From an uncultured Lachnospiraceae bacterium (GTDB lineage Bacteria; Bacillota; Clostridia; Lachnospirales; Lachnospiraceae), in NCBI GenBank assembly GCA_905235745.1, contig CAJOMN010000023.1, forward strand, positions 1-60,349: 60,349 nt of DNA, written 5' to 3'. Position numbers and translations under genes: made by a program. Shown here in pieces: positions 1 to 60,349 of this stretch. The notes below the pieces were generated by a model, which was given only the letters and a program-made list of their open reading frames with translations, was not told where the DNA came from and did not search any database. The stretch's first letter is position 1, and each line of letters begins with the position of its first letter.

Positions 1-151
1 ATGCTTTACTTTTGACTATATATGGAACTATTAACCGTTTATCAAAAACCTTTCAAAGCAAGGTATTTTGGTAAACATCAACAAAAAAGAATAGAGAGAG
101 TGTCATTACAAATTCACTATAGAGGTTAATGATAGATTTAAAATATTCAAA

Positions 152-628
152 TTGCCATACCGATTACAAAGTGGAATTGTAATAAAGCAAGGGTACAAAA
201 CAACATTTCCTATTGATAAAATTATCAATTATAGGATGTTCGAACGAAAGATACAGTTTTCGGAGGATATGATTAATAGTAAAGATTTGATGGAAAAGAA
301 AAGTGCGCTAGATTTTATTATAGATGCACTTCAATATCTTATATCTACTCAAGGCGATAGCAGAAATGAACAGTATAAAGCGCTGGCGTTGAGTGTAAGC
401 GATAATATGGATGGAAAAGTTTATGCTGTTGTAAAAAAAGAATTGGATGAATTAATGAAATTATCTAATGAATTTTTCGATGTCAGGCATAATGATTACT
501 TGAATGGAGCTAAGGAAAAAAGGGAAGCATTGAATGACTCACAGTTTATAGAATATTTGTATAACCGTGCGTATGCAATGTTATATCTGCTTAGATTAAA
601 GCATAAAGACATAAAAGAAAGTGAATAA
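152..628 (+). CDS. Hypothetical protein, possibly the 3' part of a larger gene
   Basis: I do not recognise this 158-residue protein with confidence. It is hydrophilic and helical, with an FFDVRHNDYL stretch followed by a helical tail (EYLYNRAYAMLYLLRLKH). The start is a TTG with no Shine-Dalgarno sequence. The frame stays open upstream to about position 95, so the gene may begin earlier or be the remnant of a longer, truncated ORF. It lies 30 bp upstream of a PD-(D/E)XK nuclease gene on the same strand and shares its A+T-rich composition, which is unlike the rest of the window. I infer a co-transferred pair, possibly defence-related. Function unknown. The window's first 151 bases show nothing else. 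Confidence 0.6.
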   Translation: MPYRLQSGIVIKQGYKTTFPIDKIINYRMFERKIQFSEDMINSKDLMEKKSALDFIIDALQYLISTQGDSRNEQYKALALSVSDNMDGKVYAVVKKELDELMKLSNEFFDVRHNDYLNGAKEKREALNDSQFIEYLYNRAYAMLYLLRLKHKDIKESE

Positions 629-658
629 TTTTTACTAATAATTGGAGATGAAGTATAG

Positions 659-2356
659 ATGGAAAAGTACAATGAACCGCAAATTTATATTGTAAACAAT
701 GAAAAAATAACGGAAAGATTGAGCCAGAATTATCATGTAGCAACTGGTGATTTGGGTGTGACTAAAATTGTTGAGTACGAAGAGTATGTGAATAAAAGAT
801 ATGTTGATCTAGAATATAGCATGATAAGTAATTTGCATGAATATAGCGTGGTCATAATTGATTTACAAAATGAGAATGAAACAAGACATTGTTTGGAAGA
901 TGATGAGCCAGATGGTATACCATATTTATTTGAGTTGAATTTTCCACAGAAAGAATTTATGCCTAGTCCATTTGTCTTGAGTATCATGAAGGATAAGTTA
1001 AAAACACAAGTGCTGAAAATAATTTTTGCGGGAAGCAGTTATTCGGAAAAATATAATATTATAAAGGTGCTAAAACAAAATCAATATAGCTATCCTGATG
1101 AGGAAGTGCATAACATATATGAAATTATTCAAGCTAGTACAACATCAAAATTTGGAAAGAAAATAATATCAGAAAATAACAATCTGGCAAATGTAATATC
1201 AAAATATGTGAAAGGTTATAATGTGGTTTTTGATTTACCAACAAAATGGGAAAAAACTTCTCAAAAATCAATTGCAGATCCTAATTTCGTGCCCTTGCTG
1301 AAAAATCAAGATGGAGAAGTAGTTTCATATATTGGATATTCAAAGAATTCAGGCTATGAAATATTGATTCCTCTTTGTGAAAAGAAAGATGAATTGATTG
1401 AAAGGTTAGTAACATCTGTGTTACCAGAAATATTGCCTGACTTCTTCCCTGAATCAAAAGAGTTTGAATGGATAAAAGAACAAGAATTTTTGCCTAAAGA
1501 AATACTTGAGATTGAAAAAGAACGAACTTTAATTCAAAAAGAATATGATTCAAAAATTAAATCATTGAATGAAAGAAGAAATGCTGTTGATCAGAAGTAT
1601 AAATTTTTGAATGATCTGTTGATAGAAACAGGAGATAAGTTGGTTCAAGCTGTGTGTACATACTTTAAATGGCTGGGATTTTCAAATGTAGAAGCTATTG
1701 ATGGAAACGAAGATATCTTAAGAGAAGATATACAGATTACAGAAGAAGATAAGATGTATATTATCGAAGTTAAGGGTATAGGCGGAACATCTACAGATGC
1801 AGAATGCTCACAGGTGGCAAAACATAGACGTAAGAGAGAAAAGGAACATCGAGATAAAGAAATTATACCTATATACATTGTGAATCATCAAAGGTATATG
1901 AGACCTTCATTAAGACAAAATCCTCCGTTTAGTGATAACCAAATTGATTATGCAGAAAATGATGAAAGAGGTCTTCTTACTACATGGCAGCTATACAATC
2001 AATATAAGTTGATAGAAAACGGTATCTTTACAAAGGATGAAACGCGCGACTCTTTAGATGAGTGGGGACTAATTTCATTAATTCCAAAGAACTTGATAAG
2101 CGTCGGTGTATATGATGAATATTTTAAGAAACCTAAGGCAGGTATATTGATGCTCAATAATGTTAGAATAAAAGTTGGAGATGAGATATATGCCCATAAA
2201 GGTGAAAGATGGATACGTACACAAATTGCTAGCCTTCAATTAAATGGAGAAAATGTAGATTGGGCTGATAGTGGAGAAGTTGGAATTGTGACGGATATTG
2301 AACTGGAAAAAGGTTTTGAGATATTTATAAAAAATGGAGTAGTAAATGAATCCTAG
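659..2356 (+). CDS. Large protein with coiled coil and C-terminal PD-(D/E)XK-type nuclease domain
   Basis: The protein has 565 residues. The first ~270 residues form a domain I do not recognise. Residues ~275-320 are a charged heptad-like coiled coil. Residues ~325-440 look like a restriction-endonuclease fold: a helix (LVQAVCTYFKWLGF), an EDI segment, then YIIEVKGIGG, giving the D...ExK signature of Mrr/PD-(D/E)XK nucleases, followed by a basic helix rich in Arg/Lys/His. The last ~90 residues are unassigned. A start at ATG 659 follows GGAGATGAAG. The A+T-rich coding, the partner gene just upstream and the position beside a mobile-element boundary suggest an anti-phage or restriction function. 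The nuclease assignment comes from motifs and the biological role is inference. Confidence 0.65.
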   Translation: MEKYNEPQIYIVNNEKITERLSQNYHVATGDLGVTKIVEYEEYVNKRYVDLEYSMISNLHEYSVVIIDLQNENETRHCLEDDEPDGIPYLFELNFPQKEFMPSPFVLSIMKDKLKTQVLKIIFAGSSYSEKYNIIKVLKQNQYSYPDEEVHNIYEIIQASTTSKFGKKIISENNNLANVISKYVKGYNVVFDLPTKWEKTSQKSIADPNFVPLLKNQDGEVVSYIGYSKNSGYEILIPLCEKKDELIERLVTSVLPEILPDFFPESKEFEWIKEQEFLPKEILEIEKERTLIQKEYDSKIKSLNERRNAVDQKYKFLNDLLIETGDKLVQAVCTYFKWLGFSNVEAIDGNEDILREDIQITEEDKMYIIEVKGIGGTSTDAECSQVAKHRRKREKEHRDKEIIPIYIVNHQRYMRPSLRQNPPFSDNQIDYAENDERGLLTTWQLYNQYKLIENGIFTKDETRDSLDEWGLISLIPKNLISVGVYDEYFKKPKAGILMLNNVRIKVGDEIYAHKGERWIRTQIASLQLNGENVDWADSGEVGIVTDIELEKGFEIFIKNGVVNES

Positions 2357-2518
2357 TTTTACTACGCTTTTACTACTATTGACGTCTGTATATTGCTTAA
2401 TTTTGCTACAATTTGCACTTTTACATACATTTCCATTGAAGGGTGTAAATTCCCTGGAGACCTTGCAAAACCTAGCAAAACTACGCGGTATTTATCAAAT
2501 TATGAAGGAGAAATTTAC

Positions 2519-2550
2519 ATGATAAAAGTACTATTCATCTGCCATGGCAG
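2519..2550 (+). repeat. Left attachment site: displaced 5' end of the phosphatase gene
   Basis: With a good upstream ribosome site (GAAGGAG), an ATG here opens codons reading MIKVLFICHG and then runs out of homology. Position 11090 begins MIKILFICHG and continues as the intact phosphatase. About 25 of the first 30 bases match, and the longest identical runs are TACTATT and ATCTGCCA. The mismatches lie mainly at third codon positions, as expected if one copy is element-borne and the other is the ancestral 5' end. The remaining stretch between 2357 and 2679 otherwise holds only arm-type repeats. Confidence 0.75.
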
Positions 2551-2611
2551 GATTTAATTCCAAAGCAAAGAATGGCGGAAATAAGCCATTTGTGGGCAGA
2601 GTGGTGCCTGA

Positions 2612-2632
2612 TTTACACCTTGTTTACACCTT
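2612..2632 (+). repeat. Paired TTTACACCTT direct repeats (integrase arm-site candidates, left end)
   Basis: Two TTTACACCTT copies start at 2612 and 2623, one helical turn apart, about 60-80 bp inside the left attachment site. The same decamer and its complement recur next to the integrase at the right end. A further GGTGTAAA lies at 2442, outside the left core. Confidence 0.6.
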
Positions 2633-2679
2633 TTTATGGTGAACTACCCGATATTATTTAGATAAGGATGGTAAGAACG

Positions 2680-3753
2680 ATGAATAACATTATAAAAAAG
2701 GATGAAACATATAGTAATTGGATATCTTCACTTAAGAAAAGATATCGTAGTAGCCAAATTAAAGCCGCATCTGCTGTTAACCGGGAGATGCTGATATTCT
2801 ATTGGGAATTGGGACGTAACCTGGAGATTCTCAAAACTCAATATGATTGGGGAACAGGCTTTTATAAGTCTGTTAGCGACGATATCAAGCGGGAATTGCC
2901 GGACGTAAAGTCATTTTCTCCAAGAAATCTTTTATATATGCACCAGTTCTATAGGCTTTATTCCGCTGAAGCAATTACGCCACAAGCTGAGGCGCAATTA
3001 GAAGAGGTTGAAGTTACGCCACAGGTTGTGGCGCAAATGGATATTTTTATGATCCCGTGGGGACATCACAGGTTTATCATCGATAAATGTAAAGATGATC
3101 GGAACAAAGCACTTTTCTATGTTGAAAAAACTCTAGAAAATAACTGGTCTCGGGCAGTGCTTCAGAACTTTCTTGATACTAACCTCTATGAGAGACAAGG
3201 AAAAGCAATCTCTAATTTTGAAAAGACATTGCCTGCACCGCAGAGTGATCTTGCACAGGAAATGACAAAAGATCCGTATAACTTTGATTTCCTTACTATG
3301 ACAGAGGGGTATTACGAGAAAGAGCTGAAGGATGCCCTTATGAATAATATATCTCAGTTCCTGCTGGAACTGGGCACAGGATTTGCATTTGTAGGACGAG
3401 AGTACCGATTGGAAGTGGGGGATACGGAGCAGTTTATTGATATGCTTTTCTATAATATTACCCTGCACTGCTATGTTGTGATTGAGGTTAAGATTAGAGC
3501 TTTTGAGCCTGGAGATATGGGACAGATAGGTACATATGTAGCTGCTGTTGATGGTATTCTCAGGAAGGAAGGCGATGCTCCTACGGTGGGGTTGCTTGTA
3601 TGTAAAAATAAGGATGATGTACTGGCACAGTATGCGGTGAACAGTTCCAACGCCCCAGTAGGAATATCAGAGTATGAATTATCGGATCTTATGCCGGAGA
3701 ATTTCAAAGGAACGTTACCATCTATTGAGGAAATAGAGCGTGAATTGAAATAG
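2680..3753 (+). CDS. PD-(D/E)XK nuclease of the YhcG/DUF1016 family
   Basis: The product (357 aa from ATG 2680) has the DUF1016 N-terminal helical domain with the family hallmark SPRNLLYMHQFYRLY, and a C-terminal nuclease-like domain in which DMLFYN and VVIEVKIRAFEPGDMGQ supply the D...ExK residues. Members are predicted nucleases often found in mobile or defence islands. I prefer ATG 2680 over ATG 2668 because AAGGATGG (2664-2671) is then at normal spacing. A linker of near-repeats (ITPQAEAQ, VTPQVVAQ) interrupts the middle. It is the first gene inside the left end of the mobile element, separated from the WYL gene by about 150 bp. Confidence 0.85.
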   Translation: MNNIIKKDETYSNWISSLKKRYRSSQIKAASAVNREMLIFYWELGRNLEILKTQYDWGTGFYKSVSDDIKRELPDVKSFSPRNLLYMHQFYRLYSAEAITPQAEAQLEEVEVTPQVVAQMDIFMIPWGHHRFIIDKCKDDRNKALFYVEKTLENNWSRAVLQNFLDTNLYERQGKAISNFEKTLPAPQSDLAQEMTKDPYNFDFLTMTEGYYEKELKDALMNNISQFLLELGTGFAFVGREYRLEVGDTEQFIDMLFYNITLHCYVVIEVKIRAFEPGDMGQIGTYVAAVDGILRKEGDAPTVGLLVCKNKDDVLAQYAVNSSNAPVGISEYELSDLMPENFKGTLPSIEEIERELK

Positions 3754-3865
3754 AAAGTGAATTCCAGATATATTTATTATTTCCTGTGCACTGAAGAATC
3801 TGAAGTAAAAGAGATGTCGTAAAGAGTACAGGAAAAATTTTATCTTAAACAGGACATACTGTTGT

Positions 3866-3892
3866 CTTGTTTGCTTTGATAGGATAAACAAG
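3866..3892. promoter_or_regulatory. Inverted repeat upstream of the WYL regulator (candidate operator)
   Basis: CTTGTTT and AAACAAG form a perfect 7-bp inverted repeat with a 13-bp centre, ending 13 bp before the regulator start. The position suits autoregulation by the WYL protein. Binding is inferred. Confidence 0.4.
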
Positions 3893-3905
3893 AAAAGGTG
3901 AGCAT

Positions 3906-4832
3906 ATGAAGATTGACAGGTTGATCGGAATATTATCGATACTGTTGCAAAAAGAGATGATAACGGCACCTGAGCTTGCGGAGCATTTTGAGGTATCCCG
4001 AAGAACGATAGGCAGGGATATTGACGATCTCTGTAAGGCAGGAATACCTATTCAAACTATGCAGGGAAACGGAGGCGGTATATCCATTATGAGTGGATAC
4101 CGCATGGACAGAACTCTTTTAACATCCCGGGATATGCAGATGATTCTTGCCGGACTTCGGAGCCTGGATAGTGTGAGCGGAAGCAGATATTATAGTCAGC
4201 TGATGGAAAAGATTCAGGCCGGATCATCAGAATTTATCAGTGGCAGAGATTCTATATTGATCGATTTGTCCTCCTGGTATAAGACGACTCTTGCGCCTAA
4301 GATAGCTACCATCCAAGATGCGATAGAGAACAGGCATATTCTGGAATTTGATTATTACGCACCGTCAGGAGAAAGTGAGCGCTCCATTGAACCGTATTAT
4401 GTTGTTTTTAAATGGACCAGCTGGTATGTGTATGGATGGTGCTTGAAACGTAAAGATTACAGGTTGTTTAAGCTGAATCGCATGGACAAGGTAAAGGAAA
4501 CAGAACAGGGATTTGTATGCAGGAATGCTCCGGTGCCTGACCTTACTTCTAAAACGGCATTTCCAAGAAATATAATCCTTAAGGCTTTATTTGATCCTGA
4601 CATGAAATGGAGACTGGTTGAGGAGTTTGGACCGGATTGCTACAAAGTTCAGGAAGATGGAAGGCTTCTTTTAGTACAGGACTACAGCGATGTGAATGAT
4701 CTTACCATGTGGATGCTTACCTTTGGGGATAAAGTTGAGGTTATTGAACCGATTGAAGTACGTGAGAGATTAAAAAGTATCGCAGAATCAATGATCAAAA
4801 AATATGGAGGAAAGAAAAGTGGGAAAAATTGA
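3906..4832 (+). CDS. DeoR/YafY-type transcriptional regulator with WYL domain
   Basis: The protein has 308 residues. Residues 1-60 form a winged helix-turn-helix (ELAEHFEVSRRTIGRDIDDLCKAGIPI), and the C-terminal part is a WYL ligand-sensing domain (LEFDYYAPSGE, then WYVYGWCLKRKDYRLFKLNRM) with the usual WCX extension. Such proteins act as repressors or activators responding to nucleotides or other small ligands. The RBS AAAAGGTGAGC precedes ATG 3906. It heads a tightly packed six-gene cargo run (RidA, YcaQ-like, MmcQ, DUF3795, GyrI-like), so it probably controls that operon. Confidence 0.9.
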   Translation: MKIDRLIGILSILLQKEMITAPELAEHFEVSRRTIGRDIDDLCKAGIPIQTMQGNGGGISIMSGYRMDRTLLTSRDMQMILAGLRSLDSVSGSRYYSQLMEKIQAGSSEFISGRDSILIDLSSWYKTTLAPKIATIQDAIENRHILEFDYYAPSGESERSIEPYYVVFKWTSWYVYGWCLKRKDYRLFKLNRMDKVKETEQGFVCRNAPVPDLTSKTAFPRNIILKALFDPDMKWRLVEEFGPDCYKVQEDGRLLLVQDYSDVNDLTMWMLTFGDKVEVIEPIEVRERLKSIAESMIKKYGGKKSGKN

Positions 4833-5181
4833 AAGATATGATGTAAACGAAGAGTGGGCGCATTCAGGAATCATTAAAGCAGGGGACATTTTTATAGGAT
4901 ATTGCGTGGGAAATGTTGGAGGGAACATAGAAGAGCAGATCAATGGCGCTTTTGACAACATGGAGGAAAGGCTTGCTCTGGTCGGACTTACTCTGGAATC
5001 CGTGGTTCAGATGGATTGTCTGTTTAGAGACGTTTGGAATATTCCGGCCATGGAGAAGATCATAAGGGAAAGATTTGGCGGAAAGTATCCTGTGCGAAAA
5101 TCTATCCAGACCGAGTTTGCACATGTGGGCGGCAAAGACGGCCTGCAATTTCAGGTTGATGCGGTTGCATACTGCGGATAA
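4819..5181 (+). CDS. RidA family protein (YjgF/UK114-like enamine/imine deaminase)
   Basis: The product is 120 residues from a GTG at 4819, the usual RidA length. A strong GGAGGA lies 7 bp before that GTG, whereas ATG 4804 would sit on top of the ribosome site. Family features visible are the GG-E-Q segment (VGGNIEEQINGAFDNMEERL), a central VQMDCLFRD strand and the C-terminal Q-V-D-AVAYCG. RidA proteins hydrolyse reactive enamines from PLP enzymes. The conserved Arg seen in active RidA (R-x-A/C near the end) is not obvious, so it may belong to a non-deaminating subgroup. It overlaps the WYL gene by 14 bp, indicating translational coupling. Confidence 0.85.
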   Translation: MGKIERYDVNEEWAHSGIIKAGDIFIGYCVGNVGGNIEEQINGAFDNMEERLALVGLTLESVVQMDCLFRDVWNIPAMEKIIRERFGGKYPVRKSIQTEFAHVGGKDGLQFQVDAVAYCG

Positions 5182-5193
5182 GGGGTTGGGAAT

Positions 5194-6393
5194 ATGCTAA
5201 CCATTACAAAACAACAGGCCAGGCAGTTTATATTGGCAAAGCAGGGATTGATTGGCTCATACCGTTTTGCGGGCAAGGCAGGTGCCTATGACTATGTGCG
5301 TCAGGCAGGATGCATTCAGTTTGATCCGGTTGATGTCTGTGGCAAGAATGCCGAATTGACACTACAGTCCAGAGTCAAAGGCTTTTCGAAATCAATGCTG
5401 CGAGAACTCCTGTACGAGGACCGTAAACTTGTAGACTATGTAGATAAGGAATTATCCATATGGTCCGTAGAGGACTGGCCGTATTTTGCTCCTTTCAGGG
5501 AACGCAGCAAGAAGATGGGAGAAACTTTTGAGGGATTGCATGAATTAAAGGAGGAGGCTGTAGCATATATCAGGGAGAATGGTCCGGTATGCAGCGATAC
5601 ATTGCCAATCGAAGGTGAGATATATTGGCATTCTTCAATGCATTGGAGCGGTAACTGGCATAAAAAGTCTCCGGCAGCAAGATCGGTTCTGGAACAGTTA
5701 TATACCGAGGGCGAGCTGATCATTCATCATAAAAACGGAAGCCGTAAGTATTATGATCTGGCTGAGAGATACATTCCTAATGCGATATTGAAAGCAGATA
5801 ATCCGTGCAGTGACGAGCTTAGTCTGATCACATGGCGAGTTCTGCGCAGAATCGGAGCAGTTGGGCTTTTGTGGGATAAGAGCAGCCCGGCTTTTCTGGG
5901 GATTGATATGAAAGCTGATTTAAGGAAAAAAGTGCTCTCCGAACTGTCAGCTACTGGTAAGATCAAATCTGTTATGGTAGAGGGGATAAAGACACATTTT
6001 TACTATCGCACAGAAGATGAATCTCCCATGAAGGACATCCTTAACGGAAGTGCGGATCTGAAACCAAGGATGTCATTTATGGCGCCGATTGATCCTCTAT
6101 TATGGGATAAGGCGTTAATATTAGCTTTGTGGGATTTTAAGTATTCCTGGGAGATTTATACACCTGCGGCTAAGAGAAAGTACGGTTATTATACATTACC
6201 GATTGTATATGGAGATCGATTTGTCGGCCGCATTGAGGCAGTTCCGGATCGTAATAGAGGCGCCCTTCATGTAAAAGGTTTATGGTGGGAGCCAGGAATC
6301 CGACAGACAAAAGAATTGGATTCCGCATTGGAAAAAGCACTGTGCGGTTTTGCAAAATTCAACGATTGTAAGACTGTGGATAAGGAGTTTTGA
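5194..6393 (+). CDS. Winged-helix protein of the YcaQ/AlkX DNA glycosylase-like family
   Basis: The 399-residue protein matches the YcaQ type (HTH_42, formerly DUF1006) from its start: ITKQQARQFILAKQGL, an F-DPV segment (IQFDPVDVCGKNAELTLQSRV), and W-HSSMHWSGNW further in. The later MAPIDPLLWDK and Y-LPIVYGDRFVGRIE segments are also family hallmarks. Members unhook interstrand crosslinks and excise alkylated bases, or protect producers of azinomycin-type toxins. The start ATG 5194 follows GGGGTTGGG, 12 bp after the RidA stop. As element cargo it could confer genotoxin tolerance (inference). Confidence 0.85.
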   Translation: MLTITKQQARQFILAKQGLIGSYRFAGKAGAYDYVRQAGCIQFDPVDVCGKNAELTLQSRVKGFSKSMLRELLYEDRKLVDYVDKELSIWSVEDWPYFAPFRERSKKMGETFEGLHELKEEAVAYIRENGPVCSDTLPIEGEIYWHSSMHWSGNWHKKSPAARSVLEQLYTEGELIIHHKNGSRKYYDLAERYIPNAILKADNPCSDELSLITWRVLRRIGAVGLLWDKSSPAFLGIDMKADLRKKVLSELSATGKIKSVMVEGIKTHFYYRTEDESPMKDILNGSADLKPRMSFMAPIDPLLWDKALILALWDFKYSWEIYTPAAKRKYGYYTLPIVYGDRFVGRIEAVPDRNRGALHVKGLWWEPGIRQTKELDSALEKALCGFAKFNDCKTVDKEF

Positions 6394-6433
6394 ACACAGC
6401 CATATTGGTTAAGAAAACGGAGAGACTGATGTC

Positions 6434-6799
6434 ATGAAATACGAATGGATTGATGATTATTTGCTGAAAATGCCTGGTGTGACCAAGGACTTTCAGAAGG
6501 ACTGGAACTGGATACGCTACCAGATCGGCGGAAAGATGTTTGCCGCAATATGCCTGGATGATAATGACAAGCCTTATTACATAACTCTGAAATTGGAGCC
6601 GTTGGAGGGGGATTTCTGGCGTAAGCAGTACGAGGACATAATCCCCGGCTATTACATGAATAAACAGCATTGGAATTCGGTAAAGGCTGATGGAGAGGTA
6701 CCTGATGACATCTTGAAGGACCTACTTGATAAAGCATATCAAATAGTGATAGGAAGCTTCAGTAAGAAAAAGCAAAAGGAGATATTGGGAGATGAGTGA
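6434..6799 (+). CDS. MmcQ/YjbR family protein
   Basis: The protein has 121 residues with the MmcQ/YjbR pattern: an N-terminal LLKMPGVTKDFQKDWNWIRYQIGGKMFAAI strand-helix region (shown as a description of the fold), a central ITLKLEP strand, and the C-terminal YYMNKQHWNSVKADG with the conserved lysine/histidine/tryptophan cluster. The fold is CyaY-like and the family is named after an ORF of the mitomycin cluster, but its biochemical role is unknown. The ATG is preceded by GGAGAGACTG. It overlaps the next gene by 8 bp. Next to a YcaQ-like protein, a link with DNA-damage tolerance is possible but unproven. Confidence 0.85.
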   Translation: MKYEWIDDYLLKMPGVTKDFQKDWNWIRYQIGGKMFAAICLDDNDKPYYITLKLEPLEGDFWRKQYEDIIPGYYMNKQHWNSVKADGEVPDDILKDLLDKAYQIVIGSFSKKKQKEILGDE

Positions 6800-7082
6800 T
6801 CTTGACGAAATGATCAGCTGCTGCGGTTCGAACTGCAGTGCATGTTATTGCTACGGGGAAATGTGTAAGGGATGTAATGCCGTATGTGGTAAGGTGTTTC
6901 ACGCACCGGAAGGAAAGGAGTGCCCTATATATTATTGTTGCCGGATCCGGAATGGTTTTCACTCCTGTGGGGAGTGCGATAAACTGCCGTGCGATCTGAT
7001 TCTTGGAACGAGAGATCCGAGTATGTCAGAAGAAGAGTTTATGAAAAATGTGGACGAGAGAGTAAAACGGCTCAGGGGGTAA
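6792..7082 (+). CDS. Cysteine-rich DUF3795 protein
   Basis: The 96-residue protein has the DUF3795 cysteine pattern: ISCCGSNCSACYCYGEMCKGC near the start and C-x-C/CGECDKLPC in the middle, about 14 cysteines in all. This suggests binding of zinc or an iron-sulfur cluster. Function unknown. It overlaps the MmcQ gene by 8 bp and ends 5 bp before the GyrI-like gene, so it is an integral member of this operon. Confidence 0.85.
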   Translation: MSDLDEMISCCGSNCSACYCYGEMCKGCNAVCGKVFHAPEGKECPIYYCCRIRNGFHSCGECDKLPCDLILGTRDPSMSEEEFMKNVDERVKRLRG

Positions 7083-7087
7083 GTAGG

Positions 7088-7726
7088 GTGGCATTTGACT
7101 TTAAGAAAGAATACAAAGAATTTTACATGCCAAAAGATAAGCCGGCAATCATCTTGGTTCCTAAGATGAATTATATTGCGGTTCGCGGCAAAGGCGATCC
7201 AAACGATGAAGATGGTGAATACAAAGCTGCCATCGGACTGCTGTATGGGATTGCTTTTACTATTAAGATGAGTAAGAAAGGTGACCATCAGATAGATGGA
7301 TACTTTGATTATGTGGTTCCGCCGTTGGAAGGCTTCTGGTGGATGGATGGCCAGGACGGTATAGATTATGGCCACAAAGAGAATTTTTGCTGGATTTCTG
7401 TAATTCGTCTTCCGGATTTTGTGACAAAGGATGATTTCAGATGGGCGGTTGATACAGCCACTAAGAAGAAAAAGCAGGATTTTTCAAAAGTGGATTTTCT
7501 GACAGTTGAGGAAGGCTTATGTATTCAGTGCATGCATATAGGCGCTTATGATGATGAGCCTAATACGGTTACTACTATGCATGAGTTCATGGAACAGCAG
7601 GGGTATGTTCTTGATATTTCCGATAAAAGACTGCATCATGAGATATACCTGAGTGATGCCAGAAAAGTTGCCCCAGAGAAGCTGAAGACTGTAATCAGAC
7701 ATCCTATCAGAAAGAAAGGCACTTGA
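7088..7726 (+). CDS. GyrI-like small-molecule-binding domain protein
   Basis: The protein has 212 residues from GTG 7088. A CAGGGGGT ribosome site sits directly upstream, and the frame upstream of it overlaps the DUF3795 gene. The sequence opens FDFKKEYKEFYMPKDKPAII and continues with MNYIAVRGKGDPND, typical of the stand-alone GyrI-like/SOUL-fold proteins that bind hydrophobic cations or inhibit gyrase poisoning. The partner motif EGFWWMDG is a family hallmark. It is the last gene of the cargo operon. The ligand is unknown. Confidence 0.9.
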   Translation: MAFDFKKEYKEFYMPKDKPAIILVPKMNYIAVRGKGDPNDEDGEYKAAIGLLYGIAFTIKMSKKGDHQIDGYFDYVVPPLEGFWWMDGQDGIDYGHKENFCWISVIRLPDFVTKDDFRWAVDTATKKKKQDFSKVDFLTVEEGLCIQCMHIGAYDDEPNTVTTMHEFMEQQGYVLDISDKRLHHEIYLSDARKVAPEKLKTVIRHPIRKKGT

Positions 7727-7751
7727 CAAAAACGAACACATATTCTATATT
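7723..7751 (+). promoter_or_regulatory. Sigma-A-type promoter reading toward the mobilization region
   Basis: TTGACA at 7723 and TATATT at 7746 are separated by 17 bp. The -35 box overlaps the GyrI-like stop codon. It would transcribe the non-coding stretch that leads to mobC. Confidence 0.5.
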
Positions 7752-7810
7752 ATGGGTGTGTTTGTTATACCCAAAAATCAGGAAACGTTATTTTGATAGG
7801 TAATTGATGA

Positions 7811-7843
7811 AAGCTCAAATCCCTTGTGGTTTGGGCTTTTTTT
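7811..7843 (+). terminator. Rho-independent terminator after the cargo operon
   Basis: GCTCAAA and TTTGGGC pair across a 10-nt loop (one G-U pair) and are followed by seven T. The 7844-8010 stretch shows no gene. Confidence 0.65.
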
Positions 7844-8019
7844 GATGCATTGAATAGCACACCAGGGATATTCGTATTCATGAAAATAGTATATTTTTGG
7901 GATAAGGTGTGACAAAAGGTACTCGATTTTACGGGTAATAATTCACAAAAATGATTGTGCATATCTAACAAAATGAAAGGCGGTGAGGGTGTTATGAAGA
8001 AAACATAGCGGCATGTGTA

Positions 8020-8028
8020 TGTGGATAA
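8020..8028 (-). promoter_or_regulatory. Perfect DnaA-box consensus in the element's non-coding region
   Basis: TGTGGATAA is the exact complement of the consensus TTATCCACA. It also sits inside a TGTGGA...TCCACA inverted repeat (8020-8040). With a RepA_N-type initiator 0.8 kb downstream, a plasmid-like replication origin is plausible. Confidence 0.45.
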
Positions 8029-8185
8029 CTCGTTTCCACATGTCCGAATCATACCAGACGGTTCTGTTTTTGACACACTGGAAGTATGATAATCAGACTT
8101 CAGGAAATGTCTTTTGGAAACGTGTGGAAGTGTCAAAAGGACAAAGTAATAAGACTGAGAAAAACAAAACTGACTTTAGTAATAC

Positions 8186-8246
8186 TAATCCTATCCTATC
8201 CGTAGTGTGTCAAAACTACACTACGATGAATCGGATGGGATAAGGA
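8186..8246. other. Candidate oriT: two-stage inverted repeat upstream of mobC
   Basis: CGTAGTGT (8201-8208) and ACACTACG (8218-8225) form a perfect 8-bp stem. Beyond a short bulge, CTATCCTATC upstream pairs with GATGGGATAAGGATAG downstream in an imperfect outer stem. A G-rich tract follows. An inverted repeat about 100 bp ahead of mobC is the usual place for the origin of transfer of mobilizable elements. The nic site cannot be fixed by eye. Confidence 0.45.
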
Positions 8247-8301
8247 TAGGGGGTGGTCCCATGAGAGGATCGTAGAAAAGAATATTGGAAACTATTAACG
8301 C

Positions 8302-8331
8302 GGGCATCCTTAGGGATGTCCTTTTCATTTT
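8302..8331 (+). terminator. Leader hairpin and T-rich tract just upstream of mobC
   Basis: GGGCATCC and GGATGTCC pair across TTAG, followed by TTTTCATTTT. It ends 19 bp before the mobC start and may act as an attenuator. Confidence 0.5.
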
Positions 8332-8349
8332 ATGAAGGAGAAAGAATAA

Positions 8350-8682
8350 ATGTTTAATCAAGAATATCTTCCGTGTAACAGACAGATTCATATCAAGCTT
8401 TCGGACGAGGAATTAAAAATGATCCAAATGGGTTTCAAGAACATGAGTGCCTATATCAGAAAAATGGCGATTGATGGATATTACATCAAAGTAGATTTTA
8501 CTGAAATTCATGAGCTTGCCAAGATGATGTGCATCGATAGCAGAAACATTAATCAGATTGCAAAAGCAGCCAATACCTATGGATGGGTTGATGAAAAAAT
8601 CATCGCTGATATGAAAGCTGAGCATGAGAAAGTTCTGGAAACAGTAAAACAGTATTTTGATAAATTACTTGAAATCATGTAA
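8350..8682 (+). CDS. mobC: MobC-type plasmid mobilization relaxosome protein
   Basis: The protein has 110 residues. The N-terminal ribbon-helix-helix begins RQIHIKLSDEELKMIQM, followed by MSAYIRKMAIDGYYIKVD and then an INQIAKAAN helix, which is the MobC (PF05713-type) pattern. MobC binds oriT and assists a relaxase. The RBS GAAGGAG lies 9 bp before the ATG. The relaxase gene that normally follows mobC is absent here, so the product could only serve a relaxase supplied in trans. Confidence 0.88.
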   Translation: MFNQEYLPCNRQIHIKLSDEELKMIQMGFKNMSAYIRKMAIDGYYIKVDFTEIHELAKMMCIDSRNINQIAKAANTYGWVDEKIIADMKAEHEKVLETVKQYFDKLLEIM

Positions 8683-8863
8683 CCCCGGAAAAATGTTTTT
8701 GAGCCTGCTTGCAGGCGTAGCTTGTCGATGGAAAATCGGCAATCAGGGGGATTGGGGATATCTCCCCAACAAGCAAAATCGCATCAGGTGTACACCGATG
8801 CACTGCTTGCCAATTTATGAGCAACTAAATTTTCAATATGTAAAAAGAAAGGATTAAGTAAAG
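8683..8863. other. Non-coding spacer with two perfect hairpins where a relaxase would be expected
   Basis: GCCTGC-TT-GCAGGC (8706-8719) and TGGGGA-TATC-TCCCCA (near 8755-8770) are perfect 6-bp stems. A 66-codon frame covers this stretch but has no ribosome site and no recognisable protein. It may be the scar of relaxase loss or a structured RNA. Confidence 0.4.
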
Positions 8864-9280
8864 ATGACAATTACAGAATATGAAGAATTCATGAATGACA
8901 CAAGATTGTTTTACAGGCTTCCTAAGAGATTGTTTGAGGATCCTACATTCAGAGAAATGTCGACTGATGCAAAAGCGCTATACATGCTCTTGCTTGATCG
9001 CAGGTGCTTATTGGATATCAATGGAAGTGATTGGCGGGATGATCATGGATGTGTGTTTATTTATTTTACGGTCGAAGAGATGATGAGGCTTTTGAATTGT
9101 GGGAATAAAAAGGTCAATGAGGTTTTGAAAGAACTTGAGAAGTATGAGCTTATTCAAAGGCACCGCAGGGGGCTTGGTAAACCAAACAGGATTTACGTTT
9201 ATGATCTGCTTTCACCGCACAATCCAAATTGGAGACCTGTTGTAATGACTATTACGGAAGGAGATGAGAAATATGCCTAA
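8864..9280 (+). CDS. Replication initiator protein, RepA_N-terminal domain
   Basis: The 138-residue protein carries the RepA_N signature: FYRLPKRLFEDPTFREMSTDAKALYMLLLDR, described here by its FYRLP and STDAK elements, then VFIYFTVEEMMRLLNCGNKKV (a winged helix) and a short basic tail. Full plasmid initiators are longer, but ICEs and IMEs often carry this short form. It probably binds an origin near 8.0-8.3 kb and supports replication of the excised circle. An RBS, AGAAAGGATTAAG, precedes the ATG. It overlaps the excisionase gene start region by a few bases. Confidence 0.8.
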   Translation: MTITEYEEFMNDTRLFYRLPKRLFEDPTFREMSTDAKALYMLLLDRRCLLDINGSDWRDDHGCVFIYFTVEEMMRLLNCGNKKVNEVLKELEKYELIQRHRRGLGKPNRIYVYDLLSPHNPNWRPVVMTITEGDEKYA

Positions 9281-9632
9281 CAATGATTTTGACCGCAACA
9301 ACACTAACGGAATAACAGTAATAAATGAAATCACAGCAAAACCTGCTAAAGTTCCGACAATGGTTCCGCTTGCCTATGGAATTCTTTGTGAGTTGAAGAA
9401 GACTATGAAAGAAACGGTTCCTGTAAAGGAGATAAAAGATAATGTCTCCATTGCAGACAAGTATTCTCTGTCGGTTCAGGAAGCTGCAGAGTACTACGGT
9501 ATTGGGGAAAAGAGACTCAGAAGTATTTTATCAGAGCACTACAATGAGCCGTTTATTCTTGAGATAGGATCGCATCAGCGCATTAAAAGAAGACTCTTCG
9601 AAGAGTTTCTTGATCAGGCGACGGCGGTATAA
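9273..9632 (+). CDS. xis: Tn916-type excisionase
   Basis: The product has 119 residues. The C-terminal 65 residues are the Xis winged helix (LSVQEAAEYYGIGEKRLRSIL ... IGSHQRIKRRLFEEFL), which is the Tn916 family pattern. The N-terminal half is a poorly conserved extension. I choose ATG 9273 because GGAAGGAG is 9 bp upstream, whereas ATG 9264 abuts it. Xis would bend the attachment sites and direct Int to excise the element. It sits directly upstream of int, as in Tn916. Confidence 0.85.
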   Translation: MPNNDFDRNNTNGITVINEITAKPAKVPTMVPLAYGILCELKKTMKETVPVKEIKDNVSIADKYSLSVQEAAEYYGIGEKRLRSILSEHYNEPFILEIGSHQRIKRRLFEEFLDQATAV

Positions 9633-9675
9633 AAAGCACATTAAATAATGAAAACAGAACAAAAAATACATGGCA

Positions 9676-9730
9676 GGCGAACGGCTCGATTGATATAATA
9701 TCAATGTCGGGTAGTTCGCCTTTTCTATTT
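9676..9730 (+). terminator. Long hairpin with T-rich tail between xis and int
   Basis: GGCGAAC (9676-9682) pairs with GTTCGCC (9714-9720), followed by TTTTCTATTT. The loop contains a perfect 15-nt palindrome, TTGATATAATATCAA. It probably limits read-through into int; the inner palindrome could also be a protein-binding site. Confidence 0.6.
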
Positions 9731-9750
9731 TGATAAGGAGGACTACAAAT

Positions 9751-10944
9751 ATGAGTGAAAAAAGAAAGGATAACAGAGGAAGAGTTTTACACAACGGAGA
9801 GATCCAGCGTAAGGACGGAAGGTATCAGTTCAAGTATATAGATGCCAACGGAAAAGAAAAATTCGTTTACAGTTGGAGGCTTGACCACAATGATGCTACG
9901 CCACAAGGAAAAGTCAGAACTTTATCACTAAGGGAAATGGAACGTCAGATTCAGGCTGATCTGTTTGATAACATCGTTTCAAACGGTGGCAATATGACAG
10001 TGCTGGAACTTGTGGAGAAATATATTTCAACGAAGACTGGTGTAAGACCGACAACAAAAGCAGGGTACAAGACGGTGATCAATTTCCTGAGAAAGGATCC
10101 TTTTGGCAGGAAGCGCATTGATACCGTGCGTCTTTCAGATGCAAAATGCTGGCTGATTAAGCTTCAGGCAGATGGAAAGAGTTACAGTTCGATTCATTCT
10201 TTGCGAGGCGTCTTAAGACCTGCTTTTAAGATGGCTGTAGACGATGACCTTATTCGAAAGAGTCCGTTTGACTTTGAACTTGCATCTGTGATCGTCAATG
10301 ACAGTCATACCAGGCTTTCAATAACCAGGGAAGAAGAGAGAAAATTCCTTAAGTTTGTGAAAGAGGATCCTCATTTTTGCAGATACTATGAAGGAATCTA
10401 TATTCTTTTTCATACGGGACTTCGTATTTCGGAGTTCTGCGGACTGACTCTTGGAGACATTGATTTTGAAAATCATAAGATCAATGTAGATCATCAGCTT
10501 CAGAAACGGGCTCATATCGGTTATTACATTGAAAGCACCAAGACCACGTGCGGAACCAGAGTGCTGCCTATGACGGAAGATGTTGAGGCTTGCTTTAGGA
10601 AGATTATTGCGGAGCGTAACGCACCCAAGGTTGAGCCGATAGTTGACGGGTATACCGGATTTCTATACTACGACAAGGATGGAAGTATTACCTACTCGCT
10701 TCACTGGGATCATTATTTTAAGCATATAGTGGACAAGTATAATTCCATCTACAAGCTTCAGATGCCCAAGATTACACCTCATGTATGCCGCCATACCTAC
10801 TGCTCTAACATGGCGAAGTCCGGGATGAATCCGAAAACGCTTCAGTATCTCATGGGACATGCAGACATCGGAACCACACTTAATGTCTATACTCACGTGA
10901 ATTTCGAGGATGCAAAAGCAGAGATTGAGAAGCTGAATGCCTAG
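9751..10944 (+). CDS. int: Tyrosine integrase, Tn916 family
   Basis: The product has 397 residues. The N-terminal arm-binding domain (DNRGRVLHNGEIQRKDGRYQ) matches Tn916-type integrases. It is followed by a SAM-like core-binding domain and the catalytic domain with the first Arg in HTGLRISEF (~226), HVCRHTYC (~342-347), MGHADIGTT and the Tyr in LNVYTH (~379). ATG 9751 follows AAGGAGG with 8-bp spacing; the in-frame TTG at 9730 precedes that ribosome site. It lies about 145 bp from the right attachment site and presumably integrates the element into the phosphatase gene. Confidence 0.93.
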   Translation: MSEKRKDNRGRVLHNGEIQRKDGRYQFKYIDANGKEKFVYSWRLDHNDATPQGKVRTLSLREMERQIQADLFDNIVSNGGNMTVLELVEKYISTKTGVRPTTKAGYKTVINFLRKDPFGRKRIDTVRLSDAKCWLIKLQADGKSYSSIHSLRGVLRPAFKMAVDDDLIRKSPFDFELASVIVNDSHTRLSITREEERKFLKFVKEDPHFCRYYEGIYILFHTGLRISEFCGLTLGDIDFENHKINVDHQLQKRAHIGYYIESTKTTCGTRVLPMTEDVEACFRKIIAERNAPKVEPIVDGYTGFLYYDKDGSITYSLHWDHYFKHIVDKYNSIYKLQMPKITPHVCRHTYCSNMAKSGMNPKTLQYLMGHADIGTTLNVYTHVNFEDAKAEIEKLNA

Positions 10945-10954
10945 TGAAAAACTT

Positions 10955-11060
10955 AAGGTGTAAACGAAAAATATTTACACCTTACTTTACACCTTTTGCC
11001 GGTGTAAATATGCCAAAATATGCATATATTATGCCGGCAAATGAAAATGCAAAAGGTGTT
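10955..11060. repeat. Cluster of TTTACACCTT-type arm sites at the integrase end
   Basis: AAGGTGTAAA at 10955, TTTACACCTT at 10974 and 10986, GGTGTAAA at 11001 and AAGGTGTT at 11053. The same decamer is duplicated at the left end. The mixed orientation and 11-12 bp spacing suit integrase or Xis arm-type binding. Confidence 0.6.
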
Positions 11061-11089
11061 AAAACCCTGATAAAACAAGGAAAAACGAT

Positions 11090-11121
11090 ATGATTAAGAT
11101 ACTATTTATCTGCCACGGCAA
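11090..11121 (+). repeat. Right attachment site inside the phosphatase coding start
   Basis: This is the counterpart of the copy at 2519, sharing about 25 of 30 bases. The crossover probably lies in ATCTGCCA. Upstream of it the sequence is element DNA, so the element supplies the start codon and first residues of the present phosphatase gene. Confidence 0.7.
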
Positions 11122-11548
11122 CATCTGCCGCAGTGTCAGTGCGCAGTATATATTCAACCAAATGATAGAGGAAGGGCATCTGTGGGATAAACTGTTCTGT
11201 GATTCCGCGGCAACATCCACGGAGGAGATCGGCAATCCGATATATCCGCCGATGAGGCGGGCGCTGGCAGATCATCATGTGCCGATAGGAGATCACCGGG
11301 CGAGACAGATGCGTCGGTCTGACTACGATGAATATGATCTTATTATTGGCATGGACAGCGAAAACATGTATTATATCAAGAGGATACTCGGCGCCGATCC
11401 CGAGGGAAAAGTACACACCCTCATGGAATACACCGATTCCCCGGATGAACTGATAGACGACCCCTGGTATACGAGAGATTTTGAAGAGGCTTACCGCCTA
11501 ATCAGAAAGGGATGCAGGGCGCTGCTTGAGTATCTGATACCGGGATGA
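11090..11548 (+). CDS. Low-molecular-weight protein tyrosine phosphatase
   Basis: The protein has 152 residues. The P-loop CHGNICRS (residues ~8-15) supplies the nucleophilic Cys and Arg, and DDPWY near residue 124 gives the general-acid Asp, so the active site is complete. It probably dephosphorylates tyrosine (or arginine) residues in the cytoplasm. The element's right junction falls within the first ten codons, so the N-terminus and ribosome site (ACAAGG) are element-derived, yet the frame is preserved. A capA-like gene begins 12 bp downstream, which hints at a role in surface-polymer control. Confidence 0.92.
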   Translation: MIKILFICHGNICRSVSAQYIFNQMIEEGHLWDKLFCDSAATSTEEIGNPIYPPMRRALADHHVPIGDHRARQMRRSDYDEYDLIIGMDSENMYYIKRILGADPEGKVHTLMEYTDSPDELIDDPWYTRDFEEAYRLIRKGCRALLEYLIPG

Positions 11549-11560
11549 GAGCATTAGAGC

Positions 11561-12769
11561 ATGAATTCTATTCATAAGGCAACTTCGTTATTTATAACAG
11601 CGGTCATTGCCACAGCAGCTTTTGTATTCTGCTGTCCCGTAAATGCTGTCTGCGCACAGTCCGCCAGGGCAAATAAAGGGAGTACAAAAGCCTGGAAGCC
11701 CCCGGTTGTCGCGCACACGAATGCCGGCTTCGATGATTTTACGGTAGTGATGGTCGGAGACATACTGCTTCACGACGGGATCGAAAAGTGTGCATTGCGC
11801 GAAGACGGCAGTTATGATTTTGCCGAGATATTCAGACACACGAAGGACGAGATAGAGGCGGCTGATCTGGCGATCGTCAATCAGGAAGTGATCATAGGAG
11901 GCGAAGACCTTCACATAAGTGGATATCCGAGTTTTAATGCACCGTATGAGATCGCGGACGATCTTGCCGAAACGGGCTTCGATGTAATATGTCATGCCAC
12001 GAATCACGCGCTGGACAGAGGGAAGAAGGGTATTGAAAACTGTCTTATGTACTGGCGGGACAATTATCCGCAGATCCGGACTGTCGGTATCTATGACTCT
12101 ACGGAAGAAAGCAGTGAAATATGCATCTATGAGAAGGACGGTTATAAAATAGCCGTTCTTAACTATACATATGGAACAAACGGGATACCTCTCCCGAAGG
12201 ATATGCCATATGCGGTCAGTCTGTTGCAGGAGGACAGGGTCAGAGATGATCTTGCCAGGGCTGAGAAAGAGGCTGATTTTACGATAGTATGCCCGCACTG
12301 GGGAACCGAATACAATCTCGGCGTTTCCGCGATGCAGGAGAAATGGGCGAAGATATTTGCCGACAACGGTGCCGACCTGATAATAGGAACACACCCGCAT
12401 GTCATCGAGCCGCTTGATACAGTGAAGACCGATGACGGAAGGAGCGTTCCCGTATACTACTCGCTCGGAAATTATGTCAACTGGACGAGCGGACAGGGCA
12501 CGGGCGTTGCGAACAGAATGGTCGGCGCAATGGCAGTAGTCACGCTTGTGAAGGACGCGGCCGGAAATGTCACGGTGGACGACTATGGCGTCAAGCCGCT
12601 TGTTTGTCATGTGGAGTCCGAAACCGACGGTGCCACCGTGTATTTTCTCGATGACTATACACAGGCACAATCACTGCTTAATGAGATAAGATATCGGGAC
12701 GGTAACTTTTCATATAAATATTGTGTGGATTTATGTTACAGTATATATGACAAGTCTCTGTGGAGGTAA
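11561..12769 (+). CDS. CapA family protein (poly-gamma-glutamate capsule-type metallophosphatase fold)
   Basis: The 402-residue protein begins with a signal peptide (SLFITAVIATAAFVFCCPVNAVCA). The PGA_cap domain then shows VVMVGDILLH, VNQEVIIGG, CHATNHALDRG, VCPHWGTEYN and IIGTHPHVIEP, the metal-binding Asp, Asn and His residues of the calcineurin-like fold. Members take part in capsule or cell-wall polymer metabolism at the outer membrane face. It is exported or membrane-anchored. It lies between the phosphatase and a sensor kinase with 12-bp and 3-bp gaps, so all three are likely co-transcribed. Confidence 0.9.
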   Translation: MNSIHKATSLFITAVIATAAFVFCCPVNAVCAQSARANKGSTKAWKPPVVAHTNAGFDDFTVVMVGDILLHDGIEKCALREDGSYDFAEIFRHTKDEIEAADLAIVNQEVIIGGEDLHISGYPSFNAPYEIADDLAETGFDVICHATNHALDRGKKGIENCLMYWRDNYPQIRTVGIYDSTEESSEICIYEKDGYKIAVLNYTYGTNGIPLPKDMPYAVSLLQEDRVRDDLARAEKEADFTIVCPHWGTEYNLGVSAMQEKWAKIFADNGADLIIGTHPHVIEPLDTVKTDDGRSVPVYYSLGNYVNWTSGQGTGVANRMVGAMAVVTLVKDAAGNVTVDDYGVKPLVCHVESETDGATVYFLDDYTQAQSLLNEIRYRDGNFSYKYCVDLCYSIYDKSLWR

Positions 12770-12772
12770 TAG

Positions 12773-14983
12773 ATGTATCACTTTGTCATATTCATGGAGT
12801 ATTTCACGATACTGGCACTGTTTGTGGAGTGCTGGATCGCTATCAAGAATTGGAGCTCCAAGCTTCATGCATATATGTTTTTCTACTGTGTCTGCAATCT
12901 TCTCTATAATGCGGGAGTACTTCTGGAGCTTCGTTCGAAGACCGAGGACGCATATGTGGTAGCACTCAAGCTCGGATATATGGGGCGGTTGTGGATAGGT
13001 CTGGCGCTTCTTCTGTTCGGCGCTGAAATGTGCCGTGTCCGCATTCCGGGCGTTGTGACGGGGATACTTGCCGCGATCCATGCATATATCTATGCGCTTA
13101 TACTTAACCTTGAGAGCAACGACCTTTATTACGACTATACCGAGTTCGTGATACAGGACGGTTTTCCGAGACTGCTTCACCACGGGGGATTTTTCTATCA
13201 GGTGCAGACGATCATGTCGGTTGGTTACACGATTGTCGGATGTGCCATGATAGTATACTCGTTTGTCAAGGAAAAGAACAAAACCGCCAAGAGACGCTTG
13301 GGTGTAATGGTCATTGCCCTGGTATCCATCGGCGTTTCCTATATAATGTATATCTTCAAGCTCGTACCGCTTGCTAAGATTTATGATGTAACGATATTTG
13401 GATTTGCGTTCGGGACTATATTCATGCTTATAGCCAAATATAATCTGCTTGATGCAGAGACCGTTGCAAGGAACTACGTGGTCGACGAGCTGTCCGAAGG
13501 AATAATCGTTGTTGACAATGAGGGCAAGATAAGCTATCACAACAAGCCTGCCGAGAAACTGTTCCCGGAACTTGGCAAAGTGATCATTCCCGCGAGCAAA
13601 ATGGATGATATCCTCGAACGCGTTAAAATAGCCATGCTGTGTGATGAACCGATCAAGATGAATGACAGGATCTATACCCCCAGAGTCAATCCTCTCATAC
13701 AGAACGGAACAAATGTCGGTGTGCTGTACGTGCTTGCCGATGACAGCGAGCACTACCGGTACATGGACGAGCTGCGCGAACAAAAGCAGATTGCGGATGA
13801 TGCCAATAATGCCAAATCCCAGTTCCTTGCCAATATGTCACATGAGATCAGGACGCCGATCAATGCGATACTCGGCATGGGAGAGATGATCCTCCGTGAA
13901 AGTCATGAGAAAGAGATCATAGAATACGCCGGGGATATACAGACTTCCGGACAGACGCTTCTGGCACTTATCAACGATATTCTTGATTTTTCCAAGGTTG
14001 AAGAGGGCAAAATGGAGATAATCCCCGTCCAGTACGAGCCCGAAGCCATGATAAACGATATAGTCAACATGATCAAAGACAGGGCGCAGAAGAAGGGGCT
14101 TGATTTTAAGGTTGAATTTGACAAGGATATCCCGCGTCTTCTGAAGGGCGATGAGATAAGGATCAAGCAGTGTGCGCTCAACCTTTTGACCAACGCTGTA
14201 AAGTACACGCATGAGGGACAGGTATGCCTTACTGTCGGATTCGGCAGACTGGATGAAGGTCACATCAGCCTGTCATTTACCGTGTCCGATACGGGGATCG
14301 GGATTAAGAGCGAAGATCTGGATGATCTGTTCTCGCCGTTTATCCGCATAGACGAGCAGAAAAATCGCAGCATAGAAGGCACCGGTCTGGGGATCAGCAT
14401 CACTAACCGCCTGCTTGAGCTTATGAACAGCAAGCTTCATGTTGAGAGTGAATACGGAAAGGGCTCGGTATTTTCGTTTGAAGTTGAGCAGGAGGTTCTG
14501 AACTGGGAGCCTACCGGACAGATGCGGCGAAGAGCCGGGAATGATGAGGGCAGGAAACAGGAGTACAGGGAACTGTTCCACGCCCCGGATGCATCGATAC
14601 TAGTCGTTGATGATATCAGGATGAATCTTACCGTTATCACCAAGCTCCTTCGGAAGACACAGATGAGTATCGATACGGCGCTTTCCGGAAAGCAGGCGAT
14701 AGACATGGTGCAGGACAAGGATTATGACATCGTATTCATAGATCATCTGATGCCGGAAATGGACGGTATAGAGACGCTTAAGAGGATGAAAGAGCTTGAC
14801 AGGCAGCCACAGCCCGTTTATATTGCGCTGACGGCAAATGCCATATCGGGTGCAAGAGAGATGTATCTGAACGAGGGGTTTGCCGACTACATATCCAAAC
14901 CCGTGGAAGGGATCAAGCTCGAACAGCTTATAAAGGGCTATCTTCCCGCCGAAAAACTCCTTGACACGCCTGAAAGCGTGTAA
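12773..14983 (+). CDS. Hybrid sensor histidine kinase with 7TM N-terminus and receiver
   Basis: The protein has 736 residues. Residues 1-225 hold seven hydrophobic segments, like 7TM histidine-kinase receptors. A PAS-like domain (~235-330) follows, then the H-box FLANMSHEIRTPINAILGM (phosphoacceptor His), the ATPase lid (NLLTNAVKYTHEG, DTGIGI, GTGLGIS), and a C-terminal receiver with LVVDD, FIDHLMPEMDG (phosphorylated Asp) and a TANA/K switch pair. The output is unclear, because no Hpt or DNA-binding partner is adjacent. It follows capA by 3 bp. Confidence 0.92.
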   Translation: MYHFVIFMEYFTILALFVECWIAIKNWSSKLHAYMFFYCVCNLLYNAGVLLELRSKTEDAYVVALKLGYMGRLWIGLALLLFGAEMCRVRIPGVVTGILAAIHAYIYALILNLESNDLYYDYTEFVIQDGFPRLLHHGGFFYQVQTIMSVGYTIVGCAMIVYSFVKEKNKTAKRRLGVMVIALVSIGVSYIMYIFKLVPLAKIYDVTIFGFAFGTIFMLIAKYNLLDAETVARNYVVDELSEGIIVVDNEGKISYHNKPAEKLFPELGKVIIPASKMDDILERVKIAMLCDEPIKMNDRIYTPRVNPLIQNGTNVGVLYVLADDSEHYRYMDELREQKQIADDANNAKSQFLANMSHEIRTPINAILGMGEMILRESHEKEIIEYAGDIQTSGQTLLALINDILDFSKVEEGKMEIIPVQYEPEAMINDIVNMIKDRAQKKGLDFKVEFDKDIPRLLKGDEIRIKQCALNLLTNAVKYTHEGQVCLTVGFGRLDEGHISLSFTVSDTGIGIKSEDLDDLFSPFIRIDEQKNRSIEGTGLGISITNRLLELMNSKLHVESEYGKGSVFSFEVEQEVLNWEPTGQMRRRAGNDEGRKQEYRELFHAPDASILVVDDIRMNLTVITKLLRKTQMSIDTALSGKQAIDMVQDKDYDIVFIDHLMPEMDGIETLKRMKELDRQPQPVYIALTANAISGAREMYLNEGFADYISKPVEGIKLEQLIKGYLPAEKLLDTPESV

Positions 14984-14989
14984 TATAAT
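14961..14989 (+). promoter_or_regulatory. Consensus sigma-A promoter for rplM-rpsI
   Basis: TTGACA (14961) and TATAAT (14984) are separated by 17 bp, a perfect match. It overlaps the kinase stop codon. The ~95-nt leader to rplM contains GTCC/GGAC complementarity (near 15016 and 15040), which could be an L13-type autoregulatory leader (inference). Confidence 0.85.
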
Positions 14990-15091
14990 CTGTCAATGTG
15001 ACGGTTCATGTCTGTCCGTAACCATAGCCCCGGTAAGGGACGGATAAGGGCCGCTTTAGTATGTGATATAAGTTTTTTTGGAGGTATTGTC

Positions 15092-15520
15092 ATGAATACA
15101 TATATGCCCAACGAGGCGGCCATAGAGCGTAAATGGTACGTCGTTGACGCGACGGGATGTACTCTCGGTCGTCTGGCATCTGAAGTTGCCAAGGTTCTTC
15201 GCGGTAAGAACAAGCCTATCTTCACGCCTCATGCGGATACAGGTGATTGTGTTATAGTTGTAAATGCCGAGAAGGTTAAAGTTACAGGCCGCAAGCTTGA
15301 TCAGAAGATTTATTATCATCATTCGGAATATGTCGGCGGTATGAAGGAGACCACACTCAGAGAAAAGCTTGATAAGGCTCCGACTGAGGTTGTGGAGCAT
15401 GCGGTTCGGGGAATGCTTCCCAAGGGACCTCTTGGCCGCAAGATGTACAAGAAGCTTTTTGTATATGCGGGACCTGAACATCCTCATGCAGCGCAGAAGC
15501 CCGAAGAGTTGAAGTTTTAA
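15092..15520 (+). CDS. rplM: 50S ribosomal protein L13
   Basis: The product has 142 residues, the standard L13 length, opening [20 protein letters not shown] and carrying [14 protein letters not shown] and [17 protein letters not shown] 15092 is supported by GGAGG at 15080-15084. An in-frame ATG at 15008 would add 28 residues lacking any L13 match. It forms the usual rplM-rpsI pair with an 18-bp gap. Confidence 0.98.
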
Positions 15521-15538
15521 GGTGTAAGGAGATAGGAA

Positions 15539-15937
15539 ATGGCTAAAGCAAAAGAGCAGTTCTACGGAACAGGAAGAAGAAAATCAGCCGTTGCAAGAGT
15601 ATATCTGAGGCCCGGCAAAGGCAACATTACGATCAATAAAAGAGATATTGACGACTATTTCGGACTCGAGACGCTCAAGACGATCGTTCGTCAGCCGCTC
15701 GTAGCTACGGAAACGGAGAAGAAATACGATATCAAGGTCAATGTCAAGGGAGGCGGTACAACAGGACAGGCAGGAGCTATCCGCCACGGTATCGCAAGAG
15801 CGCTTCTTAAGGTGGATGAGGACTACCGTCCCACACTTAAGTCAGCGGGCTATCTTACAAGAGATCCTCGTATGAAGGAGAGAAAGAAGCCCGGTCTCAA
15901 AGCAGCGAGACGAGCACCGCAGTTCAGCAAACGTTAG
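15539..15937 (+). CDS. rpsI: 30S ribosomal protein S9
   Basis: The product has 132 residues with [18 protein letters not shown] at the start, [19 protein letters not shown] in the middle, and the invariant basic tail ending in FSKR that reaches the P site. An RBS, TAAGGAGATAGG, is present. It is followed by a strong terminator. Confidence 0.98.
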
Positions 15938-15948
15938 TATTACATACA

Positions 15949-15985
15949 AACCCCGAAACCTCAACGGTTTTCGGGGTTTTTCTTT
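15949..15985 (+). terminator. Terminator of the rplM-rpsI operon
   Basis: ACCCCGAAA(A)CC and GGTTTTCGGGGT form a strong stem around TCAAC, followed by TTTTTCTTTT. Confidence 0.85.
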
Positions 15986-15995
15986 TCTTTATGCA

Positions 15996-16126
15996 TTTCA
16001 CGTCGAAAAAAGTGAGTTTCACGTCAAATCTATTGTTTATTGCTGTAATTCCCCGATACTATAGTAAACATGAAATGACTTATTCACGCAGGTGCAGTTC
16101 ACGTTGAAAAAAGTGCATTTCACGTA
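15996..16126. promoter_or_regulatory. Two 30-bp operator-like units of paired TTTCACGT boxes
   Basis: TTTCACGTC boxes at 15996 and 16017 and (G/T)TTCACGT boxes at 16097 and 16118 form two units. Each has its boxes 21 bp apart and separated by the shared GAAAAAAGTG. A weaker TTCACGCA is at 16083. Two-turn spacing and near-identity between units point to cooperative regulator binding ahead of the 16.3-18.3 kb genes. Confidence 0.6.
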
Positions 16127-16140
16127 ATATAGGTTTATTT

Positions 16141-16197
16141 GACGCTGTCCCGTAACGATAGAACGATTAGAAACAGCGTCTTATGTTTCAAAGAAAC
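16141..16197 (+). ncRNA. Structured leader: GACGCTGT stem-loop and following small hairpin
   Basis: GACGCTGT (16141-16148) and ACAGCGTC (16173-16180) pair perfectly around a 24-nt loop containing two CGAT(T)AGA motifs. GTTTC-AAA-GAAAC follows directly. Further downstream (16200-16310), GTAGG...CCTAC and CCACG...CGTGG complementarity continues to the first gene. A cis-regulatory leader is inferred; it matches no riboswitch I recognise. Confidence 0.4.
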
Positions 16198-16324
16198 GGA
16201 TTTCAAATAATGAGGAGTGTCGCCCATAAGAATTCGACTACGTCGAAAAGGGCTCCACGTGTAGGCAGGGTTCCCCGCTTCGTGGTTCCCCCTACCAACA
16301 TTTAAAGAACAGGAGGTTCAAAAG

Positions 16325-17101
16325 ATGTCAACGATCAGACAAACAGCAAACAGTAATTATTATAATGAAACATATGGTGGAGGCAGTTCAGGGTACAATA
16401 ATGATTTTCTGTCCGGATTGAGCGTCAATACTAACAGCAATGGCGGCGGATCGTTTGATCTGGCGGATTATTCCATGATAAAGAACGGTTCATACGGAAA
16501 GCTCATGAAGGCATATTACGGACAGGAAAAGGCACAAAAGGCCGTGGAATCAAAGGAGAATACTTCAAAGCTTACATTAATGGCCGGGAATGCAGGAGGA
16601 ATGGCAAATGCAGCAAAAGCGCTGATGGACGATTCGTTATGGCAGAAGAAGACCATCACGGAGAAGGATGAGAAGACCGGAGAGGAAACGACCAAAGAGG
16701 ATTATGACTGGAAAGCAATAACAAAAGCGGTTAAAGACTTCGTTGAGAATTACAACAATACTGTCAGCAGTGCCGGAGAATCCGACACAAAGGGAGTGCT
16801 TAGGAACGCTTCCTTCATGGTCAAGACTACGGCAGCATATAAGAAAACACTTGAAAAGGCCGGCATTACGATCACAAGCGGTAATAAACTCGAACTTAAT
16901 GAGGAAGATCTGAAGAATGCGGATATTTCAACTCTTAAGACACTATTCACCGGTTACAACTCTTTAGCCGACAAGATATCGACAAAGGGTAACACAATAG
17001 CAAATGAAGCCGCAAGTGCCGGTGGAACATATACGAGTAACGGTATGTATTCCAAAGCACTGTCACAAATAGTATCGACCAGGATCGATACCAAAGAATA
17101 A
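16325..17101 (+). CDS. Uncharacterised protein with FliD-like C-terminal region
   Basis: The product has 258 residues with no signal peptide. The N-terminal 60 residues are low complexity (Asn, Gly, Ser, Tyr). From ~135 the pattern resembles the tail of flagellar cap proteins: VKDFVENYNNTVSSAG, LRNASFMVKTTAAYKKTLEKAGITITSGNKLELNEEDLKNAD (described by its L-GI and L-L-EEDL elements), then LKTLFTG and a terminal helix with KGNTIANEAAS. I infer a flagellar or secreted accessory protein, but no flagellar gene is nearby. GGAGG lies 9 bp before the ATG. It is first of three genes spaced 27-75 bp apart. Confidence 0.75.
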   Translation: MSTIRQTANSNYYNETYGGGSSGYNNDFLSGLSVNTNSNGGGSFDLADYSMIKNGSYGKLMKAYYGQEKAQKAVESKENTSKLTLMAGNAGGMANAAKALMDDSLWQKKTITEKDEKTGEETTKEDYDWKAITKAVKDFVENYNNTVSSAGESDTKGVLRNASFMVKTTAAYKKTLEKAGITITSGNKLELNEEDLKNADISTLKTLFTGYNSLADKISTKGNTIANEAASAGGTYTSNGMYSKALSQIVSTRIDTKE

Positions 17102-17137
17102 CAAGGATGTTACAAAGAATCAAGGAGGATGAAAATC

Positions 17138-17797
17138 ATGTCAATGAGCGTAGGAACAGATTATTCAAAGGCAGACTTTACAGAGCACCGCAAATGGCCG
17201 GAATCAGTAAAACCGGAGCAAGACGAGTGGAAAGCAAACAATGAGATAATTCGCGGCGTGAAGGCTGACTACGAAAGAGGTGTTGTTTATGACAAGTCCG
17301 GAGAGCCTGTAGACAATTCAACATATTCAATCAATAAGATGAGTGCATCTGACAGGGCGTCAATCGTGGATCAGCTTAAGGCGGATGCAAGGCAGCGCCA
17401 GCAGCAGCTTGTAACCATAGTTCACAGAACCATTGCCGACCAGGCCGGTGCATATGGAAAGGCTACGGGAAATGATATCTGGACACTCCTTTCCGGTGGG
17501 AAGGTAACTGTAACTGCCGCGGATAAGGCGCAGGCACAGAGGGATATCAGTGAAGACGGATACTATGGCGTTAAGCAGACATCCCAGAGACTGTTTGATT
17601 TTGCATGCGCACTTGCCGGGGATGACGTGGATAAGATGAAAGAGATGCAGAAAGCCATGGAGAAGGGATTCAAGCTTGCTACAAAATCGTGGGGCAAGGA
17701 ACTTCCCGGCATATGCGGGGAAACATTTGATGCGGCTAATAAGCTGTTCGAGGAATACTACCGATCAAAAGATTCCGGAGCCGTTCTTTCCGAGTAA
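17138..17797 (+). CDS. Uncharacterised protein, second gene of the accessory trio
   Basis: The product has 219 residues from ATG 17138, chosen because AAGGAGG then has 9-bp spacing; ATG 17129 would touch it. The sequence is hydrophilic and helical. The C-terminal half (GYYGVKQTSQRLFDFACALAGDD ... GFKLATKSWGKELPGICGETFDA, described by its GVKQTSQR and WGKELP elements) resembles uncharacterised proteins I associate with flagellated bacteria, though I cannot confirm a family. No membrane segment or catalytic motif is seen. Function unknown. Confidence 0.75.
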   Translation: MSMSVGTDYSKADFTEHRKWPESVKPEQDEWKANNEIIRGVKADYERGVVYDKSGEPVDNSTYSINKMSASDRASIVDQLKADARQRQQQLVTIVHRTIADQAGAYGKATGNDIWTLLSGGKVTVTAADKAQAQRDISEDGYYGVKQTSQRLFDFACALAGDDVDKMKEMQKAMEKGFKLATKSWGKELPGICGETFDAANKLFEEYYRSKDSGAVLSE

Positions 17798-17872
17798 ACA
17801 GGCTGCTGCAACCGAAGCAGTATAAGCGGGTAGATCACCTTTCCTATCATAATAGTCAAAGGAGGACGAAAC

Positions 17873-18343
17873 ATGGCATTATCAGGTATCATGACAACAT
17901 CGTTGTTGTCGGCTAATAATTCAATGAAGATAGCCCGTGTGCAGCAGGGTTCCAAGATTCAGATGGACGGACACGCCGGCGTGCTTGATGCAGAGATAAA
18001 GCTGGACAGCGCTCGGGGCGGGGAGGTCAGGAAAAAACAGGAAGAACTTGAGGAGACCAAGAAGAAAGCTTCCGAAATTGAAGAATCCACTATGAACACG
18101 CTTTCGGCTGCAGCCGGTGATCTGAAGAAGGCAGCTAAAGAAGATCTTGAAGCCAGAAGGGCAGAGAAAGCCGAAGAGAAGAAGAAAGCCGAAGAAGCAG
18201 CAGAGAAAAAGAAGGCGGAGAAGAAGGCTACCGAAGAGGGAACATCGATTGAAGGTGCGACGATCAATGTCGTTGTAGATGGTGTAACTCCGAGTGCAGG
18301 TACGACGGGGACAGTAGGTGTATCAGTGGATGAAAAATCGTAA
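17873..18343 (+). CDS. Alanine/lysine/glutamate-rich coiled-coil protein, third gene of the trio
   Basis: The protein has 156 residues. The N-terminus MALSGIMTTSLLSANNSMKIA has an amphipathic Ser/Met/Leu character, like that of proteins secreted through flagellar or type III-like routes. Residues ~55-125 are a long charged coiled coil of repeated KKAEEAAEKKKAEKK character, and the tail is Thr/Gly/Val-rich. The RBS AAAGGAGGACGAAAC is strong. Function unknown. It could be a filament or adaptor component working with the two upstream proteins (inference). Confidence 0.7.
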   Translation: MALSGIMTTSLLSANNSMKIARVQQGSKIQMDGHAGVLDAEIKLDSARGGEVRKKQEELEETKKKASEIEESTMNTLSAAAGDLKKAAKEDLEARRAEKAEEKKKAEEAAEKKKAEKKATEEGTSIEGATINVVVDGVTPSAGTTGTVGVSVDEKS

Positions 18344-18381
18344 TGGAATATTGATTGGTACTACCATTCAATATATATAAG

Positions 18382-18408
18382 TCGGGTCACGCCGTAAACG
18401 TGACCCGA
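18382..18408 (+). terminator. 10-bp hairpin after the accessory trio
   Basis: TCGGGTCACG and CGTGACCCGA pair perfectly around CCGTAAA. There is no clear T tract, so termination is likely but not certain. Confidence 0.5.
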
Positions 18409-18441
18409 TAAATCAAAATAACATCCGGCTATTGATAGCAA

Positions 18442-18545
18442 AGGAATTCAAGGATGAAACAATGCCGGCACCAATCGGCACTAGATGGCACCGAATGTCC
18501 CTTGAATTACCTCTGAATTACCCATGAATTCCCTATTGTTTCATC
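18442..18545. repeat. Nested inverted and direct repeats (about 100 bp)
   Basis: GATGAAACAAT (18453-18463) pairs exactly with ATTGTTTCATC (18535-18545). GGAATTCAAGG near 18443 pairs with CCTTGAATTACC near 18499. TGAATTACC recurs at ~18503 and ~18514, with a TGAATTCCC variant at ~18525. The whole could fold as a long stem. It is followed by a TATAAT at 18574. Confidence 0.5.
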
Positions 18546-18639
18546 TTTTCAAAATAATTCTTCGATGTTATTATATAATCAGAGAAGATATAAGGTTGCT
18601 TCATTTTTAGAACATGAATTGACACGAGGAGGTGTCATT

Positions 18640-18873
18640 ATGGATAGCAGATTAACATGGGATGAGATAACAAAACAGTATCCGGATCAATGGGTAGGTT
18701 TGGTAGATATAGATTGGGAAGATGAGGCTAATATCAAGTCGGCTGTTGTGAGATATATCGGTATACCATCCAGTGAGCTTATAAGGATGCAGATTAAGGA
18801 TCAGTCTATGCATGCAACTTATACTACCCCGGATAATCTTTCACCGCTTGGAACTTTGGGGGTATTTGGATGA
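18640..18873 (+). CDS. Small protein paired with a retropepsin-like protease
   Basis: The product has 77 residues from ATG 18640, preceded by GAGGAGGTG. It reads MDSRLTWDEITKQYPDQWVG and continues with an acidic region; there is no signal peptide or known domain. The aspects W-EI-KQYPDQWVGL-DI resemble small proteins that commonly precede retropepsin-like genes in Firmicutes, so a substrate or chaperone role is conceivable. Its stop overlaps the next start (ATGA), showing translational coupling. Confidence 0.7.
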   Translation: MDSRLTWDEITKQYPDQWVGLVDIDWEDEANIKSAVVRYIGIPSSELIRMQIKDQSMHATYTTPDNLSPLGTLGVFG

Positions 18874-19325
18874 CGCAGTTTACTCTTCGGATCAAGAAAG
18901 AGACCCAACGTCCCACGGTAATTCTTGAGGATTTTTACCATCTTGAAGCTATGATTGATACCGGATCTGTTTTTCCTGTATGGGTAGAGGATGAAGGAAT
19001 ACTTCAGGATCTGGGAGCTGTGTTGATAGCAGACAATGTAGAGTTTGGCGGATTCGGAGGAAAAGCAGTTGGCAGATTGTATAGACTTCCCATGATGAAG
19101 GTTGGAAGTCTTATGTTCCCGGATTTTCATATTATTTCGTATCGAATCGACCTTCCCTGTCAGCTTATTTTGAGTGCAACAATGTTTACCCGTCTTATCT
19201 ATGAGATTGATGATTATAATTATCGTTTCAACGTTTCTGTTCCGGATACAGAATCAGGAATCAGAAACTTGCGCATCTGGGATAAAGAAGGAAGACTTCA
19301 CGTAGCGTGTACATCCGCAACATGA
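18870..19325 (+). CDS. Retropepsin-like aspartic protease
   Basis: The product has 151 residues. AMIDTGSVFPVW near residue 30 holds the catalytic D-T-G-S of the retroviral-type pepsin fold. A second region (FGGFGGKAVGRLYRLPMMKVG, then LILSATMF) matches the flap and the hydrophobic-hydrophobic-G-like strand of single-domain homodimeric aspartic proteases. It lacks a signal peptide, so it probably acts in the cytoplasm. The start overlaps the previous gene by 4 bp. The substrate is unknown. Confidence 0.75.
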   Translation: MTQFTLRIKKETQRPTVILEDFYHLEAMIDTGSVFPVWVEDEGILQDLGAVLIADNVEFGGFGGKAVGRLYRLPMMKVGSLMFPDFHIISYRIDLPCQLILSATMFTRLIYEIDDYNYRFNVSVPDTESGIRNLRIWDKEGRLHVACTSAT

Positions 19326-19371
19326 ATTGAATGAGGAAAGTCTAAGGCTCAGGCCAGACGTTATCTTAATT

Positions 19372-19412
19372 CGCTCATAATTCGCTCATTTGAAATGAGT
19401 GAATTATGAGCG
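19372..19412. repeat. Almost perfect 20-bp palindromic hairpin
   Basis: A 20-nt arm (19372-19391, starting CGCTCATAATTC) is followed by one G and then its complement (19393-19412), with a single G-U pair. There is no T tail. It may be a binding site, a cruciform or a processed RNA. Confidence 0.6.
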
Positions 19413-19513
19413 GATAGAGAGCCGGGCATATGCCTTGGGGTGTTTTTAGTTCCAATTATTCCGGCTATAGTATATAATCATCAAAACTGTACCATTGATC
19501 GGAGAGAATACGG

Positions 19514-19997
19514 ATGATAAGCACAATACTTCGACAGGCGCAAGCCTATGAAAAAGAGAACATGACAAAGGTCCCCCGGAAGGAGCGCCCCTGTTATCAT
19601 GTAACAGGGCCTGTCGGCTGGATCAACGACCCGAACGGGTTTTCCGAATACGACGTTATGTTGTTATCGGCAATCGCGACAAGGACGGTTTCGGAGAGGC
19701 ACTCCTCTATGAGAGCCCTGACTGCCTAAACTGGCAGTTTGTGACCGTAGTTGATAAAAGCGCCGGAAAATTCGGCAGGATGTGGGAGTGTCCGGATTAC
19801 TTTAAACTTGACGGCAAACAAATACTTATGGCAAGTCCTCAGGAGCTTACCGAAGAAGAAGGGTTCTACCCCGGAAGCATAAGCGTCTTTTTTATAGGAG
19901 ACGCAGGAGATGGCCTTTCACTTAAGCGCGAGGCTATACAGCTTATAGATAAGGGTCCTGATTTTTATGCTCCGCAGACGATGCTTGCCGCCCGGGC
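19514..19997 (+). pseudogene. Decayed GH32 glycosidase (sucrose-6-phosphate hydrolase type)
   Basis: The first ~45 codons hold the GH32 nucleophile motif (GWINDPNGF). A frameshift or deletion near 19650 then jumps to a region that normally lies ~130 residues later (IGNRDKDGFGEALLYESPD, RMWECPDYF, with the conserved WECPD Glu). The reading ends at DFYAPQT, where the C-terminal half is missing and the converging reductase gene begins. So an internal block and the 3' half are both lost. The original enzyme would have cleaved fructosides. It is dead by inspection. Confidence 0.88.
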
Positions 19998-20022
19998 TGT
20001 CACGATTATAGATCGTGACATA

Positions 20023-20742
20023 TTATCGCCAGCCGCCGTCCACTTTGATTATCTGTCCGGTAAGGTAATTTGTTGATTCCGCGAGAGACAGGACAACGGA
20101 TGCCACTTCGGCAGGCTTACCTATCCTGTCCGCCGGAATGTCGGCAACGACATCGGCAAGCTCTTCATCGGTCAGACGGGAGTTCATGTCGGTATCGATC
20201 AGGCCGCACGCTACGGCATTGACGCTGATCCCGCTCGGTGCAAGCTCCTTGGCAAGTGATTTTGTAAAGGCATCAAGACCACCCTTTGACGCCGAATAGG
20301 CGACCTCCATGGACGCCCCGCTCTCACCCCAGACAGAGGATACATTGATTATCTTGCCGGTAAATTCCGAGAGCATGTGGGGGATTGCAGCCCTGCACAT
20401 ATAGAATACGGAGCTGAGGTTGGTGTCGATCGTTCTATGCCAGTCCTCGTCGGATGTTTCCGTTATGAGGCCCACATATGAGATCCCCGCGTTATTGACA
20501 AGGACTGTCGGGGGCTCGATCTTTGCAAACAGTTCCCTTACCGCATCGGGATCCGAAACATCCGTCTGGTAAGCGGAACACCTGACCTTGTACGTATCGG
20601 CAAGATCCTTTGCCAGCCGTTCGAGGCTGTCGATGTTTCTGATGCAGCAAAGCGTAAGGTCATATCCCGCCCTTGCAAATTCAATTGCTATAGCGCGTCC
20701 TATACCGCGGGATGCGCCTGTTATCAATGCATTCTTACTCAT
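20023..20742 (-). CDS. SDR-family oxidoreductase (FabG-like)
   Basis: The product has 239 residues. It shows the Rossmann TGASRGIGRAI motif, NNAG, and the catalytic Ser-Tyr-Lys set (NVSSVWGES, YSASKGG), with a C-terminal GQIIKVDGGW. It resembles 3-oxoacyl-ACP reductases. As it is a lone gene outside a fatty-acid cluster, its substrate is open. It is transcribed toward the GH32 remnant and diverges from trxB across a 103-bp gap. On the minus strand the 5' end is at 20742. Confidence 0.92.
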   Translation of the reverse strand: MSKNALITGASRGIGRAIAIEFARAGYDLTLCCIRNIDSLERLAKDLADTYKVRCSAYQTDVSDPDAVRELFAKIEPPTVLVNNAGISYVGLITETSDEDWHRTIDTNLSSVFYMCRAAIPHMLSEFTGKIINVSSVWGESGASMEVAYSASKGGLDAFTKSLAKELAPSGISVNAVACGLIDTDMNSRLTDEELADVVADIPADRIGKPAEVASVVLSLAESTNYLTGQIIKVDGGWR

Positions 20743-20769
20743 TTCATATCACCCCGCTTAGTAATAGTA

Positions 20770-20778
20770 TGTTATAAT
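20770..20778 (+). promoter_or_regulatory. Extended -10 promoter of trxB
   Basis: TGT-TATAAT lies 68 bp before the trxB start. No good -35 element is visible at normal spacing. Confidence 0.5.
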
Positions 20779-20845
20779 ACAAACGATGTACCGGCGGCGT
20801 ATTAACGTCGTTGCAGTTATTATACCACTTTTAAGGGGGAAAATC

Positions 20846-21760
20846 ATGGAGCAACAGTATGATGTCATAATCATAGGCGCAGGTCCTGCCGGACTTACCG
20901 CGGGCATATACGCGGCAAGAGCAGGTCTTGCAACTCTTCTTATAGAAAGATACGGAGACGGCGGACAGATACTTAACACATACGAGGTCGATAATTATCC
21001 GGGACTGCCGCAGATAACGGGCGGCGAACTCGGAAGCAGGATGAGCGAACACCTGAACAGGTTTGATGTCACCAGGCTGATGGCGGGAGTTGAGAGGATC
21101 GATTTTTCCGAAGGCGCCCACAGGGTAATAACGGATGAAGGGACGTTCATAGGCAGGACTATAGTGCTTGCGACAGGCAACTCGCCGAAAAAGCTCGGCA
21201 TTCCGGGCGAGGAGGAACTTGCCGGCGCGGGGGTCAGCTACTGCGCGACATGTGACGGGGCGTTCTTCAAAAAGCGTACAGTTGCGGTTATCGGCGGCGG
21301 AGACGTTGCCGTTGAGGATGCGATCTATCTCGCAAGAGGGTGTGAAAAGGTCTGGCTCGTGCACAGACGTGACGAGCTTCGTGCCGCGAAGATATTGCAG
21401 AAGGCTCTCTTCGAACTGCCGAACGTGGAGGTTGTCTGGGACAGTATACCGAAGGAGATCGTTGCCGCGGAATCGGGAATGGTCGGGGGACTTAAGATCG
21501 AAAACGTACGATCAAATGATACGTCGGTTCTTGAAGTGTCGGGCGTATTTATCGCAACGGGGAACGATCCCAATTCTTCGTATGCTGATGGCATCAGGAA
21601 GGATGAGAAAGGCTATATAATAGCGGATGAATCATGCGCAACATCCGTTTCCGGCGTGTTTGCAGCGGGAGATATACGCGCAAAGCGTCTCCGCCAGGTC
21701 ACGACCGCTGTTGCGGACGGAGCGAACGCAATATATTCGGTACAGGAGTACCTGATTTGA
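20846..21760 (+). CDS. trxB: Thioredoxin-disulfide reductase
   Basis: The product has 304 residues from ATG 20846 (AGGGGGAAAATC ribosome site). It shows the FAD-binding GAGPAGLTAGIYAARAG, the redox pair CATC (ISYCATCDGAFF context), the NADPH-binding GGGDVAVEDA, and the C-terminal FAAGDIRAKRLRQ. The enzyme passes electrons from NADPH (or ferredoxin in some clostridia) to thioredoxin. The in-frame upstream ATG at 20786 lies before the ribosome site and adds no homologous residues. Confidence 0.96.
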   Translation: MEQQYDVIIIGAGPAGLTAGIYAARAGLATLLIERYGDGGQILNTYEVDNYPGLPQITGGELGSRMSEHLNRFDVTRLMAGVERIDFSEGAHRVITDEGTFIGRTIVLATGNSPKKLGIPGEEELAGAGVSYCATCDGAFFKKRTVAVIGGGDVAVEDAIYLARGCEKVWLVHRRDELRAAKILQKALFELPNVEVVWDSIPKEIVAAESGMVGGLKIENVRSNDTSVLEVSGVFIATGNDPNSSYADGIRKDEKGYIIADESCATSVSGVFAAGDIRAKRLRQVTTAVADGANAIYSVQEYLI

Positions 21761-21785
21761 CAAGACACGATTATTCTGATATTCT
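21757..21785 (+). promoter_or_regulatory. Promoter for the NlpC/P60 gene
   Basis: TTGACA (21757) and TATTCT (21780) are 17 bp apart. The -35 overlaps the trxB stop codon. Confidence 0.65.
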
Positions 21786-21818
21786 ATTGCCGAATCTGAA
21801 ACGTAACAATTTTGTAAC

Positions 21819-21859
21819 ATATGTTGACAGGAGGGAGCCTGCGGGGCTCTCCAACATAT
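21819..21859 (+). ncRNA. Stable 5'-UTR hairpin before the NlpC/P60 gene
   Basis: ATATGTTG and CAACATAT pair perfectly, with an inner G+C-rich GGGAGCC/GGCTCTCC stem. It lies 36 bp before the start codon. No T tract follows, so a stability or regulatory role is more likely than termination. Confidence 0.5.
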
Positions 21860-21894
21860 AAATCGGGGGAGAATCGGTATTAATTGGAGGCTAT

Positions 21895-23337
21895 ATGAAG
21901 AAAGGCTTATTAAAGGCTACGGCGGTCATAGCGGCCGCAGTTATCGCTGCGACAAGCTTTCCTGTTAATGAAGTCAATGCTGCGACCAATAATGTTTTCC
22001 CCGCTGCGGGAGTAGCTCTTGCGGCCGGAAACGGATGCAGCATAGCAGATATAAGAGCCAATGTGGCGCGTAATGCGGCAAAGCAGTCCACAATAGCCAA
22101 TCACGAAAAGATTACGAAAAAGGACGAATCCACCGTACAGAAGGTGGAGACTCCTTCATCCAAGGCGGTTAACGAAGGAACCGTTATAGACGGCATTGCC
22201 GTTGTCGGATCGGCTTCCGAAGGTGCTACGATAGAGATCACTTCTACCGAAAAGAGCATGTCGGAGGGTGCAATGAACGGAGGCGACGATACCGAGCTCG
22301 CAGAGAATGAGAACGGCCCGGATAATGCCGAAGCATCCGCACAGGAAGCCAACCCCACCATTGATATCAAGCCTGAGGCGCAGGATGTCGAGGAAGGCGA
22401 AGAAGACCTGTCCGATCAGGTTATCGCTGTCGTTGACGGATATGTAAATGTCCGCTCCATGCCGGACGAGAACAGTGAAGTTGTCGGTAAGCTTTATAAC
22501 CATTCGGCAGGTACATGGCTTGACAAGCAGGGCGACTGGTACAAGATAGAGTCCGGAAATGTAGTCGGATTTGTCAAGGGTGAATATGTGAGGACGGGTC
22601 AGGCAGCAGTCAAGCTGGCAGCCGAGGTCGGTCAGAGAACGGCCACCGTACATACGACCACTCTTAAGATAAGGGAAGAAGCAAGTCTGGATTCAATCGT
22701 TCTCGGACTTGTTGCCAACGAAGACCAGTTGACGGTCATTGAAGAGACCGATGAATGGGTCAAGGTTAATATCGAGGAAGGTGACGGCTGGGTTTCCAAG
22801 GAATACGTCAGCATTGCCACTTTGTTCCCGCAGGCGGAGTCCAAGGCGGAAGAGGAAGCCAGACTCAAGAAGGAAGAAGCGGAGCGTAAGAAAGCACAGC
22901 AGGCAGCCGCAAGAAGCGCAGGCGCCAAGAGCAGCGGTAAGAGCAGCAGCGGAGGCGGAGGCGGAGGCGGATCGTACGCGGCCACCGGCAGCGGGCTCGG
23001 AGCCAGTGTTGCGAACTATGCACTTCAATTTGTCGGCAATCCGTATGTATACGGAGGAACCAGTCTTACGAACGGAACAGACTGTTCAGGGTTTACGATG
23101 AGTGTATACAGGAACTTCGGTGTATCTCTGCCGCACTCCTCGGGTGCTCAGCGCTCGGTTGGTTACGGAGTCGGAAGTCTCGCGGAAGCACAGGCCGGTG
23201 ATCTCATATGTTATTCGGGACATGTTGGTCTGTATATCGGCGGCGGTCAGATCGTACATGCGTCGACGGCAGCAACCGGTATCAAGGTTTCGAATGCGTC
23301 ATATCGTAACATCCTCGCTATCCGGAGAATATTCTAA
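21895..23337 (+). CDS. Secreted SH3b-NlpC/P60 peptidoglycan endopeptidase
   Basis: The product has 480 residues with an N-terminal signal peptide (TAVIAAAVIAATSFPVNEVNA). An acidic linker to ~175 is followed by two bacterial SH3 domains (DGYVNVRSMPDENS ~182; TLKIREEASLDS ~250), a coiled Glu/Lys/Ala stretch, a Ser/Gly hinge (~340-355), and the NlpC/P60 domain. Catalytic Cys in NGTDCSGF and His in SGHVGLYIGG are present. It cleaves D-Glu to diamino-acid bonds in cell-wall peptides, aiding growth or separation. It has its own promoter and terminator, so it is monocistronic. Confidence 0.95.
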   Translation: MKKGLLKATAVIAAAVIAATSFPVNEVNAATNNVFPAAGVALAAGNGCSIADIRANVARNAAKQSTIANHEKITKKDESTVQKVETPSSKAVNEGTVIDGIAVVGSASEGATIEITSTEKSMSEGAMNGGDDTELAENENGPDNAEASAQEANPTIDIKPEAQDVEEGEEDLSDQVIAVVDGYVNVRSMPDENSEVVGKLYNHSAGTWLDKQGDWYKIESGNVVGFVKGEYVRTGQAAVKLAAEVGQRTATVHTTTLKIREEASLDSIVLGLVANEDQLTVIEETDEWVKVNIEEGDGWVSKEYVSIATLFPQAESKAEEEARLKKEEAERKKAQQAAARSAGAKSSGKSSSGGGGGGGSYAATGSGLGASVANYALQFVGNPYVYGGTSLTNGTDCSGFTMSVYRNFGVSLPHSSGAQRSVGYGVGSLAEAQAGDLICYSGHVGLYIGGGQIVHASTAATGIKVSNASYRNILAIRRIF

Positions 23338-23352
23338 CAGAAGATCCTTCAG

Positions 23353-23382
23353 GGACCGGTTCGGCAGAACCGGTCCTTTTTT
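23353..23382 (+). terminator. Terminator after the NlpC/P60 gene
   Basis: GGACCGGTTC and GAACCGGTCC pair around GGCA and are followed by six T. Confidence 0.9.
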
Positions 23383-23406
23383 GGACTATAGCGTCATCCG
23401 CTTTAA

Positions 23407-23436
23407 TTGCTAAACATGAGTCCGATATGATATAAT
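23407..23436 (+). promoter_or_regulatory. Promoter of hpf
   Basis: TTGCTA (23407) and TATAAT (23431) are 18 bp apart. A CGAACG...CGTTCG stem lies in the leader just downstream. Confidence 0.5.
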
Positions 23437-23529
23437 AAAGCGAACGGATCTAATTCGTTCGGAGACCATGCAGGGACGCGCGTCGGCCCGGGCAGGTCAG
23501 GCATAATAAGAACAGAAAGGGGTGGTTAC

Positions 23530-24057
23530 ATGGAATGTATTATTGTAGGTAAGAATATTGATGTAACGCCGGGTCTAAGGCAGGCAGTAGAGGACAAGAT
23601 AGGTAAGCTTGAGCGTTATTTTACCCCCAATACCCAGATACATGTTACACTCAGCGTAGAGAAGGACAGACAGAAGATAGAGGTTACGATACCTGTGAAG
23701 GGCACTGTTATACGTTCCGAGCAGGTCAGCAACGATATGTATGTATCTATCGATCTTGTCGAGGAGATCATTGAGCGCCAGCTCAAGAAGTACAAGAACA
23801 AGATCATTGACGCCAAGCATGCTTCGGAGAATTTCCGACAGGATTTTCTCGAAAAGGATTATGCGGATGATGATGAGATCAGGATCGTCCGGACGAAGAG
23901 GATCGATATCAAGCCTATGTATCCCGAGGATGCGTGTGTTCAGATGGAGCTTTGCGGACATAATTTCTATGTGTTCACGAATGCCGAGAACGGTCAGGTG
24001 TGTGTTGTTTATAAGAGAAAAGGAAACACCTACGGCATGATAGAACCGGAGATGTAG
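23530..24057 (+). CDS. hpf: Long-form ribosome hibernation promoting factor
   Basis: The product has 175 residues. The N-terminal beta-alpha-beta domain (IVGKNIDVTPGLRQAVEDKIGKLERY, here noted by its VTPGLRQ-V-KI-KLE pattern) binds the decoding centre. The C-terminal domain (RIDIKPMYPEDACVQMELCGHNFYVF, noted by KPM-PEDA-QME) dimerises ribosomes into 100S particles. This two-domain form is usual in Firmicutes. Regulation by stationary-phase or stringent signals is expected but not visible. It is followed by mtnA after 15 bp. Confidence 0.95.
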   Translation: MECIIVGKNIDVTPGLRQAVEDKIGKLERYFTPNTQIHVTLSVEKDRQKIEVTIPVKGTVIRSEQVSNDMYVSIDLVEEIIERQLKKYKNKIIDAKHASENFRQDFLEKDYADDDEIRIVRTKRIDIKPMYPEDACVQMELCGHNFYVFTNAENGQVCVVYKRKGNTYGMIEPEM

Positions 24058-24072
24058 ATAGGAGGGACCGCG

Positions 24073-25098
24073 GTGTCTTGCGAAACTGTAGCGCTAGATG
24101 ATGCGGCAAAACAGATAGTGATAATAGATCAGACGAAGCTTCCGGAGGAGACCCGGATGCTTCGTCTGTCTACGATTGATGAATTCTACACGGCAATTTA
24201 TCTTCTTCAGGTGCGGGGTGCACCGGCAATAGGCGTGTTTGCCGCTTTTGCCGCCTACCTGTGTGCCTGCGGCATCAAAGCGGATGATTATGAAGGCTTT
24301 ATAACCGAGTTCGATAAATGCATTACATACATTAATTCCTCAAGACCGACAGCGGTGAATCTCAGCTGGGCGCTTCGCCGTATGCGGGATACCGCGGCGG
24401 CTCATTCGGATGAGGCGGTCGACGGGATTATCGATGCTCTGAGAGAGGAAGCGCTTCTTATTCGCAGGGAGGATGAAGAGGCATGCCGCGCCATAGGAGA
24501 AAATGCGCTTACTCTTCTAAGACCCGGATTCGGTCTTCTGACACACTGCAATGCGGGAAGCCTTGCAACGAGCAGATACGGGACTGCCACTGCCGCAATG
24601 TATCTGGGACATGAGCGAGGGTATGATTTTCACATATATTGTGATGAGACACGGCCGCTGCTGCAGGGTGCGAGGCTTACGGCATATGAGCTTGCAAATG
24701 CCGGAATGGATGTAACGCTTCAGTGCGATAATATGGCAGGCGCCCTGATGGCATCGGGAAAGATAGATGCAGTACTTGTCGGATGCGACAGGGTCGCGGC
24801 AAACGGAGATACCGCCAACAAGATCGGAACGAGTGTCGTCGCCGTTCTCGCGAAGCATTATAACATTCCGTTCTACGTGTGCGGACCGATGTCGACAATC
24901 GACTCATCGATAGCGTGCGGCGCCGACATCCCGATTGAACAAAGAAAACCGGAGGAAGTGACGGATATGTGGTATACACATCCGATGGCACCGAAGGGTA
25001 TAAAGGTATTCAATCCTGCATTTGATGTTACCGACCACAGTCTGATCACTGCCATCATAACCGAAAAAGGGATTTTCTATCCGCCGTATTCTCTATAG
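24073..25098 (+). CDS. mtnA: S-methyl-5-thioribose-1-phosphate isomerase
   Basis: The product has 341 residues from GTG 24073, with GGAGGG 6 bp upstream. Family hallmarks are VRGAPAIGVFAA, SRPTAVNLSWAL, LTHCNAGSLATS (catalytic Cys), DETRPLLQGARLTA, and the catalytic Asp in VLVGCDRVAANGDTANKIGT. It converts methylthioribose-1-P to methylthioribulose-1-P in methionine salvage. The partner enzymes are not nearby, so the pathway may be completed elsewhere or the enzyme may feed another branch such as the DHAP shunt. Confidence 0.95.
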   Translation: MSCETVALDDAAKQIVIIDQTKLPEETRMLRLSTIDEFYTAIYLLQVRGAPAIGVFAAFAAYLCACGIKADDYEGFITEFDKCITYINSSRPTAVNLSWALRRMRDTAAAHSDEAVDGIIDALREEALLIRREDEEACRAIGENALTLLRPGFGLLTHCNAGSLATSRYGTATAAMYLGHERGYDFHIYCDETRPLLQGARLTAYELANAGMDVTLQCDNMAGALMASGKIDAVLVGCDRVAANGDTANKIGTSVVAVLAKHYNIPFYVCGPMSTIDSSIACGADIPIEQRKPEEVTDMWYTHPMAPKGIKVFNPAFDVTDHSLITAIITEKGIFYPPYSL

Positions 25099-25131
25099 TG
25101 CCGGATAGTGTTTATATATCTATATCTTGTG

Positions 25132-25160
25132 TTGAAATGCCCCCGTGGATTTGTTATAAT
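25132..25160 (+). promoter_or_regulatory. Promoter of the butyrate operon
   Basis: TTGAAA (25132) and TATAAT (25155) are 17 bp apart, about 50 bp before the thl start. Confidence 0.75.
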
Positions 25161-25213
25161 AGTATTTGCGTAATTTGACAAATAATTAACAATCTTTTCC
25201 GGAGGTATTTTAA

Positions 25214-26410
25214 ATGTCTAAAAAAGTCGTTATTGCAAGCGCCTGTCGTACAGCCATCGGCACAATGGGCGGTTCACTTTCCACTATTCCCGTTGCTGAT
25301 CTCGGAGCTATCGTAATCAAGGAAGCAGTTAACAGAGCCGGCATCAAACCTGAGGATGTGGAACATGTATACATGGGTTGTGTAATACAGGCAGGACAGG
25401 GACAGAACGTTGCGCGTCAGGCATCTATAAAGGCAGGTCTTCCTATTGAGACACCCGCTGTTACAAGCAATGTCGTGTGCGGATCGGGTCTTAACTGCGT
25501 CAACCAGGCAGCTCAGATGATCATGGCAGGAGATGCGGATGTAGTGGTTGCGGGCGGTATGGAGAACATGTCAATGGCTCCCTTTGCAATCCCCAACGGC
25601 CGTTACGGTTACAGGATGATGTGGCCCAATCAGAGCCAGGGCGGACTTGTTGATACAATGGTCAATGATGCTCTCTGGGATGCGTTTAACGACTATCATA
25701 TGATCACAACTGCGGACAACATCGCAAGACAGTGGAACCTCACAAGAGAAGAGCTTGACGAGTTCGCGCTCGCGAGCCAGCAGAAGGCATGCGCGGCCAT
25801 TGAAAACGGTGCGTTCAAGGACGAGATCGTTCCGGTTGAGGTCAAGAAGAAGAAAGAGACAGTTATATTTGATACGGATGAAGGTCCCAGACAGGGATCG
25901 ACTATAGAGGCACTTGCAAAGCTGCGTCCTATCAATCCCGACGGATTTGTTACGGCAGGTAACGCATCGGGCATCAACGACGGCGCGGCAGCAGTTGTCG
26001 TAATGAGCGAAGAGAAGGCTAAGGAGCTTGGTGTTAAGCCCATGGCTACATTCGTTGCCGGAGCGCTTGCGGGCGTTGATCCTTCGATCATGGGCATCGG
26101 TCCCGTAGCGGCGACAAAGAAGGCAATGGCAAAGGCCGGATACAAGATCGAAGACTTTGATATCATTGAGGCAAACGAGGCATTTGCGGCACAGTCTGTT
26201 GCAGTCGGCAAGGATCTCGGAATAGATGTTGACAAGCAGCTTAACCCCAACGGCGGTGCAATTGCGTTAGGACACCCGGTCGGAGCATCGGGAGCACGTA
26301 TTTTCGTAACACTCCTTCACGAGATGAAGAAGAGAGGTGCCAGGAAGGGTCTTGCCACACTTTGCATCGGCGGCGGCATGGGATGCGCCACGATAGTTGA
26401 AATGGAATAA
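25214..26410 (+). CDS. thlA: Acetyl-CoA C-acetyltransferase (thiolase)
   Basis: The product has 398 residues. Catalytic Cys lies in [13 protein letters not shown] (~89), the active-site His in [16 protein letters not shown], and the second Cys in CIGGGMGCA. It condenses two acetyl-CoA to acetoacetyl-CoA, the entry of butyrate synthesis, in the cytoplasm. The RBS CCGGAGG is strong. It is first of an eight-gene operon; a hairpin in the 71-bp gap before crt may cause partial termination, so thl may be expressed above the downstream genes. Confidence 0.97.
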
Positions 26411-26423
26411 GGTAACCTACAAA

Positions 26424-26459
26424 GCGTCAGCGCGAAAGCGCTGATGTTTTTGTGCTTTT
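26424..26459 (+). terminator. Attenuator-like hairpin between thl and crt
   Basis: TCAGCGC-GAAA-GCGCTGA is a perfect stem with a GNRA tetraloop, followed by TGTTTTTGTGCTTTT. It is probably a leaky terminator setting the ratio of thiolase to the later enzymes. Confidence 0.7.
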
Positions 26460-26481
26460 ATAAACAGGAAGGAGTAGTTGT

Positions 26482-27312
26482 ATGGAATTTGTTACATACG
26501 AAGTGAAGGATCGTGTCGGTATCATCACGATCAGCAGGGAAAAAGCGCTGAATGCACTCAATTCCCAGGTGCTTGACGAGCTTGGAGAGGCATTCGACGG
26601 TGTTGATCTTAATGAGATCAGATGCCTCGTTCTTACGGGAGCGGGCGACAAATCATTCGTTGCGGGTGCTGACATAGGCGAAATGAGCAGCCTTACCAAG
26701 GCAGAGGGAGAAGCGTTCGGCAAGAAGGGCAATGATCTGTTCAGGAAGATAGAGACATTTCCTATCCCCGTGATCGCGGCGGTCAACGGATTCGCACTCG
26801 GCGGCGGATGCGAGATATCCATGAGCTGCGATATCAGGATATGCTCTGATAATGCGGTATTCGGACAGCCCGAGGTAGGTCTTGGCATAACACCGGGATT
26901 TGGAGGAACGCAGAGACTTGCAAGACTCATACCTGTCGGAATGGCCAAACAGCTTATATATACGGCCAGGAATATCAAGGCTGATGAAGCGTACAGGATC
27001 GGACTTGTTAATAAAGTAGTTAAAGCGGAAGTAAATGAAGCAGGAGAGGTTACGGTAAGCGCGAAGGATGCACTTATGGCCGAGGCGCTCAAGATGGCAT
27101 CGGGAATTGCCGCAAATGCTCCGATAGCGGTACGTGCCTGCAAGAAGGCTATCAACGACGGACTTTCCGAAGATATGGATAAAGCGGTCGTTATAGAAGA
27201 AAAGCTCTTCGGCAGCTGCTTCGAGACAGAGGATCAGAAGGCGGGAATGGCCAACTTCCTTGAGAAGGACAAAGAGAAGAAGCTTAAGGTCGTACCGTTT
27301 GCTAACAGGTAG
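26482..27312 (+). CDS. crt: 3-hydroxybutyryl-CoA dehydratase (crotonase)
   Basis: The product has 276 residues, slightly longer than the usual ~260 owing to an insert near 180-192 (EVNEAGEVTVSAKD). The crotonase motifs are FVAGADIGEMSS and FALGGGCEISMSCD, and the Glu pair of the active site is in GQPEVGLGITPGFGGTQRL. It dehydrates 3-hydroxybutyryl-CoA to crotonyl-CoA. The start follows AGGAAGGAG. It is the third enzymatic step in order, though second in the operon. Confidence 0.95.
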   Translation: MEFVTYEVKDRVGIITISREKALNALNSQVLDELGEAFDGVDLNEIRCLVLTGAGDKSFVAGADIGEMSSLTKAEGEAFGKKGNDLFRKIETFPIPVIAAVNGFALGGGCEISMSCDIRICSDNAVFGQPEVGLGITPGFGGTQRLARLIPVGMAKQLIYTARNIKADEAYRIGLVNKVVKAEVNEAGEVTVSAKDALMAEALKMASGIAANAPIAVRACKKAINDGLSEDMDKAVVIEEKLFGSCFETEDQKAGMANFLEKDKEKKLKVVPFANR

Positions 27313-27367
27313 ACGGTTCGTTCTGACGGAATACAAACAATATAAAACATGAATTGGAGGAAAGATC

Positions 27368-28237
27368 ATGAAGGTTGGAATTATTGGTGCCGGAACAATG
27401 GGACAGGGCATCGCTAAGGCATTTGCCCAGGTTGACGGTTATGAGGTAATGCTCTGCGATATCAAGCAGGAATGGGCAGAGGGCGGCAAGGACAAGATCA
27501 TCAAAGGATATGACAAGCTTGTTGCCAAAGAGAAGATGACAAGAGAGCAGGCTGATAAGATCATTAACAGCATCACTCCGGGTCTGAAAGAGAATATCTG
27601 CAAGGACTGCGACCTTATTGTTGAAGCGGCTTTTGAGGATATGGAAGTCAAGAAGACGACATTCAAAGAGCTTGATGAGATCTGCAAGCCCGAATGTGTA
27701 TTTGCGTCCAATACGTCATCACTTTCCATAACGGAGATCGGAAACGGCCTTAACAGACCCCTTATCGGTATGCACTTCTTCAATCCCGCAGACCGCATGA
27801 AGCTTGTTGAGGTGATCGCAGGTGTCAACACGCCTGACGAAACGGTAGAGACGATCAAGAAGATATCGGTCGAGATCGGCAAGACTCCGGTACAGGTCAA
27901 TGAGGCAGCAGGCTTTGTTGTTAACCGCATACTGATCCCGATGATCAACGAGGCGGCGTTTATCAAGATGGAAGGTGTATCGGATGTTGAAGGTATTGAT
28001 ACCGCGATGAAGCTTGGATCCAATCATCCCATGGGACCCCTTGAGCTCGGTGATTTCGTGGGACTTGATATATGTCTTGCCATAATGGACGTACTGTACA
28101 ACGAGACTGGCGACAGCAAGTACAGGGCATGCCCGCTTATCCGCAAGATGGTACGCGGAGGCAATCTCGGCGTCAAGACCGGCAAGGGCTTCTACATCTA
28201 CAACGAGGATCACACAAAGACCCCCATTGACAAATAG
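27368..28237 (+). CDS. hbd: 3-hydroxybutyryl-CoA dehydrogenase
   Basis: The product has 289 residues. The NAD(P)-binding GAGTMGQGIAKAF starts at residue 6. The catalytic Ser and His-Glu pair lie in SNTSSLSIT and GMHFFNPADRMKLVEVI, and the dimer domain has MGPLELGDFVGLD. It reduces acetoacetyl-CoA to 3-hydroxybutyryl-CoA. A GAGG ribosome site precedes it. Its stop is followed at once by a REP hairpin copy, separating it from bcd. Confidence 0.96.
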   Translation: MKVGIIGAGTMGQGIAKAFAQVDGYEVMLCDIKQEWAEGGKDKIIKGYDKLVAKEKMTREQADKIINSITPGLKENICKDCDLIVEAAFEDMEVKKTTFKELDEICKPECVFASNTSSLSITEIGNGLNRPLIGMHFFNPADRMKLVEVIAGVNTPDETVETIKKISVEIGKTPVQVNEAAGFVVNRILIPMINEAAFIKMEGVSDVEGIDTAMKLGSNHPMGPLELGDFVGLDICLAIMDVLYNETGDSKYRACPLIRKMVRGGNLGVKTGKGFYIYNEDHTKTPIDK

Positions 28238-28266
28238 TGTCAAAAGGGACGGTTCTTTTTGACACC
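28238..28266 (+). repeat. REP hairpin, forward, directly after the hbd stop
   Basis: The copy carries the core GGGACGGTTCTTTTT, flanked by TGTCAAAA on the left and GACACC on the right. The outer GTGTC/GACAC arms pair. A TATAAT lies 10 bp beyond it. Inside the butyrate operon it could pause transcription or protect the upstream mRNA. Confidence 0.85.
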
Positions 28267-28312
28267 TTTTTCAATATAATAATATTTAATACATATAACG
28301 GAGGAGATAATC

Positions 28313-29479
28313 ATGGATTTTTCTTTATCAAAAGAACATGAAATGGCAAGACAGTTGTTTAAAGATTTTGCCGAAACAGAAGTAAAGCCTCTCGCACAGG
28401 AGATCGATCAGGAACACAGATTCCCCAGGGAGACTGTTGAGAAGCTTGCAAAATACGGATTTCTGGGGATCCCGGTTCCCAAAGAGCTCGGAGGACAGGG
28501 CTGTGACGTTCTTACATATGCAATGTGCGTGGAAGAGCTGTCAAAGGTCTGCGGAACAACCGGCGTTATCGTATCGGCGCATACTTCGCTCTGCGTTGAT
28601 CCTATCATGACATTTGGTACGGATGAGCAGAAGCAGAAATATGTTGTTCCTCTCGCAAAGGGTGAAAAGCTCGGCGCTTTCGGTCTTACAGAGCCCGGTG
28701 CGGGTACTGATGCACAGGGACAGCAGACCAAGGCGGTGCTTGACGGTGACGAGTGGGTTCTTAACGGAAGCAAATGCTTTATCACAAACGGTAAGGAAGC
28801 GGATATATACGTTATATTTGCCGTTACTGGCAAAGTAGAAAAGCGCGGCAAGATGATGAAGGAGATATCCGCGTTTATAGTAGAAAAGGGAACTCCGGGA
28901 TTCACTTTCGGAACCAAGGAAAACAAGATGGGTATATGCGGCTCTGCCACATATGAACTTATATTCACCGATTGCCGTATACCGAAGGATAACCTTCTCG
29001 GCAAGCAGGGCAAGGGCTTCAATATCGCAATGCACACCCTTGACGGCGGACGTATCGGAATAGCTGCTCAGGCACTCGGACTTGCATCAGGTGCACTTGA
29101 GACAACGATCGAGTATGTCAAGGAGAGGAAGCAGTTCGGCCGTTCTATCGGACAGTTCCAGAACACGCAGTTCCAGCTCGCCGATATGGCTACAAAGGTT
29201 GAAGCGGCAAGACTGCTTGTATACAAGGCTGCCCGCGCCAAAGATCAGTATCAGCAGGACGGCAAGAGCGCATACGGTGTGGAAGCAGCCATGGCAAAGC
29301 TCTACGCAGCAGAGGTTGCAATGGAAGTTACGACAAAGTGCGTACAGCTTCACGGCGGTTACGGCTACATCAAGGAATATGATGTTGAGCGTATGATGCG
29401 CGATGCCAAAATCACGGAGATTTATGAAGGAACATCAGAGGTTCAGCGTATGGTCATATCCGCGAACTTGTTAAAGTAA
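28313..29479 (+). CDS. bcd: Butyryl-CoA dehydrogenase
   Basis: The product has 388 residues of the acyl-CoA dehydrogenase family. FAD-binding motifs GAFGLTEPGAGTDAQGQ and CFITNG are present, and the catalytic Glu is in ITEIYEGTSEVQRMVIS near the C-terminus. It reduces crotonyl-CoA to butyryl-CoA. With the ETF encoded next it forms the electron-bifurcating complex that also reduces ferredoxin, conserving energy (known for clostridial Bcd-Etf). GGAGGAGATAATC provides the ribosome site. Confidence 0.96.
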   Translation: MDFSLSKEHEMARQLFKDFAETEVKPLAQEIDQEHRFPRETVEKLAKYGFLGIPVPKELGGQGCDVLTYAMCVEELSKVCGTTGVIVSAHTSLCVDPIMTFGTDEQKQKYVVPLAKGEKLGAFGLTEPGAGTDAQGQQTKAVLDGDEWVLNGSKCFITNGKEADIYVIFAVTGKVEKRGKMMKEISAFIVEKGTPGFTFGTKENKMGICGSATYELIFTDCRIPKDNLLGKQGKGFNIAMHTLDGGRIGIAAQALGLASGALETTIEYVKERKQFGRSIGQFQNTQFQLADMATKVEAARLLVYKAARAKDQYQQDGKSAYGVEAAMAKLYAAEVAMEVTTKCVQLHGGYGYIKEYDVERMMRDAKITEIYEGTSEVQRMVISANLLK

Positions 29480-29529
29480 GATCTCGCGTCTGAGAATAGT
29501 TGATTATAATTACAGAAAGGACAATAAAG

Positions 29530-30315
29530 ATGAAAGTAGTAGTTTGTATCAAACAGGTTCCGGATACAAAGGGCGGCGTTAAGTTCAATCCCGACGGAAC
29601 ACTTGACAGAGGTGCCATGCTTGCGATCATGAACCCTGACGATAAAGCAGGTCTTGAGGCAGCTCTTAGATTAAAGGATCAGTATGGTGCAGAGGTTACT
29701 GTTGTTACTATGGGTCTTCCCAAGGCATCCGATGTACTTCGCGAAGCGCTTGCAATGGGAGCTGATAAGGCTGTTCTTGTAACGGACAGAGTTCTCGGAG
29801 GAGCGGATACATGGGCAACATCAACAACACTTGCCGGTGCGCTCCGTAATCTTGATTATGACCTTATCATCACGGGCCGTCAGGCTATCGACGGAGATAC
29901 TGCACAGGTTGGCCCGCAGATCGCCGAGCATCTCGGAATTCCCGTTATATCCTATGCTCAGGAGATCAAGGTAAACGGTGACAAGGTTACCGTTAAACGT
30001 CAGTATGATGACAGATATCACATGGTTGAGGTTAAGATGCCCTGTCTTATAACAGCGCTTTCCGAGCTCAACGATCCCAGATATATGACTCCCGGCGGGA
30101 TATTCGATGCATGCAAGGCAGACATCACCACATGGGGAAGAGCGGATCTCAAAGAAGTTGATGACGGCAACTTAGGTCTTAACGGTTCGCCCACCAAGAT
30201 CGCCAAGGCTTCCGACAAGGTTCGTAAGGGAGCAGGTGAGAAGGTCGTACCCGATTCACCCGAAGATGCGGTAAGTTACATCGTAGGTAAGTTAAAAGAG
30301 AAGCATGTAATATAG
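29530..30315 (+). CDS. etfB: Electron transfer flavoprotein beta subunit
   Basis: The product has 261 residues from ATG 29530 (AGAAAGGAC upstream). An earlier in-frame start at 29500 would precede the ribosome site. It opens MKVVVCIKQVPDTKGGVKFNPDG, has ALAMGADKAVLVTD, and TGRQAIDGDTAQVGPQIAEHLG, the AMP/FAD-binding pattern of bifurcating EtfB. It works with EtfA and Bcd to split electrons from NADH between crotonyl-CoA and ferredoxin. Confidence 0.96.
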   Translation: MKVVVCIKQVPDTKGGVKFNPDGTLDRGAMLAIMNPDDKAGLEAALRLKDQYGAEVTVVTMGLPKASDVLREALAMGADKAVLVTDRVLGGADTWATSTTLAGALRNLDYDLIITGRQAIDGDTAQVGPQIAEHLGIPVISYAQEIKVNGDKVTVKRQYDDRYHMVEVKMPCLITALSELNDPRYMTPGGIFDACKADITTWGRADLKEVDDGNLGLNGSPTKIAKASDKVRKGAGEKVVPDSPEDAVSYIVGKLKEKHVI

Positions 30316-30345
30316 TTTATAGTAAAGGAAAAGTGGTGAATAATT

Positions 30346-31410
30346 ATGAATATGACTCCAGAACAAATCGCACAGTACAAAGGTGTCTTTGTATTTGCGC
30401 AGCAGGTAGACAATGAAGTAAGCGGCATCGCTTACGAACTCCTCGGAAAGGCAAGAGAGCTTGCCGAGCCTTTAAAGACTGAAGTTACTGCAGTTCTTAT
30501 CGGATCGGGTGTTAAAGGTCTTGCGGACAATCTTGCAGAGTATGGCGCGGACAAGGTTATCGTAGTAGATGATCCCGAGCTTAAAGAGTACAGGACAGAG
30601 CCTTACGCACATGCTCTTGCATCGGTTATCAATGAGTACAAGCCTGAGATCATGCTTGTAGGTGCTACGGCTATCGGCCGTGACCTTGGTCCTACGGTAT
30701 CGGCAAGAGTGGCAACAGGTCTTACAGCGGACTGTACGGTTCTTGACATAGGTGATTTTCCTCTTCAGCCTGTTCCCGGCAAGGAGGACGAACAGCTTCA
30801 CAACCAGCTTCTTATGACCCGTCCTGCATTCGGCGGCAACACGATCGCAACGATCGCATGCCCTTATAACCGTCCTCAGATGGCAACGGTCCGTCCGGGT
30901 GTTATGCAGAAGATCGAGCCGAAGAAGGGTGCCAAGGCGGAAGTGATCGAATATAATCCCGGATTTACTCCCAATAACAGGTATGTTGAGATCAAGGAAG
31001 TTGTTAAGGCTGTTTCTGATGTTAAGGATATCATGGATGCCAAGATACTCGTATCCGGCGGACGTGGAGTAGGATCCCCCGAGAACTTCAAGATACTTGA
31101 AGAGCTTGCGGATGCCATCGGCGGACAGGTTTCATGCTCACGTGCAGTTGTCGATTCAGGCTGGAAGCCTAAGGAACTCCAGGTAGGCCAGACCGGTAAG
31201 ACCGTTCGTCCCAATGTATATTTCGCGATCGGTATTTCAGGTGCCATCCAGCATGTTGCCGGTATGGAAGAGTCCGACATCATTATTGCCATCAACAAAG
31301 ATGAGGATGCTCCTATCTTCGATGTTGCGGACTATGGTATCGTCGGCGATCTTAATAAGATCGTTCCCAAGCTTACCGAAGAGGTAAAGGCTGCTTTGGC
31401 AGAGAAATAA
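30346..31410 (+). CDS. etfA: Electron transfer flavoprotein alpha subunit
   Basis: The product has 354 residues. The C-terminal FAD domain carries LVSGGRGVGSPENFKILEELA, SRAVVDSGW, QVGQTGKTVRPNVYFAIGISGAIQH (FAD loop) and IIAINKDEDAPIF. The N-terminal domain begins YKGVFVFAQQVDNEVS. It pairs with EtfB, 30 bp upstream. A ribosome site (AAAGTGGTG) is weak but spacing is fine. Confidence 0.96.
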   Translation: MNMTPEQIAQYKGVFVFAQQVDNEVSGIAYELLGKARELAEPLKTEVTAVLIGSGVKGLADNLAEYGADKVIVVDDPELKEYRTEPYAHALASVINEYKPEIMLVGATAIGRDLGPTVSARVATGLTADCTVLDIGDFPLQPVPGKEDEQLHNQLLMTRPAFGGNTIATIACPYNRPQMATVRPGVMQKIEPKKGAKAEVIEYNPGFTPNNRYVEIKEVVKAVSDVKDIMDAKILVSGGRGVGSPENFKILEELADAIGGQVSCSRAVVDSGWKPKELQVGQTGKTVRPNVYFAIGISGAIQHVAGMEESDIIIAINKDEDAPIFDVADYGIVGDLNKIVPKLTEEVKAALAEK

Positions 31411-31440
31411 ATATCATATTTTCATGAGGTGACATATAAA

Positions 31441-32358
31441 ATGGTTAAAAATTTTGATGACCTTCTCGGTAAGATCAGGACTATTGACCGCAAGAAGGTT
31501 GCAATTGCGGTAGCGCAGGACAAGGCGGTTCTCGAGGCCGCCAAGGCTGCCAGGGAAAGAGACATAGCCGATGCGATACTTGTAGGAAACGAAGCCGAGA
31601 TCCGCTCTATAGGCGAAGAGATCGGCATGAAACCGGATGATTACGAGATCATCAATGTGGAGGATGAGGTGGAGGCAGCCACAAAGGCTGTTTCCATAGT
31701 ATCCGAGGGAAAGGCCGACATATACATGAAGGGTCTTCTTCCTACCGGAACATTTCTGAAAAGTGTGCTCAACAAGGAAGTCGGACTTCGTACCGGAAAA
31801 CCGCTTTCTCATGTGTGCGTTATCGAGGTACCGAAGGTAGACAGAGTGCTCTTCCTGTCAGATGTTGCTTTTATGCCGTATCCCACACTTGAGGACAAGA
31901 AGTGCATCATCGAATATACTGCGGATGTTGCGAAAGCATGCGGAGTGGACAATCCCAAGGCTGCAGTTGTATGCGCTGTCGAGACGGTCAATCCCAAGAT
32001 GCCGATCACGGTTGAAGCCGACGAACTGTCCAAGATGCAGGATCGCGGCGAGATACAGGGCTGTATTGTCGAGGGACCTCTTTCGATGGATATCGCTCTC
32101 TACAAAGCGGCAGCGGAAGAAAAGGGCGCAATGGATCGTAAGGTTGCCGGAGATGCCGATATACTGATTTTCCCCGACATCCATGCAGGAAACCTTGTGT
32201 ACAAGACGATGACGCAGGTTGTCGAGAACATGAAGAACGGCTGCATCCTCACAGGAACCAAGGCTCCCGTTGTACTTACATCCCGCGCCGACACATTCGA
32301 GACCAAGGTCAATTCGATCGCGCTTGCGGCTATAGTTGCACACGAACTGAAAAAATAA
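31441..32358 (+). CDS. ptb: Phosphate butyryltransferase
   Basis: The product has 305 residues of the Pta/Ptb family. ATG 31441 is favoured over GTG 31429 because GAGGTG lies 9 bp before it. Motifs include [31 protein letters not shown], and [13 protein letters not shown] near the end. It converts butyryl-CoA plus phosphate to butyryl phosphate. It sits between etfA and buk, so the operon releases butyrate by the phosphorylating route. Confidence 0.94.
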
Positions 32359-32383
32359 TTACCGGTTATTTAAGGAGAAAATC

Positions 32384-33451
32384 ATGGGATTAAAAAGTTT
32401 AATTATCAACCCGGGTTCCACATCGACCAAGATCGGGATCTTTGAGGACGAGACTCTTCTGTTTGATGAAACGCTCAGACATACTACCGAAGAGATCAAC
32501 TCATTCGAATCGATTTTCGCCCAGAAGGATTTTCGCAAGGATATAATACTTAATTTCCTGAAGAAGAAGGATTTCGATATCAACACTCTTGATTTTGTTG
32601 TAGGCCGCGGCGGGATGTTAAAGCCGATCCCGGGCGGTACATACGAGGTTACCGACGCCCTTCTCGAAGACCTTAAGGTAGGAGTGCAGGGACAGCATGC
32701 TTCCAATCTGGGCGGCATCCTCGCAAGGGAGATCGGCGACAGCCTTTCGATCCCTTCGTATATCGTAGATCCCGTTGTTGTAGACGAGATGATAGATATT
32801 GCGAGATATTCGGGATGTCCGGAACTTCCGAGAGTGAGCAAGTTCCACGCGCTCAACCAGAAGGCTGTTGCTAAGCGTTATGCCAAGGAGATCGGGAAGA
32901 ATTACGAGGATCTGAACCTCATCGTTGTCCATATGGGCGGCGGATGTTCGGTAGGACCGCACAAGAAGGGAAAAGTCATCGATATCTTCAACGCGCTTGA
33001 CGGTGACGGTGCATTCTCGCCCGAGCGTGCGGGTGCAGTACCTCCCGGAGCTCTTGTTAAGATGTGCTTTTCCGGCAAGTATACGGAAAAGGAAATATAC
33101 AAAAAGCTTGTCGGCGACGGAGGCTTCAATGCGTATGTTGGGACTAATGATCTGCGCGAGGTCGGACAGATGGTTGACGCAGGGGATGCAAAGGCCAAGG
33201 AATACCGCGACGCTTTTATCCTTCAGGTTGCAAAGGACATAGGGTCAATGGCATGCGTTCTCGACGGTAAGGTGGATCAGATAATCGTTACCGGCGGTAT
33301 CGCCTATGACAAATCCGTTGTAGCCGGGCTGAAGGAGCGCTGCGAGTGGATCGCTCCGTTTACCGTATATCCGGGTGAGGACGAGCTGCTTGCTCTTGCC
33401 CAGGGCGGTCTTCGCGTCATGAACAAAGAAGAGGATGCAAAGCCTTATTAA
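32384..33451 (+). CDS. buk: Butyrate kinase
   Basis: The product has 355 residues. ASKHA-fold motifs are [13 protein letters not shown] at the N-terminus, [50 protein letters not shown] and ITGGIAYDK. It makes ATP and butyrate from butyryl phosphate. GGAGAAAATC precedes the ATG. It closes the operon; a REP copy lies 25 bp after the stop, then a terminator. Confidence 0.96.
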
Positions 33452-33476
33452 ACTGATCTTTATTAAGAGATCTAGT

Positions 33477-33505
33477 TGTCAAAAGGGACGGTTCTTTTTG
33501 TCACC
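33477..33505 (+). repeat. REP hairpin, forward, after buk
   Basis: The core GGGACGGTTCTTTTT is flanked by TGTCAAAA and GTCACC. ATATAATAG follows about 10 bp later, as with the 28238 copy. Confidence 0.85.
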
Positions 33506-33544
33506 TTTATTGATATAATAGATTTGTAGATTTGAAAATAATAA

Positions 33545-33585
33545 GAGCGGATACCCTGTATAGGATATCCGCTCATGATTTTCTC
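33545..33585. terminator. Terminator between buk and the converging secreted-protein gene
   Basis: GAGCGGATA (33545) and TATCCGCTC (33566) pair around a 12-nt loop, followed by ATGATTTTCTC. It could serve both strands. Confidence 0.65.
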
Positions 33586-33613
33586 ATTATATGGCCGTAT
33601 TTTCTGTATAGAT

Positions 33614-34691
33614 CTATCTTCGCCCCAGGTTTGATCGCTGCCGCGTTTGCTGCCTAAGTTGATTAGAATATACTGCCCACAGGACTTCGTGAATGTTCAT
33701 TGTTCCGTCAGGCTTGATGTATAGTGCGTAATTAAAACCGACAGGTACTGTGCAGATCATGGGTCTGCCCATGAACATGAATGTTATATTGTATGGGATA
33801 TCGTTGTTTGCAGCTAAGAGTCTTGATGTATTTGCATCAACAATATCAACACTTGTCATATTGAGAGCCATCCCGTTGGTTCTGAAGATTTGTTTGCTTG
33901 CAGAGGGAATGACTGAAAGTGCTGTAAGGCTTGACTGTGCGGATGCAAGCTGAGCTGAAGCTGTCTGTTGCCGGGTTGCTGCCGCGGATGCGGGAGCCGG
34001 AGTCGATGAGCCGGAACCTGACGACGTACTGCGTGATGTCGGGGTGTCATCATCGTCATCATCGTCATTACCACTACTTTGTTCAGATGATGAACCTCCT
34101 GATGAAGAAGATGGTTGTGTTATATTAAACCAATACGTTCCGGTTGCTTTAATATAATTAACATCATATGATTTATATGAATAAGTATCGTTTTCTTCAT
34201 CGTAGTCGTAATTGATCGTTATGGATGAATCGACTACAGCAAGCCTTCCATTGGTAAATGCCGATGGGACTTCGGAAATATCAACACCTTTTATATTTGA
34301 TACCGAATACTCAAAGCCAATCTGAGTGCCATAAATGGTACCAGGGTACAATGTTGTGGAATATGGACCGGGATCTGACAAGCTTTTTACAAAGAGTCCC
34401 GCTCAACGTAAATTCATACATAAATTCTACTTTATTATCGCTCGGAGCGTACTTACATGTAACACCAGTAACATCTGTAATGGAATATGGTAATTGTTTC
34501 TCGCCTTCCGCGGTATCAATGTTACTGGGCAAAGCATCAATAGACACATCACAAGAGGCTCCTGATAAACCGCTTATTGGTACATCGTTAAACGTTTGCT
34601 CACTTGCCAGCGTTGGAACAGCGTATATCAGAGCGATTACGAACACTGATACAAGCATTAATGATAGTTTTTCAAACACCTTCTTTTGCAT
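33614..34691 (-). pseudogene. Secreted Ser/Thr/Asp-rich protein split by a frameshift in an A5 tract
   Basis: On the minus strand, an ORF from ATG 34691 (AAGGAGGAGAG ribosome site) opens with a signal peptide (KLSLMLVSVFVIALIYAVPTLA). It reads about 105 meaningful codons to TLCKKL near 34385. The matching continuation (SDPGPYSTTLYPG) is in the +1 frame and runs to 33614. Removing one A from the AAAAA at ~34386-34390 joins them into one ~355-residue secreted protein with an Asp-rich run (DDDDDDD), a Ser/Thr/Pro/Ala linker and a ~90-residue C-terminal domain. It may be an inactivated gene, a phase-variable homopolymer or a sequencing error. Function unknown. Confidence 0.75.
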
Positions 34692-34770
34692 AGCTCTCCT
34701 CCTTAAAAGTGGTTCATAATGGTTAAAACACTAATAAAATAGCACATTTGGGGGGGTGTCAAGCGTCGAA

Positions 34771-34804
34771 GCGTCAAAAGGGACGGTTCTTTTTGACGCT
34801 TTTG
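34771..34804 (+). repeat. REP hairpin, forward, upstream of the RAYT gene
   Basis: The GGGACGGTTCTTTTT core has outer arms GCGTC/GACGC rather than the usual GTGTC/GACAC, a compensatory change that keeps the stem. The rest of the 34692-35004 gap shows no gene; an ATGATATCAT palindrome lies near 34835. Confidence 0.85.
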
Positions 34805-35004
34805 TCATGAAATAAAAATACTTGCAAACTTCATGATATCATGATAAATTTTGTGTTATCGGAGGGGACGCCCTCATACATATTTCTAACTTTTCAAATT
34901 CTGTGACTTAACACAGACGGATCCGGTGAGTTCATTTCGCCAGTAATCCAAAAACACGGACAATCGAAGATCAAGTGATTTTTACCAAAGAGAGGGGTGA
35001 TGAT

Positions 35005-35739
35005 TTGCCAAGACAGGCAAGGAATATTCATGAAGGCGGATTTCGCCATATAATAATACGAGGAATCGGAAAGCAGATCCTGTTTGAAGATGAGTATGAT
35101 AACAAGTTCTTTCTCCGGATATTGGAGCGGTACAGTAGAGAAACGGATGTATCGGTTTGCGCATACTGCCTTATGGAAAATCATGTGCATCTGCTGATTC
35201 ATGATCATGGCATTAACACTCCGCTTCTTATGAAGAAGATCGGAGTCTGCTATTCTGCATACTTTAACGATAAATACGAGAGGACGGGACACTTGTTTCA
35301 GGACAGGTATAAATGTGAAAACATCTATGATGACAGGTACTATCTGACTGTTTTGAGATATATTTTACGAAATCCGGAAAAAGCAGGGATATGCAGAACA
35401 GAAAAATATCGATGGAGCAGCTACCATGCTTATGGAGATGAGAGCTCGTTTCTTGAACAATCTGTCACATACGGTTTCTTCGGAGATGAACAGGAATATC
35501 GAGATTATATTAATACGGAAAATCATGACAGTTGCATGGAATATGCCGGCCGCAGAGATGATACTTGGGCAAAAGATATTATTGAGAAAATCCTTGGGGC
35601 ATCGTCGGGAACGGTAATCCAGAACTATGGTAGGCTCGAGAGGGATCAGGCATTAAAATCATTGAAATCGGAAGGCTTGAGCATCCGGCAAATAGAGCGG
35701 CTTACCGGGATAAGTCGCGGAGTTATCCAGAAGGCATAG
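35005..35739 (+). CDS. REP-associated tyrosine transposase (RAYT, IS200-like Y1 family)
   Basis: The product has 244 residues from TTG 35005, with AGAGGGGTGATG upstream and the family start (L/M)PRQAR. The Y1 transposase domain shows MENHVHLLIHDHG (the HUH metal site), the basic GHLFQDRYK element and a Tyr-rich RYWSSY-like segment (EKYRWSSYHAYG). A C-terminal helix-turn-helix (LSIRQIERLTGISRGVIQKA) recognises DNA. Such enzymes process REP hairpins as single strands. It is flanked by REP copies at 34771, 35757 and 35779, and is absent elsewhere in the window, so it is the likely mover of these repeats. Confidence 0.93.
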   Translation: MPRQARNIHEGGFRHIIIRGIGKQILFEDEYDNKFFLRILERYSRETDVSVCAYCLMENHVHLLIHDHGINTPLLMKKIGVCYSAYFNDKYERTGHLFQDRYKCENIYDDRYYLTVLRYILRNPEKAGICRTEKYRWSSYHAYGDESSFLEQSVTYGFFGDEQEYRDYINTENHDSCMEYAGRRDDTWAKDIIEKILGASSGTVIQNYGRLERDQALKSLKSEGLSIRQIERLTGISRGVIQKA

Positions 35740-35756
35740 TGTCAAGTTTTCAAAAG

Positions 35757-35806
35757 GTGTCAATAGGGACGGTTCTTTTTGTCAAAAGGGACGGTTCTTT
35801 TTGTCA
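35757..35806 (+). repeat. Two tandem, overlapping REP hairpins
   Basis: Two forward cores GGGACGGTTCTTTTT occur 22 bp apart (copies about 35757-35782 and 35779-35806), sharing the TGTC junction. They lie 17 bp after the RAYT stop. Confidence 0.85.
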
Positions 35807-35842
35807 TACATTTCGTGGTTAACCTCAAACTGAGAATAATAA

Positions 35843-35889
35843 ATAATCATCTGAAAACTACTTAAATATAGACGTTTTCAGATGATTAT
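35843..35889. terminator. 16-bp perfect hairpin after the RAYT gene
   Basis: ATAATCATCTGAAAAC (35843-35858) and GTTTTCAGATGATTAT (35874-35889) pair exactly. TGTTATTTTTGG follows. Terminator-like. Confidence 0.6.
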
Positions 35890-35951
35890 GTTATTTTTGG
35901 AGATAATTATAATCGGCAGAAACAAACAGTAATTGTCCGAACAGAACATGT

Positions 35952-35980
35952 TGTCAAAAAGAACCGTCCCTATTGACACC
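35952..35980 (-). repeat. REP hairpin, reverse, in the cobI leader
   Basis: Reverse core AAAAAGAACCGTCCC, facing the tandem copies at 35757. Together they make an inverted REP pair around the intervening 145 bp. Confidence 0.8.
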
Positions 35981-36013
35981 TTAAGTCTTTTGACACATGT
36001 AAACAGGGGAAAA

Positions 36014-36721
36014 ATGACAGGCAAAATATACGGAATCGGCGTTGGGATCGGGGATCCGGAAGATATCACACTAAAGGCTGTTAGACTTATAAAGGAGTCA
36101 GATGTACTTATCTGCCCACAAGAAGATTTGGATAGGTGCAGAGCATATCAGATAGCAAAGAAGTCCGTTCCCGAAATAGAAGACATTAAGACCATCTCCT
36201 TTGAATTCGAAATGGTAAAAGATAAAACTATAAGAGAGTATAACCACCGGAAGATATACGAAGAAGTAAAGGAACTGGTCAAAGCCGGGAAAACCGTCTC
36301 ATTTCTTACCATCGGGGATCCGGCACTTTATTCGACATATTCGTATATTGCAGATCTTGCGAAATCTGACGGAATACAGACGTTTTCGGCAAGCGGAATA
36401 TCATCATTGACGGCCAGCGCCAACAGCTTAGGAATTCCGCTTTGCGAAAAAGGAGACCAGCTCCATGTGATATCCGAACTAAATGACATCGAAGCCGGTC
36501 TGACCTTACCGGGAACTAAGGTTATCATGAAGTGCGGAAAAGATATAGTCCGTATTAAGGAACTGCTTAGAAAGAAAACCGGTATCTTGGTATATGCGGT
36601 ATCGGAATGCGGCACAAAGAATGAGAAGAGTTATATAGGCTTAGAAAACATACCCGACGAAGGCAACTACATGTTGACTATCTTGGTTAAGGAGGATGTC
36701 AAAAAGAACCGTCCCTATTGA
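36014..36721 (+). CDS. cobI: Precorrin-2/cobalt-factor-II C20-methyltransferase
   Basis: The product is 235 residues from ATG 36014 (CAGGGGAAAA ahead). The longer in-frame ORF from 35933 runs through the REP hairpin and is not the real start. It shows GIGVGIGDPEDITLKAVR at the start (SAM-binding GxGxGDP), LTIGDPALYSTYSYI, and EKGDQLHVI. It methylates C20 in cobalamin synthesis. The C-terminal codons DVKKNRPY and the stop lie in a reverse REP copy (36697-36725). No other cobalamin gene is in the window, so it is an orphan. Confidence 0.9.
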   Translation: MTGKIYGIGVGIGDPEDITLKAVRLIKESDVLICPQEDLDRCRAYQIAKKSVPEIEDIKTISFEFEMVKDKTIREYNHRKIYEEVKELVKAGKTVSFLTIGDPALYSTYSYIADLAKSDGIQTFSASGISSLTASANSLGIPLCEKGDQLHVISELNDIEAGLTLPGTKVIMKCGKDIVRIKELLRKKTGILVYAVSECGTKNEKSYIGLENIPDEGNYMLTILVKEDVKKNRPY

Positions 36722-36725
36722 CACA
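36697..36725 (-). repeat. REP hairpin, reverse, overlapping the cobI stop
   Basis: Reverse core AAAAAGAACCGTCCC. It encodes the final residues and TGA of the methyltransferase gene, so its insertion rewrote the C-terminus. Confidence 0.85.
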
Positions 36726-36817
36726 CCTATTGACATAAACTTGTGCATAACGCAAGCGAAATTTAAGAGATGATAGAAACTTGACATTGGCATCCTATGG
36801 TAATATGATAATTATAG

Positions 36818-36894
36818 TTTCAGCGGTTTATAACAGGTAAAACATCTATAAACCGCTGAAAGACATCAAATAAAGATAGTTTCAGCAGTTTATA
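36818..36894. repeat. Three copies of a 15-bp TTTCAGCGGTTTATA motif upstream of the ATPase gene
   Basis: TTTCAGCGGTTTATA (36818), its exact complement TATAAACCGCTGAAA (36847) and the variant TTTCAGCAGTTTATA (36880) lie within 77 bp. The third is 9 bp before the ATPase start. A regulatory site or the residue of a short mobile unit is possible. Confidence 0.6.
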
Positions 36895-36903
36895 GAGGAA
36901 TTT

Positions 36904-38322
36904 ATGAATATTATCGGAAGAGAACGGGAAAAGGATATCATATCAAAGTGTCTGGAGTCGAAGAGGCCTGAATTTTTGGTAATATATGGCCGAAGACGTG
37001 TGGGAAAAACATATCTTGTCAGGGAGTTCTTTAATGGAAGGTTTTCTTTTTATACAACAGGGATTCCGGATGCGAAAACAAGGAATCAGTTGAAAGCATT
37101 CAATGAATCCCTGAATTATTATGGTGATGATATCGGGACAATTCCCAAAGACTGGTTTGAGGCATTCAGACGGCTTCGTAAAATACTGGAGTCTGAAGAG
37201 GTGCATCGCGATGCATCCAGCGGCAAAAAGGTCGTTTTTATTGATGAGATGCCCTGGCTCGATACAGCAAGGTCGGATTTTAAGTCGGCATTTGATTATT
37301 TTTGGAACAGTTGGGGGTCATCTCAGGATGATCTTCTGCTGATAGTATGCGGATCGGCCACCTCATGGATTATAAGCAATATCCTGAGTGACAAAGGCGG
37401 GTTTCATAATAGGATCACCAGGCATATTCATATCAATCCTTTTAATTTGGGTGAGTGCAAACTTTATTTTAATGATAACGGTATTATCCTTAACCGTGAT
37501 CAAATGATAGAAAGCTATATGATATTTGGCGGAATTCCGTACTATCTGAATCTGTTGGACAGCCGACTGAGCCTGACGCAGAATGTAGACAGCCTGATCT
37601 TTGACGAAAAAGGTGATCTGCATTATGAATATGATCAACTCTTTAAGTCCCTGTTTAAAAATCCAAATAATCACATGAAGATCATAGAAACTATCGCCGG
37701 TCAAAAAAGAGGGCTTCAGAGAACCGATCTCGCAGCAAAATCAGGTGTTTCGGATGGTGAAGGACTTACCAAGGCACTTCGCGAGCTGGAGCAGTGTGGC
37801 TTTATCAGACAGTATAAAAACTTTACTACTTCTCAAAAAGGCAGTTTTTATCAGGTGATAGATCCGTTTGTTCTCTTCTGCCTGCACTTCCGTGGCGGAA
37901 AGATAAAGTCGTGGCAGTCGTTTATTAAGTCTCCGGATTACTACGCATGGAGAGGCAATGCTTTTGAGACAGTATGTCTCGAACATATTCCGCAGATCAA
38001 ATCGGCACTTGGAATATCGGGAATAGACAGTTCGGAGTATTCTTGGAAGAGTAAAAAGAAAAATGGCGGAGCCCAAATAGATCTTCTTATAGACAGACGA
38101 GATGATGTTATTAATCTGTGTGAGATGAAATGCACGGATAAGGCTTATGAGATAACTGCAGACTACAGAGATAATCTGATCAATAAGGTCTCTTCTTTTA
38201 CCGAAGAAGTTAATCCTAAGAAATCAGTGCATGTTACACTGATAACATCAAACGGTTATAAGCGTAACGAGTATTCGGATGTAGCACAAAGCTATGTGGG
38301 ACCGGACAGTTTATTTATGTAG
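36904..38322 (+). CDS. Archaeal-type AAA+ ATPase with DUF234 C-terminal domain
   Basis: The product has 472 residues. The Walker A GRRRVGKTYLV lies near residue 29 and Walker B KVVFIDEMPWL near ~112, in the Arch_ATPase (STAND-like) domain. A winged helix (~285-320) precedes a DUF234 region with FETVCLEHIPQIK and GGAQIDLLIDRRDD...LCEMKC. The latter has a D...ExK pattern of restriction-like folds. The role is unknown in this family; a nuclease-linked or toxin-like role is proposed for relatives. The start follows GAGGAATTT. Three 15-bp repeats precede it. Confidence 0.88.
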   Translation: MNIIGREREKDIISKCLESKRPEFLVIYGRRRVGKTYLVREFFNGRFSFYTTGIPDAKTRNQLKAFNESLNYYGDDIGTIPKDWFEAFRRLRKILESEEVHRDASSGKKVVFIDEMPWLDTARSDFKSAFDYFWNSWGSSQDDLLLIVCGSATSWIISNILSDKGGFHNRITRHIHINPFNLGECKLYFNDNGIILNRDQMIESYMIFGGIPYYLNLLDSRLSLTQNVDSLIFDEKGDLHYEYDQLFKSLFKNPNNHMKIIETIAGQKRGLQRTDLAAKSGVSDGEGLTKALRELEQCGFIRQYKNFTTSQKGSFYQVIDPFVLFCLHFRGGKIKSWQSFIKSPDYYAWRGNAFETVCLEHIPQIKSALGISGIDSSEYSWKSKKKNGGAQIDLLIDRRDDVINLCEMKCTDKAYEITADYRDNLINKVSSFTEEVNPKKSVHVTLITSNGYKRNEYSDVAQSYVGPDSLFM

Positions 38323-38340
38323 TATCGGCAGACTTTAAAG

Positions 38341-38365
38341 GACAAAAGGGACGGTTCTTTTTGTC
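38341..38365 (+). repeat. REP hairpin, forward, after the ATPase gene
   Basis: Core GGGACGGTTCTTTTT between GACAAAA and TGTC. It lies 18 bp after the ATPase stop. Confidence 0.8.
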
Positions 38366-38458
38366 ATCTTCCATAGAAACGCAATTTGAACAACATGCAA
38401 TTGAAATTGCCACCAATCCCGAAATAATGTATAATCTTTAATACTATGATTTATAGTG

Positions 38459-38480
38459 AACGCATTTATTTAATGCGTTT
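38459..38480 (+). promoter_or_regulatory. AACGCATT/AATGCGTT hairpin in the leader of the next gene
   Basis: An 8-bp stem around a 5-nt loop, followed by TTATTATAA, 12 bp before the Shine-Dalgarno sequence. It may be an attenuator or a terminator for upstream reading. Confidence 0.45.
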
Positions 38481-38503
38481 ATTATAAAAGCAGGAGGGTG
38501 TAC

Positions 38504-38908
38504 ATGGAGAAGGAAGTTGGATGTTTTAAGGTCTGGACAGATGATGACGACCGCAGGATCGTATATTCGAGAGGCACAGGCATAGCCCACGCCCATGAGA
38601 TAGCGTGGCTGTATGAGACTATAATCGAGCTTACAAGCGAATGGCATGATGACAAGGGTTTTGTATACATGGCGTTTATTGAGGAGCTTGAGCAGGTCAG
38701 CCCCAAGGGCAGCATCCAGTATGTCGAGCTTCACAGGAACCTTGAAGCTAACGGCTGCAAGTATATTGCCTATATAGAAGGCAATTCCTATGAAGTTTCC
38801 GTCCAGTCGTACAAGCACAAGCAGATGAGCAACACGCCCCGTACGGAAAATCGTTACTTCCCGACGAAATATGAGGGATATAAGTGGTTTGAGGAAATGG
38901 GCTTCTAA
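38504..38908 (+). CDS. Hypothetical cytoplasmic protein
   Basis: The product is 134 residues from ATG 38504 (CAGGAGGG with 6-bp spacing; the GTG at 38498 overlaps that site). It is acidic, with DDDDRRIVYSRGTGIAHAHEIAWLYETI and a central VEL-RNLEANGCKYIAYIEGN strand. The pattern of mixed strands and helices is like a small alpha/beta (STAS- or Sec14-like) fold, but I cannot assign it. It is followed by a methyltransferase gene after 23 bp, so the two may be co-expressed. Confidence 0.75.
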   Translation: MEKEVGCFKVWTDDDDRRIVYSRGTGIAHAHEIAWLYETIIELTSEWHDDKGFVYMAFIEELEQVSPKGSIQYVELHRNLEANGCKYIAYIEGNSYEVSVQSYKHKQMSNTPRTENRYFPTKYEGYKWFEEMGF

Positions 38909-38931
38909 GACTGTAAGACTAAAGGTATATT

Positions 38932-39963
38932 ATGAGTATCAATAAGAAATACAGCAAACCGTTCGGTAATCTTAACACGTTAAAGACAAGCTTTTTTGAC
39001 AACAACGACGGAATGCTCAAGATGGCTGACGGGATGGCTGACGTTCTCCTTGCGCAGCCAAAGCGCACCAAATGTAAGATCTGCGGCGCCGAACTTGGCG
39101 AGCCGCTGTACAGGAGCCACAGGATCGGATATATCGAGTGCGGTAATTGCGGACACTTAAACAGCGAATGCGAGGATACGGATGATTTTGCAAGCGCTGT
39201 TTATGTTGAGGACGACTATTCGAAGAATTACAGCGCCGAAGACAAGGAAGGTTATATCCGCAGAAGGGATATGATCTACATCCCCAAGGCCGAATATCTG
39301 AAGGAATGTCTTGAATCAGAAGGCGTAAACGCCGGGGATATAGATATTCTTGACATAGGGGCGGGATGCGGCTATTTCGTATCTGCCGCAAGGAGTCTCG
39401 GCATGCATGCGGTCGGGATCGATGTATCCGGCAGCGAGGTAGAGTTCGGAAACGCGATGAATCCCGAAAAGTGGCTTACGCACGTCGGACTTACGGATTC
39501 CATAGACTATATTTCCAAAGCATCTGCAAATGTTCTTACCGCGATAGGTGTTCTCGAGCACCTTGTGCATCTGGATGAAAATCTTGAGGCGATCAGGAAC
39601 AATACCAATATCAGATATGTGTATGCATCGGTTCCGATGTTTTCTTTCTCAAGCTGCTTCGAAGCGGCATTTCCGGGCGGCTACAACAGGCATACCGGAG
39701 GGACGCACACCCACCTGTTTAGCAATGAATCGATAGAGGACATGGCTCGCAGGATCGGATTCGAGATCGGTTACGAGTGGCGCTTCGGATCGGATATCAA
39801 TGATCTGTACAGATTCTTAAGCGTGTCAATGCGCAGGGAAGGAAACGACAGGCTCGCCGAGCTCTTCTCTGACAGATTCGTTCCGCTTATGGACGATCTT
39901 CAGGCTGTCCTTGATAAGAGCGAGTTCTCGTCTGAGCTGCATTTTATCCTCAAGAGAAAATGA
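38932..39963 (+). CDS. SAM-dependent methyltransferase with N-terminal zinc ribbon
   Basis: The product has 343 residues. A C-x2-C...C-x2-C zinc ribbon (CKICGAELG, ECGNCGHLN) at ~48-80 precedes a class I methyltransferase core with ILDIGAGCGYFVSAARSLG (motif I, ~143) and GIDVSGSEVEFG. It resembles the sugar or nucleotide-sugar C-methyltransferase-like proteins found in surface-polymer clusters; the substrate is unknown. A reverse REP copy abuts its TGA stop. Confidence 0.88.
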   Translation: MSINKKYSKPFGNLNTLKTSFFDNNDGMLKMADGMADVLLAQPKRTKCKICGAELGEPLYRSHRIGYIECGNCGHLNSECEDTDDFASAVYVEDDYSKNYSAEDKEGYIRRRDMIYIPKAEYLKECLESEGVNAGDIDILDIGAGCGYFVSAARSLGMHAVGIDVSGSEVEFGNAMNPEKWLTHVGLTDSIDYISKASANVLTAIGVLEHLVHLDENLEAIRNNTNIRYVYASVPMFSFSSCFEAAFPGGYNRHTGGTHTHLFSNESIEDMARRIGFEIGYEWRFGSDINDLYRFLSVSMRREGNDRLAELFSDRFVPLMDDLQAVLDKSEFSSELHFILKRK

Positions 39964-39991
39964 TGACAAAAAGAACCGTCCCTTTTGACAC
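39964..39991 (-). repeat. REP hairpin, reverse, directly after the methyltransferase stop
   Basis: Reverse core AAAAAGAACCGTCCC followed by TTTTGACAC, with a partial repeat CTTTTGACAC right after it. Confidence 0.85.
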
Positions 39992-40008
39992 TTTTGACAC
40001 ATCTCGTA

Positions 40009-40037
40009 TTGAATAACCCCCTGTATTTTGATACAAT
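40009..40037 (+). promoter_or_regulatory. Promoter of secA
   Basis: TTGAAT (40009) and TACAAT (40032) are 17 bp apart, 47 bp before the secA start. Confidence 0.6.
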
Positions 40038-40083
40038 GTAATTTGGTCTGCCATGCGAGGCGTTTGGCAGGTAGGAGGATTTC

Positions 40084-42660
40084 ATGAACATTATCGAGAA
40101 GATATTCGGCACTCACAGCGAAAGAGAAGTTAAGCTTGTGCTGCCGCTTGTTGACAAGATTGAATCATACCGTCCGCAGATGATGGAACTGTCCGATTCA
40201 CAGCTTCGGGCTCTCACGATAGATTACAAGAAGCGATATGCAAACGGAGAAAGCCTCGACGATCTTCTGCCCGAGGCATATGCCACGGTCCGTGAGGCTG
40301 CAAGGCGCGTTCTTAATATGGAGCATTACCGGGTGCAGCTTATCGGCGGGATAATCCTGCATCAGGGTCGTATTGCCGAGATGAAGACAGGTGAAGGTAA
40401 GACGCTCGTGGCTACGCTTCCTGCGTACCTTAATGCACTAACCGGCCGCGGAGTGCACGTTGTTACCGTCAATGATTACCTCGCGAACAGAGACGCGGAG
40501 TGGATGGGTCAGGTCTATGAATTTCTCGGGCTCACGGTTGGCGTTGTCCTTAACCAGATGAAGCCGGAAGAGCGTCGTGCGGCATACAACTGCGACATTA
40601 CATATGTTACGAACAATGAGCTCGGATTTGATTATCTTCGTGACAACATGGTCATATACAAGGAACAGCTTGTTCTGCGTGATCTCGCGTTTGCGATCAT
40701 CGATGAGGTCGACTCGGTGCTTATTGATGAGGCCCGGACCCCCCTTATCATTTCCGGTCAAAGCGGCAAATCGACCAAGCTGTATGAGGTATGCGATGTA
40801 CTTGCCCGTCAGTTAAAGCGCGGCGAGGACATGGAAGACCTCACCAAGATGGATGCCATAATGGGTGTCGAGAGAGAAGAAACGGGTGATTTTATCGTCA
40901 ATGAGAAGGATAAGTTTGTCACCCTCACCGCGCAGGGTGTGTCCAAGGTCGAAAAGTTCTTCCAGATAGACAATCTTGCCGATCCGGAGAACGTTGAAAT
41001 ACAAAACAACGTAATACTGGCGCTTCGTGCGCATAATCTTATGTTCCGCGATCAGGATTATGTGGTCAAGGACGAACAGGTTCTCATAGTTGATGAATTT
41101 ACCGGACGAATAATGCCCGGACGCCGCTATTCCGACGGACTCCATCAGGCTATCGAGGCGAAGGAGCATGTTAAGGTTAAGCGCGAGAGCAAGACACTTG
41201 CCACTATCACTTTCCAGAACTTCTTCAACAAATTTGAAAAGAAGTGCGGCATGACCGGTACGGCTCTTACCGAGGAAAAAGAGTTCCGTGACATATACGG
41301 AATGGATGTTATCGAGATCCCGACCAACATGCCCGTAGCCAGAGTCGACCTTCAGGATGCGGTATACAAGACAAGACGCGAAAAATTGTTCGCCATATGC
41401 AACGAGATAGAAGAGGCGCACAAGACCGGCCAGCCGATCCTTGTCGGCACGATAACTATCGAGGCGTCTGAGGAACTCTCGAAGCTCCTTACCAAAAGGG
41501 GTATAGAGCACAAGGTGCTAAATGCCAAGTTTCATGAGCTTGAGGCGGCTATAGTTGCCGATGCCGGTATACACGGGGCAGTTACGATCGCCACCAACAT
41601 GGCCGGGCGTGGTACGGATATCAAGCTCGACGATGAGGCAAGGGCAGCGGGCGGACTTAAGATAATCGGTACGGAGCGTCATGAGTCAAGACGTATCGAT
41701 AATCAGCTTCGCGGCCGTTCGGGACGTCAGGGCGATCCCGGTGAATCAAGGTTCTTTATCTCGCTTGAAGACGACCTGATGAGGCTGTTTGGCTCCGACA
41801 AGCTCATGAATGTATTCAATACGCTCGGAGTTCCGGAAAATGAGCAGATAGAGCATTCAATGCTTACAAACGCCATAGAGAAGGCGCAGAAGAGGATAGA
41901 AGGCAACAACTTCGGCATCAGAAAGAATCTCCTCGAGTACGATCAGGTAATGAACGAGCAAAGAGAGATCATATACGCCGAGAGGCGCCGTGTTCTCGAC
42001 GGCGAGAGCATGAGAGACGTTGTATTCCGGATGGCGACGGAATTCGTGGAGAATACGGTTGAAATGTGCATCGGAGATGTAGCCGATCCCGAGGATTGGG
42101 ATCTTGCCGAACTGAACCAGCACCTTCAGGCAACCGTTCCGGTACAGGAGATCAGAACTCCCGATGTCAGGGGCATCAAGAAGGAAGAACTTATCCACCG
42201 CCTCAAGGAAGAGGTTGTCAAGATATATGAAGCCAAGGAAGCGGAATTCCCGAGTCCCGAGCAGATAAGAGAGATTGAGCGCGTTATCCTCCTCAAGGTG
42301 ATCGACAGAAAATGGATGGATCATATTGATGACATGGAACAGCTCCGTCAGGGTATCGGACTGCAGGCATACGGTCAGAGAGACCCGCTTGTCGAGTACA
42401 AGATGATGGGTTATGACATGTTTAACGCGATGACGGATGCGATCAGCGAGGAAACGGTCAGGGTACTGTTCCATATCCGTGTCGAGCAGAAGGTTGAACG
42501 TGAAGAGGTTGCCAAGATCACCGGAACCAACAAGGATGATTCGGGCCCGAAGAAGAGCGTAAAGCGTGAATCGGATAAGGTATATCCGAATGACCCGTGT
42601 CCGTGCGGCTCGGGCAAGAAATATAAACAATGTCACGGTATGTCACGACGTACGTCGTGA
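40084..42660 (+). CDS. secA: Preprotein translocase ATPase SecA
   Basis: The product has 858 residues, within the normal range. Walker A in [15 protein letters not shown] (~97), [19 protein letters not shown], the preprotein-crosslinking and helical domains, [13 protein letters not shown] (motif V), and [18 protein letters not shown] (motif VI) are all present. The C-terminal zinc-binding tail [17 protein letters not shown] binds SecB or phospholipid. It powers protein export through SecYEG. GTAGGAGGATTTC supports the ATG. A REP pair separates it from prfB. Confidence 0.98.
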
Positions 42661-42665
42661 CATTG

Positions 42666-42765
42666 GGTGTCAGAAGGGACGGTTCTTTTTGACACCATGC
42701 AGTAGCCCTTGACAAAATGATAAGAGTTGAAAAAGGTGTCAAAAAGAACCGTCCCTTCTGACACC
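42666..42765. repeat. REPIN: inverted pair of REP hairpins between secA and prfB
   Basis: A forward copy (42666-42696) and a reverse copy (42735-42765) are mirror images, even sharing the same GTCAGAAGGGAC / GTCCCTTCTGAC variation. They enclose 38 bp. This is the inverted-doublet architecture (REPIN) expected of the mobile unit of a RAYT. It starts 5 bp after the secA stop and ends 21 bp before the prfB start. Confidence 0.9.
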
Positions 42766-42786
42766 TTCTGACACTGATTAATCATT

Positions 42787-43905
42787 ATGGTAGAATTAGA
42801 CGCGATAAAAACCGAATTAGGAGCCTTGGCCGGACCGCTTGAAGAGCTTGAGGGCAGCCTCGGAGTGACCGACAAGCAGCAGCGAATCGAAGAACTGCGG
42901 CGCCTTATGGAGGAGCCGGGATTCTGGGATGACAATGAAAGAGCCCAGAAGCTCTCCAAAGAGCTCAAGGATCTTGAGGATACGGTTAATACGATCAAAG
43001 AGCTGAGGACCCGGCATTCCGATATCGGAGAGCTCATTTCGATGGCATATGAGGAAAATGACGAAGCGCTCATACCCGATATCAGGGCAGAGTTTGAGGA
43101 ATTCTCCGAAAAGCTCGACAATCTGCGCATCAGCACGCTCCTGTCCGGAGAATATGACTCGTATAACGCGATACTGCGCCTCAATGCGGGTGCCGGCGGA
43201 ACCGAGAGCTGCGACTGGGCGGGAATGCTCTTCAGGATGTATACAAGGTATGCCGAGAAGAAGGGATTTTCCGTTGAAGTTCTCGATATGCTTGACGGAG
43301 ACGAGGCCGGGATCAAGTCGGTCACATTCCAGATAAACGGTACGAATGCATACGGGTATCTGAAGGGCGAAAAGGGAGTCCACAGGCTTGTGAGGATATC
43401 CCCGTTCAATGCCCAGGGCAAGCGCCAGACGAGCTTTGTATCGCTTGACGTTATGCCTGATATAGAAGAGGATCTTGACATAGATATCAACGAGGATGAC
43501 CTCAGGATCGATACTTACAGGTCTTCGGGCGCTGGCGGACAGCATATCAACAAGACAAGCTCCGCTATACGTATAACACATATTCCTACCGGAATAGTGG
43601 TTCAGTGCCAGAACGAGAGAAGCCAGTTCCAGAACAAGGATAAGGCAATGCAGATGCTGAAGGCGAAGCTGTATCTTCTGAAGAAAGAGGAAAATGCCGA
43701 GAAGCTTTCCGATATCCGGGGGGAAGTCAAGGACATAGCGTGGGGAAGCCAGATCAGATCCTATGTGCTCCAGCCTTACACTATGGTCAAGGACACAAGA
43801 ACCAATCAGGAAGTGGCTCAGGCTGACGCAGTGCTCGACGGATACCTCGATCCGTTCATAAACGCGTATTTGAAGTGGATATCGAATAACGGACAAAACC
43901 AGTAA
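42787..43905 (+). CDS. prfB: Peptide chain release factor 2
   Basis: The product has 372 residues. The codon-recognition SPF motif is in VRISPFNAQGKRQTSF and the catalytic GGQ in SSGAGGQHINKTSSAIR. It terminates translation at UGA and UAA. The frame is continuous, without the UGA-containing programmed frameshift found near codon 25 in many bacteria. No Shine-Dalgarno sequence is visible before ATG 42787; the preceding 120 bp are the REPIN. Confidence 0.96.
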   Translation: MVELDAIKTELGALAGPLEELEGSLGVTDKQQRIEELRRLMEEPGFWDDNERAQKLSKELKDLEDTVNTIKELRTRHSDIGELISMAYEENDEALIPDIRAEFEEFSEKLDNLRISTLLSGEYDSYNAILRLNAGAGGTESCDWAGMLFRMYTRYAEKKGFSVEVLDMLDGDEAGIKSVTFQINGTNAYGYLKGEKGVHRLVRISPFNAQGKRQTSFVSLDVMPDIEEDLDIDINEDDLRIDTYRSSGAGGQHINKTSSAIRITHIPTGIVVQCQNERSQFQNKDKAMQMLKAKLYLLKKEENAEKLSDIRGEVKDIAWGSQIRSYVLQPYTMVKDTRTNQEVAQADAVLDGYLDPFINAYLKWISNNGQNQ

Positions 43906-43920
43906 AGGCGGTGCGACCAT

Positions 43921-45138
43921 ATGATAAATATAGCTGTACTCGGGTACGGGACGATCGGATCGGGAGTTGTTGAGGTAATAGACAATAACAGCGACGCGAT
44001 CGGCAGAAAGATCCATAACGAAATAAGAGTCAGGCATGTACTTGATCTCCGTGATTTTCCGGGGGATAGGGTCGAGCCGGTTCTAGTGCATGATTTTGAT
44101 GTTATATTAAACGACCCTGAAGTACAGATAGTTGTAGAGGTAATGGGAGGCGTCGAGCCTGCATATACGTTTGTCAAAAAGTGCCTTCTTGCCGGGAAAA
44201 GCGTATGTACTTCCAACAAGGAGCTCGTTGCCGCGCATGGAGCCGAGCTTCTGCGGATCGCCCGTGAGAAAAACATCAATTTTCTGTTTGAAGCAAGCGT
44301 TGGAGGGGCAATACCTATCATCAGGCCGCTGAACTCATCGCTTACCGCCGACAGGATACTCGAGATCAAGGGAATCTTAAACGGCACGACCAATTATATC
44401 CTTACGCAGATGGATTCCGCAGGACAGGATTTTGATACGGCGCTTAGAGATGCGCAGGAGCTGGGATTTGCGGAGCGTAATCCCGAGGCTGATATCGAAG
44501 GGTTTGATGCGTGCAGAAAGATCGCGATTCTGGCGTCGCTTGCGTTCGGCAGGACCGTTAATTATGAAGACATATATACCGAAGGGATTTCCGCCATCAC
44601 CGCAACAGACATGCTCTATGCCAGAAAGATGGACTGTAAGGTCAAGCTTTTGGCATCGTGCGAGAATGCGGACGGGAAATACTATGCGATGGTTGCCCCG
44701 TTCCTTGTGGGGTCGTCCCATCCGCTTTGCGGCGTGAACGGCGTATTTAACGCGATATTTGTAAAGGGAAGCGAGCTGGGCGATGTTATGTTCTACGGAA
44801 GCGGAGCGGGCAAGCTCCCCACCGCATGCGCCGTTGTCGCGGACGTTGTGGATTCGGCAAGGCACCTTAATGAAAACATACAGACGATCTGGTCGGAGGA
44901 GAAGCTGCACCTTACCGGAACGGAGAATGCCGTAAGGAGATTCTTCGTGCGGGTAACCGGCAGTGTTGACGAATACAGGAACGTAATAGATAAAGAGTTC
45001 GGACAGGCTGAGTATATCAAGATCGAAGAAGACCGTGAGGGTTTTGGCTTTGTAACCCCTCCCCTTGCGGAAAAATCATTCGACGAACATATTAAGAATA
45101 TCCCGAATGTATCGGGCAGGATAAGATTTGAGCAGTAA
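43921..45138 (+). CDS. hom: Homoserine dehydrogenase
   Basis: The product has 405 residues. An NAD(P)-binding GYGTIGSGVVEV is at the N-terminus, FEASVGGAIPIIRPLNSSLTADRI and GILNGTTNYILTQM are substrate-binding signatures, and a C-terminal ACT region is present. It makes homoserine for threonine and methionine. Its neighbour lysC follows after 14 bp, so the first and third steps of the aspartate pathway are co-encoded. Confidence 0.95.
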   Translation: MINIAVLGYGTIGSGVVEVIDNNSDAIGRKIHNEIRVRHVLDLRDFPGDRVEPVLVHDFDVILNDPEVQIVVEVMGGVEPAYTFVKKCLLAGKSVCTSNKELVAAHGAELLRIAREKNINFLFEASVGGAIPIIRPLNSSLTADRILEIKGILNGTTNYILTQMDSAGQDFDTALRDAQELGFAERNPEADIEGFDACRKIAILASLAFGRTVNYEDIYTEGISAITATDMLYARKMDCKVKLLASCENADGKYYAMVAPFLVGSSHPLCGVNGVFNAIFVKGSELGDVMFYGSGAGKLPTACAVVADVVDSARHLNENIQTIWSEEKLHLTGTENAVRRFFVRVTGSVDEYRNVIDKEFGQAEYIKIEEDREGFGFVTPPLAEKSFDEHIKNIPNVSGRIRFEQ

Positions 45139-45152
45139 AGAGGAGACACAAG

Positions 45153-46361
45153 ATGCTGGTTGTCAAGAAGTTCGGAGGTACATCGGTTGCTGACAAAGAC
45201 CGCATAATGAACGTAGCCCGACGATGCGTTGCCGATTATAAGGCGGGTAATGACGTAGTCGTCGTTCTGTCCGCAATGGGCAAACAGACGGACGTTCTGA
45301 TCGATATGGCGCGATCCGTCAATCCGAATCCTCCCAGACGGGAGCTTGATATGCTTATGACTACGGGCGAACAGGTAAGCGTTGCGATGATGGCGATGGC
45401 TATGGATTCGCTCGGGGTTCCGGCGGTATCGCTTAATGCTTATCAGGTAGCGATGCATACGACAAGCGTATACGGAAATGCGCGGCTCAAGAGGATAGAC
45501 ACGGAGAGGATACGTAACGAGCTGGATCTGAAGAAGATCGTTATCATTACGGGATTCCAGGGCGTGAACAAATATGATGATTATACGACTCTCGGCAGAG
45601 GCGGATCCGACACGACCGCGGTTGCCCTTGCGGCTGCGCTGCATGCCGATAAGTGTGAAATATACACGGATGTGGAGGGCGTATATACCGCTGACCCGAG
45701 GATCGTTCCGAAAGCAAGAAAGCTCAAAGAGATAACATATGATGAAATGCTTGACCTGGCAACTCTCGGAGCCGGGGTTCTGCATAACCGTTCCGTTGAA
45801 CTGGCCAAGAAATACGGCGTCAAGCTTGTCGTGCGCTCCAGCATGTCAGAAGCGGAAGGCACTGTGGTTAAGGAGGTTGTTAAAGTGGAGAGAATGCTTG
45901 TTTCCGGCGTAGCCGCCGATAAGAATGTTACGAGAGTATCAGTTGTGGGGCTTGAAGACAGACCCGGTGTTGCGTTCCGTCTGTTCGATGCCCTTGCGAA
46001 AGCGAACATCAATGTGGACATGATCCTGCAGTCGATCGGACGTGACGACACAAAGGATATTACGTTTACCATACCGAGAGATATGGAAACGGATGCGATC
46101 AATGCCATCGAGAACATCAAGGACACGCTCAATATGCAGGACGTCAAGGTGAACTCCCACGTTGCCAAGGTCTCCATCGTCGGCGCCGGAATGATGAGCA
46201 ATCCGGGCGTTGCCGCCAGGATGTTTGAATGTCTCTACAATGCCAACATCAATATCCGCATGATATCGACATCCGAGATAAGGGTCACGGTCCTTATTGA
46301 CGAGAAGGAAGTCGACAAGGCGATGAATGTGATACACGATATGTTCGGTCTGGAAGACTGA
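45153..46361 (+). CDS. lysC: Aspartate kinase
   Basis: The product has 402 residues. The kinase domain starts VKKFGGTSVADKDRI and contains TTGEQVSVAMMAMAM and RGGSDTTAVALAAAL. Two ACT domains at ~260-400 (DRPGVAFRLFDALAKANINVDM; NPGVAARMFECLYNANINI, noted by position) suggest feedback control by lysine or threonine. It phosphorylates aspartate at the head of the lysine, threonine and methionine pathways. A strong terminator follows. Confidence 0.96.
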   Translation: MLVVKKFGGTSVADKDRIMNVARRCVADYKAGNDVVVVLSAMGKQTDVLIDMARSVNPNPPRRELDMLMTTGEQVSVAMMAMAMDSLGVPAVSLNAYQVAMHTTSVYGNARLKRIDTERIRNELDLKKIVIITGFQGVNKYDDYTTLGRGGSDTTAVALAAALHADKCEIYTDVEGVYTADPRIVPKARKLKEITYDEMLDLATLGAGVLHNRSVELAKKYGVKLVVRSSMSEAEGTVVKEVVKVERMLVSGVAADKNVTRVSVVGLEDRPGVAFRLFDALAKANINVDMILQSIGRDDTKDITFTIPRDMETDAINAIENIKDTLNMQDVKVNSHVAKVSIVGAGMMSNPGVAARMFECLYNANINIRMISTSEIRVTVLIDEKEVDKAMNVIHDMFGLED

Positions 46362-46380
46362 TCACCATATCGACATCAAA

Positions 46381-46408
46381 AGACGGGAGTGACTCCCGTC
46401 TTTTTTTG
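46381..46408 (+). terminator. Terminator of the hom-lysC operon
   Basis: AGACGGGAG and CTCCCGTCT pair around TGA, followed by TTTTTTT. The preceding AAAA extends the stem. Confidence 0.9.
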
Positions 46409-46492
46409 TGTTATAATGTTAATGACTCTAACTATGCATTGTCGCAAGGAGGGACCCGCCGAAGACGGGAGAAGGGAGGTATTCGTATTCAA

Positions 46493-46912
46493 ATGGAATA
46501 CGATATGCCAGAAATCAACAGTAAAGAGCGTTCCGCGGACAAATTTGCCACGGCATCATTTGTACTCGGTATAATCTCTCTGTTTTCGGTAATGTGTTGC
46601 TGTCCGTTTGTTTTCTCGGCTATTGGCATAGTACTTGCGCTGCTGTCCAAGGGTGCATCCGAAACGCTCCGCCCGAAGGCGAAGACGGGGCTCATACTAT
46701 CGATAGTGGGAATAGGTGTTTCTCTTGTGATCACGGTGTTTACGATCGCTTTTCCGCTCGTAATGTACCGAACCAACCCGGAGTTTCGCAAGAACATGAA
46801 CAATGCGATGGAACAGACTCTTGAGCATGATGAAGGGTTGTTCAGGCAGCTCTACGGCGATGAGTTTTATGAACAGTTGGAAGAATTCATAAAGGAGGAT
46901 GACAGCATATGA
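46493..46912 (+). CDS. Small membrane protein with DUF4190-like core
   Basis: The product is 139 residues from ATG 46493; the exact start is uncertain because GGGAGGT lies 13 bp away. Two hydrophobic segments (ASFVLGIISLFSVMCCCPFVF and GLILSIVGIGVSLVITVFTIA, positions ~27-100) with a short polar loop match the DUF4190 pattern. The C-terminus is acidic and cytoplasmic or exposed. It overlaps the next gene by ATGA, so the two are coupled. Confidence 0.75.
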   Translation: MEYDMPEINSKERSADKFATASFVLGIISLFSVMCCCPFVFSAIGIVLALLSKGASETLRPKAKTGLILSIVGIGVSLVITVFTIAFPLVMYRTNPEFRKNMNNAMEQTLEHDEGLFRQLYGDEFYEQLEEFIKEDDSI

Positions 46913-47427
46913 TCGGTATCGGATATGGCAGTTCACCTTTAACAGGATATATATACGGTTCATACCCCGGAATAGCCGCAGACCCGTCGTCTTCCGACAA
47001 AGCGCAGCATACGGGCGAGATCAAGAACCCCGGTGAATCCACAAGGGTTGCTCCGGGAAGACGCTCATCCCCCGCGGAATGCGAGACGTGCAAAGAGAGA
47101 AAATATCAGGACGGATCAGATGAGAACGTATCATTCAAGTCTGCCCAGCACATTTCTCCTGAAAGTGCAGGCGCGAGAGTACGTGCTCATGAGGCGGAGC
47201 ATGTTTCAAATGCATACTCCAAGGCGAGCCGGGACGGCGGTAAGGTTGTAAACGCCAGCGTTTCGATCCACACAGCTATTTGCCCGGAATGCGGACGGAC
47301 ATATGTTTCCGGAGGAGAGACAAGAACACAGATCAAATATTCTGATGATAAGAACCCTTATCAGCAGAACAAGAAGGCAAATGATGCCATGGGACTTCGG
47401 GGCCAGAACATCGATCTTGCCGGATAG
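46909..47427 (+). CDS. Putative HEXXH metalloprotease (SprA-related type)
   Basis: The product has 172 residues. RVRAHEAEHVSNAYSKAS at ~84-101 supplies the HEAEH (HEXXH) zinc-ligand motif of SprA-like or zincin proteins. It is followed by strands (VVNASVSIHTAICPECGRTYVSGG) with a CPEC pair, and an upstream CETCK pair. There is no clear signal peptide. It is coupled to the membrane gene upstream (ATGA overlap). Protease activity is inferred from the motif only. Confidence 0.7.
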   Translation: MIGIGYGSSPLTGYIYGSYPGIAADPSSSDKAQHTGEIKNPGESTRVAPGRRSSPAECETCKERKYQDGSDENVSFKSAQHISPESAGARVRAHEAEHVSNAYSKASRDGGKVVNASVSIHTAICPECGRTYVSGGETRTQIKYSDDKNPYQQNKKANDAMGLRGQNIDLAG

Positions 47428-47444
47428 ATTTACGGGAGTTTCAG

Positions 47445-48227
47445 ATGAACAGAACATCGATATCTGATTTGAAGGCAAAGGCAAAGGATCAGTTACTTGG
47501 CAATTACGGAACAGCCGCCGGATCCTTTGCCCTTTATTTTGTGATCGTATATTCGGTCTATATGATCGTTATGTCCGCAATGGGCGTGTCATTCATAGGG
47601 ACCCGGAACGGGAATGAGGCGGTACAGTCGGTCTTGTCAGAGGTGATAACACAGCTTGTCACTATAGCCATTACTGCGCTGGCAAGCATCATGTCGACCG
47701 GCTTCATATATGTGATCCGCAAAATATCTGACGAAGAAGCGGCATCAGTTTCGGACATCTTCTTCGTGTTCAGGAATCATCCGGATAAGGTCATAATAAT
47801 CAGCCTGTTCATGTCTGTTCCGCAGACGATCCTTATGATCCCGTCAATGATAGTGTCGCGCTTCATGTATGATCCGGACGGCGAAGCACTTGGCGTAGAC
47901 GGAAAAATGTTCATGATATATATTATCCTGGCTGTACTGGCGCTCATCATATCGGTAATCATTGATATATACATAGGAATGGCATATCAGATATACATAG
48001 ATGATCCTGAAGACGGCGTTATGAATATGATCAAAGGCAGCATCGGGATGATGAGGGGAAATGCCTTCAGGTACTTCTATCTCCTGCTTTCGTTCATAGG
48101 ATATGCGCTTCTGGTCGTCCTGAGCCTTGGAGTGACGATACTGTGGGTGTTCCCGTACCAGCTTATGGCTATCACGGAGTTCTACAAGGATCTTCGCGAT
48201 GATGCCGTTTTTGAGGAGATATTATGA
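47445..48227 (+). CDS. DUF975 family membrane protein
   Basis: The product has 260 residues with about six transmembrane segments. It begins with the family hallmark ISDLKAKAKDQLLGNYGTA and ends with the conserved LRDDAVFEEIL-type tail after an aromatic MAITEFYKD. The function is unknown. It overlaps the next gene's start by 4 bp (ATGA). Confidence 0.88.
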   Translation: MNRTSISDLKAKAKDQLLGNYGTAAGSFALYFVIVYSVYMIVMSAMGVSFIGTRNGNEAVQSVLSEVITQLVTIAITALASIMSTGFIYVIRKISDEEAASVSDIFFVFRNHPDKVIIISLFMSVPQTILMIPSMIVSRFMYDPDGEALGVDGKMFMIYIILAVLALIISVIIDIYIGMAYQIYIDDPEDGVMNMIKGSIGMMRGNAFRYFYLLLSFIGYALLVVLSLGVTILWVFPYQLMAITEFYKDLRDDAVFEEIL

Positions 48228-48700
48228 GCGCGGAATTTGATGTAACGATGACAACCGGCAAGATGTATGACTATATGCTCAGGCATACGTTCACGTCATT
48301 TTCCGGGATCGTCGGGGAACTGCTCGGAGTAGTGCTTGTAGCAGGCTTTTTTGTCTACGGACAATGGCTGTTCCTTGCAGTCGGCATAATATGTGTCGTA
48401 TATCAGCCGGCGGCGCTGTATCTTCGCTCCAAACGGCAGGTACAGCATAATGAGGTGTTTAAGGAGCCGCTCCACTACAAGGTGGACGATAACGGGATCA
48501 CGGTGGAAAGCGGAGAAGATTCCGATTCCATTCCGTGGGACGGGATATACAAGGTCGTATCCACGTCACGTTCCGTCATTGTATATACGGGAAGGGTAAA
48601 CGCCTGTATTTTCCCGAAGGAAGACATGGGAACCGCAAGGGATACCGTCATTCGGCTTATCAGTACGCATATGGATCCCAAACAGGTTAATATACGGTAA
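48224..48700 (+). CDS. YcxB-like membrane protein
   Basis: The product has 158 residues. Two transmembrane segments lie at ~35-70, followed by a soluble YcxB-like beta domain (YKVDDNGITVESGEDSDSIPWDGI, noted by IPWDGI-KVVST). Members resemble PH-domain-like membrane proteins of unknown function. Its TAA overlaps the tsaE start by one base, linking it to the t6A operon. Confidence 0.8.
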   Translation: MSAEFDVTMTTGKMYDYMLRHTFTSFSGIVGELLGVVLVAGFFVYGQWLFLAVGIICVVYQPAALYLRSKRQVQHNEVFKEPLHYKVDDNGITVESGEDSDSIPWDGIYKVVSTSRSVIVYTGRVNACIFPKEDMGTARDTVIRLISTHMDPKQVNIR

Positions 48701-49152
48701 TGATCAGAAGGATAGAGTCATTTGGCGAGCACGATACGTCTGAGGCGGCCGCAGAGCTTGCTCGCAATTCGCAAAAAGGCGATATATATGCCCTGATAGG
48801 CGATCTCGGCGCAGGCAAGACAGCATTTGTCAAAGGCTTTGCCGCAGGTCTCGGGATAGACGAACCGGTCGCCAGTCCGACATTTACAATACTGCAGATA
48901 TACGAAAGCGGTAGAATGCCCCTGTATCACTTTGACATATATCGCATAGGAGATCCGTCCGAAATGGACGAGATCGGATATGAAGACTGTTTTTACGGCG
49001 AGGGTGTCAGCCTCGTGGAATGGGCCGACAGGGTCCGGGATATATTTCCGGAAGATACCACAACTGTGAAGATAGACAAAGACCTGACAAAAGGCGATGA
49101 TTACCGCATTATAACGATAGAGAGCCGGAAAGATGAAGATAATAGCCATTGA
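48700..49152 (+). CDS. tsaE: tRNA t6A synthesis ATPase TsaE
   Basis: The product has 150 residues. P-loop GDLGAGKTAFVKG, ASPTFTILQIYE, YHFDIYRI and the WADR motif are the TsaE signatures. It hydrolyses ATP to drive TsaB-TsaD-TsaE turnover in N6-threonylcarbamoyladenosine formation. It overlaps tsaB by 20 bp. Confidence 0.95.
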   Translation: MIRRIESFGEHDTSEAAAELARNSQKGDIYALIGDLGAGKTAFVKGFAAGLGIDEPVASPTFTILQIYESGRMPLYHFDIYRIGDPSEMDEIGYEDCFYGEGVSLVEWADRVRDIFPEDTTTVKIDKDLTKGDDYRIITIESRKDEDNSH

Positions 49153-49861
49153 TTCGTCGGGACTTGTGGCTACGGTTGCCATCGCAACGGGCGAGTCGAT
49201 AATTGCCGAGTATACGGTGAACTACAAAAAAACGCACTCACAGACACTGCTTCCGATGCTTGACGAGATTAGCCGGATGACAGAACTTGATCTTGATACG
49301 ATAGATGCTATTGCCGTTGCGGCAGGTCCGGGTTCTTTCACGGGACTACGCATAGGCTCCGCGACAGCCAAAGGGCTTGCCATGGCATTGAAGCTGCCGG
49401 TCATAGAGGTACCGACGGTTGATGCCCTTGCAATGAACCTATGGGGAATAACAGATGTTATCTGTCCGATAATGGATGCCAGGCGCAATCAGGTATATAC
49501 GGGATTCTATGATTTTGATCCGGACGGGCGCCTGAATATCCTGCACGAGCAGTTTGCGGAAGATATAGTGAAGGTCACACAGCTTCTGAATGAGATCGGA
49601 CGTGAGGTTGTGTTCCTTGGGGACGGGGTTCCTGTTTCAAAAGATGCGATAGCAGCCAATATGTGTCTGCCTTACAGATTTGCACCGCCGCATTGCAGCC
49701 GCCAGAGAGCCGGCGCGCTTGCAACACTGGCAGCGCGTTACTATGAAGAAGGCAGGCTTGTTAGTGCTACGGATCACAAACCGGAATATCTGCGCCCCAG
49801 TCAGGCAGAATACAATGCGGCACATGGAAATATCGAACTACACAATCCGCACAATGACTAA
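49133..49861 (+). CDS. tsaB: tRNA t6A synthesis protein TsaB
   Basis: The product has 242 residues. ASKHA-fold motifs are IIAIDSSGLVATVAI, AVAAGPGSFTGLRIG, and MDARRNQVYTGFY. It is the non-catalytic partner of TsaD. It overlaps tsaE upstream and rimI downstream by 38 bp, the common tsaE-tsaB-rimI arrangement. Confidence 0.95.
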   Translation: MKIIAIDSSGLVATVAIATGESIIAEYTVNYKKTHSQTLLPMLDEISRMTELDLDTIDAIAVAAGPGSFTGLRIGSATAKGLAMALKLPVIEVPTVDALAMNLWGITDVICPIMDARRNQVYTGFYDFDPDGRLNILHEQFAEDIVKVTQLLNEIGREVVFLGDGVPVSKDAIAANMCLPYRFAPPHCSRQRAGALATLAARYYEEGRLVSATDHKPEYLRPSQAEYNAAHGNIELHNPHND

Positions 49862-50270
49862 GGCCGATATACCGAATGTGGCCCGGCTCGAGGCAGAGGT
49901 GTTTACAGATCCGTGGTCTGAAAAGGTGTATCGTGAGACTTTTGAGATCGACGGAGTGGAATATGTCGTTGCCTGCGACGGCGATGAGATAGTAGGCGCT
50001 GCCGGAGTGAGGAATATAGCGGGCACCGGAGAAATAACAAATGTTATGGTAAGATCCGGTTACAGGGGACGCGGGATTGGAAGGCGGATGCTTGAAGAAC
50101 TCATTGAACGCGGCGGGAGACTGGGCGCGAACGAGTATACGCTCGAAGTAAGGGTCGGCAATACAAGCGCGATCAGGCTGTATGAAAGTCTCGGATTCAA
50201 AAGCGCCGGTATCAGGCCGGGGTTCTACAGTAACCCCCGTGAGGATGCCGCGATATATTGGCTGCGTTAA
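49824..50270 (+). CDS. rimI: Ribosomal-protein-alanine N-acetyltransferase RimI
   Basis: The product is 148 residues from ATG 49824. The longer frame upstream merely overlaps tsaB. GNAT motifs are TDPWSEKVYRETF, NVMVRSGYRGRGIGRRMLEEL (acetyl-CoA P-loop) and EVRVGNTSAIRLYESLGF. It acetylates the N-terminus of S18 or other proteins. Coupled to tsaB by overlap. Confidence 0.93.
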   Translation: MEISNYTIRTMTKADIPNVARLEAEVFTDPWSEKVYRETFEIDGVEYVVACDGDEIVGAAGVRNIAGTGEITNVMVRSGYRGRGIGRRMLEELIERGGRLGANEYTLEVRVGNTSAIRLYESLGFKSAGIRPGFYSNPREDAAIYWLR

Positions 50271-50298
50271 ATAACATATGAATCATAACAGGTGATAT

Positions 50299-51213
50299 AT
50301 GCTTGATGTTTGTTTGCTCGGAACCGGTGGGATGATGCCGCTTCCGTACAGATGGCTGACATCCCTCATGATGAGGGTTGGCGGCAGCAACATTTTGATA
50401 GACTGCGGTGAGGGTACCCAGATAGCGATCAAGGAAAAAGGCTGGAGTCCCAATCCGATAGACGTTATATGTTTCACGCATTTTCATGCGGATCATATCA
50501 GCGGTCTGCCCGGACTGCTCCTTAGCATCGGCAATTCCGAAAGGACGGAACCTATCACAATGATAGGCCCCAAAGGTCTTGCCGGTGTAGTTAATGCGCT
50601 CCGGACCATCGCTCCCGAACTTCCGTTTGAGATCAGGTTTCTTGAGATCGGGCAGCCGCGGCAGATATTTACCTTTAACGGTTATGAGATTGAAGCGTTC
50701 AAGGTCAGCCACAATGTGACATGTTACGGTTATACGCTCAGGGTTCCGAGAACGGGCAGGTTTGATGCCGATAAGGCAAAGGAGCTTAATATACCCCTTC
50801 CATATTGGAGCAGGCTCCAAAAGGGTGAGACCATAACAGATGAGAACGGCACCTATACGCCCGGTATGGTCATAGGACCCGCAAGGCGCGGGCTGCAGGT
50901 TACATACTGCACCGATACAAGACCTGTTCCGGTGATCAGTGAAATGGCGTCGGGTGCGGATCTGTTCATATGCGAGGGAATGTACGGCGAGCCCGGGATG
51001 GAAGAGAAGGCCAGAGAGCACAGACACATGACTTTTTATGAGGCGGCACGCCTTGCAAGTAAGGCTAATCCGCAGCCGAAAGAGCTGTGGCTTACCCATT
51101 ATTCGCCGTCGCTGTCGTATCCGAAGGATTATGAGAAGGAAGTCAGGAAGATATTTAAGAATACCCATGCAGCCAGGGACGGGCGCAGTGTCAGTTTAAT
51201 GTTTGAGGATTGA
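50299..51213 (+). CDS. rnz: Ribonuclease Z
   Basis: The product has 304 residues. The metallo-beta-lactamase motif HFHADHISGLPGLL and the later SHNVTCYGYTLR, TDTRP and EGMY segments give the tRNase Z pattern (binding two zinc ions). It cleaves 3' trailers of tRNA precursors, notably those lacking encoded CCA, like the two tRNA-Ser genes at the end of this window. It lies between rimI and a small membrane protein in the t6A operon. Confidence 0.95.
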   Translation: MLDVCLLGTGGMMPLPYRWLTSLMMRVGGSNILIDCGEGTQIAIKEKGWSPNPIDVICFTHFHADHISGLPGLLLSIGNSERTEPITMIGPKGLAGVVNALRTIAPELPFEIRFLEIGQPRQIFTFNGYEIEAFKVSHNVTCYGYTLRVPRTGRFDADKAKELNIPLPYWSRLQKGETITDENGTYTPGMVIGPARRGLQVTYCTDTRPVPVISEMASGADLFICEGMYGEPGMEEKAREHRHMTFYEAARLASKANPQPKELWLTHYSPSLSYPKDYEKEVRKIFKNTHAARDGRSVSLMFED

Positions 51214-51219
51214 CAGGGG

Positions 51220-51807
51220 ATGAAACGTCGTAATCCTACAAGAATAATAGTGATATTTACCGTACTCGCAGTGTTTGTTGTGGGTCTGTTTTTCTATATC
51301 TCAAACAGATCCAAGGTCGTTGCCGAAGGAAAACAGCAGTCAATGACTGCTGTCCAGGAAATACTCGCCAGGAATCTTGAGACGAATTATCCTCCCACCC
51401 CCAAAGAAGTCTTAAAGCTGTACAGTGAGATAACGAGATGCTTTTACGGAGAGGATTATACCGAAGAGGAGCTTGAAAGGCTGGCCGTGTATTCAAGAAG
51501 GCTGTTTGATGACGAACTTGTTGCCAACCAGACCGACGAGCAGTATCTTAATGCGCTGAAAGCTGATATCGACAGCTGGAAGGCGGATAAGAAGGTGATC
51601 TCCAGCTATTCGGTTTCCAGCAGTACCGATGTTCAGGAGTATTCCTTCGGCGGATACGAATGGGCGCAGCTTTACTGTATGTATTCGATAAGGATGGGAA
51701 CGCACATAGCGCCTGTTCAGGAGCGTTTCCTAATGAGAAAAGATGCAGTAGGACATTGGAAGATAGTCGGATGGGAACTTGTCGAGCCGGAGGATGACAA
51801 TGGATAA
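51220..51807 (+). CDS. Membrane-anchored hypothetical protein
   Basis: The product has 195 residues. One N-terminal transmembrane helix ([19 protein letters not shown], residues ~9-27) is followed by a ~165-residue extracytoplasmic domain with a helical N-part ([22 protein letters not shown]) and an alpha+beta end ([16 protein letters not shown]) like NTF2/SnoaL-type or Mce-associated folds. It is often encoded next to rnz/tsaD in Lachnospiraceae, from memory. It overlaps the tsaD start by 8 bp. Function unknown. Confidence 0.8.
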
Positions 51808-52813
51808 CGTCAGGATACTGGCTATCGAGAGCTCATGCGATGAAACGGCAGCTGCAGTAGTAGAGGACGGACACAGAGTCCTGTCCAATATAATATATTC
51901 CCAGATCGATCTGCATACGCTGTATGGCGGTGTTGTTCCGGAGATTGCTTCGCGTAAGCATATCGAGAAGATCAATCCGGTCATAGAAGCGGCTTTGAGT
52001 GAAGCAGGCTGTACGCTTTCCGATATCGGAGCGGTAGCCGTAACATACGGTCCGGGACTGGTCGGTCCGCTCCTTGTCGGCGTTGCCGAGGCTAAGGCTA
52101 TAGCTTTTGCCGCAAAGCGGCCGCTTATCGGAGTCCATCATATAAAAGGCCACATATGTGCCAATTACATTGAGCATGAGGATCTAAAGCCGCCTTTTAT
52201 GACGCTTGTTGTATCCGGAGGACATACGCACCTTGTGCGGGTTGCGGACTACGGAGAGTATGAAGTGATAGGCCGTACAAGGGATGATGCGGCAGGCGAG
52301 GCCTTTGACAAGGTCGCAAGGGCAATAGGACTCGGTTATCCGGGAGGCCCCAAGATCGATGAGGCGGCAAAACAAGGAGACTGCAATGCAATAGAGTTTC
52401 CAAGGGCAAAAGTCAACGGGAGCGACTATGATTTCAGCTTCTCGGGGCTTAAAAGCGCAGTGCTCAATTATCTGAACCATGCACAAATGACAGGCGATGC
52501 GGTTAATACGTATGATATTGCGGCTTCGTTTCAAAAAGCAGTGGTCGATGTACTTACGGAACATGCCGTAATGGCCGTCAAACAGTATAAGATCAATGAT
52601 TTTGCGCTCGCGGGCGGTGTTGCGAGCAATTCGGCGCTGAGGGCGAGTATGGCAGATGCCTGCCGGAGCCTTGGTGTCCGGTTTTACTGTCCTTCACCGG
52701 TGTATTGTACGGATAATGCGGCAATGATCGGGGTGGCGGCATATCATGAGTATGTAAAGGGCAATTTTGCGGATTACAGCCTGAATGCGGTTCCCGGCGC
52801 GGATATCGCGTAG
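51800..52813 (+). CDS. tsaD: tRNA t6A threonylcarbamoyltransferase TsaD
   Basis: The product is 337 residues from ATG 51800, with GGAGG 6 bp away. [30 protein letters not shown], the metal-binding [14 protein letters not shown] (HxxxH), VSGGHTHLV and [16 protein letters not shown] are TsaD hallmarks. It transfers the threonylcarbamoyl group to A37 of ANN-decoding tRNAs. With TsaB and TsaE encoded upstream, the complex is complete. Confidence 0.97.
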
Positions 52814-52844
52814 AATATGCCCCAATGATTAACAGGGAATGACA

Positions 52845-53588
52845 ATGGATCACAAGACGTCAGCGATAATCCTGGCCGGCGGGAAGGGTACCCGTATCGG
52901 TGGGGATACACCGAAACAATATCTCAATATAGGAGGGTATCCTCTTATCTATTACAGTCTTAAAGCATTCAGCGACAGCCCGGTCGATGAGATCATTCTT
53001 GTATGCGGCAAAGGAGACGCGGACTATTGTTCTTCTGAAATTGTCGACAAATACGGTTTTAACAAGGTTAGAAGCATAGTAACCGGAGGAAGCGAGAGAT
53101 ATCATTCCGTATATAACGGACTTGAGGCGATCCGGCGCATATCCGGGGAGGATAACGGCGTTCCGTGTGATTATGTGTTCATACACGACGGAGCAAGGCC
53201 TTTTGTGGATGATGATATAATAATGAGGGCATATAATGCCGCGGTTGAATATGGCGCTGCCGTGGTCGCGCTTCCTGCAAGCGATACGGTGAAGGTGTCC
53301 GATGATAACGGCTTTGCCGCCCAAACGCTGCCGCGGAGCCGTGTATGGCTGATGCAGACCCCGCAGGTCTTTGATTTTGACGAAATATATGATTCATACA
53401 GCAGGCTGGCGGAGTCAGAGGCTGAATTGTCGGATAAGGGCGTTGTAGTTACCGATGATGCGATGGTTCTGGAACTTTTCTCGGACAAAAAGGTCAGGTT
53501 TGTAGAGGGGAGCCGGCGCAACATCAAAGTCACAACGCCGGAGGATCTCGAACTTGTGAACTATTATCTTGCCAGGGAGGTTGTTTAA
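52845..53588 (+). CDS. ispD: 2-C-methyl-D-erythritol 4-phosphate cytidylyltransferase
   Basis: The product is 247 residues from ATG 52845 (AGGGAATGAC just upstream). It has the CTP-binding AIILAGGKGTRIGGDTPKQY, GGSERYHSVYNGL, IHDGARPFVDDD and TPQVFD signatures. It makes CDP-methylerythritol in the MEP isoprenoid pathway. Related IspD-like proteins make CDP-ribitol for teichoic acid; the residues seen do not settle this. Monocistronic context. Confidence 0.9.
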   Translation: MDHKTSAIILAGGKGTRIGGDTPKQYLNIGGYPLIYYSLKAFSDSPVDEIILVCGKGDADYCSSEIVDKYGFNKVRSIVTGGSERYHSVYNGLEAIRRISGEDNGVPCDYVFIHDGARPFVDDDIIMRAYNAAVEYGAAVVALPASDTVKVSDDNGFAAQTLPRSRVWLMQTPQVFDFDEIYDSYSRLAESEAELSDKGVVVTDDAMVLELFSDKKVRFVEGSRRNIKVTTPEDLELVNYYLAREVV

Positions 53589-54572
53589 ATGGTTGTTCCG
53601 GTATTATTGTTCATAGTTGGATTTGTATGCCTTATAAAGGGGGGCGACTGGTTTGTTGACGGGGCAGCCGGTATAGCTTCCAGATTTAAAATGCCCGAGC
53701 TGCTTGTCGGCGCAACCGTTGTATCGATAGGGACTACGCTTCCCGAAACAATAGTATCCGCATCTTCGGCGGTTCAGGGTCACGGGGAGATCGCATACGG
53801 AAACGCGATCGGTTCGATAATATGCAATACAGCGCTTGTTGCGGCGATCACATTGGCCATAAGACCTTCGAAGGTCGATCGTAAGACGATCATCTTACCG
53901 ACATGCTTCTTCTTTGCCGTTGCTGCTTTTTACAGTGCAGTTGCATATACAAGGGGGTATTTTTCGAGACTTACGGGTGTACTGCTTCTTATCGTATTCG
54001 TTGTCTATATGACGGTGACCGTCCGGCAGGCATTGAAGGATTCAAAGGAAGATGCCGGTAAGAGTGGGGAAGGCAGCAGTAGCGGGGATTCCGGGGAGTC
54101 CGAGCCGATACTAAAGCTTGTGATCCTTCTTGTTGTTGGTGCTGCAGCCATTGCGGTAGGAGCGGATCTTCTGATAGATAACGGAACCCTGATCGCAACA
54201 GCCATTGGCGTTCCGGAATCGGTCATCGCCCTTACTTTTGTAGCACTCGGTACGTCGCTCCCGGAGCTTATTACTGCAATTACATCGCTCAGAAAGGGCG
54301 TCGGGGCGCTGTCTCTCGGAAATGTTATAGGTGCGAACCTATTCAATCTTTTGCTTGTGACTGGACTTGCATGTACGCTGTCGCCGTTCCCGGTTCCCGT
54401 AGGGAAGCAGATAGCCGGTATCCCGGCGTCATTTGTAGTGGATATTCCGCTTATGCTGTTCGTCATGACATTCATGACCGTTCCTTCGATAATCCGGGGC
54501 AAGGGTTCAAGAGTGCAGGGGATCGTGCTCCTCGTGCTGTATGCGGCCTTTGTTGTATTTCAGTTTGCTTAA
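53589..54572 (+). CDS. Sodium/calcium exchanger-family antiporter (YrbG/CaCA)
   Basis: The product has 327 residues with about ten transmembrane helices in two inverted halves. The alpha repeats are GTTLPETIVSASSA...GNAIGSIICNTAL (~50) and LGTSLPELITAITS...GNVIGANLFN (~218). These supply the Glu/Asn ion ligands. It exports calcium or another cation in exchange for Na+ or H+. Start ATG 53589 abuts the ispD stop. Confidence 0.9.
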   Translation: MVVPVLLFIVGFVCLIKGGDWFVDGAAGIASRFKMPELLVGATVVSIGTTLPETIVSASSAVQGHGEIAYGNAIGSIICNTALVAAITLAIRPSKVDRKTIILPTCFFFAVAAFYSAVAYTRGYFSRLTGVLLLIVFVVYMTVTVRQALKDSKEDAGKSGEGSSSGDSGESEPILKLVILLVVGAAAIAVGADLLIDNGTLIATAIGVPESVIALTFVALGTSLPELITAITSLRKGVGALSLGNVIGANLFNLLLVTGLACTLSPFPVPVGKQIAGIPASFVVDIPLMLFVMTFMTVPSIIRGKGSRVQGIVLLVLYAAFVVFQFA

Positions 54573-54623
54573 TCATATGATAGAATATTATATACACATC
54601 TTAAAAGAGAAAGGGGAAACATT

Positions 54624-55175
54624 ATGAAAAGGTTTGGTGTAAAGGCAATTGTGGCTACGGCGATAGGTGCCGCTCTGTTTTTTGTCCTGGGAAGATTTGT
54701 AGCGATCCCGAGCGGGATTCCCGATACAAATATCTCGATCCAATACGGGATCCTTGGCTTTATCGCAGCGGTATTCGGCCCGATCGTCGGGGTTCTTGCC
54801 GGATTGATCGGTCATTTCTTTATTGACTTCAGTTTCGGCTGGGGCGTTTGGTGGAGCTGGGTAATAGCTTCCGCTGTTTTCGGTCTCCTGGCCGGCATTG
54901 GAATGAATAAGGCGGACATTGACGGTGGCGAGTTCGGGAAGGCAGGTGCGATACGCTTTAATATCGTACAGATCATCGCTCATTTGATCTCATGGGTCGT
55001 TGTGGCTCCGGTTCTGGATATTCTGATCTACGCCGAGCCTGCCAATAAAGTATTTCTGCAGGGGCTTGTAAGCGCCGGGATCAATATCGTTGCAACCGGT
55101 ATAGTCGGTACGCTGCTTTGTTTTGCCTATGCTGCCACAATTCCGAAGAAGGGTAGCCTAAAAGAAGAAGATTAA
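54624..55175 (+). CDS. ECF transporter S component, UPF0397 family
   Basis: The product has 183 residues with five to six transmembrane helices. The pattern FGVKAIVATAIGAALFFVLGRF, then VFGPIVGVLAGLIGHF and WGVWWSWVIASAVFG, matches UPF0397 (YkoE-like S components). It binds the substrate, probably a vitamin or precursor, which cannot be named. It is followed at 14 bp by the fused ATPase and the T component, so a complete ECF module is encoded. Confidence 0.9.
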   Translation: MKRFGVKAIVATAIGAALFFVLGRFVAIPSGIPDTNISIQYGILGFIAAVFGPIVGVLAGLIGHFFIDFSFGWGVWWSWVIASAVFGLLAGIGMNKADIDGGEFGKAGAIRFNIVQIIAHLISWVVVAPVLDILIYAEPANKVFLQGLVSAGINIVATGIVGTLLCFAYAATIPKKGSLKEED

Positions 55176-55188
55176 TCAGAACGGATTT

Positions 55189-56913
55189 ATGGGAGACATC
55201 CTGCTAACATTTCACAATTTCGGCTTTCAGTACAATGCACAGAGCAGCCCTACGCTTTATGACATCAATTTTACGGTAGAGCGCGGGGACAAGATTTTAA
55301 TCGCCGGACCTTCCGGATGCGGAAAATCTACACTTGTACACTGCATGAACGGTCTGATCCCCTTTTCCTACAAAGGGGAGATGACCGGTTCATTAACCCT
55401 GCGGGGAAGCGAGACGGCTGCCATGAGCCTGTTTGACATTTCCAAGCATGTCGGCACCGTCCTGCAGGACGCCGATGCTCAGTTTGTCGGGCTGACCGTT
55501 GCCGAGGATATAGCTTTTGCGCTTGAAAATGATTGTGTTCCGCAGGCGGAGCTAATTACACGTGTCCGCGAGGTGGCTGAACTTGTCAATATTGCCGGTT
55601 ATCTCGATCATGCCCCGGGTGAACTGTCCGGAGGACAGAAGCAGCGGGTATCGGTAGCCGGTGTGCTGGTGGATGATGTTGATATTCTGATCTTTGACGA
55701 ACCTCTTGCCAATCTGGATCCGGCAACCGGAAAACAGGCAGTGGAGCTTATCGACGAGATGCAAAAGCAGACCGGGGCAGCCGTGATCATTGTTGAGCAT
55801 CGTCTCGAAGATGTCCTGTATAAGAGCGTGGATCGTGTGGTTCTGATGCAGGAGGGTAGGATCATTGCGGATATGGATCCTGATACGCTGCTGTCGACCG
55901 ATATTCTTAGGGATAACGGCATACGCGAGCCGCTCTATCTTAGCGCCCTGAAATACGCGGGCGTTTCTATCACACCTGATAAACATCCATGGAATATATC
56001 GAAGATAATACTTGATGAAGCTGATGCCCGGAAGGTGCATAACTGGTACTGTTCCAAAGATGCGGAAGCGGCAGATGCGCCCGGAGAAACGCTTTTGGAT
56101 GTGCGGGATGTATGTTTCTCCTATAATGACGGCATACCGATATTAAAGAACATCTCCCTGTCGATTGGCAGAGGGGAAATGGTTGCCATCGTCGGTACAA
56201 ACGGAGCCGGAAAATCAACATTCGCCAAGGTTGTCTGCGGATTTGAGGAGGCTTTGTCCGGGACGATATCATTTGCGGGAGATGATTTTTGCTCGTACAG
56301 CATCATGGAACGCGCCGAAAAGATCGGTTATGTGATGCAGAACCCGAATCAGATGATCTCCAAGATCATGATCTATGATGAGGTTGCACTCGGTCTTCGC
56401 ACCAGAAACGTTCCGGAAGATGAGATCAGGGAGCGTGTGGAGCATGCGCTGAAGATATGCGGTCTGTACCGTTTTCGGAACTGGCCGGTGTCGGCACTCA
56501 GTTACGGACAGAAGAAGCGGGTTACGATCGCCTCGATTCTCGTTCTGGAACCCCGGATGATCATTCTGGATGAACCGACTGCCGGACAGGATTTCAGACA
56601 TTATACGGATATCATGGATTTTCTGGAACGGCTTAACCGGGATGGCATCACGATCGTCATGATAACCCATGACATGCATCTGATGCTCGAATATGCGAAG
56701 CGTGCCGTTGTGTTTTCCGACGGAAGGATCATCGCGGATGATACATGTTCCAATATTCTGACGGATCCGGAGATAGTAGCCGCTGCAAGCCTGAAAGAGA
56801 CCTCGCTGTATGAGCTGGCACTCAAGTGCGGGATTGATGATCCGCGAGGTTTTGTACAGCGTTTTATCGACTATGAGCGCAGGACGGTAAGGGAGGCGAG
56901 GCAGGATGGTTAA
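55189..56913 (+). CDS. ECF transporter fused ATPase subunits (two ABC domains)
   Basis: The product has 574 residues with two ABC domains in tandem. The first has GPSGCGKST, LSGGQKQRV and the Walker B DILIFDEPLANLDP; the second has GTNGAGKST, the weaker signature LSYGQKKRV and MIILDEPTAGQD. A ~60-residue linker joins them, as in YkoD-type duplicated ATPases of UPF0397 systems. It powers import with the S and T subunits. It overlaps the T-subunit gene by 8 bp. Confidence 0.94.
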   Translation: MGDILLTFHNFGFQYNAQSSPTLYDINFTVERGDKILIAGPSGCGKSTLVHCMNGLIPFSYKGEMTGSLTLRGSETAAMSLFDISKHVGTVLQDADAQFVGLTVAEDIAFALENDCVPQAELITRVREVAELVNIAGYLDHAPGELSGGQKQRVSVAGVLVDDVDILIFDEPLANLDPATGKQAVELIDEMQKQTGAAVIIVEHRLEDVLYKSVDRVVLMQEGRIIADMDPDTLLSTDILRDNGIREPLYLSALKYAGVSITPDKHPWNISKIILDEADARKVHNWYCSKDAEAADAPGETLLDVRDVCFSYNDGIPILKNISLSIGRGEMVAIVGTNGAGKSTFAKVVCGFEEALSGTISFAGDDFCSYSIMERAEKIGYVMQNPNQMISKIMIYDEVALGLRTRNVPEDEIRERVEHALKICGLYRFRNWPVSALSYGQKKRVTIASILVLEPRMIILDEPTAGQDFRHYTDIMDFLERLNRDGITIVMITHDMHLMLEYAKRAVVFSDGRIIADDTCSNILTDPEIVAAASLKETSLYELALKCGIDDPRGFVQRFIDYERRTVREARQDG

Positions 56914-57733
56914 TCTGTTCAATTATATTGACCGACCGTCTGCGATCCATCGGTTGACGGGCGCCACCAAGCTGATCTGTCTGCTCCTCTGGAGCTTTGC
57001 CGCCATGTATACGTATGACACCCGATTTCTGGTCGTATTGTCTGTTACCGGGATTCTGCTGTTTGCAGTGGGACATATCCATCTGAGCGATGTATCTTTC
57101 ATGCTGGGGTTTACTTTTGCTTTCCTTGTGATCAACAGCATTGCGATCTATCTTCTGTCACCGCGTCACGGAACCGAGATATACGGGACATGCACATTTC
57201 TGTTCGGCATGAGCGGGAGATATGCGCCGACAGCGGAGCAGCTGTTCTATCATCTGAACTATTTTCTGAAGTATCTTGCTTCGATCCCGATCATTCTGCT
57301 GTTTGTCTCGACGACCAATCCAAGTGAGTTCGCGGCATCGCTGAACAGGATCCATGTGCCTTATTCGATCGCATATGCAGTGGCACTTGCACTGCGATAT
57401 ATTCCGGATGTGCAGCAGCAGTATCATGAGATCAGTCAGGCGCAGCAGGCGCGAGGTATTGAAATGAGCAGGAAAGCGAGCCTTACCCGGCGCCTGAAGA
57501 GCGCCACATCGATCCTCATTCCGCTGATCATGTCAAGCATGGAGAAGATAGAGATCATCTCCAATGCCATGGAACTGCGAAGTTTCGGGAAGAATAAAAA
57601 GCGCACCTGGTATATGGAGCGCCGCTTCTGCGCCGCCGATATATTATGCATTGCAGCATGCGTGCTGCTCGTGGCAGCGGCCGTGGCCCTGAACTTTATT
57701 AACGGGGGAAGATTCTACAATCCCTTTATTTGA
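56906..57733 (+). CDS. ecfT: ECF transporter transmembrane subunit EcfT
   Basis: The product has 275 residues with about five transmembrane helices. The coupling helices carry the typical Ala-Arg-Gly motif (QQARGIEMSRK) and a second SMEKIEIISNAMELRSFG motif. It links the S component to the ATPases. It closes the operon and is followed directly by a long REP hairpin. Confidence 0.94.
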   Translation: MVNLFNYIDRPSAIHRLTGATKLICLLLWSFAAMYTYDTRFLVVLSVTGILLFAVGHIHLSDVSFMLGFTFAFLVINSIAIYLLSPRHGTEIYGTCTFLFGMSGRYAPTAEQLFYHLNYFLKYLASIPIILLFVSTTNPSEFAASLNRIHVPYSIAYAVALALRYIPDVQQQYHEISQAQQARGIEMSRKASLTRRLKSATSILIPLIMSSMEKIEIISNAMELRSFGKNKKRTWYMERRFCAADILCIAACVLLVAAAVALNFINGGRFYNPFI

Positions 57734-57780
57734 TGTCAAAAGGTGTCAAAAGGGACGGTTCTTTTTGGCACCTTTTGACA
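57734..57780 (+). repeat. Extended REP hairpin after ecfT
   Basis: The GGGACGGTTCTTTTT core is enclosed by TGTCAAAAGGTG (57734) and CACCTTTTGACA (57769), a perfect 12-bp outer stem. TATAAT follows directly. Confidence 0.85.
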
Positions 57781-57831
57781 TATAATTGTTGTTCATGAGA
57801 TGGTACGCAATAGCGTTATTAAAGATAATGC

Positions 57832-57860
57832 TTGACTTTTACTTTATGGTAGATTAGACT
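57832..57860 (+). promoter_or_regulatory. Promoter for the TM2-domain gene
   Basis: TTGACT (57832) and TAGACT (57855) are 17 bp apart, 45 bp before the start codon. Confidence 0.5.
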
Positions 57861-57905
57861 CAAGCGTGTTAACATTATTGTTAGACTTCTTATCAGGAGG
57901 AGAAT

Positions 57906-58148
57906 ATGGAGAAAAGATATAATAAGCATGTGTATGTATGGGTATTTGCCTGGCTTCTTGGAACACTCGGAGTTGACAGGTTTGTAAGAGGACAGATCGG
58001 TCTTGGTATCCTGAAGCTGATTACTGTCGGTGGCTGTGGAATCTGGTCACTTGTTGACTGGATTATCAGTATTACGAAGGCATATGGAAGCAGCGCGTTT
58101 GGCCCTGACGAAGAGATAGTATTCATTGACGGAAAGTACTCAAAGTAA
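57906..58148 (+). CDS. TM2 domain-containing membrane protein
   Basis: The product has 80 residues. TM2 consists of two helices with a short charged turn: [19 protein letters not shown] (the G-x-L-G-x-D-R-F signature) and [21 protein letters not shown]. It is short, cytoplasmic-tailed and of unknown function. AGGAGGAGAAT precedes the ATG. The stop is overlapped by 23 bp with the next gene. Confidence 0.88.
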
Positions 58149-58578
58149 AAAGCAGACAGTTCTTATTACAACGACCGTTATTGCGGTCGTTGTTTTTATG
58201 ATATTTCTGGATATTTACAGATGCCCGCTCGATTATTTATTCGGCATTCCCTGTGCATTGTGCGGGGCGACAAGAGCATTCATTTGCGCATTTACCGGGA
58301 GATTTTGGGAGGCCTTTTATTATCATCCCCTCTGGCCTGTATTTATCATTGCGGGCGTGCTGTTTATACTGTATTTCTTCGGCATAATAAAGGTGAAAAA
58401 GACTACAGGGGAAGCGGCGATCATCGTTTTGATCACGCTCCTTCTTGCCTGTTATATCATAAGGCATATTATGCACTCTCCTGTAGTATCAGTGCATTTC
58501 AACGATGCATTCTTCTACAGGATTGTCAAAAATATCAAATTAACTTTTGCGGCCGCTAGGCGGTTGATGATTGCATAG
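58126..58578 (+). CDS. DUF2752 family membrane protein
   Basis: The product has 150 residues from TTG 58126; ATG 58198 is an alternative that would remove the first helix. Four hydrophobic segments are present. The family motif [16 protein letters not shown] (~43) is the CxxCGxTRA pattern. The function is unknown; members occur beside TM2 genes. A perfect terminator-like hairpin lies inside its first codons (58168-58197), which may attenuate expression. Confidence 0.82.
58168..58197 (+). terminator. Terminator-like hairpin inside the 5' part of the DUF2752 gene
   Basis: ACAACGACCG and CGGTCGTTGT pair perfectly around TTATTG and run into TTTTT. It is 20 bp after the TM2 stop and 42 bp inside the annotated DUF2752 frame. 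Confidence 0.7.
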
Positions 58579-58589
58579 AGCAGGGGATA

Positions 58590-58811
58590 TTGAGTGAGTT
58601 CCTGCTCAAACATAAGGCGAGGGTTATCAAGATGAGTATATACGAATACGATGAGAAGAAGCAGAGGAGACTCGACCGCGAAGAAGGCATTGAAATCGGA
58701 GATGGCAGCCGTCTGATCATTCTGGTTCAAAAGAAGACAGGAGTGTTTCTTGCGATGCCGATCCGCTCGAAATCTACTCAAGACTCCATTAGCCCTGTTG
58801 ACAAAAGGTGA
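58590..58811 (+). pseudogene. Fragment of an Rpn-family (PD-(D/E)XK) recombination-promoting nuclease
   Basis: The 73 codons read SEFLLKHKARVIKMSIYEYDEKKQRRLDREEGIEIG, close to the C-terminal helix region of Rpn/transposase_31 proteins (LL-RAEV-..EYDE-K-REE-G). The catalytic N-terminal two-thirds are missing and the tail departs from the family. I regard it as a truncated remnant. A partial TTGACAAAAGGTGACA remnant (58798-58813), like a REP edge, sits at its 3' end. Confidence 0.6.
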
Positions 58812-58917
58812 CAAACATTACTAACAAGAAAGATTTCTCAAGAAGGAAAAGGGCGGTTACATGCCCGGATATATCCTGCTATAATTCGTTTGAAAAACTT
58901 CGATAAGGAGAGATCAA

Positions 58918-59061
58918 ATGAATTTTGAATTATGGCTTTTTACGATAAAACGGCTTGGACAGACAATGGATGCGGCAAAACTCATATATGACGGGTTAAC
59001 AGATGCCGAGAAGGAAGCCCTTAAGAAGGAATACGAGGATTATACGAAGAGCAGCCTGTGA
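58918..59061 (+). CDS. Small hypothetical protein (47 aa)
   Basis: An ATG at 58918 with ATAAGGAGAGATC upstream opens 47 codons: MNFELWLFTIKRLGQTMDAA, a Lys/Glu-rich stretch, and KSSL at the end. A TATAAT lies 34 bp before it. It is amphipathic with a hydrophobic start. The good ribosome site and absence of alternatives support expression. No homologue is recognised. Confidence 0.6.
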   Translation: MNFELWLFTIKRLGQTMDAAKLIYDGLTDAEKEALKKEYEDYTKSSL

Positions 59062-59130
59062 TCGGTTATAGGACATGGAGACAGGGCATGAATGAAATAA
59101 GATACAATGAGTTTTGCGGAGGGATCCGGA

Positions 59131-59610
59131 ATGATTGTCAGAGAATATATGAAAAAAGACCTGGAAGACATGATCCGGATATGGAATGAAGTTGTTATGG
59201 ATGGTATCGCGTTTCCGCAGGAAGAATGTCTTGATGAAGAAACAGGTGCTGCATTCTTTTCTTCGCAAAGCTACACAGGCGTTGCAGAGGATGAAGGAAA
59301 GATTAAAGGGCTTTATATATTACATCCTAATAACGTTGGAAGATGCGGTCATATTTGCAATGCCAGCTATGCGGTGGCATCAGAAGCCCGTGGACAGCAT
59401 ATTGGGGAAAAACTGGTCAATGATTGCTTGAAAAAAGGAAGAGAGTTAGGCTTTAAGGTATTGCAGTTTAACGCTGTAGTTGAGAGTAACACTCATGCAA
59501 GACATCTGTATGAACGGCTCGGATTTACTCAGCTTGGCACAATTCCCGGCGGCTTCCGAATGAAGGATGGTCATTATGAGAATATTTGCCCTTATTATCA
59601 CGAGCTGTAA
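59131..59610 (+). CDS. GNAT-family N-acetyltransferase
   Basis: The product is 159 residues from ATG 59131, with GGAGGG nearby; the in-frame ATG at 59107 lies before it. GNAT motifs are YAVASEARGQHIGEKLVNDCL (acetyl-CoA P-loop with R-G-x-H-I-G) and FNAVVESNTHARHLYERLGFT. The substrate is not evident. A degenerate REP copy begins 4 bp after the stop. Confidence 0.9.
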   Translation: MIVREYMKKDLEDMIRIWNEVVMDGIAFPQEECLDEETGAAFFSSQSYTGVAEDEGKIKGLYILHPNNVGRCGHICNASYAVASEARGQHIGEKLVNDCLKKGRELGFKVLQFNAVVESNTHARHLYERLGFTQLGTIPGGFRMKDGHYENICPYYHEL

Positions 59611-59613
59611 AAG

Positions 59614-59715
59614 TTATCAAAAAACCTTCCCTTTTGACACATAGATCCGGAGACATTGAAATCGTGATATTTAGGAAAGCAACGGGGTGACAAAAGGGAC
59701 GGTTCTTTTTGACAC
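59614..59715. repeat. Inverted REP pair upstream of the tRNA genes
   Basis: A degenerate reverse copy (59614-59640, AAAAACCTTCCCTTTTG) and an intact forward copy (59686-59715) face each other over 45 bp. One member is decaying, unlike the pristine pair at 42666. Confidence 0.75.
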
Positions 59716-59749
59716 AGTTCAGAGAGCCGCATAGAATGGGAAAAAATAA

Positions 59750-59778
59750 TTGACACGTAAACGCTCGTTTGTTAGAAT
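59750..59778 (+). promoter_or_regulatory. Promoter of the tRNA-Ser pair
   Basis: TTGACA (59750) and TAGAAT (59773) are 17 bp apart, 46 bp before the first tRNA. Confidence 0.75.
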
Positions 59779-59823
59779 ACTTTTTGCGTCAACAGACGTT
59801 GCGTTTAGTTTTATATTTGTCGT

Positions 59824-59909
59824 GGAGAGGTATCGAAGTGGTCATAACGAGGCGGTCTTGAAAACCGTTTGCCTTCACGGGCACATGGGTTCGAATCCCA
59901 TCCTCTCCG
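59824..59909 (+). tRNA. tRNA-Ser (UGA)
   Basis: A 7-bp acceptor stem GGAGAGG/CCTCTCC with discriminator G, an anticodon loop CTTGAAA giving UGA, the long class II variable arm and GGTTCGAATCC T arm are present. 3' CCA is not encoded. Confidence 0.95.
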
Positions 59910-59926
59910 CTTTTTTATTCGACCAT

Positions 59927-60016
59927 GGAGAAGTACCCAAGCTGGCCGAAGGGGCTCCCCTGGAAAGGGAGTAGGTCGTGAGAAGCGGCGCGAGGGTTCA
60001 AATCCCTCCTTCTCCG
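59927..60016 (+). tRNA. tRNA-Ser (GGA)
   Basis: Acceptor GGAGAAG/CTTCTCC with discriminator G. The anticodon loop CTGGAAA gives GGA, and a long variable arm (GTAGGTCGTGAGAAGCGGC region) marks class II. GGTTCAAATCC forms the T arm. CCA is not encoded. It lies 17 bp after the first tRNA and is probably co-transcribed. Confidence 0.95.
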
Positions 60017-60046
60017 TATTTGACTGATTGTAAAAAGGATAGCGGG

Positions 60047-60080
60047 AAAGAGGAAAACATGTTCCTCTTTCTTCTTTTTT
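60047..60080 (+). terminator. Terminator of the tRNA-Ser pair
   Basis: AAAGAGGAA and TTCCTCTTT pair around AACATG, followed by CTTCTTTTTT. Confidence 0.85.
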
Positions 60081-60106
60081 ACCCAAACTAATTTCGGTAA
60101 AAGTGC

Positions 60107-60349
60107 TTGACGAAGGGAATTGACGGTGTTATATTAATTAAGCTGTTCCGTTGCGGAGCAAGTGCTTTTTTTGCGCTGATTTTACCGAAAAATGGACAGT
60201 TGAACCTTGAAAATAAAATAGTACAACCAAACCCGAAAGAAGTAACACCAAAAGGTGATACACAATTCCTAAACAAAAAAAGAATTCGGAAACGAAATAA
60301 AACAGTGGAAGAAGACAAAGCGAAAGCCAAGTTTGACTGAAACTGGATT
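60107..60349 (+). promoter_or_regulatory. Promoter and leader of a stable-RNA operon running off the window (probable rRNA)
   Basis: TTGACG (60107) and TATATT (60130) are 17 bp apart, with a TTCCGTTGCGGAGC hairpin near the start. The following A-rich leader contains TTGAACCTTGAAAATAAAA and GTTTGACTGAAACTGG, resembling the leader before a 16S gene. A 77-codon frame here has no ribosome site. The rRNA assignment is an inference. Confidence 0.45.

Follow-up and report, generated by a model that had tools for sequence, protein, structure and literature searches.

A single-copy Y1 transposase gene of RAYT kind and a dispersed hairpin family with a common apex in an uncultured Lachnospiraceae bacterium and its relatives

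The window, i.e. the whole 60,349-nucleotide stretch analysed here, contains a forward-strand gene for a Y1 HUH transposase of 244 aa (CDS 35005..35739, within an ORF spanning 34975-35739). The TTG at 35005 is most likely the start codon, judging from the putative ribosome site and from the relative G001, whose gene starts alike. The protein carries an NHVH metal site, an FQ motif and the catalytic sequence RYILRNP, and the columns conserved among relatives include NHVH, the HLFQDR region and RYI-x-x-NP. Pfam Y1_Tnp is matched at 46 bits (cut-off 23). NCBIfam REP_Tyr_transpos is matched at 46.5 bits, under its curated cut-off of 80, and is the sole NCBIfam family matching all 55 members of the alignment of relatives. 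A single-sequence search of PDB sequences with the transposase gave no match, and a profile search placed 4er8, the E. coli TnpA-REP, at the top (E 0.0017). The same entry, TnpA-REP with a REP hairpin, is the nearest PDB structure to an AlphaFold model based on 55 sequences (pLDDT 92.8, pTM 0.72; E 2.7e-7, TM 0.73 by target, rmsd 5.6). Family, metal site and fold thus confirm the Y1-type transposase named by an earlier, sequence-only reading of this DNA. The C-terminal HTH that it also proposed fits the helices of the model, in which residues 185-242 form a tail that we read as HTH-like, but no Pfam HTH family scored above cut-off against the transposase. A sigma-70 family model matches 3 of the 55 relatives at some position in the protein.

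The transposase protein finds one match in its own genome, so that the gene is single-copy. The genome's other Pfam Y1 gene is on contig C22, beside an ORF read as TnpB; no TnpB family was found among ten ORFs scanned next to the transposase. The nearest named proteins (57%) come from ruminant-gut Clostridia bins. In the relative G015, the gene (L206, contig positions ~25800-25880) contains an in-frame tandem duplication, with NGMEPKNSTELE present twice ahead of the HTH-like tail.

Four exact copies of a 16-mer, GGGACGGTTCTTTTTG, surround the transposase gene within putative hairpins. One lies upstream (34771..34799, core at 34780, + strand), two form a tandem pair just 3' of the gene (35757..35806, cores at 35766 and 35788, + strand) and the fourth is an inverted downstream copy (35952..35979, core at 35955, - strand). 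The feature had been delimited as 34771-35980; 34771 is the start of the upstream hairpin, and the gene itself most likely runs from the TTG at 35005. Dispersed copies are found between the genes for 3-hydroxyacyl-CoA dehydrogenase and acyl-CoA dehydrogenase (28237..28265, core 28246, +), 3' of an acetate-kinase-family gene (33477..33503, core 33485, +), overlapping the 3' end of a tetrapyrrole methylase ORF (36697..36724, core 36700, -), at 38341..38366 (core 38348, +), immediately 3' of a methyltransferase gene and before secA (39964..39991, core 39967, -), at 57743..57771 (core 57752, +) and at 59687..59715 (core 59696, +). A REPIN-like inverted pair (42667..42765, cores 42676+ and 42740-) separates secA from a release-factor gene, which we take to be prfB. 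The sequence-only reading had counted four flanking copies and about nine more, none before 28 kb, in agreement with the 13 exact copies of the window, all past 28 kb, and a degraded copy at about 59614-59640. Allowing up to two mismatches added no copy in the window (shuffle mean 0.02, maximum 1, n=100 shuffles). The host genes of the hairpin gap at 28237-28313 perhaps form a butyrate operon. Downstream of the methylase gene, at 36808-36894, a 25-base direct repeat is present in two copies, 88% alike, whose starts are 62 bases apart.

The whole genome (2,496,141 bases in 32 contigs, the window being contig C23) contains 38 exact copies of GGGACGGTTCTTTTTG and none of the same 16-mer read backwards. 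Their consensus is gTGtCAAAAGGGACGGTTCTTTTTGaCAccttt, and the stem is uniform across the copies. Judged by a crude ORF call, 33 of the 38 copies lie clear of ORFs, and five (35955, 36700, L010, L022 and L024) overlap one at its end or close to it, the copy at 35955 lying 5' of a likelier ATG at 36014. The sequence-only reading had likewise put the further window copies in gaps or at gene ends. The repeat is a palindrome within the 20-40 nt range of REPs, extragenic and repeated genome-wide. The copies are mostly single, with three close inverted pairs. Some have sequence in common beyond the hairpin: the copy at 38330-38382 shares about 45-54 bases beyond the core with L007 and L023 (near 1501), and on contig C7 the copies L011-L014 have another tail common to all four, so larger repeat units exist. 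Contigs C5, C6, C7 and C18 of this genome terminate about 0.1-0.4 kb from a hairpin copy, which looks as though the repeats had interrupted assembly.

As single-stranded DNA, the consensus is predicted to form a hairpin of -6.7 kcal/mol (z -3.3), and the segment 42657-42776, which includes the inverted pair, one long hairpin of -40 kcal/mol (z -10.9). The predicted fold of the tandem pair (35754-35803) is not better than shuffles (z -1.1). In these predictions the central GGGACGGTTC occupies the apex and is partly unpaired, partly in weak pairs, so we refer to it as apex or core and not as loop. A GT[AG]G foot occurs within 16 nt before the core in 1 of 38 copies on the top strand, and at the bottom-strand foot in 0 of 38.

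Syntenic DNA from same-genus genomes, at about 69-83% identity, was used to compare orthologous gaps between species. The secA/release-factor gap, 126 bases long in the window, holds the two inverted copies in the window and no copy in any of the six alignable relatives (G001, G005, G007, G010, G011 and G015; G003 was not alignable), which are 93-138 bases shorter than the window over the aligned stretch. At the dehydrogenase gap, the hairpin of the window corresponds to a slightly shorter one in G001, no hairpin is present in G005 and G010, and G007 and G015 have other sequence without the core, with a half-like remnant in G007. The methyltransferase/secA gap has one copy in the window and no GGGACGG in G001, G010 and G015 (G005, G007 and G011 were not comparable); in G003 it contains an inverted pair of hairpins that share the core but not the stem. 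The window gaps at 33451, 36721 and 38322 were likewise not comparable. The lineage of the window genome holds copies where relatives have none, and repeat position varies between species; the sequence-only reading had named a lack of strain-to-strain variation in position as evidence against its claim.

In G001 and G015 the same genes flank the transposase gene. Its G001 version is a compact unit consisting of a hairpin, about 30 bases, the TTG start, the gene and an inverted hairpin about 10-20 bases past the stop. G005 and G007 have no gene in this gap, and G010 has 4.8 kb of sequence there. Between 33614 and 38322 the transposase of the window is accompanied by additional genes (an ORF that no Pfam family matches, a tetrapyrrole methylase and an AAA ATPase); the flanks of this segment closely adjoin in G001 and G015, and it is perhaps a small island. 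At 42620-42670, by our reading of the alignment, the SecA frame of the window enters a separate palindrome (ATGTCACGACGTACGTCGTGACAT) and then stops, unlike the ends of its relatives; insertion 3' of secA appears to have altered the last SecA codons.

Relatives of the transposase were gathered by protein alone, and the best 80 of at least 583 confirmed stretches were retained. They are mostly Clostridia, with Bacilli, Negativicutes and Treponema as well as bins labelled Coriobacteriia, Chloroflexi, Acetothermia and Desulfaltia. Of these 80 relatives, 61 have the exact 10-mer GGGACGGTTC no more than 600 bp from the gene (172 copies), and none has the reversed 10-mer there. Groups in which the apex accompanies the gene are Clostridia, Bacilli, Negativicutes and the bins labelled Coriobacteriia, Desulfaltia and Acetothermia. 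The arms on either side of it vary by locus (TGTCAA/TTGACA, TGCACCAA/TTGGTGCA, GAACACAG/CTGTGTTC, GGTTCAGG/CCTGAACC and others) and pair nevertheless: over 169 copies with full flanks the mean net number of pairs is 5.35, whereas reassigning the left arms at random to other copies gives a mean of 2.88 (maximum 3.15, n=200 shuffles). Only exact copies of the 10-mer entered this test, which is therefore silent on apex conservation; it is the count among the 80 relatives that addresses the apex. The arms of some single copies pair poorly. By eye, stems are alike within each of the genomes G094, G197, G229 and G188, and less so in G111, from few copies.

The polarity of the copies follows a simple rule. 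The outermost upstream copy of the 10-mer is on the + strand in 57 of the 59 related loci having one, the outermost downstream copy on the - strand in 47 of 53, and both point inwards at 43 of 51 loci. Moreover, opposite-strand neighbours less than 200 bp apart are convergent in 47 of 48 cases over nine genomes (p 3.5e-13; the cases are not all independent, and G197 is represented by 16 of its 19 copies), i.e. these pairs, two REPs in inverted orientation at short spacing as in REPINs, are oriented like the two ends of the gene itself. Neighbours up to 200 bp apart are on the same strand in 60 of 108 cases in the nine genomes.

Of the 19 relatives without the 10-mer, 13 carry another GGGAC-headed core repeated around the gene; the remaining six have no repeated GGGAC core, although L153, L111 and L106 have related or other inverted repeats. 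Over 104 labelled loci (the 80 named relatives, 23 others and the window), a GGGAC-headed core is present at least twice in 83, as GGGACGGTTC in 57 and as one of 15 other types in 26; at 21 loci no such repeated core was found. Variants of the second half include GGTTC, GGAGG, GTTTC, AGGTC and AGACC, and GGGACAG-type and GGGGTCAG-type cores also occur beside relatives' genes. In G013 (L064, ~1221-1285 and 2100-2440), the transposase has around it copies of a very different repeat, CACACACCGTTACAAAATTGTTAC, in direct orientation. Core types were mapped on a quickly built tree of 100 proteins, 81 of whose rows carried a label; the locus L154, a tie, we assigned to GGTTC. GGTTC versus other requires 13 changes (shuffled mean 20.1, minimum 15, n=300), and the sixth core base, G or A, five (shuffled mean 9.6, minimum 7). 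On the gene tree, core type in the sense of GGTTC versus other is therefore distributed non-randomly. Compared only with one another, the rarer types require 17 changes versus a mean of 18.1, a value reached by 63 of 300 shuffles and not significant. Distant relatives, at 24-40% identity, were found in 11 plasmid records and one phage record. Among seven plasmid-borne relatives, four (Pseudoalteromonas, Sporomusa, Rhodospirillum and Iodobacter) have (G)GGGTCAG-type inverted repeats, that of Acetoanaerobium has the same apex as the window, and those of Collinsella and Skermanella have neither around the gene. The protein of Acetoanaerobium noterae, a cultured species, is 33% identical to that of the window.

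At the level of genomes, RGGGACGGTTCY was counted in 196 genomes of the class, that of the window included, and the gene was sought with an alignment-based profile. The 57 genomes with a strong match contain 23.4 copies on average and the 110 without a match 2.1, and at least five copies are present in 35 of 57 versus 11 of 110 (Fisher p 4.7e-12). The thresholds (strong meaning E up to 1e-40, and five copies) were picked after the tables had been seen, and 29 weak-match genomes, seven of them with at least five copies, were kept out of this test and counted as having no strong gene at the genus and family levels. There the proportions are 30 of 44 genera versus 11 of 90, and 21 of 29 families versus 4 of 36 (p 4.6e-7).

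Some genomes count against the coupling. G188 and G227 hold 73 and 35 copies, respectively, and neither has any Pfam Y1 match. Ten genomes, seven of the 11 copy-rich ones without the gene and three with a weak match, were checked for Y1 genes, which were found only in G230 and G087. In the genus of G188 the gene is present in G127 and G222 and absent from G045, so gene loss in G188 is a fair guess. However, the copy near the gene of G127 has a stem unlike the four sampled in G188, which counts against our preferred explanation, and no copy was seen in the stretch around the gene of G222; simple inheritance in G188 is therefore not favoured. Conversely, 17 of the 57 strong-gene genomes have zero or one copy of the RGGGACGGTTCY core; among the ten whose gene flanks were read, six have another repeated GGGAC-type core and four none repeated. 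High copy number in close relatives lacking a RAYT had been named by the sequence-only reading as evidence against its claim. In 24 same-genus genomes, 11 of which have some match to the transposase gene, the exact 16-mer occurs once in 4 and is absent from 20, a count that tests the window's version only, since the same-genus hairpins read have other stems or cores. The claim is limited by some more distant genomes, in which many cores occur without any Y1 match.

Copies also cluster near the gene in some genomes. Within 50 kb of it lie 8 of 31 sites in the window genome (expected 0.75, P 5.6e-7), 12 of 27 in G094 (expected 3.4, P 4.4e-5) and 5 of 7 in G197 (P 5.2e-7, from 16 of its 19 copies). 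Clustering is not significant in G027, G229, G161, G194 and G157. The genomes were hand-picked as single contigs or for listable rows, and one of three gene matches was placed in G157. Local clustering, seen in three of eight genomes, was rejected as a general rule and kept as a lead.

In many lineages the gene and the hairpin apex co-occur, with RGGGACGGTTCY as the common apex and a stem that differs but pairs. Support for a RAYT that has a hairpin family of its own comes from the fold, from the hairpins flanking relatives' genes, from the genome-level association and from presence or absence at orthologous gaps. Like the sequence-only reading, we infer that the transposase moves these repeats. 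The same hairpin tip next to different stems beside related genes suggests that the enzyme reads the tip. Our main reading, to which we give a probability of about 0.76, is that a Y1 single-strand transposase of RAYT kind would recognise, cut and move the 25-30 nt hairpin, in a REP system recognised by its apex.

The biochemistry of IS608 is part of the basis for the scheme that we propose. As in that system, and in TnpA-REP according to the accessible part of PMC8266576, the hairpins would be bound single-stranded, cut by the tyrosine and re-joined elsewhere. The folded strand would be recognised by its apex, and not by a GTAG foot as in canonical TnpA-REP, with the stem providing shape only and the tyrosine of RYILRNP nicking beside the hairpin. 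Inverted pairs (REPINs) would be the hopping non-autonomous units, perhaps emptied hairpin-gene-hairpin elements; that convergent pairs share the polarity of the gene's ends would fit such an origin. A wider formulation, which we put forward tentatively and hold at slightly under even odds, is that group 1 / subclass 2.1 RAYTs as a whole may form an apex-reading REP system. In such a system the GGGAC half would be near-constant, the second half would be a code shifting with the enzyme, the stem could be any pairing sequence, apparently homogenised per genome, and spread would be biased near the gene in some genomes, as for a cis-acting enzyme.

Another agency could have spread or kept the hairpins, whether replication slippage, gene conversion, recombination or another transposase, with the Y1 gene merely sitting among them or regulating itself through them. 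Genomes such as G188, rich in copies but lacking the gene, agree with this, as does the frequency of same-strand neighbours (60 of 108 within 200 bp), which slippage would give. We nevertheless consider it unlikely, since gene and apex occur together in 61 of the best 80 of at least 583 relatives, inverted pairs and gene ends have the same polarity, and core types agree with the gene tree more closely than shuffled ones. The hairpins might instead be RNA elements, terminators or stabilisers of mRNA 3' ends maintained by selection. Indeed, 24 of the 38 genomic copies are within about 60 bp of a gene 3' end or overlap one (17 on the same strand as the gene and 7 on the opposite strand, p 0.06), and two copies fold well as RNA on the + strand (z -3.9 and -6.6), with -2.5 for one on the - strand. 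Terminator function as the main role was rejected: a scan of 28000-43000 passed 1 of 11 copies and found 10 terminators in total, against 11.7 expected by chance. No Rfam match came near its gathering score in the same interval, the hairpin is absent from some orthologous gaps of relatives, and the coupling with the gene would be left unexplained. We give the RNA explanation a slim chance as the primary one; the hairpins may have a secondary effect on RNA.

It is scarcely probable that the locus is an ordinary IS200/IS605 insertion sequence accompanied by MITE-like debris. The fold superfamily is the same, and the Y1 gene on contig C22 does lie beside an ORF read as TnpB. However, TnpA proteins of IS200/IS605 have Y-x3-Q, exist in several near-identical copies and often accompany TnpB, whereas the window protein has Y-x3-NP, its gene is single-copy in its genome, the ten neighbouring ORFs include no TnpB family, and the hairpins are far more numerous than the gene.

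The findings tie a RAYT kind described as REP-less to a dispersed hairpin family with a common 10-nt tip. The tip stays while the stem changes, so natural variation itself sets the part that would be recognised apart from its scaffold. In this way the recognition code of single-strand transposases would become directly testable, and a simple sequence signature would serve to locate such systems in uncultured bacteria. In the open-access literature searched, no link of a subclass 2.1-type RAYT to dispersed hairpins was found in print, and among the matches listed for the 10-mer, on both strands, no title or abstract concerned bacterial repeats.

The locus agrees with the general description of RAYTs, a Y1 HUH fold with a Y-x3-NP tyrosine and a single-copy gene flanked by a dispersed palindrome family. 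Assigned by motifs, the protein resembles subclass 2.1 / TIRYT. In the available part of Quentin et al. 2018 (PMC6006769), subclass 2.1 (RAYT group 1) has such motifs and an HTH tail; the likeness includes NHVH, FQ (W[EQ] or FQ), Y-x3-NP, a length of about 240 aa (about 238 aa in that definition) and the HTH-like tail. The same part of the article states that neither automatic nor manual searches found REP-like sequences near subclass 2.1 genes, whereas 61 of the 80 relatives studied here, the best 80 of at least 583, have hairpins with the 10-mer. The TIRYT genes of TIRtrons are described in the accessible portion of Di Nocera et al. 2013 (PMC3733652) as Y1 genes flanked by inverted repeats sharing GGGGWSAS, partly self-complementary, with some moderately abundant families in dimers or clusters. 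The present system likewise has a Y1 transposase flanked by inverted repeats, some self-complementary or in families, but with AGGGACGG in the window, RGGGACGG in relatives and RGGGACGGTTCY in the hairpin apex in place of GGGGWSAS. The terms 'Firmicutes' and 'Clostridi' are absent from the main text of that article, figures aside. With the REPINs described in the available parts of PMC3116915 and PMC8049555, inverted REP pairs proposed as the replicating unit, the system shares inverted pairs, but most of the 38 copies in the window genome are single. Canonical TnpA-REP systems, or REPtrons, as the available parts of PMC8266576 and PMC2817692 present them, have in common with it the fold, the REP-flanked gene, dispersed palindromes and inverted pairs. 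According to the former, loop positions are critical in two of three REPtrons, so a reading of the apex has precedent. The system is best seen as one of the subclass 2.1 / TIRYT kind whose hairpin ends would have multiplied as REPs. What differs from TnpA-REP is the lack of a GTAG foot (GT[AG]G in 1 of 38 copies) and a single apex sequence that reaches far across lineages while the stem varies.
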